Source: Glandiceps talaboti
Taxonomy: Eukaryota; Hemichordata; Enteropneusta; Spengelidae
Assembly: GCF_964340395.1 (NCBI RefSeq)
Contig: NC_135556.1
Location: forward strand, 10,121,001 to 10,185,000
Length of the DNA stretch: 64,000 nucleotides
Reading direction: 5' to 3'
Part shown: positions 1 through 64,000 of the stretch, piece after piece
Position numbering within the stretch: the first letter of the stretch is position 1
Layout of the letters: every line of letters starts with the position of its first letter
Notes under the pieces: model-generated
Databases searched by the model: none
Seen by the model: the letters and a program-made list of their open reading frames with translations, nothing else
Told to the model about the DNA's origin: nothing
Translations under genes and position numbers: made by a program

Positions 1-1138
1 ATACTGGTAATGCTGATCCTACAAAATTCCTTCATGTCAAAGATATAAAATTAAAAAGGTTATTTTTTTCAAGGGCCACATTCCTTTGAGGTTAACATTG
101 CTATGTATCCTGATTTGCGTATGGGGAGGGAGAACATAACACTTTTTAATTTCTTGGGTGCGCTAATAATCTTTTACTTGGCTTTATTGGCCTGAAGAGT
201 CAGAACTTTTGGAAACCCTTTAAGTTGAGTTTTGATGAGACCATCCAGTTCTCATTCGCGTTTTTTAGGGTTTCATGCTCATATATTCTCTTTGTACATG
301 CAGGATTGATTCTGTAAGAAAATGGTTGTTTAAAAAGAAACCAGATGACTGAGTCTGTAGCTGACAACATTTGTGATGACGGACCTGTGAGTGCGTGTGT
401 GTACTGCCATCAGAAGTGATCCATACAAAGAACATACAATAGAAATATCAAGTCAGACAAGAAGATAGCAACTTCCTTATTTTCCATACTTTTATTTACG
501 TTTTAATAATTTGTGAACTTGTCTATAAATAAAAGTACAAAACAAATTAATATTTAGAGGGACTCCTTCTTTGTGGATGTGTCTAAAATTTTGCATGACA
601 AAAGTTCATACATGGTACATCATATGAAATACAATACAATACAAATACTCAGGTGCCAAGATTGTCTATGCTAAAGCAGAAGTGTGTCAAAATCTAGTGT
701 TCATTTTCAAACCAAAGAGATTAAAAAATGGCATGATTTTTCACTTTCATATTGTTAGAATAGAAATTCATAATTGGAACGAATGACAAATACTCAGTCT
801 ATGATTTCATATTATTTTCAAATGCTGATTATGTACTTTGTGAATTAAACTTGTCAATCAAAAGTACTTAATATATCAAATCTTAAATAAATTTACATTA
901 TTATTACCCTATTCTATCAACAAAGTTAATATGCATGGTAAACAATATGATAAAGATGGGAGTATATGCTTCAAAACGAATATATACTGCCCATGGTATG
1001 TCAGATGTTTTGAATATTATGTATTGAAAGTACACCGTGATGTGTTCGTCTGACCACTTTCATTCATTCTTCTCAGACACTGATTCCAGCAAATAATGGC
1101 ATTCTTCTTGGCAGCATTCACAGACACATCACCTCACC
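1..1138. other. Non-coding stretch left of EMC6 (EMC6 3' UTR plus intergenic)
   Basis: No coding region is supported here. The part next to 1138 is presumably EMC6 3' UTR. A minus-strand poly(A) signal (TTTATT on the plus strand) lies at about 491-496, and a plus-strand AATAAA lies near 527, so a gene entering from the left could end there. Around 205-265 there is a stretch resembling 11,297-11,350 (shared words GTTGAGTTTTGAT and ACCATCC), which looks like a weak dispersed repeat. Confidence 0.5.
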
Positions 1139-4100
1139 TCAATACACATGAACCATTCCATATAAAAACCTGCATTGTTGGTTAAGGATCAACAATACTA
1201 TAGAAATTAATGCACCATAGCATACTGAATATATAATAACTGCAAACATTGATTTTGCAAACACTGCACGTAATGTATTCACATGACTCATATTTTAAAT
1301 TTGATCAGTCAGTCTGCCATGGCAACACGTGTACTATCATTTTGTCAATTTTGAGTTGATGCTACATGGTTGAATGTGGCTCTTCTTCGACTTGATACTG
1401 TGCAAAAATCTTACCATTATTACACACATGTCAGTATGGTCTCTGTGAGATAATACAATTACATTTTGTGATGAGCTCTGTTTTGTAAGTCCTGCCTCTC
1501 TAGAAACATATTTGACTCAAAATGGCAACACATTTGTGCAATCACTATGCGTTGATAGATATACACACCATACATGTACAAGATCGTGAAACAAACAAAA
1601 CAACGAAAACTTGAGACCCTCCAACTCAGCTTAGCTTTTGATTTAAAGAAATTAAGATCAACCCTAGCAATACATACCAGGACAATAATATATCCATGCA
1701 CAGTAACTGGTAAATGATTTCATATCTATAATTGATAGATTAAATCTACTTTGTATGGTGTACAACTCTGGCTTGGAGGACAACATATCACTCATTCTTA
1801 TGTTACAGTGAAATTCATGTTTTCCATACTGCAATCATTGACCAAGCATTCCTGTTTACACTTCACCCCCACCCCACACCACCACCACACACCACCACCA
1901 CCATAAAATATTTCTGTTTTTCCATCTTGTGAAAAAAGGATACGTCCAAAATAGAATATATGTCTGGAATCAAAGTGGTTAAGGAAAACAACACAGAGCT
2001 TGTCACAATTCAGGATGAAAACTGAAGTAAAAAGACACTGCTATTTGTACAGTTGAAAGTTACAACATACGGTAGATAACGATGAAGATAGTTGCAGCAT
2101 GGACCTTTGTCTAAATCTCTGGACTTTATGTCCAATTTACAAAATGTGGCATCATTATAAATGTACGACTACAGTGTGAGTACTTGCAATTTGACTGTCA
2201 AATATCAAAGTTAAACCAATAGCTGTTTGAAAGTAGGTCTATTTTGACTACACTGAGAACATCAAGTTCATACACAGCTCATACTGTAGACTGTTCCATC
2301 CTCATCATATCACCCTTCCTTTTGTATGAAGTAATGGCTAACGATGAAGATAGTTGCAGCATGGACCTTTGTCTAAATCTCTGGACTTTATGTCCAATTT
2401 ACAAAATGTGGCATCATTATAAATGTACGACTACAGTGTGAGTACTTGCAATTTGACTGTCAAATATCAAAGTTAAACCAATAGCTGTTTGAAAGTAGGT
2501 CTATTTTGACTACACTGAGAACATCAAGTTCATACACAGCTCATACTGTAGACTGTTCCATCCTCATCATATCACCCTTCCTTTTGTATGAAGTAATGGC
2601 TGATAAGGTAGCATGATACATACACTGTAAGATATGTCATGTCGTGGTTAACCAATGTGTGAGGGCGCCTATACTTTACAGGCTACATGACATGTAATAC
2701 TGTACAGACTACTCACACATGTACTGCTGACTGAAAACAATATCAAGAAATCTGGTATATTATTGAGACTATTAGCCTGGAATTTACTTGCGTGGGGATT
2801 TTACCCTCACTTTTTCCTTGCCATGTGTGGCATTTTGTGAATGACTTATTGCTGTGATGAAGCTTCAGCCAGAAAACAGGCACAAATTTGTATTTGGTTT
2901 TTAATTCTTCCCACAGTCAGATGACATCAATAGCATCACCACATAATTAGAACCAACTCAGAGGGTTGAGCTGTACAAATTAAACATGATTATCATATTC
3001 AACATCACTGAAGGAAATTGTAATCTAATAAACAGTTGTTATAGCGAAATGCCAGGTGTGGTAGAGGAAAAGTGAAAGGAAAATCTGCACACAACTGGAT
3101 TACAGGCAATGAAATTATCAGCTTAATCATTTTGATCATATCCTCTCAGTATCTGGATCAATTAGAGTTGATGATACCTTTGTGATATATTGACTCCTCA
3201 TCAATACGCAGTTCATCTTTGGTCTATAACTCAGGTTAGATGTTACACATAGTAGAAACACTATGGTCCAACAGGTTAGAATTTCTAGTGATATCAACAG
3301 ATAAAATATAAGCTACATATACCATATGTCAATACTGATGGCATGGACTTATACACTGTCAAAGGATACAAAAAGCCCACCCACAAATCCATTTGTAAGA
3401 AGTGGACCTCTTGACATAAAGTATTTTTTCCAACTGCTTCCTGCTTTTAACACTAACATAAACTGAAAAAGAAAATAAGAAACACAGATTTAGTGACTAT
3501 TATTAATGAAAATCATAGTCATATCAAAGGAGAAGATAAACAGAACAATTGATTGCAGTGTATAGATTTTGTTCACATTTATAAGCATTTTGTGCTGTGC
3601 CTTGAGGTTTTGAGATGTTCTTTCTGTCTACATCACAGCAGTGGTCACAGTGCAAGGGATGACACAGCAATTCTGATGATGTAGTCTCCGTAGAAGGGTG
3701 GATGGATGGTAGGCCTAGCAAGTGTGATCTCCGTACAGCTGGCAAACTCAAAATTCAAATTGAGTATTTTTCATGGATGTCGGTATATTCGGTTGCTTGT
3801 ATAAAGTTACCTGTATGTGATTTTGGTGGCCATACAGAAATGTAACAATAACACTTGAAATTCTAATTTCATGCCAATTTTTCCTCAGCTGCAGATAAGG
3901 AGGTATGGCCAAATACTACATTTGAACTATTGAGAGTCACAGGCTGTGTGGAGAGAATACATGTACTTCTATGGAGGCTATTTATATTGATGAATAATGA
4001 AATAATCACCTGAACCAAATTGAAATTATTGATGAACTGAATTACTGTTAATGAACTTTGCATATCACTTTCATATTTTTACAATAATAATTTGTCTGCA

Positions 4101-7100
4101 GTTAGAGTTGGAATGCAAGATTATCCATTGTGAATGCTCTTCTCATCCCTTTCCCAAAACAACTGAAGGAGAACTGTGTGATTGCTATTCTGCAATGAAA
4201 GGTTGTTGCAGCCAATCAAATCTCTCCATTTCCATAATACTGAGTTACATCCTGTACATTGTATGTTCACACCCACACTATGTGGTGTGCATGATCAAAA
4301 TCAGCAGATACATGTAGCTCTCAGACAGGTATGTGAATGTTTGACCCCATAAAACAGGAGATTATACAATAGACATGAATATCAGCAATACATTTACATA
4401 CATGTATATGTATATTAGATGTCTATTGGCAACAGTAGGTGGGATTCTTTTCCTTTGATTACACCGTGCTAGTCTACAGTGTGCCTACAGTCACAAGTGG
4501 AGGGATGATAAGGACGTTAATGGTGGTGTATTTTACAGTCTACAGTTAGAGTGCAATACTAGTACTTACAGATAAACAAAGTGATGTAATGATATAGAAT
4601 ATAAATCCATACAGTCCCGTTAGTCCAAGTACTCCTGCTGTGGCACCAGATAACGCTGACATTGAAGTACGACTACATGTAGTACAAAGAAAACAATTAT
4701 AAGACTGTTTCAATGGCTACTTAATTGATAATGAATCTGTAAAAATGTCAGATGACAGTCCAACTTGATACACTGGAACAAGCATGCGACTTTTTATACA
4801 CTTTTAAAATCCTGTAAGAACACATATTAGGATCATGGTGCAGAGTTTATATGGGTCAAAGGTTATCTCCTAGTATACTGATACAGTCTACTAGTGTAGT
4901 CAGTGCCACAGTGTTCTCACGGAACAAACGTACAAGGGTATCAAGCCTTCTTTAGTCTAGAAGCAATCCATGGTTTTGATATATTGTAGAAGTAGTTTCT
5001 AGACTAAGCCACTTATACATCCTGAGTGCTAACTTGTCATACTGAAAATCATACTCTATACCACTTCATTTTATGAAAGAATGGCATCAAACAACCACTA
5101 GACCTTTGGTTCTCCCCTTCCTGGTGTCTAAACTAGCAAGTACAGAAGATGTCATTGAGCCCCTTGTGAAAAAAAATTCTCAGGAGACACAGCAGTTATC
5201 AAATAACAGACACGCAATCACCAAAATGATCCAAACACTTGATACTTAGATACAAAATAATCTATACATACCAATAGTCCATGACTGACTTATTGCCTCT
5301 CAGTGCAGCTTCACTGAATGCAATATTCTCTGAAAGATACAAAATGAATCATTCAAATTACTGTCAATAACTTAAGGAATAATATTTTGATTATGTGCTC
5401 TTGATGACCCTACAATTCTCAGTACCTGTGTGATAGCATTTTACCGTCATGTTAGAGGGTCAAAATAGAAGATGGTCGACTTATTCTCACACATACTAGA
5501 TACTATTAAAAGCATGTGGAGTGGAAGTTAAAATGTCGACCACAAAATCAAATGTTTGCTATTTTTATGATGCGCATAAGTGAGTAAAATTCTATTTCAG
5601 GTACCTAGAATTGTGGAGACTACATTGTACATGTACATATTTCACGTTTGAACAAACAATTTGTAAATATAGATAAATTCTATTTTGATTTGAAGCTATA
5701 TTTTTTATGATCCTCTGCATCCTCTTTCACTGTAACCAGCAAGTACATGTTAGAGTAATATTCACCTTGGCTAATGTTGCCTTTTCCGTCTATCTTCCTA
5801 CCTATTCACCCACAGGGTGCTCAGGCTGTTAGTTTTAAATACATACATACATACATACATACATACATACATACATACATACATACATACAAACAAGTAA
5901 ACAAAAAAAATAAAAAATAAACAAGTAAACAAACAAACAAATAAATAAATAAATAAATAAACACAAACAAACAAACAAACAAACAAACAAACTACCCGAC
6001 ACATGAGTAGATACATACATGAATAAACGACAACAAACCAACGAACAAACACTGCCCCCCCCCCCCCTTCCGAAATGCTTGCATTTGTGACCATTTCGGA
6101 AGGGGGGGGGGGGGGGGGGGGGCAGTGTTTGTTCGTTGGTTTGTTGTCGTTTATTCATGTATGTATCTACTCATGTGTCGGGTAGTTTGTTTGTTTGTTT
6201 GTTTGTTTGTGTTTATTTATTTATTTATTTATTTGTTTGTTTACTTGTTTATTTTTTTATTTTTTTTGTTTACTTGTTTGTATGTATGTATGTATGTATG
6301 TATGTATGTATGTATGTATGTATGTATGTATGTATGTATGTATGTATGTATGTATGTATTTAAAACTAACAGCCTGAGCACCCTGTGATTCACCATGGAA
6401 ACGTTTTGTCTGCATGTCTCTAATTTCACCAAAACCTGAGCTCACACACTAGAGTTTATGTTTGGCAAACACAGTCTTACTTGAGTCTTGTGCATATTAC
6501 TTACTACTTTGGCAGCTGAGGTGAGTTTTTTTAAACATGTATTGTACATGTGTATCTTTGTAAAGACAACAAAGCAGTACGCTAAATTAAATTCTAATGT
6601 CACTGGAATTAAAACTAAGATATATTATATACCTGAAGTGCAGTTATCAGGAGATTTGGCAATTTTCATTTAGAATCCTTCAATTTATACATGAGAATTA
6701 CCGAGAATAATCCCAAACTTTCACCAATATCACATCAGCACTGTCAGGGGTGTACTACTATATAGGCTGATGTTAATGAGGTGTAATACATCACTGACAA
6801 TGCTGATGAGATCTCAAGAGAAAATTGGAGATTATTCTAAATAATGTTATGACTGAATAGCAGTACATGTATTCTTACATTAGACATTAATTAAATCTCC
6901 AAGTTCAAACACATCCATCCTCTCATTACACATGTACATCTAATAAAGATGACAGACTTCAAATTCAACATTCAGAACATAAACCATACTGAAGCATATC
7001 AACTAACTGTCATACATGTAGGTACATAGTGTACTGATGCAGTAAATACACCTTCTTTTTTAATTTTCAAATTTACATATTATTCATCTTTCATTTTTAA

Positions 7101-7465
7101 CAACATTTTGCTACACTGAATACAAAATCTACCAAGACTCATTCACATCATCCATATATAATGAGAATAATAGTGTACCGACTCTCTGAGTGGTATATTT
7201 ACATGAGTTGAAAATGAAACATCAAGATCATGAATATGTACACGATGTGCAGATCCTACTACATCATTCATAGGGCCACATGGACGATGGAGTGTTGGTT
7301 TTAATTACAACGTAGACATTCAATACAGAATAGGCAGGTGTGTTTACTTCCAAAAAGACTTTTTAAGTGTAAACCTATTGTTGATAGAGACATAAAATAA
7401 TTAAAATATATGAAATATGAAAGAAAAATAATAAATTTACCTTTTTTCGTTCCTCTCGTCGCCAT
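1139..7465 (-). CDS. EMC6: ER membrane protein complex subunit 6 (EMC6), six exons, 109 aa
   Basis: Subunit of the ER membrane protein complex, which inserts transmembrane helices of client proteins into the ER membrane. Coding exons on the minus strand: 7441-7465, 5272-5329, 4570-4672, 3370-3462, 1944-1963 (20 nt) and 1139-1169. All junctions are GT-AG and the phases join cleanly to 330 nt, giving 109 aa against 110 in human. The product starts [20 protein letters not shown], continues through [19 protein letters not shown], and ends FLYGMVHVY. These are hallmark EMC6 stretches (human has SEAAVRGN and YGMVHVY). Hydrophobic segments follow the usual EMC6 pattern. The ATG at 7465 is followed by only eight codons before the first intron. 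If the exon-4 donor (GTATCC) were ignored, reading would stop at 3349 and lose the last membrane helix. The micro-exon restores TYILFW and the correct end. The gene is head-to-head with the zinc-finger gene on the right. Confidence 0.94.
1944..1963 (-). CDS. EMC6: 20-nt micro-exon of EMC6 (exon 5)
   Basis: The minus strand reads an AG acceptor (ATTCCAG), then 20 nt encoding TYILFW plus two bases, then a GTATCC donor. Those residues match the last transmembrane helix of EMC6 (human TYVLFWT). Phase 0 in and phase 2 out fit exons 4 and 6 exactly. The same donor hexamer, GTATCC, is used by exon 4. Confidence 0.9.
2077..2600. repeat. Perfect 262-bp tandem duplication in EMC6 intron 4
   Basis: Positions 2077-2338 and 2339-2600 appear base-for-base identical by eye (offset 262). 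The duplicated unit is not coding and shows no mobile-element ends, so it is a simple recent tandem duplication in the intron between EMC6 exons 4 and 5. Confidence 0.9.
5811..6387. mobile_element. Foldback (palindromic) element with 7-bp target duplication in EMC6 intron 1
   Basis: The segment is one long inverted repeat. The left arm begins CACAGGGTGCTCAGGC and runs through (CATA)n and (AAAC)n tracts to a poly-C run. The right arm mirrors it and ends GCCTGAGCACCCTGTG. The arms are about 270 bp each, and the centre near 6085 is a short loop (CTTGCATTTGTGAC) between CCGAAATG and CATTTCGG. The direct repeat ATTCACC flanks it at 5804-5810 and 6388-6394, which looks like a target-site duplication. 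It has no coding capacity, so another element's transposase must have moved it. The family is unknown. Confidence 0.8.
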
Positions 7466-7826
7466 TTTGTTTATTTGTTTTGTTTCTTTTCTCGCGACAT
7501 TGATTGACCGCTTAACTTACTTGAATTTCATTTCAATTATGATTTGTAAAATCAAGATGTTTTCAATTGCAGATATTTCTGGCTATATTATTTATTATAT
7601 AAATTATCTATATGAAAATGGCATGGCCCCAATAACATTCATTTTTATGACAAATAAATATTTCCCTGTTACAATTTTTGCAATATAGTTTTCCACGCAC
7701 TTAAAGGTCTTCAAATATCCCAGGCACTTCGTGTGGTGGCGCACTTTCACACGAAAACAAAGCTCCAAGTGTTACTTCAGCGTTTCAATTTTCAATATTC
7801 ATTTTGTAACGCTAGGATAGCAGATG
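7466..7826. promoter_or_regulatory. Bidirectional promoter region between EMC6 and the zinc-finger gene
   Basis: The EMC6 start codon (7465, minus) and a likely untranslated first exon of the zinc-finger gene lie within about 360 bp of each other. That exon is inferred from a strong donor, CAGATG|GTAAGT, at 7827 on the plus strand. The arrangement suggests a shared promoter. I see no TATA box I would trust. Inference from layout only. Confidence 0.45.
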
Positions 7827-8532
7827 GTAAGTAGACGCAAAACGGTTTCATTCTTTCAGGTTTTCGTCAAAGATAGTGCAATATTTTGTGTATGAAATGT
7901 GCATCACACTCGCATACTGCGAGTTTTTATTCCCCGTTGATCTTTTTCTGACTGTTTTCGTGCTTGCTTGCATTCTGTCAAATACCCTGTACTGCTGTAC
8001 GATGTATCCTTTATTTAATTTTAACATGCTGTACATGTCTCGTATATGATTGCATTTCTGTATACATTTAATCATAGAAACCTACAGGGTACAGTTTTGC
8101 ACTCCATTCTTGCATATCATGACACAAATAGTGCACAATAGACATATTCCGAATGGACAATGTTTCATTATTTACACTAGTTGTACAAATGTATTCGTCT
8201 ACATTTGAACCCTAATTTGCATAAAGGTGTCATTGTACCGTTATGCCAGCGTCATACAAGTAACAGAATAACTAAGCTACGTTGCCTTTGATATGAAACA
8301 AATATTGAACAGAACACCGGTCCATGTGAATAAATACATGCCCCCAAATCATGGGACACTTGGCAGGTTATATGTGCTTCCAAGTAGTATGTCAATATCA
8401 TATACATGTACATGTTTTGTATACGTACAATCCATTGTTGAATGTTTAATAATAATTGATATTGTTCTCAGTCATTTTTCTGTAGCACAAGCAAGCACTT
8501 ATTTTTTAATTGGCTTTATACCTTGGTGGTTT

Positions 8533-8628
8533 ATGTCTGTCTGTCTGTATGTATGTATGTATGTATGTATGTATGTATGTATATATGTATGTATGTATGT
8601 ACAATGTATGTATATATATATGTATGTA

Positions 8629-8667
<39 letters not shown>
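8533..8667 (+). repeat. Compound microsatellite (CTGT)n(GTAT)n(GT)n
   Basis: Runs of CTGT, then GTAT, then GT without coding meaning. It lies upstream of the first coding exon of the zinc-finger gene, in its probable first intron. Confidence 0.95.
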
Positions 8668-8668
<1 letters not shown>

Positions 8669-8881
8669 TTGTCTTGTATTACATTTGATGTCTGGTGCCA
8701 AGATGAATTTCCATGTTTTTATGGACAGTAAAGTATATCTAATCTAATCAAATCTAATTACTAATTTAGAATCACACTTATACATATACTCAGGACACAT
8801 CATGATTTTATTTTTTGTGTGTATCTGGGAAGGTGACACTCTATTTTATTATTTTGTTGAAAATTTCATGTGACAGATACT

Positions 8882-11800
8882 ATGGAACTCAGCAGTGGTC
8901 GAGATCCATTACTCTTGCTGAGGAAGATTATATTTCAAATGGTATGTATACATGTTTTGTATTTTCATGAATTATATTTTATGATGTTAGGCTACTGAAT
9001 GAACATGTTAATTGTGATTTGTCTAAAAAATTTGTAAGTCATTGGGTATTTATGATTTTTGTAAGCTTGCTTACATGACTTTTGGTGTTTGCAGATTTGT
9101 AACTTTACAATATTTGTTTTCAACTACTGCAGTTGAAATTTTGTTTTGTATTGAATTTGTATATCCTGTTGGGGACGATCGCACAATGTCGCACAAGCTC
9201 AATAAACGAACATTGCTCGTTTAAGACAAAACCCTCTCCCCTCTCCCCCTAGAGAAACTTTCACAAATGTGACATCGACACGTTTATATATGATGTAAAC
9301 CATGATGAAAACTGTAGCAGTCACACTACTACGATCGATGCTACATGTATGTAAAGACTTGATGGTGAACAAGAAGTTCCAACCTTAAGAACCTGTTTAC
9401 TGAGATTATGGTAAACACATCAAAATACTACCTGAAACCAAGCACAGTATCTCACATTAGAAATAAATTTTTGTCAACTTATCAACATCTCAAGTAGTAA
9501 ATATAGAAGCTTTTATCATTGAAGGTGTGAAAGTTTTCGAAATTTGGTTAGAAGTGCAAAAATGAAGTTCAGCAATTGCACTGATGCCAGATCTCCTGAC
9601 CTAAATGAATGAAATTTGCTTATTGAGCTTGTGTGACATTGTCTGATTGTCCCTTAGTATATACATGTACTGTATGTCAAAATGCAGATGTATGTACTTC
9701 GTTTGAGATCAAACATGTAGTTGTACACAAGTTTTGACTTTTTTTCCCAAACATCACTTTGAAATTCATTGCTCACCATTTCTATTCAGCTTTAAGCCCC
9801 TGATACTATGGAGAAATGTTTTGTTTTGGATGTGGAAAAAAAACCACTTGGTTTATCGCCTTTGTTTTTGTTAGAAATGTTTACTTATGGTGTCTAGTTG
9901 AGACTCTTTCCCAATCAAATTGATGCTTTAAAATTTGGGTCAAAAATGTTATTTTTTAAAAAAAAATAAAAAACAAAACTTCAAAAGCTACAGGATGAAT
10001 TGGTCTGAAATTGTATGGTGCGGGGGGGGGGGGGATACATAATGCTATCGATATCAAAATGCAAATTAAATTGAACAAATTTGATTTCTTTATCAAAAGA
10101 TTTACACCCTAAAAATACATGATAGATTTAATCTGAAATTTTGGTGGAATGTTTTTTAAGGATGTGTAGATATTTAATTGACAGCATATGATGACTAGCC
10201 TGTTGACATTATGAGTTGTGGATTTGCTTCACCTCTTGTAATGCTGTCAATGTCAAATGATTCATTCAACCGTGGCAGTTATCCACATGCCTGTTTGTAT
10301 AGCTTTACATGTATTTGTTACCTTTTTGTCTACACCTCTCCTTTGAGTCTCCAACTACCTCCACCAGGGATATTGCTAATTTTAAAAGTACATGTATTTG
10401 GTAAAATGTGAAAAGTACCACAGGTGGTAATATCTAAAAATGAGACTCATAAATCTGCCCAATGATGGAAATATAACAAAAAAACTGACTAGACTGTAAT
10501 GACTGGGCTTATCAATATCAGCCTGCTGAGCTCTAATGGGAAAGGGAGATTAGACCACGGCCACAATGGCTGATCTGTCAGTCTGAAACCTGACAAAGTA
10601 GCTAGCAAAACATTGTGGAGTAGTTGGTTGTTTTTGCCCGCTACCAATTCTTATCTACATCCCTACTTCTCCTACCTCAGGAGATAAATCTGTTCAACAA
10701 TTGTGACATTGCAAGTCCAATGTTCTGCCTTTATACCAAAACCACTGATATGTATCACTAAAGGACGAGATCAATGGTTCAATGTAAGATAAAAAACTAA
10801 AATTCTTTTTACTCTGGGGGGGGGGGGGGGGGGGGACATGAGCCATTTTAGTACCCCTCCTTAGACCTACAAAATCGATTTTACTTTTAATAAATCTGTT
10901 TGTACCCCTAAACGTTGATACACATATTTCTTATAAAATGTCGTCAAATTGAGAAATAGAAGAATTTTCACTATAGTAAATGCATGACACTAAAATATAG
11001 TAAAGTGTCAACAAAAGAACTATTTTTCCTTACTAAATACTGGCTTTGTATTCATAGCACTACTTACCACTATATACTGATTTGATCTCGATTATGCTGT
11101 CTGAAACAATTATCAATTTTGGCCAATTTAGTTGGAAGGGAGTGGGGTCTGAGGCCTAGCTAAAAGAATTTAGTTTTTTATCGTACATTGAACTATTGAT
11201 CTCACCCCTAATTGTAAACTACATGTAATGCACAAATGTGAAGTTAGATATTTTTTTTAATTTTGTGTTTTCTAACATCTCAACAGGGCAAAAGTCAGTC
11301 AGTTTTTAAAACCTTTTGAGTTGAGTTTTGATAAACCATCCCTTTTCCATTTGTGTTATTTATTTTTCTGTTTGTTTGTTTGTTTGTTTGTTTGTTTGTT
11401 TTTTGTTTGTTTGTTTGTTTTTTTGTTTTTTTGTTTGTCTGTCTATTTGTGGATTGATTTACATATAATTCTTACTGTGTTTCTAATCACCAGGCATCTG
11501 AGTTAGGTGCCATAGCAGGACACAGCGTCTTCCTCAAAGTAGCTGATGAAAAGCATGGACATAGCTACTATGGCACAGCAGACCTTGTCAGAGACTACTT
11601 GGGAGATGGCATCAAAGTTCAAGAAAAAGACAACTCCTTCTTAACCAAAACGGACATAGAGAGAATGTTTGAAAGACTTCAACATACAGCACCACAAAGT
11701 GAGAGATCTAAGGACGAAAGAAGACCACCAGTGAGGGTGCAAAAAGAGAACATCACAGAAAATGCGAGACTGCAGGGAGAAACAAGAGAGACTTTGTGTA

Positions 11801-13059
11801 TGCATGAAAAAGGGCTTGAAGAAAACACACAAACTCCAAAAGTGGTGCGAGAGGAGACGCAACAAACTGAGAGGAATGTGGTAGCACCTAGAGAACACCG
11901 GAATACAGGTCTAGAAATCCAGACAAAGACACATCAAGATGATGTAATTGAAATTAGGGACGACACAACAATGATTACAGAGACCCATAATTCTAACTCA
12001 ATCAGGATTACAGAGACTGCTAACTCTAACTTAAACAGAATAGGCAACAGACAAGTCCAAAACAACTCTAACTTACAGGTTGTTGCAGCATCTTCTAACA
12101 TGCACAGAAAACTTGAACACAGACAAAGCTGTGATGTACAGCAGCACCGTGCCGATCATACCAGTGTTAGGACTGATCCAATGACACGGGGGAGTTGCAG
12201 GGCAGAGGAATATTCAAATCATGAAGCACAGGTACAAAGTCACAAAGACATTGTTTTAGATAGCATTTCACAGGATGACAATAATGACAACAAGTCACCA
12301 GTCGTTCCTGTCAGCATCGGTGTCAACAACTCTTCAGTTGTTCCTGTTCGCATCACAGACAATACACCAGCTGTTCCGTTCCATTTACAGAATAACAATC
12401 CCGCCGGTATCCCTCTGCGTATTGAGAACGTCATGTCATTGTCCCAAATAGTGGTACCCATGATGCCAACCAGTCAGCCGAGATATGCCGCTGAAAGTCA
12501 CACTATGTCACAACCCAGACCCATGCATGAAGAGGTACATAATTTCACAGACCAGTTTCAGTCTCTGCAAGACAATGAACTTGCGATGGATACTCAAACA
12601 GAAGAAGAACAGGTTTCAGAGGGTCAGAGTTCAGGTCTAAGTCCAAATTTAGGTCTATCAGATCGGATAGCAACAACTCAGTTTAGTATTAGTAGGAATT
12701 TACCCTTCAGAGGCAGACTGAGTCACCTTGCCGACAGGTTGATGGGCAACCGGGACATGTCAAGGGTGAAAATGTGTCGTATTTGTGGCAAATTTTTTTC
12801 TTCGCAACCTCTGCTTTCAGCTCACATGAGAGTACATCGTAAAGGTGCCGATAAGCCATATGAGTGTGACCAATGCAACGTGAGATGTGTCAGTGTTTAT
12901 AATTTAAGACTACATAAAGAAAGGGTTCATAGCAATTCTGACAAAACCTTTCACTGTCCATGCTGCGGCAAAAAATTCCGTCTTCAGATCGATCTGAATA
13001 ATCATTTCAGACATTACTGTAAAGTGAAAAAACTTGCCAGTCAAGTGAAGAACGAGTAA
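8882..13059 (+). CDS. C2H2 zinc-finger protein, about 541 aa, two coding exons
   Basis: Probable DNA-binding nuclear protein. Coding exon 1 is 8882-8941 (starting MELSSGRDPLLLLRK, ending at a GTATGT donor). Coding exon 2 is 11,494-13,059, after an ACCAG acceptor. Both are phase 0 and give 541 aa. Residues 21-85 form a compact, probably folded head (GAIAGHSVFLKVADEKHG, then YYGTADLVRDYLGDGIKVQ). Residues 86-440 are polar, rich in N, Q, T and S, and likely disordered. Three fingers close the protein: C448/C451/H464/H468, C478/C481/H494/H499, and C508/C511/H524 with C529 as a probable C2HC ligand. Linkers DKPYEC and DKTFHC resemble classical ones. An acceptor at 8876 and a donor at 7827 suggest a non-coding first exon. 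I cannot name an orthologue. Starting instead at the methionine ending exon 1 would lose 19 residues. Confidence 0.85.
9172..9653. mobile_element. MITE-like element with about 38-bp terminal inverted repeats, in the zinc-finger gene intron
   Basis: The left end reads GGGACGATCGCACAATGTCG then CACAAGCTCAATAA. The right end (about 9614-9653) is its imperfect reverse complement. The 480-bp interior has no coding potential. No clear target duplication was found. Confidence 0.65.
10760..11210. mobile_element. MITE-like element with about 48-bp terminal inverted repeats
   Basis: The left arm at 10,764-10,812 (GAGATCAATGGTTCAATGTA then AAAAAACTAAAATTC) is mirrored at 11,159-11,208 (AATTTAGTTTTTTATCGTAC then ATTGAACTATTGATCTC). 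A long G run lies just inside the left arm. There is no coding capacity. It sits in the zinc-finger gene intron. Confidence 0.65.
11368..11448 (+). repeat. (GTTT)n microsatellite
   Basis: Tandem GTTT/TTTG tract about 45 bp before the acceptor of the zinc-finger exon 2. It ends in a T-rich run that may act as part of the polypyrimidine tract. Confidence 0.9.
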
Positions 13060-13984
13060 AAATGGCAACCTCAGAGCTTTGGTTAGGCTGAAAGGTTGTT
13101 GGTCCGTGTATGTAATCACGCACTACTCCACTGTGAGAGAGCTCATTATATAATCGGAAGGAATGCCTGGATCTTTCAGGCTTAAGCTTTGGTCAATCAT
13201 AAAAAGTTGCTGTTGGTATATGCACATGTTATCATATTGTGTCACCTAGAAACAAACTAAGGATAATCTAATGTATGTAGAACCTAGTCTTGGTTAGCCA
13301 TGCAGACTCTTTGACTTCAGCCACCCCTAGTAGAGAGTCTGGGATATTACATAGTCAGTAATTGGAACAAGGTGGTTGTGTGGTGAGGCTGACTCACAAC
13401 CTGGCCTCTGTAGTAAAATCAAACGATGGCAACTCTTATTACATGTTGTTCTAAGAATATTTTGGTTAATCCTCTAGCAAAGACGATTTTCAAAAAGTCT
13501 ATGCCAATTACCATGATTTTTGTGAAATACATAAACTTGATGAAAATGAAAATTCAGAATCACGCTCATGCAGTCACTGGCTGTAACAGCTCCTGGCAGT
13601 GGCCATGTTCCTCCTTACTCAAATGACTTATGCAATGCCCCAGACTCTCGCTCAGCCATGAAGTGAGCCATCAGTAGTGAGGCTGGGTAACTAGAACCCA
13701 GTACATTGCACATTATTCTCTGACCACAACCTAACATTCAAGATGGATAGCACAGATCTAGATCATGTTGATCTGATTGACAGACATAACCTAGTCATGT
13801 GTAAAAATATATAAGATTGCGACAACTCCTGTATACATATTATACAATGTACCTCATCACGTCATTTTGATACATATATATGTATGGCCATCGATTTGTT
13901 ATAGTGAAATTTTGATACTATATTTATTGTTTATTCCAAATGATAGAGTCAAAGTGTAAATGCTTTTCTGTATTATATGTTCTA

Positions 13985-14330
13985 GTGTGTATGTGTCTCT
14001 ATATGTATGCCTGTGTGTATGCTTGTGTGTGTGTATGTATGTATGTATGTATGTATGTATGAATGTATGTATGTATGTATCTACGTCTGTCTGTCTGTAT
14101 GTATGTATGTATGTATGTATGTATGTATGTAGGTATGTATGTACACATACTAGTGTGTGTATGTTGGTTGGTATGTACATGTAACAGCATATGTCTGTGT
14201 CTATGTAAGGGCAAATATGTGTCCATGTACAAGGGTATTTGTGTATATGAGAATGTAAGTATGTTAGATACTGGGATGTGTGTCCTTGTGTAAAGACATA
14301 CATATATCTATGAATTTGGGCATATACTGG

Positions 14331-14379
<49 letters not shown>

Positions 14380-14392
14380 TGTGTGTGTGTGT
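13985..14392 (+). repeat. (GTAT)n and (GT)n microsatellite cluster
   Basis: GTAT/CTGT tracts at about 13,985-14,160 and a nearly pure GT run at 14,330-14,392, joined by degenerate GTAT-like sequence. Open frames here are repeat artefacts. Confidence 0.95.
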
Positions 14393-14842
14393 AAAGGCAT
14401 ACAGGGTATCTGTATTGGCATTCTTGTACAAGAACTGAAATCACAAACATACTTAGTTGATGGTAGTGGTGTCTGGCTTGACAAAGTCAGTGTCTGTTGA
14501 TATGATTTTCCAATTGAGTCATTGAATGGTTGAAATGCAAACCTTTGTCAGTCCAAGTATATGTATATATGTTTCAAAAGAATCATATATTCCTGATTTT
14601 TCAAAGTAACTTACAATTGATACAAAATGGTGTTCAGGTTTCATGTTCTGGTAGGTCGCCTTTTGATACCATCAATATTATAATTGCAAATTATTTGGAG
14701 TACATGGTTGTAACTACTGAAAGAGAACGGTCCATTTCTTATCAAGTTATAAACTTTAAGTTGAAGCCATGAATGTACTTACTTTATTGTTTTACAATAC
14801 ATACACTATTGTACATTTCTATTGACGTCCTCACCAGAGACA

Positions 14843-15306
14843 TTATTAGGCCAAATTAAAAAAAAAAATGTGTGTTTCCGGTAACCCAACTGACCCTAAT
14901 TTAAGACCCGACCCTAAACATTTCTTTCATTCAAAAAAACATAAAATGGTATGACTTTACTGCTATTTCTGTGCAAATCTTCTCGCCAAAGTTTCTTTGG
15001 TTAGTTCTATTTTTAAATGTTATTCCAGAGAAATCAAGTCTTTCAAAGATGTCAGTTGAATTTATACCACACAGTCTGTATATTGTGTTCATCTACTTTA
15101 CATATAACTGTCTTCATTAATTACTTTTATTGCACCTCATCAAATGATCACACTCAGTATTATGACCAAGAAGTATCTTGTCTTTGGGTCGAAGCAATTT
15201 CCCAACAAAACAAATGAAAAAATAAACTAAAATTCTAACCTACCTACCCTATATTCTGAAGTCATGTTATCGGAAACAAACATATTTTTTTTTAATTTTT
15301 GCCTTA
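14843..15306. mobile_element. MITE, TAGGCC family, diverged copy
   Basis: The left end reads TTAGGCCAAAT and then GTTTCCGGTAACCCA. The right end reads GTTATCGGAAACAAAC and then TTTTTGCCTTA, the inverted counterpart. The same end sequence bounds copies at 21,942, 24,620 and 61,888. This copy is the most diverged. Confidence 0.55.
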
Positions 15307-17038
15307 TAGTCTGGAGGCTATTGATGGCTTCAAATCTTTTCTCATGTCTAGGTCAATAAGGAGCTGAGATGAAATTTCAAATTCAACCAAAGCTACCCCT
15401 ACAGTCATTAACATCATGTTTGTGTTAATCAAACACAGAATTCCGCCCAATGATAAGTTAATGATTATTGTGGGCAGTTACATAATTTCCAAGTATGATA
15501 CATTTGTCAGATCAGACCATGTATACACTGTTTACATCATTCTAATAAGTGGGGGTTTACTCATTTACATGAACAAAATTTGGTTCATGATTTCTCATTG
15601 AGCTAGACAGGGTGAAGAGGGATCTTGAGATTTGAAGCCACAGATAGCATCTAGACTAGAGACATTATGATGTATCCAACAAGGACAAAATACAGGCATT
15701 TATCTCGGAACAAACTGGCACTTGTACCAAACCATCTTTTAATTTCTGACTGCCATAATATAAAGTGCAAATTGAAGGGAATCTCACTGCAGGAAATAAA
15801 GGCCTTTTTGGTAAACTTTACGGGTTCTGGAGAGTTATTTTAAGATTAAGTACTTATTACCATCAAATAAAGCAATCATGAATATTAATGTCCTGCTATT
15901 ACATTTACATGTCTGGTGACGCCCACGAGACATGGCAAGTCCGTGGCAAGGACCTGCACAGGAAAATGAATGAGAAAGAAATATAATGGGTGTGTCTCTG
16001 CAATCATGTGTAATGAAAGTGATATGAAATTGTGAAATTACTCTCCCCGAACCCAAAGTTAATGAAATGTGTTTATTGCCAGCAGTGGTGTTTTCCTTTA
16101 ACATGGGAGGAGTGCTCAGTGGTGTGTGGATGTTGGGACACTTTGACATGTACATGGAAGTTAATTTAAAATCAGGTGTTACGCAGATAATTTTAGATGT
16201 CATTGAAAATAAGAGGGCAGGTACAGGACTTCCTGATTCACCTTGTAGATAAAACTGATGGTTGCCAACCAATCAGTGAGTGACATGATATATTGAAATA
16301 TTTTGCATATTTAATGAGCAGTGACAAAACCATGCACAGATACTATGGGCTTTTAAAGTTGATCGTGAATACATAAACGTTACTCCCCACTAGTCGGTGG
16401 TCTGTCATACCAATATCACAGTTGTTCTTGATGTACCCTATAAGCTAAGTTGATGTCTTACTGATGTACTATAATTTCTTGTGACATACCAAACTTTTGT
16501 ACTCATGGAAAAGAACATTTTGTTTTAAATAATTTTGACCAACTCAAATATTTTTTTATTTTATCAGAGGGCAATCTTGTTATTAAGATTAATGTTACAC
16601 ATTTGTGAATATTCTGTTTTCCATCATTCTATCATTTCAAAGTACCGGTTAGTATTCATAAAATGATTGGATAAACTTCATGTATTTTAGCTTTGTCAGT
16701 TATGTGTAATGTTAAAAAAAAACGCTTCTTGTTACCTTTTACCAAACTTGATGACCCCATCATGATTTTATGCAAGTTTTGATATTTAATTTGAAATCAT
16801 GTAATCTATTTATAACGTATGTATAATATCATTGTTTGTTTGTTTGTTTTATAGTTTTTGACATGAAATGTACATCTCTATGTGGTATTTTCCCTTCCAG
16901 TTATTATTATGAATATAATAGTTCTTGCTTACAGAAGAGTTTGAGTAGTGATTTTGTAATAGTGTATGTTTGTCATAACATGAATGGATAATGGTCCCAT
17001 AAATGTATGTTGGTGGATGCAAACTGTTAGTAACTCTC

Positions 17039-17335
17039 CTTGGAGAATGGTTGGGGTGTGTGGCTCACCTTGGAGAATGGTGGTGGTGGGGGGGGGTGTG
17101 TGGCTTACCTTGGAGAATGATAGGGTGTGTAACCCACATTGGAGAATGGTTGGGTGTGTGGCTCACCTTGGAGAATGGTTGGGTGTGTGGCTCACCTTGG
17201 AGAATTGTGGGATGTGTGGCTTACCTTAAGTATGGCGGGATGTGTGGCTCACCTTGGAAAATATTGGGAATTTGGGATCACCTTTGGGAATGGTGAGGTT
17301 TATGGCTCACCTTTGAGAGTGGTGGGATGTGAGGC
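17039..17335 (+). repeat. Minisatellite, unit about 27-30 bp, roughly ten copies
   Basis: Repeats of a unit containing GTGTGGCTCACCTTGGAGAA followed by TGGT, with copies drifting towards the right end. It can be read through in more than one frame, so it yields spurious open frames. It is not coding in any recognised sense. Confidence 0.9.
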
Positions 17336-17697
17336 TGGTGAAAGTTAGAAAATCCTCACCCTTGTTGGCAACAGCAAATTATTACCCCTTTATACTACAT
17401 ATGAAGGATAGCCATCCAGCTTCAGACGGCACACATAAACAATGTAAGTCTTCAATATGAACCCTTATTCTGGCAAAACAAATGTAAAATATGCATCCCA
17501 TTTCAAACCAGGACACCCATAAAATAGATCCTTTTGAGTGTATATATCTATATAACTTTTCAATGGTAAACATACATACACACACATACATACATACACA
17601 CACAAACACATATAAACACGCATACACACACACATACACACACACATGCACGCAGGCACACACACACCTGGCATCCACAGCACAGATTTCTCTAGTC

Positions 17698-17891
17698 TAG
17701 CTGCTAGACATTCAGGTTTTCTTTTGATACGACAAGTCACCAAAGGACACTTTGCACCTGAAAAGTGCAAATCGATGGTTTGTGGCCTCGGGCTAAATCT
17801 GGGGCTAAATGCCCTCTATTGCACCTTTCAGGTGCAAAGCGACTCAAAGTAACTTCTGGTATGAGAAGAAAGCCTGAAGGTCTAGCAGCTA
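17698..17891. mobile_element. Hairpin MITE, CTGCTAGAC family, copy 1
   Basis: Outer arms TAGCTGCTAGACATTCAGG at 17,698 and CCTGAAGGTCTAGCAGCTA ending at 17,891 are inverted. A nested pair (TTTGCACCTGAAAAGTGCAA and TTGCACCTTTCAGGTGCAAA) sits inside. A second copy with the same outer motif lies at 46,163-46,343. Confidence 0.65.
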
Positions 17892-18496
17892 CACTATTAC
17901 TTCTCTCATGATCACACTTACAGGAATGGTTACAGTACAGCTATATTGCACACATGAAAGTTATATTTTATCTCAATATCTGCATAGTAACAAAGAGTTA
18001 TATATATAGATATTTATTTATTCATTTATTTATTTGAAAGTCTGAGTTCTGTTATGAAAGAGGACGGATTTCATGTCGAGCAGTTCATCAAGACTTTTGT
18101 GTACAATGGACATATGAACAGGAATTTTGTTGTGATTTTGAATAGACACGAGTAAAATTGTGAGTCTTCCAATGTTTCACTTTGTATCGTGCAAAAGATT
18201 TTTAGAAGAGACTTCTTGAGTGAAATCTTGAGATGTGAATTGACTTCGGTGAGACTTCAAACTTAAGTTTAGCCTGGAAAATTATGAACTAAAGTAGTAA
18301 TGTATTAAATGAGACTTTAAATTTCCACCTCGAAGCAGAATGTAAATTTGGGGGTGCTCGGGTGTTTAAACTTGAAAAGAGATAATGTAAATCGTTGAGA
18401 TCTGCAAAGTTTTGTATCAAAAAGTGTTAAGTGATAATTATGATACTACAATGCTATAGACTGCAATGTATAGACTGTGATGTGCGTCAGGACGTT

Positions 18497-18536
18497 GCGC
18501 CCTCATCGGTCAGTGGGTAAGGCCGATGAGGGCGCA
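18497..18536. other. Perfect-looking hairpin 3' of gene A
   Basis: TGCGCCCTCATCGG and CCGATGAGGGCGCA form a 14-bp GC-rich stem, extending further with mismatches, around a loop of about ten bases. It lies about 230 bp downstream of the gene A stop codon, so it is in the likely 3' UTR or just beyond it. Confidence 0.6.
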
Positions 18537-18765
18537 TCGACTGTATCAAGCAGACTATTAAACAAAACTTCTGCAGCTGGACAGAAAGTCAATCTGGCAA
18601 TTCACGTTGGTTGTTCTTCGGCTATAATTTCCTTTGACGTGCACTAAAAATGAATCGGATAGTAGCCGCCAGATATATATATTGTAGTTGTTAAGACTCT
18701 GGAGTAAGTGAAGTCCAGTAGGTCTATGATGTAGCGTGTAGGTAAAAGTTCATTTGGTCGGTTCT

Positions 18766-28098
<9,333 letters not shown>

Positions 28099-29151
28099 CG
28101 TGTATACTGCTATATATGATATAAATTAATAACAATGAAGTCTCACCATATTAAAAGGTCAGGCATGGCTTTTAACATGTACGAACGTGTGTGTTCGAAC
28201 AGGACGCTGTTCGCATATTAAGTTGTCCCAATCCGGTCCTTTGTTATTCTTGTCATTTGAGGTCACTCAGGTGATCATATACCACAGGTACACGTAGTCT
28301 ATGTTGGCATATTAAGTTGTCCCAATGCAATCAACCCTTTGTTATTCTTGTCATTTGAGGTCACTCAGGTGACCACATACCACAGGTACACGTAGTCTAT
28401 GTTGGCTGTTGAAAACGGAAGTTCTGTTTCGGATCGGACTACTTTAAGGGTCGGACTGTGTTATTCTACATGTATTGTACATACCTCTACGTACATTGCA
28501 ATGTAAGGATGTGAACCTTCAGGTATACGTCACGCGAATTTACGAATGTCTTGAAAGAACGTAAACATATACACACACGATGCAAGACATGAAGCCGAGC
28601 ATAACAACACACTAACTAGCTACATTGCCAGCCTGCAAGTAGTATGTAATCGGCGCGTATTGGCAGACTGTTGGTGTCATTGGTTTTAATAATCGACAAT
28701 ACGAGAAGTCTGAATTCACGGTTTGTCAACAAGCTCAAGGCCACAAGTTGAGGGATACGGCTGTGAGTGTTTTCAAATGTTAAATGTCATCACTATAGTA
28801 TCAACTGTACTAAAAATATATAATGGAAAGTCCCATGACTACATATGATTACTCTTTACTGGGGGTCGACCGGGGGTTCCCCGTACAACAGCTGATATAT
28901 GATATCTGTCTGTATTTCTTACAGTTTGGCAATTATTTCTCTTCACGGTTACATCAGATTTCATTTCGCTCTCGTTTATTTTTGAATCCGTTTTTCATCT
29001 AAGTTTTGCCAAAAAAGATTCACCGTGAAGTATTGCATAGACCGTGTTGTGCCTGTTTGTTTATACTGTCAGTCCTTCTTGAATGTTGGTGAGTGTTTAC
29101 ATGTGAAATATACGTGGTATAAAGGTCACAAAATTTGATATGAGATTCAAC
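28099..29151. promoter_or_regulatory. Divergent promoter region of genes A and B
   Basis: About 1.05 kb separates the start codons of A (minus) and B (plus). It contains a tandem duplication at 28,213-28,404 and otherwise no gene or named repeat. I see no reliable TATA box. Promoter role is inferred from position. Confidence 0.4.
28213..28404. repeat. Tandem duplication, unit 94-98 bp, upstream of gene A
   Basis: Units 28,213-28,306 and 28,307-28,404 share GCATATTAAGTTGTCCCAAT at the start and CACAGGTACACGTAGTCTAT at the end, with a small indel between. They lie 115 bp upstream of the gene A start codon, so duplicated regulatory sites are possible. Confidence 0.85.
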
Positions 29152-32100
29152 ATGGAGGACAACCCATTTAAAGCTGTACTCCAAAAACATGACGATCGCA
29201 ATGGAAAGGTGAGCAAACTCTTGCAATCAACACACGACTTTGAGGAAGACATGCGGACGTTCATGACGAATGACGCGCCAATCAAACTAATCACAGAGGA
29301 TGAAGAAAACGAAATATGTAAGACTTTTGAACAGAAAATTTCGATTTGTGTTTTTGGTGAAAGGAACTGTGGCAAAAGTTCTTTGTTAAACGAAATGTTA
29401 GGGATCACTGCTGTACCGGTATCCGATACTCCTTGCACATGTAGAGTAATTCGTATTAAATACTCAAAGAACCCGTATTTATGTCTACGGGATGAAAATG
29501 GCACAGAAATTCCAGGATCGCGAAAACAACTGGAGGGCGCTGTAAAGAAGGAAGTGAAACAAGTAGCAGCGTTGAATAATGATGATGAAAGGATGAACAA
29601 ATCCATTGTCAGTGTGACTGTTGAAATCGGTTTAGATCATCCATCCTTGGAACATGGTGTCGAACTCATAGATTCACCAGGAAGAAATGAAAATAAAACG
29701 CTCGATGAGATTGTCGATAAGTTGGTACAAGAAAGTAAAAAGGCCATACTAATATACGTCATTGATGGTAAAAATGGTTTGCGTCCTGCGGTAAGTTTAA
29801 TACTATTATTTTTTTTTACTTGTAGTAAGATACAAAATAAAGTAAATTGTATAGAAAAATAATAAAAGGATACACAAATAATTGTATCTAGTGAACCATC
29901 CGAAATATCATGGCAGTTAGCCAAATCAGATGATCATGATTCAATCAATGATGTAATCGTGGGTGCAAACTCAGAAAGAGGCTGAGGTGCAAAGGAATTC
30001 AAAGAAAGACCATACGCCAAAACCCACCCATGATATGATATGTGGATATGTTATACCCAAAAATTGGCATAAACACTAGAGGAAATAAGTTTATTAAACA
30101 TTTAGATCAAAATGGATGGTTCAAGTTGGACCGGGTCCATGTCTCCTTACAATCCAGAAAAAAAATTATTAATGAAATTGTGGTTATCTAGTGGTATATA
30201 GTAAGGGTAGTTTTTGCTGAGTACCTTTTTTTCTCTGAAGACTTGTAGAATCACTGGCCAATTCATAGACCCCTTGCCACAAGTATGCAAGCCTACACAT
30301 TTATAGTATAATTCCTTACGACCAGGGCTTACGACCGTGTTCCGATTTTACATTACGTTATCTTCACACATCACGATAACGTACAAAATGGAAACACGTT
30401 CGTCAGGAACTAGACTACACATTACATGTAATGTGTGAAGATAATCACGTAGCGTAAAATCGGAACACGGTCGTCAGGAACTAGATTAACATATTTCGCA
30501 ATAGTATTACTATTAATAGTAGTAGTAGTAACATCAACTAATCTGGATTTGTTAGTGTAAGTCGATTGCAACTTGAAGTTGAGGTATCGCTAGCGGGTGT
30601 TTCAAAATCATTTACGACCTCGCATCTCAGACCACTAATAATGGTCTAGGGTGCAGGTCTGAGCTGGCACTAACTGTGTCGATCTGTTTAACCACATATC
30701 GCGACAAGTGTCCCGTGTATTGTCATTGCGACTCCAGAGATGTATTTGTTATAATGGTTGATCAACTTGAAGTTAAACCAAAATGTGGTATACCAGATGT
30801 TAGTTTCTATATTGTCAACAAAATTGTTTTCTGAAACTTCTGTTTACATGTATAACGAGTTCATAGTTATGGCGTACGTGGTCAACCGAGTGTCACAATA
30901 CGACCAGGAAGCGGAAATGCAATATAGGTACATTGATAAATACGATCAACAAATGATCATATAATTATATAAATACCTCTAACGGCATAACGTCATCGTT
31001 TCTATATCAACGGCCAATCAGGAACCCCTTCTTTAATATTCGATAGTACGGGAAATATTGCAAATATCTCGGAAGTGGTAAAAAGAGACAATTTCTGGAC
31101 CAGTCCCCGACAGTTCCCTTATCAGAGCAGGAAATAATAATGAACCCGATTTTCAAAGTTTTGGCCGATCCAGACAATTCTATTGTTAGCAAACTTGAAG
31201 ACGTAATGGCTCGATTTTCAAACTTTACAGTAATCTCGACTTTTAAGATGAAGGCGATGGTGTTAGTTATAACCGTCGCGCACAACGTTGTAAACCACAG
31301 GCCTCTGTAGGCACCGTCCGACACGTAATCTGTCCTTCAGTAGAAATATGTGCCCTGGCTTGCGAGAATGGAATATCGTTCCATTATCAGAAACGTGATA
31401 AACTATATTCCGGGTCGCCACCATGATCTTATATATATTAAACACATTGGACCAATGACATTTGCTTACGATCGTTAGAAACTCTTTAGGTTAGATTTTC
31501 AATGTTTCGCCCTGACGTACATATACAGCAAATTTAAGTTGCTGTGTGTTTTCAGTATAACAGCACCAATGCCTGTATAGGGTATTGTATATGAGTTATA
31601 ACATTGCTGACACAATTAGAATGGTATAATTTTATGGAGATGTGAATGCATGCATTTAATTTCTAAATACAGTCACATCAAAAAAATATGGTTTGCTGTT
31701 ATCTCAGACAATGTTTTAATCAAGCGTATCGGATCTGAATGTAGCACTCTAGTCAATCATTGAAGCACGATATAGTAACATTGTCTACCAACGGTATTTG
31801 TGCTCCACGGTATTAAAATAATACCCATTCGTGTGCCATGCCAGTGAAAGAAAACCCTGATTACTTGTTAAGTTTTCTGAATGTCAAGTTGTGACGGTGA
31901 CAGTATGTTATTTTTTCACTTTTATTACAGGATCGAGATACAATCCAAATGTTGAAAGATGCTGGTGCTCGAGACAAATTGTTCTATGTATGTAACAAAG
32001 TGGATAAAGATCTCCAGGCAGCAGCAATGGACATTCCATCAGATGAAGAACTACTTGAAAATGACCAAGGTCCAATGCAGTCAAAAGCTTCCGAAGTTCT

Positions 32101-34965
32101 ACAGGAACTTAGACGTTATGGGCTTTTCGAATCGTCGGATAAGTTCTATGGTCTCTCTTTCAAGAAAGTTAGACATGCACGGTTATCAGGCAATAGTGGA
32201 GGTCCTTTTGTAGAAGCTTTCAGAAAATTCAAGAATGACATCGTAAGACGTTTAGATGCCGACCTGAAAACTGCATCGCTGGGAGCTATAACCACCTTCT
32301 TGAAATGCCATGCCAGAGGCTTCCTGTGTTTCTTTCAGAAACAACAGCAGCTAGAACAAGACGAAGAAGAACTGAACAGAACATTAAAAGCCGCAAGACA
32401 ATCTGAGAGAAACCTTTTCACTGAACTGAAGACACTCGTAGAAGACAAAAAGCGGGACATACAAGACATCGTCACTACAGCTATCAAGGATGTGTCAGAG
32501 TCTTTGAAATCTTCAGCACACGGTATCAAAATAGAGAGAGTACGAGCTCATGATATCTACCTTCAACTTAACCTGTCAAATGGGCATTTGTGTAATGACG
32601 ATGAATTCTGCAAGTTCCACACCCTTTGTCGTGAAGTACGCAATCGTATAGTCAACAAGGTCTACAATCAAGTACAAACAGACGTGGAGACTCTACTCGA
32701 AGATGGTGTAGCTCCTGTGATGTGGCCTAAAATCATTGAGACGGTAGAAGCTTTGGATAACCCAATTTTAAAGAGAAGCATAGAATCCATCTACCAATTC
32801 GTGGGATACCAAACCGACTACAGGCAAGGTACTCGCACATCACTGACAAAGTTACTCTTTTCATTGGTCACTGCAGTCAAAGAAAACCTAAACAAACAGC
32901 TACTCCAGGTGTACGATTCGCATTCAATAATGAACATGGCAGTCGAGTCCTACAATAGAGTGACCAGACGTGGGGATGCTCCATATGCCGTTGTAGAAAA
33001 ATTAACTTCACGAATGGATGGAGGGAAACTTACCAATTGCATCCTCAGTGCCTGCAAAGAGAAGATGTATATGAACCACGAGTCGTTTGAAAGTTCAATC
33101 AAGCACATCGAATTCCTTAAAAGAGAAGTCCAGATCAATATCAGTGAAGAAGTCGGAGCAAACATAGCCAAGAGTATTTCGAAACTCGCTCTGTTAGAGA
33201 TCCAGAACCACGCCCTCAAATATGAGATACTGAGAGGAATGCTTGAGATGGGGAATAGAGTTGCTGAGGGACACCATAGTTGTACTTATGAATATAAACC
33301 TGGGTGGGGATTGAAAATCCCAGAACTGTGTGTTGTACGGGTTATCAGACGCCATGACGAAGCTGCCTGGAAGAGGATTGTGACTGCCCTGTACTATGCA
33401 TTGTAAGTATTGATATAGTCCAACTTCCTCAAAAGTAGATTTTTCAGATTTGGTCTTTTTCTCTTTTCAAAGGGACATTATTCAGATTTGCACATTTTTC
33501 TGAATACTATTTCATCTGAAAAATTACATACAATATATATATATTCTACTTCCTGAAACATGTTCAACTATCTACTAGTACTAGTAACTGTAAGATCGAT
33601 CGGTACAACCGCATTTTTGCAACATGAATACTTAAACGCTTCGATGATATCAATCTTAGGTCCAACCGAAAATAGCTATTGACAACAGGATTACATATAA
33701 CACAAACTGTCCGTTACGCTGCATATGCAGATTTTATACCCAATTATGGTACAAAGCAACAACGATACTATAAGTTTATGTGTACATTTACCCGTACAAC
33801 TGAAAGTCTGAAATTGTCCCATGCCTTTCCTTTATGTTTCTCGAAAACAAAAGTGTTTTATGATCGAATTGGCGTATACCTAAGAACGTGTTGTTGAAAT
33901 TTAACTTATATTTGAATAAGTTTGTTTGGTTATCTCACAATATCTTCGTCTTTTATATGGTAACTTTGTAGTAATTGCATGGTTTTCCTCAATTTTTTTC
34001 AGTAACTGTAAGAATAGTGAATACCTTCTTCGAATCTATGGATGGATGTTTCCCGACGCAGACACATTGAGCGTAGTCGTTGACCGGGTGGAAACCAGTT
34101 TGGAAGACGCCAAGTTATCACCAAGACAAAAGCTAGAGGTGGTTTTGGACGTTGTCAAGGGAATAGCTGCAATCCACTCCAGTGGTTTCATCTACAACAA
34201 TTTGGATGCCAGGAATGTACTGGTAAGTGTTTTGAACACGCTCAAACAAACAAAAACATTTGTATACCTTTGTCATTCTACGTCACGATAACTCGTGACT
34301 ACGTCATTGGTTCTGTTGCTACGTCATTGGTTCTGTGATGATCGAAATATGAGTCAAAACGTTCCACATATCGCCATTATTTACACGATTTTTCATAATC
34401 ATGCTTGAGGAGGTATATTCCAAAATATTGGTTTTCATTCACCGACAAATTGCACGTGACTTAAGGGTTTTAGCACTACTCGTCTGCGACTCAAAGCGAC
34501 ATGTCCCCTCAGGTCACTCACATTTTCCTTCGCTGAAAGGAGAAAACTCTTGGGGGATAATATGTAATCGTAACATTTCATTTTCGTATTAAACGATGCC
34601 ACAGAAGCGTTTCCTTATTTCTGAAGAATATACAACATTATGATATTTTCTCAAACGACCTTTAACTTTATTTTCAACAGATAACGCAAGATGGGAGTGT
34701 AAAGATCAATGTCTGCAAAGGCAAATACGAAATTCTTCGTGGGCAAGCAATCAATCTTGATATTCATCACATCGGCCAACTGTTGCTATGGTTACATGAT
34801 GGAGAAAGAAGTGGCAGTAGCATTTCAGCATCTGGTCGTTGGCGGAGACCTAGTGGATGCAGTAATGATAAACTCTGGAGGTTAATTGAGAGTTGTTTAG
34901 GTGCACATGCCAACGTCTCCTTAGACGGAATAATTCGAGATTTGAAAATCATTCTACATCAATAA
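29152..34965 (+). CDS. DSTYK-like: DSTYK-like gene B: GTPase with trimmed pseudokinase, 871 aa
   Basis: Exons 29,152-29,790, 31,931-33,402, 34,003-34,222 and 34,681-34,965 (phases 0, 2, 0), giving 871 aa. I chose the ATG at 29,152 because C and D also start MED; an in-frame ATG lies 12 bases upstream. GTPase motifs: GERNCGKS at 69-76, PCTCR at 94-98, DSPG at 174-177 and NKVD at 235-238. The middle is helical and Gln/Glu-rich (QKQQQLEQDEEELNR). The kinase is a pseudokinase. The VAIK position is Arg683 in CVVRVIRR, HRD is YNN (768-770), Lys of the catalytic loop is Asp, and exon 4 reads VKINVCKG where DFG should be. About 20 residues, including the APE region, are missing before DIHHIGQLLLWLHDG. 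All exons are open, so the product is likely made. It is a probable GTP-driven protein with a scaffold tail. Confidence 0.9.
29791..31930 (+). other. Intron 1 of gene B
   Basis: 2.1 kb between the GTPase exon and the G4 exon. It holds the hairpin element at 30,329-30,488. Short open frames near 30.76-31.45 kb have no recognisable product. Nothing else stands out. Confidence 0.8.
30329..30488. repeat. Hairpin element with nested inverted copies in gene B intron 1
   Basis: CTTACGACCGTGTTCCGATT and onward at 30,329-30,372 is inverted at 30,431-30,474 (ending AATCGGAACACGGTCGT). A partial third copy lies in the loop, and the phrase CGTCAGGAACTAGA occurs twice (about 30,401 and 30,472). It looks like a MITE with a nested duplication. 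Confidence 0.65.
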
Positions 34966-35082
34966 CTCAAAGAGTTTGATGACACACTATCGGGACTATC
35001 TTACATAGACAACGGACCAATTCGTTACATGTAGAGTGCGGTCGAACGTTTACATAGCAGATGAATTGCTATCAGTGAATTT

Positions 35083-35452
35083 ATGTCTATTTATTTCTAC
35101 AGCCCGTTTCATGTTTGTGTTCACTGAATCTGTTTGATTAAAACACACAGAAATCGATAAGAAACTACACATGCTAAACTTTAAGATAACAAGATTGAAC
35201 GAATACAGTTTCTTGCCACGTTTGTCTAAGGTAAATGAACAAAAATGACACCACATCAAAACATTGGCACCAGCTTGTCTAGTGTCTAGTTGCAGTACGG
35301 TTTATCTCATTTAGACAAAATGTATCAAGAAATTGCTACCTCGTTATCTGTAATTATAACATGTACAATGTACAGTTTCTTACTTGTTTCTGCACGGTTG
35401 TATCCAACTGAGCCAGTGAACACTAACATGAAACGGGTAGTAATAAATTTAC
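35083..35452. mobile_element. MITE with long inverted arms, family shared with gene D intron 2
   Basis: The left arm contains CCCGTTTCATGTTTGTGTTC and ACTG. The right arm ends CAGTGAACACTAACATGAAA and CGGGTAG. Interior words (CTACACATGCTAAACTTTAA, AAGATTGAACGAATACAG) resemble those of the element at 49,750-50,049 (CATATGCTACACTTTAAGAT), so the two are related copies. Confidence 0.6.
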
Positions 35453-35616
35453 TTCTTTGACCATGGTGTATTGTTACAGTGAAGACGAAAAAACGTGTAT
35501 CTTCCGATTCCATTGAAGAGAAGCCCCTGTATTACTGATAACGAGGCTCACTTGGCTTGCAAACTATCACTGTGTAAAGTTATAATTTGCATAATCGAAC
35601 AACCATTTTATTTAGA

Positions 35617-35777
35617 TATAATCCCACGAAATCAATGTTAGTTTTACGTCATAATTCTCTGAGTATGATTCCGTGGACTAATACAAATTCGAGTCGGAAG
35701 TGAGAATGATGTGTAGTCCACGGAATCATACGAGGAGCATTATGACGTAAAACTAACATTGATTTTGTAGCATTATA
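35617..35777. mobile_element. Hairpin MITE, about 160 bp, TATAAT ends
   Basis: The left arm TATAATCCCACGAAATCAAT then GTTAGTTTTACGTCATAAT is mirrored on the right (ATTATGACGTAAAACTAACA then TTGATTTTGTAGCATTATA). An inner pair (GTATGATTCCGTGGACTA and TAGTCCACGGAATCATAC) is perfect. A TA target is possible, since the ends sit in TATA-rich sequence. Confidence 0.7.
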
Positions 35778-37642
35778 TATTTATCACACAGTTAAGACAA
35801 TCCATATATTTTTTCTACAATTTTGAATCAAATTTTACGAATACTGCAACTAGACAAGCTACGGAGACACAACAATTCATCAATAAATTATTTGTTTTGT
35901 CGACACGTTCCATATATATCGCAATTTATATATGTACTCATATATCATTATATATACTAGTAAGTTGTACAGTAGATCGCCAGGTCTCATTTTTACACTA
36001 CGGCAAATACCAGACTAAAGGGCTCTAAGCTAACCAAGCTATCTCTAAGGAATTTTTAAAACGTTTATGACATGCATTTACTCTTTCCACCATTTACGAA
36101 AATAGAAGAAAAATATATAACTTTATAATCTCAGGGTCTCTTTGAAAACCGACCACTTTTATTTTTTATAGATTAAGAAAGTATTATTAATTTGAAGATA
36201 CAGTCCTTGTATTGAGCATAGGGGCGCGTCTTTCCTAAATTGTCGTTTTCCTTGTCTACATGCTAAATATAACAATGTTTTGACTTCTCATATATCCCCC
36301 CCCCCCCTCCTTTATGGAATTCGAAAGAACGCAGTAATCTCCTAGTATAGAGCGTATATTGATACATTTGCAGTATTGACATTTTTGGTTTTCTATCGTT
36401 TAAAATTTTTTTGGTGTAAAAATGTCAATCGTGCATGCACAAAACTCAAAAATGTAAAAATCATTAACTTCTGTCCATGGATGCAGGAGTGGGGGATATT
36501 TTCCGTAGGAAACAACAATCTAAGCAAAAGCACGTGTCCCCGTGTCCTTGAGCAGCACGGATTCATTTGTAAATGGACGAGAAGCGGCGTCTATCAACTA
36601 AAAAGGTCAGAGAAGGACACCATCCCAAAGACTGTTTTTTTTTGGTCTTGACTACACGGAACAATCAGCAAGAATCGATGCCATCCTACGCCCTATATTA
36701 GAAGTAACTGTTTTATAAATTAACTACTAATTACTGTGACTATAACATTATCACTTTTGTAATAAGAATAACAAATAATATAGAATGTATAATATCTGAG
36801 ACGTAACTTTTGCACTATTATTTGTTGTATATGTATTTTTTAAATTTCAATTTATCTGATTAGTCGTAACTAATCACTGTTACTATCAGTGTTATTTAAT
36901 TTATTTATTTTTTTTTTAAATTTGAGATTAATTTATAAGCATGTGCAATAAAATATTCATACGAAGGTATGATACAGTGGTATCCAAGTAACGAAATAAT
37001 GACCGATGGTGTGTCTTATTGTCTTTTTATAGTGGCGGAATTCCACATATTAGCCTTCTTGTCGTAAGTGTTGAGCATTTGGATATTTTTAGACACACAT
37101 TCGTCTCGTCAAAAGCGCTTTATAATTTAAGGGATTTATGCAGAAAATTAGTCTTTTCTGTTGTTTCATCAGATTAAAACATCCATTGTGTGTTCTGTGT
37201 TTAATTTATACTAAACCTTCAAATGCTAAATACCACTGATCAGAAATGTGGGTAGTTTGAGACACACGGACTTCTGGTCAAAATGCCGCTTTAGCATGTT
37301 GATGATACGATAGATTAGAACATATCGAAGGATGTATCAGTTTGAGTCAACTAATCAATCAAGGCGACATATATTTAAAGAAACTTTCGTGTGATGTTTG
37401 GAGACACACACTTCTGTCCACTCAGACTGACGCATCCTTTGATGTGTTCTATTTTAAATTAAATTGCTATAAATATCCCACATGCTAAGCACATTTGACC
37501 AGATGATTATATCATATGCATCAAATACTAAGCATTTATGATAATAAAGAGTTTATCACACACCTTCATAATCGAGAATACGAGGGCTAGGAGGTTAGAC
37601 CAGCTAACAATGTCAATACAAAATGTATCATAAATATATATA

Positions 37643-37722
37643 CAGTAGACCCTCGCTAACTCGCGGGTGTCCGGGTCCATCAAGAAACCCGCGACTTAGC
37701 GAGGGCCGCGACTTAGCGAGGT
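37643..37722 (+). mobile_element. Terminal fragment of a pogo/Tigger-like element
   Basis: CAGTAGACCCTCGCTAACTC then GCGGGTGTCCGG follows a TA dinucleotide and resembles Tc1/mariner-pogo ends, which typically start CAG and carry CCTCG-type words. CGACTTAGCGAGG occurs twice just inside, inverted to the start. No opposite end was found, so this is a solo end or a very short derivative. Confidence 0.5.
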
Positions 37723-37976
37723 GCTCATTATATATTCATAACCACACATTAACACATGTCACACGTAAGCTTTTCTTCATTCCTCAGTAATGTGCTGGTG
37801 AAACTAGTACTGTGTGTGTTTTTATGAGTGCAAGTTCATCGGCGATATTCATTTTTAAAAAAAAAGATATATATATTGAGGGTTCCAACCTGTCCGTACA
37901 ACCGCAGAGTTAGTTATCCCTAACCTAACTACCATACAACCTGGTTGAATTTGGCGATGTTCGGATTCCCATTCCC

Positions 37977-38204
37977 CTCATACATACATACATACATACA
38001 TACATACATACATACATACATACATACATACATACATACATACACACACATACATACATACATACATACATACATACATACACACACACATACACACACA
38101 CACATACATACACACACATATATATACAAATTTCCGAATTTATTTGGACAAATAAAGATTATTATATTATTATTATACATACATACATACATACATACAT
38201 ACAG

Positions 38205-38291
<87 letters not shown>

Positions 38292-38292
38292 T

Positions 38293-38325
<33 letters not shown>

Positions 38326-38327
38326 AT
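37977..38327. repeat. (CATA)n, (CA)n and (ACAG)n microsatellites upstream of gene C
   Basis: CATA/CACA runs at 37,977-38,130 and CATA then ACAG runs at 38,177-38,327, separated by a short unique AT-rich segment. They end about 325 bp before the gene C start codon. Confidence 0.97.
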
Positions 38328-38650
38328 GTTGTGGTAGAACCTTAAACGTAAACGTTTGGGGAGTTTCCAGTATTTGTTGTTCTATGGGAAAAACCCAATG
38401 AAACACTTGTTTACTGCTTTGCGAAGTCATGCAATCTATAAATCTCTTTTTAAGTCCTCAACCTAGATTAGTCATGGCGACCCAATGACTAGTGCACCAT
38501 AACTGGGCCGTGCAGTTTGGCTCAGGGCCAAAGCAATCACTCAGTGTTGACCGAACAATTCAGTTATTCCTAGCAGTGCGCCACCACTGAAACAGCCTTA
38601 CTCAATATTGTGATTGTTGTGATGAGAGGTCATCGTTTTATATATCCAAG

Positions 38651-41600
38651 ATGGAGGACGACTCACTCGCAAACACACTGAAAATCCACAGAGGTAGACT
38701 TGATAAGGTACATGGCATAGTAGCACAGACCAAGGACCTCGAGATAGAAATACGCCAGTCTTTAGGTGAGGACATCTCCACCCAGCTAATCACCAGCAAC
38801 GAGGAACAATCTATCAGACATGTGTTGGAACAGAAAGCAGTTATTGCAGTCATTGGCGAAAGAAACTCTGGTAAGAGTTCGTTAATCAACGAAATTCTAC
38901 ATCATAATGTTGTTCCTACATCTGAAATGACGTGTACTTCTCGAGTCGTTCGACTGAAGTACTCTACAGATCCATACTTGTGTTTACTGAATGTCGACGG
39001 GTCGGAAATACCAGGTTCACGAAAACCTCTGAAAGGCAGCAAAGAAGACGAATGTAAAGATAGGAAAAAGGTGAGATGCCTTGCAGCATTGAAGGGTGAT
39101 GATAGGGAGAATGAAGATCTTGTGAGCCAGTCAGTTGAAGTGGGACTGAATCATCCGTTGCTACAGTTGGGCATAGAGTTCGTAGATTCGCCTGGTAGGA
39201 ATGAAAACAAGACACTGGATGTGGTAGTCGATCGACTTGTCCTGGAGCGAACAGCCCCAATAATCATATACGTTATTGATGGGAATATGTGCCTTCGTCC
39301 ATCGGTAAGAATTGTTCTAGATATTATATGATTTAATAGTTCGCTATAGATATTGTGAATTAATAGCCAACAGACTTGTTGTGGTCTAACTATCACAGCT
39401 ACCATTGTAGATTTAGATAGCCAGTCCACAAGTGTCTGTTCAACTTCCAGTGGGATTTCGAAAGGTGGGTTATACTTCCATGGTATTAGGAAATGCATGC
39501 ATAGGCTGTATTAATATACCACTTACCCGGGACCACGTATCACCCTATCAGTCAGTGATTTAAGAAGCCCGATAGAGGCAAACAATATGACGTATCTTAC
39601 AGTGATTATGTAACACAATTCACGAAGTCAATTGTACATGTATTTACACTACATGTGTGCCAAGTCTGGCCACAACTGGATGACCCATCAGAGAAGAATA
39701 ACATTGTTCCAAAATGACCTTTACATTTGAATTTATACAATAGTATCTTACAGTGATTATGTAACACAATTCATGAAGTCATCGTGCATGTATTTACACT
39801 ACTTAACACATGTGCTAAGTCTGGCCACAAATGAATGACCCATCAGAGAAGAATAACATTGTTCAAAAATGACCTTTGCATTTGAATTTATACAACAGTG
39901 ACATATTCACATGGAATACAAATATTGAGTACAACACTAGACCTAGCAAAGAGCCCCATTTTATTTGCTTAGTGTTTAATCCAGTTGTACATGTATTCCC
40001 TCAGCACACATAAACTATCACGACTATCGTATCATATATTTACAAATATTGCAACTCTATAGAATGAATCTATAATAAGAACACATATAAAATGGTTTTA
40101 TCGGATAAATTGATCACTGCCATGCAAAATAAAATCGAACACTGACGAAATGAGGTGTTCAATATAGATGACATCGTACTCGCTGAAAACAAACACTAAA
40201 AGCAAGACCTGTTTGTATGAAGTTTCAACAACATATACTTTGACACAAATGAACACCACCATATACATCTACACCTGTTTTATGAATCATTATAACAGAA
40301 ACCTGCAATGTGGTCTCTGCATTCGTAAATTTGTTTTTTATACAACGTAATATGTGTCGAAATCTCTCAGTTCACACTTGTAAACAAACCATACAGTACT
40401 TCGTATTTTGGCGCCATAAACACCTCTTTAGGTTTAAGGTCATGACCTCTTTGGGGTCATGGCCTTATTCCTAGGTGAAGATGGTTGCCAGTCATCGAAA
40501 TTTTGGTAGTATCTGATAACATATTCTTGCAGTAGTGGTTAAGGAAGTTAAGTTTTCCTGAAAACTCTACACATGCTATGAAATTATTTGAACATATCGC
40601 ATTTTTGAATATATAATGTTCAGGGAAAATCTTGTAATGTTGGCATTGCTATTGTAACTTTGATCATAATGATGACAGATAATATTTTCTCAACATTTTT
40701 TTCTTTTCATGGTTTCATTGCACATCTGAAGGATCGTGCTAGTATCCAGTTTTTCAAGGAGCGATGTCCAGGGACGAAGTTGTTCTATATCTGTTCTAAA
40801 GTTGATAGAGACATGACAGCTTGGCAGTTGAATGATGATTCCGATGAGTCTGGTGAGGAGATTGAAGAACCCCCACCATCACCCAAGGATCTCAATAAGC
40901 AAGAACGGGTCCTTGATGAACTGCGCTTCCATTGTCTCTTAGACGAGCATACATCATTGGATAGATTTCATGGTATCTCTGTTAAAGGAATGAGAGCAGA
41001 ACGTAAAAAGGGAAACGTCGATAACACATTCGTTGAAGATTTCCAAAAGTTCAGAAAGAAGTTGGCTAGTTGCTTGGATGCCCATTTAAAGACAACCCTA
41101 TCAAGCACAATAGGGTCACTGATGAGATGTCATGGTAGATGCTTCTACTGCTTCTCCCAGAAACAAGAACAGCTGGAGCAAGAAGAAGAGGAACTAGCCA
41201 AGGTGCTGAAATCTGCTAGACAGTCAGAAGAAGAACTGTATGTGGAACTCTTAAGATCGGTCAACAGTAATAAGGGGAAAGTGCAGGCAATCGTCACAGC
41301 AGTTGTACATGATGTCACAGCAGATATTGGATACGAAGCAAGTCACTTGAAGGTGGAAAGGGTTGCTGCCTATGATCACCTACTGGAACATCAGGATGTT
41401 CAAACAAAGTACCCAACAGATTTACCAAGAGATGATCAATTTTACAGGCTCCATGCCCTGTGTAATGAAATACGTAACCACATCATTAACACAGTTTTTC
41501 GTCGAGTAGAGAGAGATGTAGAGACCCTTCTTGAAGAAGAAGTGGCACCTCTGATGTGGCCCAAAGTGATTGACACAATGGAAGCCTTGGACAATGAAAC

Positions 41601-43411
41601 ACTGAAACGAGACATTGAATCTATCTACCAATTTGTTGGCTTTGATACTGATTACAGAGAAGACACTCGCAAGTCTTTGACAGATTTGATGTATGCACTA
41701 GTCAGAGCAGTCAGGGAAGATCTGAATGATGAATTGCGAAGAACCTATGCAATACTACCAATGGTTGACATGGCGTACGGTTTATACTATCAAGGCAATC
41801 AACAAATCCCACCAATGGAAGATGTTGCTCAAACTGTGGTCGCCAGATTGCATTCTGATAGTCTTGCTGATGTCATCATCAATGCATGTACGAACAAGAT
41901 GTATGCAAACCACGAACAGTTCGACAAGTCAATCAAGCACATAGAGTTTTTCAAACAGGAAATGAGGATCAACGTGAAGGAGCAAGTTGGTGCAACAACA
42001 TCCATGATAATATCTAAACTGGCTCAACTTGAAATACAGAACCATGCTCTTAAGTTTGATATCATACGCGGTTCTCTGAGGAAAGGGGAAGAGCTGTTCC
42101 ATGGCAAGCACAGTCGGATATACCAGTATAGGACAGGGTGGGGACTGAGAAATCCTAAACTTTTCTTAGTATCTGTGGTAAAGAAGCGAGATGAAGAAAC
42201 TTGGAAGAGATCTATCGCCACCCTCTACTATGCTTTGTAAGTGTGCGTCTAAATTACCTAGTCTTCTAGTAAATTGCACAAATCAATAAATTTACTTGAG
42301 ATAAACAAATCATATAACCATGTCTGTAACAATTTACAATATATTAATAGTTGATTGTCTTGTATTGAAGATAGAAACATGCACGCGATTTAAAATAAAA
42401 AATATCTCAACTATTCCTTTCACATTTTGCAGCAATTGTAAACGGAGTCCTTACCTCCTTGGGATCCATGGCTGGTTACTCCCCACGCCAGACACACTAT
42501 ACATCATCATGGAGAAGGCAGCTACAAGTTTAAACAAGGTCAAGTTAGAAACAACGCAAGAAAAGTTAAAATGTGTTATAGACGTGGCTACAGGAATAGA
42601 TTGCATCCATTCAAGTGGATTCATTTTTAACAACTTGGAGGACAAAAACATATTGGTAAATATATAAGTAGATGAAATTGGTTATGTTGTGCACTGCTAT
42701 TTACATCCCTTCATTACCCTGTCCTTGTTCTTGCGACTTTCACATTTAGTTTCCTTGTTTTCAACCACTGAACAGCCTATGTAATCTTTTTATTCTTTCA
42801 ATATTATTTACTTTACCAGATTGTTTATTCCTTGTTTCCACTAACCACATTTCTTTGTTTTTGTGTTTTCTTTCTCTTACCTTCTGCATCTTTCTACTAA
42901 TATTTACTTTTTTGTATTCTTTGAACCCATAACTTACCCCCACCCCCACGCCCACCCCCACGCCCAACTGCAGATGGCATTATAAAATTATAATGCACAA
43001 GCAAATCTGAATATGCTACGATGGCGCAAATTTTTACATTCATTAAAAGACTTACTTAAACCTGACTCAGAAAGTAATGATATAATTTCTCTCCTTTCTC
43101 AGATTATGTCGGACAGAAGAGCTGTTATTAACACCTGCAAGGGCAGATATGAAGTTCTACGTGGACAGGCAGCCAATATTGATATTCGTCAAATTGGTAA
43201 ACTACTACTACGGTTATACGGGGGAAACACTTCAACAGCCGTTACAGCATCGGCACGTATGAACAGACCCAGTTCTTGTGGTGATGATAGAGTTTGGAGA
43301 CTGATACAGAGATGTTCGAATATACAAGTGCAAATAACTGTTAAAGCAATCATTTACGAACTGCAAACAATGTTGCAAAGCCTGGAAAGATCAAGAAGTA
43401 CAAAGGTGTAA
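38651..43411 (+). CDS. DSTYK-like: DSTYK-like gene C: GTPase with trimmed pseudokinase, 896 aa
   Basis: Exons 38,651-39,304, 40,732-42,236, 42,433-42,655 and 43,103-43,411 (phases 0, 2, 0), giving 896 aa. The start MEDDSLANTLKIHR sits in a good context (CCAAGATGG). GTPase motifs: GERNSGKS at 69-76, TCTSR at the switch I position, DSPG at 179-182 and SKVD at 240-243 (Ser replaces the usual Asn). An acidic, Pro-rich insert (DDSDESGEEIEEPPPSPK) follows G4, then a helical region with QKQEQLEQEEEELAK. The pseudokinase tail has Ser699 at the VAIK Lys position, FNN (785-787) for HRD, VINTCKG where DFG should be, and a shortened activation segment leading to IDIRQIGKLLLRLYGG. It is the closest relative of gene D. 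A possible poly(A) signal lies at 44,040. Confidence 0.9.
39305..40731 (+). other. Intron 1 of gene C
   Basis: 1.4 kb. It contains the tandem duplication at 39,592-39,898. A short frame around 40,168-40,350 is not recognisable as coding. Confidence 0.8.
39592..39898. repeat. Diverged tandem duplication, unit about 151-156 bp
   Basis: Units 39,592-39,742 and 39,743-39,898 share GTATCTTACAGTGATTATGT and CCCATCAGAGAAGAATAACA, with scattered substitutions and small indels. The second unit is slightly longer. Confidence 0.85.
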
Positions 43412-45376
43412 AACTCATGTGGCAGCCATAGCCCAAAGTAGATAAAAGAAAAACGATATTTGAACCTCATCAAAGGTCATCATTGCTGTGCACTGTAGTT
43501 GCGCATAGCGCAATCGATAAGTGTATTCTCCATGACAACTCCCTTATAGACCTATATTCCATAGGCTCTTTTAGTCTACGCTTGGAAACAAAGTCAATAT
43601 TTGAACGATTAAAAGAAATGTAATATTCAAATGAAAATGTATTTGTGTTGGTAAACCAACGTTTGTTCCAAACACAAACTTGAAATTGTACCTGACTGCA
43701 CACTTCAGACGGAATGCGATACAAACTTCCAGGCAGCCATATTAGGTTTACGTGTCCGTATGGTCACGTGTTCAGAATATTGGATCAATCTGTTGTCAAA
43801 CACCGAAGTGTGCAGTCGACAATTTCAGGTACGATTTTGGAACAAATTTAAATGTGTAGTTCGATATCAAAATATGGAATATAAAACAAACTTTCAATAT
43901 TTACAGTTCAAGCATAATCATGGTGTCATTATTCATATATTGTATACAGGGACTTTAATTTTTGAAGGAGGTTAAAAGGGAATCAAAAAAATTTACAGTT
44001 TTGCAGTATTCACATTTGGGTAGGTAGTTAGTATTGTCAAATAAAACATTCCTAAGCGACACAATGCAAGTCACAAAGCCATGGGTCATATACGTGTGAG
44101 GAATTGAAAATGAACAATTCTACCAAGTCATATCTTTTTTAACTTTGTCCTGATTTTATTGAGTGTTTTAAGGTTAGCCGTCTACTGAAAGACGATGTTA
44201 TTTGTAAAATCTCCGTTTCCAGTTATGGGTACGAGCATTTAGCGCAAACCGTTCCAAGAGCAGCGCCTCCTTCATACGTGTATGAAGTACGTATACGCTG
44301 GTTTGTACTAGCATTTTACCCCTTTCATATAAATTATTTACAAAGAAGCTCTTTACCCTGTGACCCGCGTAGTATCACGTCCGATTGGGCAAGCTGAGCA
44401 AACAAAATGGGAGAAAAAGTTTCTTGACACTGCGTTTGTCATATTTGTATTTGTTTATTGTATACACAGTTATTCCAATCAATCCTGTAGAACTGATTAT
44501 GTTAATTTCTCTCATTGGAGTTGGAAATAGTTCGGGTTTTATTTTTTTATGTCTGACACCGCAATGAAGCGTACACCCAGTGTCTCTGTGTACTAGTATG
44601 TCACCCCCTGCAAACTGCTCAGCACTTGAAGTAACGGGGACATTAAATGACAAGAACTTCCGAATTTTATCATCGATAATTTATCAAAAGTTAATGTCGT
44701 TCATGCCAGCCATACCAGAAGGATAGTACAAACTGGCCTTCCGTAATATTGATGGCACACTTTAATGCACTTGCTACCGAGGAGTGGGTGACACTAGTTT
44801 CTTCGAGCTCATCGTAAGCCAAATTATATAATCAGGCTAATCATGGATAAGCTAGAACAAGGAAGGAATTGTTATGTTTTTGTTCAAGTTTTGTATTAAA
44901 GTGAAATATTGAGAGGAATTTTTTAAAGAGTAATTATTTTGAAGAGGATACATCAAGGAGACAACAGATATGATCATAAAATTAGTTATCGTATAATGTT
45001 ATTATCATTATATGTAGAGTGTCAATCACTTTAAATCTTACAATTAAAACAAAGCGATGAGCCATTGAAATTCCAGATTTGTATAATCATACGTATTGTG
45101 TGATGAGATTATTTATCAGTTCTGTACTGTAAAACTGTTGGGCTAAACATTAATGTGACAGCCTGGTTGTAATTACCTAGTGACTTTGTGCATTATTGGA
45201 CCATCTATAAATGTGAGAAATATTAAAATTGCACAAATATGGACTTTTGTATTTTGAGTTGTGGGTTGATCCTGTGTGGTGCTATAATATTGGAATTGGA
45301 GAAAGACGTAAGGTTTCAGTTTATCAGACAATGTGACATATTTGTTGTTTTATTTTATCGTATCATTATAATGCTC

Positions 45377-45730
45377 TGGAGTCATGGTAGGCGAATGGTT
45401 AGAGTGAGCGAATGGTAAAAGTTGCCGACTTGGAATCTGCAGGTTGCAGATTCGAGCCCCATCGATGCCGTTTGTTTCTGAGTGGCTAAAGTCCTTGTGC
45501 AACCATGACTGTGCCTCAGTCAACTCAGCTGTGTAACTGGGGACGTGGTAGGATAGAGTTTGTAATGTGAATGCTTTATGCGCTTATAAAAAAAAAGGCT
45601 GCAATGGATTGTATGCTCCCCAGGTAGTTGAGGAAGAACAAATTACCCCTGATCCGAGTCAGGGGTAATAATTGTAAAGCGCTTTGAGCACAAAGTGGGA
45701 AAGCGCTATATATAAAAAAAACAACCAACA
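45377..45730 (+). mobile_element. tRNA-derived SINE
   Basis: The head carries an A-box-like TGGTTAGAGTGAGCG and a B-box-like GCAGATTCGAGCCCC at a tRNA-like spacing. The tail ends GTAAAGCGCTTTGAGCACAA then GCGCTATATA and an A-rich run, a LINE-derived 3' end common in SINEs. The region between is not coding. About 350 bp, apparently near full length. Confidence 0.8.
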
Positions 45731-46162
45731 TCATATCGCATAATTATGTAGCCTTTCCTCATATCTAGTCTTGGGCATGTTGTGAAATATAATACAAATT
45801 GATTTTAGATGCAATCATGTGGTGTAGTAATGCGGTGCAGTGTAGTGTAGTGTAATGTAATGTAATGAAGTGTAGCATAGCACAGTACAGTGTTATTGTA
45901 GTTTCCTTATTTATTGATTTACTCGAGTAGATTTTAACAATAGTTAAAAGTACACGGGGGTGCTACAATGACACATTGTAAAGAAATGAAAACAATTACG
46001 AGTGAGGTCAAATGTCTCCACAATCGGTAAGATCTCAAATACATAATACACAATCATGAAGAGATGAAACAAACCAGTGAAACAAAATACTAAAAAAATA
46101 AAGAAATAAGTTAGGTGTACCTACTATGTCTCTGTGAACTTTTTAAATTATTAGACAAGTAT

Positions 46163-46343
46163 AGTAGCAGCTAGTCTTGCTGCTAGACGTTCGGGCTTTC
46201 TTGATATACTATAAGCGAACGAAGTTCGCAATGAGGACTTGCCCGAACACTTGGATGTTCCATCCTCGATAGCGATGTTCGGTCGTGTGTCGTATTCTAT
46301 CGGAAGAACATCCGAGGTCTAGCAGATAGACTAAGTAGCAGCT
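46163..46343. mobile_element. Hairpin MITE, CTGCTAGAC family, copy 2
   Basis: The outer arms read GCAGCTAGTCTTGCTGCTAG on the left and GGTCTAGCAGATAGAC then AGTAGCAGC on the right, inverted. An inner palindrome GCGAACGAAGTTCGC is present. It shares TGCTAGAC-TTCGGG-TTTCTT ends with the copy at 17,698. It ends 120 bp upstream of the gene D start codon. Confidence 0.6.
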
Positions 46344-46463
46344 TGAGTCCAAAGAGCGTCGAATAATCAATAATTTATTTACTCGTTCTTGAACCAATGC
46401 CCCTACAACGCAGTCACGCTCTTTTGGCTGGTGCAATGAGTTCTCAATACAGGACAATCCAAG

Positions 46464-47308
46464 ATGGAGGACAAATGTCTAACAAATACGCTACATGTCC
46501 ACAGAGATAGACTAGAGCGGTTACATGAAATCGTAGAACGGACTAAAGGTCTCCAAGAAGACATACGTACGTCTCTGGGTGAAGGAATATCCACCCAGCT
46601 AATCACAGATCGCGAGGAACAATCGATCCGACAGGTGTTAGAACAGAGAACAGTTATTGCAGTTATTGGTGAACGTAACTCCGGTAAGAGTTCGTTCATA
46701 AACGAATTTCTCCGCCAAAAAGTCGTCCCAACTTCCGAAACACCGTGTACCTCAAGGGTTGTACGTTTGAAATACTCTGAAGATCCTTATTTGCGTTTAC
46801 TGAATGTCGACGGTACAGAAATACCAGGATCACGACAACCTCTGAAAGGCAGCAAAGAAAGCCAACTAAATTATAGACGAGAAGTGAGGCAGTTTGCGGC
46901 ATTAAAGGGTGATGATAGAGAGAATGAAGATCTTGTGAGCCAGTCAGTTGAAGTGGGACTGAATCATCCGTTGCTACAGCTGGGCATAGAGTTCGTAGAT
47001 TCGCCTGGTAGGAATGAAAACAAGACACTGGATGTGGTGGTCGACCGACTTGTCCTGGAGAAAACAGCGCCAATTGTCATATACATTATTGACGGGAAAT
47101 ATGGACTACGTCCTGCCGTAAGCATACATATTCTTTTTCAATTGATTTTTTAATGGTTATCATTCACGAAATTAAACTAGTGTTACTTAGTTCTATTGTT
47201 ATAGGGAAGCGCCTGTTTATGTATGTGACTTGCATCTGTTTGTTTGTTTGTTTGTTTGTTTGTTTGCTTGTTTGTTTGTGCGCGCGCGCGCGTGTGTGTG
47301 TGTGTGTA

Positions 47309-47363
<55 letters not shown>

Positions 47364-50300
47364 CTAGAATTCAAAATCGCTGGACCAATTGCCTTGGCAT
47401 TTGGTGGAGGATATTGTGAGGCTCCAGATCAAAAGATTCTTAAGACAAGATGACGTCTTTGTTGATATACATACAGGTAAAACATGGAGGGATCGCCGAA
47501 CGACTGTGCGTATCATATACATTTTATATTAGATAGATAAGAAACAGGCTTCCCACAGACCACTCAATGCAAATATAAACAACATCATCTGACCCCCACT
47601 GATACACATACACACACACATCGTCCTTGGAACAAACAAGCTATTGAAAATAATGGCATTGGCAAATAGAAAAATAATCTTCATGGTCTATGAATAAAGA
47701 TATATCCTATTCTAAATAACCACTGCAAGCACCATACTTAGGATGTGTCTTGCAAAGAAACGGATAAGGACCTCCAACCCCTACAAAATCTAAACCGTCC
47801 CCCTTTGATGAACTTTCCACCAACAATTTGGGATATTAATATATTGATAAATAGTACATAATGAAGATATCAGAGTTACTAAAGATTCATGGTACAATCT
47901 CACGTTCTCACTCTATCACATGAGTAAATTATCTATCAGTGGAGTTGTATTAAAGTATTAGATATGATCAGAACTTCTTCACGACTATTTTTTAGTTCTG
48001 TGAGGCATCTGTTTTCACATCTAAGTGACATTTTTGTTTGGTGTATTGTTTTACTAATTTGATTACTTTGTCATCCCCATATTTCTAATTACGTATTCGA
48101 TCATTTTTTTCCACTATTATTATGATACTAAAAGGACCGTGCTAATATCCAGTTCTTCAAAGAAAGGTGTCCTGGATCGAAGTTGTTTTATATCTGTAGT
48201 AAAATTGACAGGGACAGAAGAGCGAGCTACTACGATGAAAACTCTGATGAAAACTCTGATGACTCTGATGATGACGAGGCTCCGGAGCCAAGCATCACGA
48301 AGGAAGAAAGGGTATTAAAGGAACTGCACCGCTGGGGTTTTTTGGATACGAAATCAATGGAATCCGACATGTTTTATGGCATATCGGTCAAGGGAATGAG
48401 AACAGAACGAGAGAGGGGAAATGTTAATAATATCTACACAGACGTTTTTCAAAAGTTCACAAAGAAGCTGGCCCGCTGTTTGGATGCCCATTTAAAGACA
48501 ACCTTATCAAGCACAATAGGGTCACTGATGAGATGTCATGGTAAGTGCTTCTACTGCTTCTCCCAGAAACAAGAACAGCTGGAGCAAGAAGAAGAGGAAC
48601 TAGCCAAGGCACTGAGATCTGCTAGACAGTCAGAAGAAGAACTGTATCAGGAACTCTTGAGATCGGTCAACAGTAATAAGGGGAGAGTGCAGGCAATCGT
48701 CACAGCAGTTGTACAAGATGTCTCAACCAATATCGAATATGACGTACAACATTTGAAGTTGGAAAGGGTGGTACCGTATGATCACTTACTGCAACATCGG
48801 GATGTGCAGACAAAGTACCCGGATTTAGATTTGGATGAAGAATTTTACAAGCTCCATGCCCTGTGTAATGAGATACGTAATCACATCATTAACGCAGTTT
48901 TCCGTCGAGTTGAGAGAGATGTGGCGAATCTCCTAGAAGAACAAGTGGCACCGTCATGGTTCAAAGTGATTGACATAATGGAAGCTCTGGACAACGAAAC
49001 ACTGAAACGAAACATTGAATCTATCTATCAATTTGTTGGCTACGATTCAGATTACAAGAAAGACGCCCGCACTTCTTTGACGGACTTGATGTATGCACTA
49101 ATCAGAGCAGTCAGGGAAGATCTGACTGAACACCTACGAAGCATCTATGCCATATTACCTATGGTAGATGTTGCATATGAACTGTACTATGTCGGTGGAC
49201 GACACATCCCACCATTGAAAGAAGCTGCTCGAGTGCTGGTTGGTAGACTGCATTCCAATCAACTTGCAGATGTCATCATCAATGCATGTAACAATAAGAT
49301 GCACACATGCCACGAACAGTTCGACAATTCTATCAAGCACATAGAGTTTTTCAAACAGGAAATGAGGATCAATGTCAAGGAACAGATTGGTGCAACAACA
49401 TCCATGATAATATCTAAACTGGCTCAACTAGAAATCAGGAACCACGCTTTGAAGTATGAAATCATAAGAGGTACCATCATAAAGAAAGGACAAAAGCTGT
49501 TCCATGGTCAACATAGTGAGATCTACCAGTTGAAAATGGGATGGGGGATAAGACATCCAGAATCATGCGTCATACGTATTGAGAAGAAAGATGATGCAGG
49601 TACCTGGGGGACAGCCATAACGAACCTCTACTATGCCTAGTAAGTATCATGTATCGTTCTCAAGGCAATATTAACATTTCACTTTTTCTATATCTATAAT
49701 TATCATTAATTGTGAAGAAATGACTTACAGCGAATTTCAAAATATCGTTCAGTTTTTCTGTTTGATACAACCATGCAGAAACCAATCCGAAACTGCATAT
49801 GCTACACTTTAAGATAGCAAGATTGAATGAGTATAGTATCTTGCTACATTTTGTCTAAGTGAAATGAACTACACGTGCCAACATACAGACATCAAATGAA
49901 CACCCGAATATCTGCATGGAGTTGCAGTTCATTTATATGGTTTATTTCATTTTAGACTATATGTAGCAAAAATGCGATCTTGCTATTGAAGTGTGGCATA
50001 TGCAGTCTCGTGTTGGTTTCTGCGTGGTTGTATCAAACAGAAAAGCTGAGTCATTGTACATTCACTACGAATGTATCAAATATTACTGACATATCAAGAA
50101 CACGTTTACAACATATTTAAGATTAACTATCCTGTACTGTAACTGTAACATTTATTTCTCAAATATTTTCGCAGCAACTGTAAACAGAGTCCTCACCTTC
50201 TTCGGATCCATGGTTGGTTACTACCCAAGCCAGACACACTATACGTCGTCATGGAGAGGGCAGCTAAGAGTTTAGACAAGGACAAACTAGCAACAACACA

Positions 50301-51145
50301 ACAAAAGTTACAGTGTGTCATAGACGTGGCTAAAGGAATAGATTGCATCCATTCCTGTGGATTCATTTTCAACAATCTGGAGGACAAAAACATACTGGTA
50401 AATAATCTTCACTGACTTTCTATGACCGTGTTACACTGTACATTTTAATATGTTTTCCATTTTATCTTTTCTTTCTAGCGTTGTAAGTCTGTCTGTTTAT
50501 TCCACGTGCATATGTTTCTATCTTCGTGTTTCCCTGTTATGTCAGTCAGTCAGTCTGTCTGTTTGTCTGACTGTCTGTCTCTATCCGTCCGTCCATTCGT
50601 CCTTTCTTTCATTCACCCAATCATCCATCCATGCATCGGCATGTCTGTCATTCTGTCTGTCCGTCCATCTGAATTCCTTCCTTCCTTCCTTCCTGTTTTT
50701 TGTCCATTGTCATCATTTTCATTTGTTGTTTCGGATATTCGAATTCATTCACTGAAAACTCTACGAATTAAATTCTGTTTATAAATAGCAAAGTTGTTCA
50801 TCTGTCATATTCTGAGTATCACTGATAGAAGATTTGTATTTCCTATTAAAGATTATGTCAGACAACAGAGCTGTCATCAACACCTGTAAAGGCAGATATG
50901 AAGTTCTCCGTGGACAGGCAGCCAAAATTGATATTCGTCAAATTGGTGAACTATTGCTAAGGTTTTATGGAGGAAACATAGATAACACAACTACAGGATC
51001 TCTTCGTGTCAACAGGCCAAGTACTTGTGGTAACGATAGAGTATGGCGGCTAATCGAAAAATGTTTGAATCAATACCAACAAATCACTTTGAAAGCACTC
51101 ATACAAGAATTGCACTCGATATTGCAAACCCCTGTCATGACCTAG
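46464..51145 (+). CDS. DSTYK-like: DSTYK-like gene D: GTPase with trimmed pseudokinase, 891 aa
   Basis: Exons 46,464-47,117, 48,135-49,639, 50,175-50,397 and 50,852-51,145 (phases 0, 2, 0), giving 891 aa. The first three exons have exactly the lengths of gene C (654, 1505, 223 nt). Motifs: GERNSGKS at 69-76, PCTSR, DSPG at 179-182 and SKID at 240-243. A codon-repeat acidic insert (ENSDENSDDSDDDEAPE) follows G4, encoded by reiterated GAAAACTCTGATG units. The pseudokinase tail has Arg699 at the VAIK Lys position, FNN for HRD, VINTCKG for the DFG region and a shortened activation segment before IDIRQIGELLLRFYGG. The stop read at the end of exon 2 lies in the intron, because the donor (TA|GTAAGT) splits the codon. 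Parts are nearly identical to C. Confidence 0.9.
47118..48134 (+). other. Intron 1 of gene D, with microsatellite
   Basis: 1.0 kb. It has (TTTG)n, (CG)n and (GT)n runs at 47,237-47,363; the rest is AT-rich with nothing notable. The acceptor (CTAAAAG) has a modest pyrimidine tract about 20 bases upstream. Confidence 0.8.
49750..50049. mobile_element. MITE with about 110-bp inverted arms in gene D intron 2
   Basis: The left arm TCTGTTTGATACAACCATGC then AGAAACCAATCCGAAACTGC is mirrored on the right, which ends GGTTTCTGCGTGGTTGTATC then AAACAGAAAAGCTGA. It fills most of the 535-bp intron 2. A related copy lies at 35,083-35,452. Confidence 0.75.
50398..50851 (+). other. Intron 3 of gene D, with short tandem repeats
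   Basis: 454 bp. It contains (CAGT)n/(CTGT)n, CCGT and TTCC repeat tracts between about 50,540 and 50,700. No exon-like sequence. The open frames through it are repeat artefacts. Confidence 0.8.
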
Positions 51146-55539
<4,394 letters not shown>

Positions 55540-58500
55540 TTATCTTTTCTTTGGGTTTTGTTCATAAGTACGTTTAATCTTAATGAGTTCGTTGACAATG
55601 TCGTCAAATGTGGGTCTATCTTGTGCTTCTCCACTCCAACATCTCTGCATTAAGTCCCATGATTTCTTGTCAAACTTTGAGATATACTCCGGACGGTGTC
55701 CATCCATGCAAAGAAACATCAAATCAGTTGGACGTCTAATCTGTGCGTAGTTTTTAGGACAAGTACCGGACCCTTCCAAAATAAACCAAAGCAGAATACC
55801 GAAGGCGTAAACATCGATCGACTTGTTGTGAGCTTCTCCTCGGATGACCTCTGGGGGCATTGCTATGGGAGCACCAACAATCGAATCAGTGATAAGGCCT
55901 TCTGCTTTGCAGAGTCCGAAATCTGCTACCTTAACTTCACCGTCAGCACTCAACTAGAACAACCAAATAAAAAAATGTATGCCTCACAATAACTAATAGG
56001 AGAAATTTATTCAAAAGTTAGCCATGTTTAAATACTAAAACCACTGTTAACAAGCAAATGATCTAGGCACTCCCTCATTTGCGGTGCCATCATTTTTAAT
56101 GATTAACAAGTTGTCTGGCCGTTGCTTGTAGTATTACGATGTCTAGTGATCTCTAACCTCAGGCCTGCAGTCTGAGCTCAAACAGAACAAAACCGACCTG
56201 CATTAGGCATACAGAATGGAAACTTCCACAATGCCCTTACAAACAATAATGAAGTAAGTCTATCTGATCACATGAGGTGTAACTATTATCTGGTACCAGG
56301 TAAATATCATGCAGTTCATATTTTCAATATAAAATTATGTCGTTGCTCATTGACAGATATTAACATCGATAATTAACGTTATTAAAATAAACGAAACGAA
56401 TCTTGTAATTATTAGATACACTCCTTCCTGCATCCCGGAATATTCATATTGTCTCCATAGGCAAGTCTGAAGACAGCATGGACTCTGGAACATCTTATAT
56501 AATTCTGCCACTATTTATATTTTACTCACCAGAACATTCTCAGTTTTGATATCCCTGTGAACTATTCCTTGATCGTGTAAGAATCGAATAGCTTTGGCTG
56601 TTTCAATGGCTATTCGGAATCTCTCCAACTCAAACTCGATGTGAGGTAAGGCTTTCATCAGGTCCCACTTCATTCGAGGTGTAATAAGAAACAGGAATCC
56701 ACTGTAATCCACACTCGCATACAGAGGTAGTATTCTGTCGTTTTTCCCAAGTGACCTGAAAAAAAAACATCCGTACTTGAATGCGTCAAAAAGACATCAG
56801 TATGGGACATAATCATATCATTATTTCTCCTCTATGTACACTATGCAATGCCAATAGTCTTAGATATTGACTTCCCGCATCAATTTTTGAAGCCGAATTC
56901 AGGGTAAGTGTAGTTTCATTCAAAACAACATTTAAAGCCAGAAATTCGACTATGTATTTCTTTCATTCAACTTTCTTGTATATTCAGCCAAATTTACAAG
57001 AACCGATTTCACATATTCTCATGGATGTTTGAATTCTATTATCAGTAACATGACGTCATTGTTATCATGGTTGACATATGGTAGCAATGGTTTTAAATGA
57101 GAATGGCTCTCTACCTTGTATAATGAACCTCAAGTGCAAGGTCATCGGGGTCGTTGATTTGTCTCTTCATGTCAATAACTTTGACAACACATGGTTCACC
57201 ATTTACAAAGTTTCCACATTCAAAGACGTCTCCCTGACTGCCCTGTCCTATCTTCCTACCTAGGGTTGGTATTCCGAATTTCCTTGTGTCGATGATAGAA
57301 TGGGTGGCCAGCTCCAGGCGTGCTATCTTGGGCGACATTTCTCTTATTCGCGCTCTCTCTCTGTCATTTGTTTTGAAGGCGTATTCTAGAACATCTTCAA
57401 GATCTGTCATGGCCCCCAAGAATCTTACATGACAAGTTTGGAGATGCTGCGTGGCTTGCTCAATCACTCTCGTTGCGATTGTTTCAGCATTGACACGACT
57501 TAGGATGTCCTCTGCAACTGACCTCTTCCACTTTTCATTCACTCGTATTTGTCCTCGCAGAGTAGCTATCGGATCTCGCATCATATCAATAGTTTTTCTG
57601 ATGAATCGTCGTGCAGACATCTTCCACGTAGTCTGTTCTAGAGCGATAGCGTTTTCTACATTGTACGAGGACATGGTACATTGCCTGAGGATTTCTGAAA
57701 CTTCATAGTCAGAATCCGACTTCTGGCCAACCATTTCCAGCTCTTGGGCTGTCTGCACTAAGTCGGCCATGATGCTATTTTCATCTCTGAAATCGCTACC
57801 TAAAGTCTCTGTGATATTCGTGCTCAGAAATGAGATGACGAGGCGTTCGATTTGCTCCGTACACTGCTTTGCCAGCTCGTTTTTGTTCACAAGTTCATCC
57901 CCGGGGACATCTATATCTATGAACTTGTGTGATGATGCAATTTTCAGTATTGCAGCTTTTTTATCTGTGATGGCTTTGGCTACGCTACTTGTAAAACCGC
58001 TTTTCCGGGTTCGTATTTTGTTGAACATCTTGGAGTAGATCTTATTTTCTGTTTGGCGACACGTGTCCATTTTCTGCTTAGACTCCTCTTCTGTATACTT
58101 GGATTGTGTTGCTCGTCCAATGAAGAAGTCAAGGCAGCGAGTATGAGATGCTACCAGAGTAGTGCTTGCACTAACAATAATGGCACCAAGAGAGGAAGAC
58201 ACGAAGCTGCAAAGACAGTTCTTAAAGCGGTTATAATCTTCAACGAAAGGCATATACTCTTTGTTACCTTTAAACTGTCTAACTCTCCAATTAGAAATAC
58301 CATGGAAAGTCGGACACTTTTCCATCGGAACTTCTGTTGGCAAGAAGCCTTCTTTGACAAGACTGTTGTAAGCACGTGTTTTCTTTTCTCTTACAACTTC
58401 CATCTCAGGAATATCGCCATCATCGTCATCTTCATCTTCGTCTTTATCGACCTTGGTTACGACAAAAAAAATTTCACGATTCCCCTCTCGAACCTTTCTT

Positions 58501-59847
58501 ATATCTTCCCTATCCTGAGAAAAAAAACACACAAAGAAAAGGTAGGTGAGGTAAACAAGAAAATTCAGGACAAACATGAACATGTGGTTCTCATAGTAAA
58601 CCCCGTGAAAATAGGCACGAGGGGGTGGTATTTATGATATGGGTTGTCAACAAATGTTTATATGTGCGTCATTTGTTTAAAAGTGTTCATTGGTTGTTTC
58701 ACGCCATTTTGACGTCCTAACGACAAGCTTAGAATAAACGGGATACCTAGGTAAACGTTGATACCATAAGGTTTTCATTTCAGAGCTACATGAACGGCTA
58801 CATAAATTAACTTTGATCGGAAAACAATACAATGTATATATTGGATATCAATTTTACTCACCCCTACCATTGACCCATCCACCTACCTATACTGCTAACT
58901 GGGTGATGCTATGGGTGCACGTGAAGAAAGCTATAGCTTTAAACAAAAAACTTTTAGCTGTGTTTGAGACAATCCAGTTTCCATGTATGCAGGTAGACAG
59001 GTAGATATGTAGGTTGGCAGGTAGATAGATAAGTAGGTAGGTAGGCAGGCAGGCAGGTAGATAGGTAGATAGGTAGGTAGGTAGGTAGGTAGGCACTGAG
59101 GTAGATAGGTATAGGTAGGTACCCATGTATCGTTTATTCATTTGTATTTAATTGGTGATGAGATGAGATGGATACCGTTTCACTAACCTGGTTTGTGAGT
59201 TGATTTTTGCCGTCCAGTACGTACACCACAAATGGTACGATCCTACTAAGTTCACCAAGAACCATTTTATCCAGTTCTTCGTTTTCCTGTAGCCCTGGCG
59301 AATCTACTAATTCGATGCCACTCTCAAGGAATTCATTCTTCACCTCTGCCAAGACATAGGTACCGATGGTTTCGGGATCTCTTCGCCCTTTTTTAAGTTC
59401 TATGAATTCTTCTGGTACTCTTCTTTTTATATCCCTCTGCTCTATAATTTTGTCGTCCTTCGATACAACATATGCCATCGGTTTCTCTCCATATCTTAAT
59501 TTTACCAGTCGAGCTGTGCAAGGTGTTTCTCTTGCTACTACATACGTGTGACCAAGTATCAAATTGATCAATGAACTCTTGCCCGAATTTGTCTGTCCAA
59601 CGAAAATCAAGCTGGGTCTCTGACCGACTCGATCGATATCTTGCTGTTCTTTTCGGTCTAAAAGTTTGAGTCCCCTTTCATTGATTGCTTTCATTAATCC
59701 AGGAGACAACCGACATCGTATATCATCATAGCATTGGACGGTTGCATCCTTGATTCGTAGTACGTTACGGGAGTCTTCCGTATACGACAAAAACGCTGCT
59801 TTCAGAACGTCCTCTTCCGAATCGCCACGTCGCTGTGATGTCGCCAT
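55540..59847 (-). CDS. DSTYK-like: DSTYK-like gene E: GTPase fused to an intact kinase, 899 aa
   Basis: Exons on the minus strand: 59,188-59,847, 57,115-58,514, 56,530-56,755 and 55,540-55,953 (phases 0, 2, 0), giving 899 aa. GTPase motifs: GQTNSGKS at 84-91, PCTAR at 109-113, DSPG at 182-185 and TKVD at 240-243, with an acidic run (DKDEDEDDDDGD) right after. A helical middle follows. The kinase has every key element: glycine loop GQGSQGDV from 643, Lys665 in CVVKVI, a likely alpha-C Glu682, HRDIKTEN at 753-760, DFG at 773-775 and MPPEV with Glu797. SIVGAPIAMPPEV and SIDVYAFGILLWF closely resemble human DSTYK (SIVGTPIHMAPEL, DVYAFGILFW), and the length is close to human (929). It should be an active kinase, by analogy able to phosphorylate Ser/Thr and Tyr. 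The start MATSQRRGD sits in an AAAATGG context. Confidence 0.92.
58515..59187 (-). other. Intron 1 of gene E, with (GGTA)n repeat
   Basis: 673 bp between the GTPase exon and the G4 exon. It includes a GGTA/AGGC/AGAT tetranucleotide tract at about 58,982-59,125. The acceptor TTTTTTCTCAG is strong. No further exon is visible. Confidence 0.85.
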
Positions 59848-61131
59848 TTTAGAACTGACACACCGCTCTTAAGTCGACTTCAATCCACGGTTCAGAAAGG
59901 CAGAAAGACTGTTTTTTGGGCTGATAAGCCTTCGCAACCTGTTACAAAATGGCAGAAAATGTTATGTTGTGTCAAATACTTTACCTCTGACCTCTGAACC
60001 CCCTGTCGTATTGTTTACTCTATACACACAATAAATGGTAAACTGAGATCCACGCAGCACGAAATCCCCCTTGAGACTGTCTTCGTGAAATTCTATTAAA
60101 TTGCTCCTTCCCAAGTCGCCACTTACTTGTCATTTAAAATTCAAAGTCACCGTCATGTACACGGGGTATTCGATATAACTCGATATTCATGACTACATTT
60201 TTAGCGACTATAAAAAACGTATACTTTACACAACTTGTATATGTAGGCGACAAAAAAATCAAAGTTTCACTTTATTCTAGAGACTATACAGATGTAAATG
60301 CATTGCAACTGTCATGGCGGTGCCATCAAAACATAACACAATGAAGCTGCGCATGAGCATTAATTTATGTCGTACCTCGACAACCAGTCCCAGCTGGCCC
60401 AGTGACACCTCGGCGTTCTTGTACAGATTGCTGCAATGTCATATGACGAAGACAGAGGGAAGAACCCACCTCACTGAATATTAATCTGAACGAAACTAGG
60501 TAAACGGGGAAAACCAGTCACTTTCGATTTATGTAATCAATTCAAATGGGAATTTCCTGTATACGGGGAAAACCACAGTCACTTTCGATTTTTTTTTTCT
60601 TTCTTCGCATTGCAATGTGTTTTATTATAAAAGCACTTTGAATTTCGTAGTAATCACTAAACATGTCACGTGTCCCTTTTTTTAAAGTAAGAACTTCCTT
60701 CAGACAGTGAATTAACACTGTACAAAGTAGTGCATATACACAACGTAGGCTCGTTTTAAAAAACAAACTTGTCCGAATGGAAGGAGTACATTTCGTATTC
60801 TGCAAATGTAGCCTACTGATAAACCCACCAAATGAATGAAATCAAGATCAATTTTAGACCGGTACCATTGAAATAAACTGAGCCTATAAATTGTTCTCTT
60901 TCTCAGTGTGTATTTTGTAAGCGAAGAATGTCGGAGTAGAAAGACAATTTTTTTCTCCAATTATTCAGTTTAGCCGATGGGAGACCATTGGGTATTCTTC
61001 TGTGCTTTATACGTGACACGTGTAGATCGAGGATAGAAATGCCGTGTTTATTTCCATATAGTGTTAGAGAAGGTTATTGGAATTTGGGTGTGGCCTTTAA
61101 GAAATACAATCGCAGAAGTACCTATACATAA

Positions 61132-61177
61132 ATACATACATACATACATACACGCGCACACAGACATATACACAGCC

Positions 61178-61215
<38 letters not shown>

Positions 61216-61291
61216 CCAGACAGACAGACAGACAGACAGACAGACATACATACATACATACATACATACATACATACATACATACATACAT
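61132..61291. repeat. (CATA)n/(ACAG)n microsatellite
   Basis: CATA, then ACAG, then CATA again over about 160 bp, about 1.3 kb upstream of the gene E start codon. Confidence 0.97.
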
Positions 61292-61887
61292 CGTTCATCC
61301 ATCACACTCTGAGACAGAAAATATTGAATGATCACCACCATTTATTGGTCTCATTTTAACTGTCATTCTATCAACCAATGCCTCTAAACAGTATAGTTCA
61401 CGGTGTAAGGTAAGGTTCTGCAATCTGTTTATTATAATGAAGTAAGTGGTTAAACGCCTTGAAATCAATATATATATATGGGTGTGTGTGTATTCATATA
61501 TAAATTCTTTGTAGGCTTTAGGTAAATTTAAAATGAAAAACTTTGTATACATTTAATATCTGTACAATCCATATACATGTGCGTTTTTCGCCCGTCTAAT
61601 ATACATACAAAGAGTGTCTCGATGCTAATATTCGATAAGAAAGACATCGGCAAACACTGACAGTTGTCGGCTACGGGCTTTGATATTTGTGAAAATCATC
61701 GGACAGCGTCTTCCTATAACTAAATTCAGATTGTTCCAAAATTCCTCAACAGGCCTAGGAAGTGAGAAGTGTATAAAGTATTGGGAATGAAGTGAAGCGT
61801 GTTGTAGGCGTTGTGACGTAATATGATAAGTATTGTTGAGCTGCTTCATTGTTTTACAATGTTAAATTCCTAGCCCAGTCACGCCAG

Positions 61888-62296
61888 TAAGGCCTAACAA
61901 AAATCATTGTATGGTTCCGATTACCTTCAGTTTTAGAATAGGTGGAGTGGGTAGGTAGATTTTGTATTTTATTTTTTTAAATATTTTTTTTTTAATATGA
62001 GTGTCTAGTTCAAGTAGTTATGTTTTCCGTTGTTTTTCACATGGTCTCTGTACGTGTTATTGGTTTCTTCTCATCAGATGTACAGTCATTATAGAGTGGA
62101 AGAACAGTTTTACATAAAAATGTATATTGTCTTTTTCAGTTGATGTCAGATTCTGTATCCACTATTTCTTGCGAGACTTCACAATTTTCACGTTTTTTAT
62201 TATTTTTTTCTCTCATACGTAAAAAAAGTTTAGGGTCGGCCTGAAAAACTAGGTGGGTCGGGTAACCGGAACGAAACAATTGTTTTATTAGGCCTA
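61888..62296. mobile_element. MITE, TAGGCC family, copy 2
   Basis: Begins TAAGGCCTAACAAAAATCAT then TGTATGGTTCCGATTACC. Ends GGGTAACCGGAACGAAACAA then TTAGGCCTA in inverted order. The interior matches the copy at 21,942 over most of its length (for example GTTGATGTCAGATTCTGTAT and GCGAGACTTCACAATTTTC). Confidence 0.78.
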
Positions 62297-62589
62297 TTAT
62301 GGCTCTGGAAGGTGACCTCTGAACCTACAATATATATGTAATGGTGTAAGTACTATTCTAATTTTAACGAGTACTGATAATTCAGATATCTTACTCAAAT
62401 TGTGTGAGTATGTATATAAAGCTATGGAGATGAGAACTTCCAAAGTAAATATCATGTAATACATTTTTCTCACTTTGCTATCTGTACGACAGAAATGTAT
62501 TTTTCACTAGTTTACATATGGGCCGGTAGCCTAGAAACGCAATAAACATATTATTATATTATTGCTATTCTAAATTGATATCCATAATA

Positions 62590-62830
62590 ATGCACAATCA
62601 ATCAATCAATCATAAAGAATTTCTATAGCGCCAGATTCCAAAAGATAAGTTCTGTTCGATGGCGCTTGAAAGGTTCAATCCACACAATATGCTAGTTTGA
62701 AAAGATGTGCTTTCAATTTGTTCTTAGAAGTTTCCAGATTTGATGACTGACGAATTTCTTGTTGTCAGCCATTCCAAAGTTTTGGAGCACAGTTTGAAAG
62801 CACGGCCGCCATATGTCTTGTTCTTAAATG
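62590..62830 (-). mobile_element. Minus-strand SINE or LINE 3'-tail fragment
   Basis: Read on the minus strand it ends GGCGCTATAGAAATTCTTTA then TGATTGATTGATTG, a common non-LTR tail. Upstream words around CTCCAAAACTTTGGAATGGC resemble widespread deuterostome L2/CR1-type tails. It is truncated at the 5' side, and the exact family is not determined. Confidence 0.5.
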
Positions 62831-63172
62831 TGTTGTTGACACAATGAAAATCTTGATATGATATATTTCAAATATAATGTAACATTCCCCCCGGGGGGGG
62901 GGGGAATATATTAGTACATCACATTTAGGACACTGGCTATGAATACTATATGGAAGGAATATCACTATGTAGATAACGAAATGTTTTTGAAGTATTGTAC
63001 ATTACATGTGTAACAGAAGAGGGATAAAACTATGTAATGTATCACGTGACCAGAAACGTTGATCCTTTCATGCCATGAGCCACTGCTAGTGAGACACTGT
63101 TAATGGTGATAAAGAGCCTGCGGGTAATCATGAGCGAGTAACTAGGGGCTTTAACTTGAGTTTTGACCACCC

Positions 63173-63580
63173 TCACGTTTTATTTGGATCAGTTTTATAT
63201 TTAATCTTAATGAGTTCGTTGACAATTTCGTCAAATGTGGGTCTATCGTGTGCTTCTCCACTCCAACATCTCTGCATTAAGTCCCATGATTTCTTGTCAA
63301 ACTTTGAGATATACTCCGGACGGTGTCCGTCCATGCAAAGAAACATCAAATCAGTTGGACGTCTAACCTGTGCGTAGTTTTTAGGACAAGTACCGGACCC
63401 TTCCAAAATAAACCAAAGCAGAATACCGAAGGCGTAAACATCGATCGACTTGTTGTGAGCTTCTCCTCGGATGACCTCTGGGGGCATTGCTATGGGAGCA
63501 CCAACAATCGAATCAGTGATAAGGCCTTCTGCTTTGCAGAGTCCGAAGTCTGCAACTTTAACATCACCATCATCGCTCAA
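63173..63580 (-). CDS. DSTYK-like: DSTYK-like gene F, last exon only (partial)
   Basis: Final exon of a sixth paralogue, running off the right edge of the window. It starts after an acceptor (TTTTGAAG) with TTG, reads LSDDGDVKVADFGLCKAEGL, and continues through SIVGAPIAMPPEVIRG to a stop at 63,173, giving 135 residues. DFG and the P+1 region are intact and the helix-F motif SIDVYAFGILLWF is present, so this copy should have an active kinase if upstream exons are whole. The exon is almost identical to the last exon of gene E over about 370 bases, diverging at its 3' end (IKYKTDPNKT against IKRTYEQNPKKR) and at its first codons. The next upstream exon is not found before position 64,000. Confidence 0.9.
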   Translation of the reverse strand: MSDDGDVKVADFGLCKAEGLITDSIVGAPIAMPPEVIRGEAHNKSIDVYAFGILLWFILEGSGTCPKNYAQVRRPTDLMFLCMDGHRPEYISKFDKKSWDLMQRCWSGEAHDRPTFDEIVNELIKIKYKTDPNKT

Positions 63581-64000
63581 CTTCAAAAGAAATAAAAAAT
63601 TGCATTTTGGTAAGAAATACGGATTAGATATGGAAAAATGTAATTTGGCAGTAAAACAGCTATTGATGCTTCCTCTTGCCCTAGAAGTAAGTTACATTGT
63701 TTACTAAGACGTCGTACTGTTTTACAAGTGCTTTAAATAACTACACATATAATAGTCGACTGGGGCTATTAATTTAGACATTCCACGATTTCGCACACGA
63801 TGTAAATCGCCTCTGTCCTATTTAGCATACTTAGTAGCCCTGGCATGTCACAACATCGCTCTGTATATTAACAGAAAAAATAGCTGTTGGCAGTGCGAAA
63901 CGTTATTAGTGTCGTTCCTCGACACGTATCTGTCATTCTTATTATTTGTAAGCAATATATTCAACTCTCCTGCTTTGTCTGTTTTGTAGTTTTAATGGGC
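63581..64000 (-). other. Start of the intron upstream of the gene F last exon
   Basis: No catalytic-loop exon (HRDIKTEN-like) is visible on the minus strand in these 420 bases, so the intron continues past the window edge. No repeat recognised. Confidence 0.6.

Follow-up and report, generated by a model that had tools for sequence, protein, structure and literature searches.

Three adjacent genes (B, C and D) of the acorn worm Glandiceps talaboti encode proteins in which a GTPase with its motifs in place is followed by a predicted kinase fold that has lost its catalytic motifs and has been shortened at two sites, and the same double trim, with a scar of fixed length, recurs in 12 proteins from three acorn-worm genera. 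Comparison of these sequences makes it very probable that the kinase part of the three proteins is non-catalytic and kept by selection. As an overall explanation, we consider it on balance probable that they are DSTYK-like GTPases of the mitofusin/BDLP type carrying an ancient, selected dead-kinase module.

Results and discussion

Organization of the cluster

The window, that is, the whole stretch of 64,000 nt analysed here, comes from G. talaboti (Hemichordata, Enteropneusta, Spengelidae) and contains a dynamin-kinase cluster of five genes (A to E) and one exon of a sixth (F), with B, C and D on the plus strand and A, E and F on the minus strand:

18766..28098, minus strand: gene A (exons 28098-27481, 21876-20267, 19696-19468 and 19170-18766; 953 aa)
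29152..34965, plus strand: gene B (exons 29152-29790, 31931-33402, 34003-34222 and 34681-34965; 871 aa)
38651..43411, plus strand: gene C (exons 38651-39304, 40732-42236, 42433-42655 and 43103-43411; 896 aa)
46464..51145, plus strand: gene D (exons 46464-47117, 48135-49639, 50175-50397 and 50852-51145; 891 aa)
55540..59847, minus strand: gene E (exons 59847-59188, 58514-57115, 56755-56530 and 55953-55540; 899 aa)
63173..63580, minus strand: last exon of the sixth copy, F (5' end approximate, from a blastn match)

Judging from exon lengths, genes A to E share a four-exon layout with intron phases 0, 2 and 0. The initial annotation had described all exons of B, C and D as open and in phase; our splice models of the three genes have GT-AG introns and zero internal stops, and the bounds it had given were exact, the start codon of B lying at 29152 and the stop of D ending at 51145. 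Gene A encodes a GTPase with a full-length pseudokinase and gene E a GTPase with a kinase whose motifs are intact. The F exon, the remainder of whose gene lies outside the window, is 97% identical in DNA to exon 4 of E over 381 bases, has DFG and PPE intact, and appears to be a recent duplicate or converted copy. A long open frame at 11458-13059 (plus strand), adjoining the cluster, encodes a C2H2 zinc finger and had no likeness to the cluster in self-comparison.

The B model is contained in NCBI protein P0004, whose start lies four residues upstream, and the C model is identical to P0002. The D model is identical to P0001 over residues 1-857 (99% identity to the annotated G. talaboti protein). 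In the NCBI version of D, exon 4 is cut short at a GT donor, 51041-51793 is skipped and the last exon is taken from 51794, an ending that swaps αH and αI for unrelated residues and is possibly an alternative splice form or an annotation error. Our own comparisons used the homology-supported exon 4, which matches the other family members, while alignments A1 and A3 (structure models and PDB profile) contain P0001 with the NCBI ending.

Intact GTPase motifs joined to a pseudokinase

Retention of the GTPase motifs, noted from the outset, extends to all of G1 to G4 in B, C and D: G1 is GERN[CS]GKS at 69, G2 is CT[CS]R at 95, G3 is DSPG at 174 in B and at 179 in C and D, and G4 reads NKVD, SKVD and SKID, respectively. 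In the same order, the β3 (VAIK) Lys is replaced by Arg683, Ser699 and Arg699, the HRD position reads YNN, FNN and FNN, and the DFG position NVC, NTC and NTC, the alignment reproducing to the exact residue the losses first reported for the three proteins. Loss of at least one of the VAIK Lys, HRD Asp and DFG Asp marks a pseudokinase, and B, C and D have lost all three; their tail is nevertheless predicted to form a compact protein-kinase fold. In proteins of this type a single Gly of the loop motif can be aligned, and the αC Glu of E aligns with a Thr in C.

The intact motifs of an active DSTYK kinase, absent from B, C and D, are found in E, which has HRD, DFG and PPE and a Pkinase match at 4e-39. 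Gene A reads YAD and NMS in an activation segment of full length and is thus, by motif, also a pseudokinase. Since an Asn at the DFG position is carried already by A (N-M-S) and by a sea-anemone unit (N-L-A), both untrimmed, the substitution at DFG probably predates the trim.

A double trim of fixed length

The trimmed activation segments, placed within exon 4 from the exon starts and residue numbers, are:

34708..34761, plus strand: gene B, NVC to the helix-F Asp
43130..43183, plus strand: gene C, NTC to the helix-F Asp
50879..50932, plus strand: gene D, NTC to the helix-F Asp

The span from the DFG position to the helix-F Asp measures 17 residues in all 12 trimmed proteins, against 36 in E, 35 in A and 35-37 across the six untrimmed relatives in which it was counted (A, E, Pfl_16, Tub_17, Lio_18 and Act_15b, with Act_15a omitted). 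The initial annotation had put the loss at about 20 residues together with APE; the length stands (17 versus 35-36), and of APE the Glu is, by alignment, probably still present. The APE-aligned motif in B, C and D is YE[IV]LRG, with the Glu in 11 of 12 family members, and despite this aligned residue a normal αEF helix was not seen in the predicted models. A second trim lies between αF and αH, at the αG site: the helix-F Asp and the conserved αH Cys are 43-46 residues apart in trimmed proteins versus 57-60 in untrimmed relatives. The αG helix is a usual docking helix of kinases, and with αG also trimmed the "docking" fold hinted at by the conserved helix-F region is conjectural.

Around the scar, 75 positions (residues 761-835, C numbering) align across the 12 proteins with zero gaps, the sole ungapped segment of the eight tested; all 12 share N804, C806, G808, L813, D821 and I822. 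At the HRD Asp position 10 proteins carry Asn and two carry Asp, and at the β3 Lys position 10 carry Arg, one Cys and one Ser. The two proteins that keep the catalytic-loop Asp are Gta_12 (P0012) and Pfl_10 (P0010), with YND and YRD, and by eye the Asp/Asn pattern needs at least two changes on the tree.

Distribution and age of the trimmed form

The trim had been presented as a feature of three adjacent copies. It is present there but is not special to them, being an older trait shared by a clade that numbers at least 12 proteins: five from Glandiceps (Spengelidae), five from Ptychodera flava (Ptychoderidae) and two from Saccoglossus kowalevskii (Harrimaniidae). Because it is common to 12 proteins from three genera the trim is not a matter of chance. 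The 12 do not count as independent cases, since the two Saccoglossus tails are closely similar, as are C and D. The gene models taken from databases were judged by comparison with our own models of B, C and D. All 12 proteins bear a DSTYK-like name in NCBI or UniRef. In the comparison, which was made among invertebrate sequences, B, C and D are homologous to proteins named DSTYK-like.

In a tree of 19 rows the trimmed proteins form a clade with support of 100/100 on a stem of 1.01 changes per column; A stands next to it (91/88), a position under the mark for strong support in a tree rooted by midpoint only, and then comes the second unit of the sea-anemone protein (97/95). In one search 16 of the 18 relatives were used, and P0019 and P0020, which had 7% and 16% coverage and were listed without a kinase domain, were omitted from tree and counts, as were P0007 (a piece of 507 residues) and P0008 (bacterial). 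Actinostola sp. P0015, of 1638 residues, apparently comprises two joined dynamin-kinase units with kinase motifs degraded in both, and looks like either a real fusion or a chained gene model; it was split at residue 878 for the tree and its first half left out of the spacing counts. The opposite loss is seen in P0018 of the chiton Liolophura sinensis, in which HRD and DLG are present, the P-loop of the GTPase is degraded and Dynamin_N is not listed.

Relatives were sought by shared short exact words, two of the rounds scoring the best 7991 and 7995 candidates. No trimmed relative outside the hemichordates was among the matches listed, which, as the searches were word-based and in part covered best candidates only, does not establish absence; by these matches, acorn worms are to date the one group in which the DSTYK-like branch with a trimmed tail has turned up. 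A single ancient conversion to the trimmed form seems quite likely to us. It would have taken place once, before the three acorn-worm families separated (for which the excerpts returned by our literature search gave no date), and would have started from an A-like pseudokinase of full length whose DFG Asp was already Asn.

Selection on the trimmed tail

Selection was estimated on the coding DNA of B, C and D only, by a pairwise codon model implemented in our own script. Between C and D, dN/dS was 0.222 in the GTPase (p against 1: 1e-14), 0.355 in the stalk (2e-10) and 0.305 in the tail (5e-9); within the tail it was 0.391 in the N-lobe part (p = 0.0055) and 0.098 in the scar region 780-835 (p = 2e-6). 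These C-D values show purifying selection. The B-C and B-D ratios carry little weight because synonymous changes are saturated (dS >1 in all but one of 12 fits by region); p-values for these two pairs do not exceed 0.0002, except for the B-D scar region (dN/dS 0.46, p = 0.053). Near-identical fourfold patches stand beside diverged ones in the second exons of C (40732-42236) and D (48135-49639), with 18 of 18 fourfold sites identical at residues 337-392, 0 of 5 at 225-280 and, further on, 13 of 17 in the scar window 785-840. This patchwork is such as gene conversion would leave, and the conversion-like patches make the C-D dS uneven. In an unconstrained simulation, stop-free runs numbered 1 of 1000 at 0.35 substitutions per site and 0 at 0.5 or 0.7.

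A predicted mitofusin/BDLP-like scaffold

The predicted layout of proteins of the B-D type is a GTPase domain, a long helical stalk and a last helix that returns straight into the C-terminal kinase fold, and the models and a sequence profile together indicate a GTPase with a BDLP-type helical bundle. Mitofusins were the best structural matches, and on these predictions the scaffold is likely to be mitofusin/BDLP-like. The AlphaFold input alignments were small (6 and 12 rows), and the program may favour a familiar kinase fold; certainty was lower for scar block 811-820 (pLDDT 72) and, in the C model, over some of the GTPase. By hydropathy, the one measure applied, no transmembrane-like stretch stood out in B, C or D, the best 19-residue mean (1.55) falling within the GTPase. 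By this measure no transmembrane anchor like that of mitofusin proper was evident in these proteins; we claim for them a likeness of the predicted scaffold to the mitofusin/BDLP type, and not mitofusin membership proper.

Alternative explanations

If the kinase part were unneeded and eroding under relaxed constraint while the GTPase is kept, the lost catalytic motifs would be accounted for, as would a mean pairwise identity across the 12 proteins that is lower in the tail than in the GTPase (0.449 versus 0.531) and a C-D dN that is higher there (0.218 versus 0.151). However, conservation in the tail exceeds that in the stalk (0.449 versus 0.370), the C-D dN/dS of the tail is well removed from the value near 1 that had been named beforehand as speaking against selection, and the scar has identical length in 12 of 12 proteins with no indel in the 75 surrounding positions, against 12 gapped columns of 210 in the GTPase. 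We hold relaxed decay to be very improbable, and neutral decay is rejected on dN/dS, the stop-codon simulation, the fixed scar length and the ungapped segment. The C-D tail ratio, the scar length fixed in three genera and the predicted compact kinase fold bear out the original view that the losses were tolerated or selected, and are not the decay of dead genes. A missed exon or alternative splicing that restores the activation segment is more improbable still. The differing NCBI last exon of D (51794 onwards) indicates that exon-4 splicing may vary, but this exon lies after the gap, both flanks of which sit inside one uninterrupted exon 4 in B, C and D, and 12 of 12 gene models from three genera are without the segment. 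Searched by tblastn (E<=10) against 28500-53000, the activation segments of A, E, Pfl_16, Act_15b, Tub_17 and Lio_18 gave no match below E=0.11, the recognisable weak matches being known exon-4 remnants, whereas the same six queries against the whole window recovered the A, E and F segments at E <=2e-5. Because one open exon spans both sides and tblastn finds no segment, annotation error is an unlikely source of the gap, and a missed exon, which the initial annotation had raised against its own reading, is rejected on the single-exon flanks, the search and the 12 gene models.

Two further readings give the tail another use. The proteins could be immune GTPases specific to this lineage and comparable to Mx, GBP or IRG, their tandem duplication and divergence being a response to pathogens and the trimmed kinase serving as a decoy or effector-facing surface. 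Such a role would suit a tandem cluster of which the window contains five genes and one exon from a sixth, several trimmed paralogs per genus (at least five in Glandiceps, five in Ptychodera and two in Saccoglossus), the conversion-like patches between C and D, and the presence of MxB at rank 15 among the Foldseek matches. This appears unlikely, as no region-level dN/dS exceeded 1 in six overlapping regions for each of the three pairs, the scar region is length-invariant instead of variable, and it is mitofusins that match best in structure. The tail could also be a nucleotide-binding switch without phosphotransfer in the style of JAK JH2, which likewise has a short activation loop and Asn for the catalytic Asp (excerpt of PMC4718504), and an Arg stands in place of the β3 Lys in 10 of the 12 proteins. 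Yet JH2, as described there, retains a Lys paired with the Asp of the DFG position, both absent from the B-D tail, where moreover a single loop-motif Gly is aligned and the αC Glu of E lies opposite Thr in C; we regard such a switch as improbable.

Possible role of the dead-kinase module

Its retention with unusual precision suggests that the dead kinase of these DSTYK-like GTPases still does a non-catalytic job. We propose that the protein would act via its GTP cycle, in assembly, membrane tethering or remodelling, on or between membranes, and that the dead kinase, joined to the returning stalk helix, would be a non-catalytic structural, regulatory or protein-contact module. Perhaps it enters mixed oligomers with kinase-competent paralogs such as E (perhaps F), which would supply kinase activity; a regulatory or docking module in such mixed oligomers is a tentative and rather doubtful assignment. 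The link of B, C and D to membranes is drawn by analogy with DSTYK, whose overexpression promotes late endosome/lysosome fusion (excerpt of PMC6981171), and with the hetero-oligomers of mitofusins and paired bacterial DLPs (excerpts of PMC6162298 and PMC6104087).

More speculatively, and with low expectation that it is right in full, DSTYK-like proteins might be animal fusion GTPases of the mitofusin/BDLP type with a built-in kinase, the acorn-worm dead-kinase subunits, with their 17-residue scar and no αG, co-assembling with competent copies to tune fusion. The predicted scaffold would give a physical footing to the part that DSTYK is reported to play when late endosomes and lysosomes fuse (excerpt of PMC6981171); no link between that role and a mitofusin/BDLP-like scaffold was among the matches listed in our literature search. 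Within one cluster, E (intact motifs), A (full-length pseudokinase) and B, C and D (trimmed) form a natural series on the same GTPase scaffold, which allows testing what use a kinase fold has once catalysis and activation segment are gone.

Comparison with known systems

Kinase-like folds without a full activation loop, such as RIO and some other kinases, lack the usual activation and substrate-binding segments, and RIO kinases are catalytic. By description, B, C and D differ from RIO in that their catalytic motifs are lost and their nearest untrimmed relatives have a full segment. Pseudokinases with a short activation loop are already known (JAK JH2 and EphB6, excerpts of PMC4718504 and PMC7586955), and Dynamin_N plus kinase is annotated for DSTYK-like proteins. 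As far as we have found, what is new is the clade-wide, length-fixed double trim on a mitofusin-like GTPase; no publication on it was among the matches listed from literature mostly outside subscription journals.

DSTYK-like invertebrate proteins, named after the kinase also called RIPK5 or SgK496 (excerpt of PMC9573974), have the layout seen in E, Ptychodera P0016 and Tubulanus P0017, namely Dynamin_N and a kinase with HRD and DFG or DLG; compared with these, B, C and D have neither αG nor the catalytic motifs of a kinase and keep only a small part of the activation segment. Compared with mitofusin and BDLP, they show no evident transmembrane-like segment by hydropathy and have a kinase fold after the returning helix. 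The JAK JH2 pseudokinase binds ATP. It combines a kinase fold with an abnormally short activation loop and Asn for the catalytic Asp (excerpt of PMC4718504), features shared by the B-D tail, but JH2 retains a nucleotide-contacting Lys, whereas the B-D tail has lost both this Lys and the DFG Asp and has αG trimmed. EphB6, described as without canonical VAIK, DFG and HRD and with a degraded, short activation loop (excerpt of PMC7586955), resembles B, C and D in these respects by description, and unlike them is a receptor tyrosine pseudokinase that is not fused to a GTPase.
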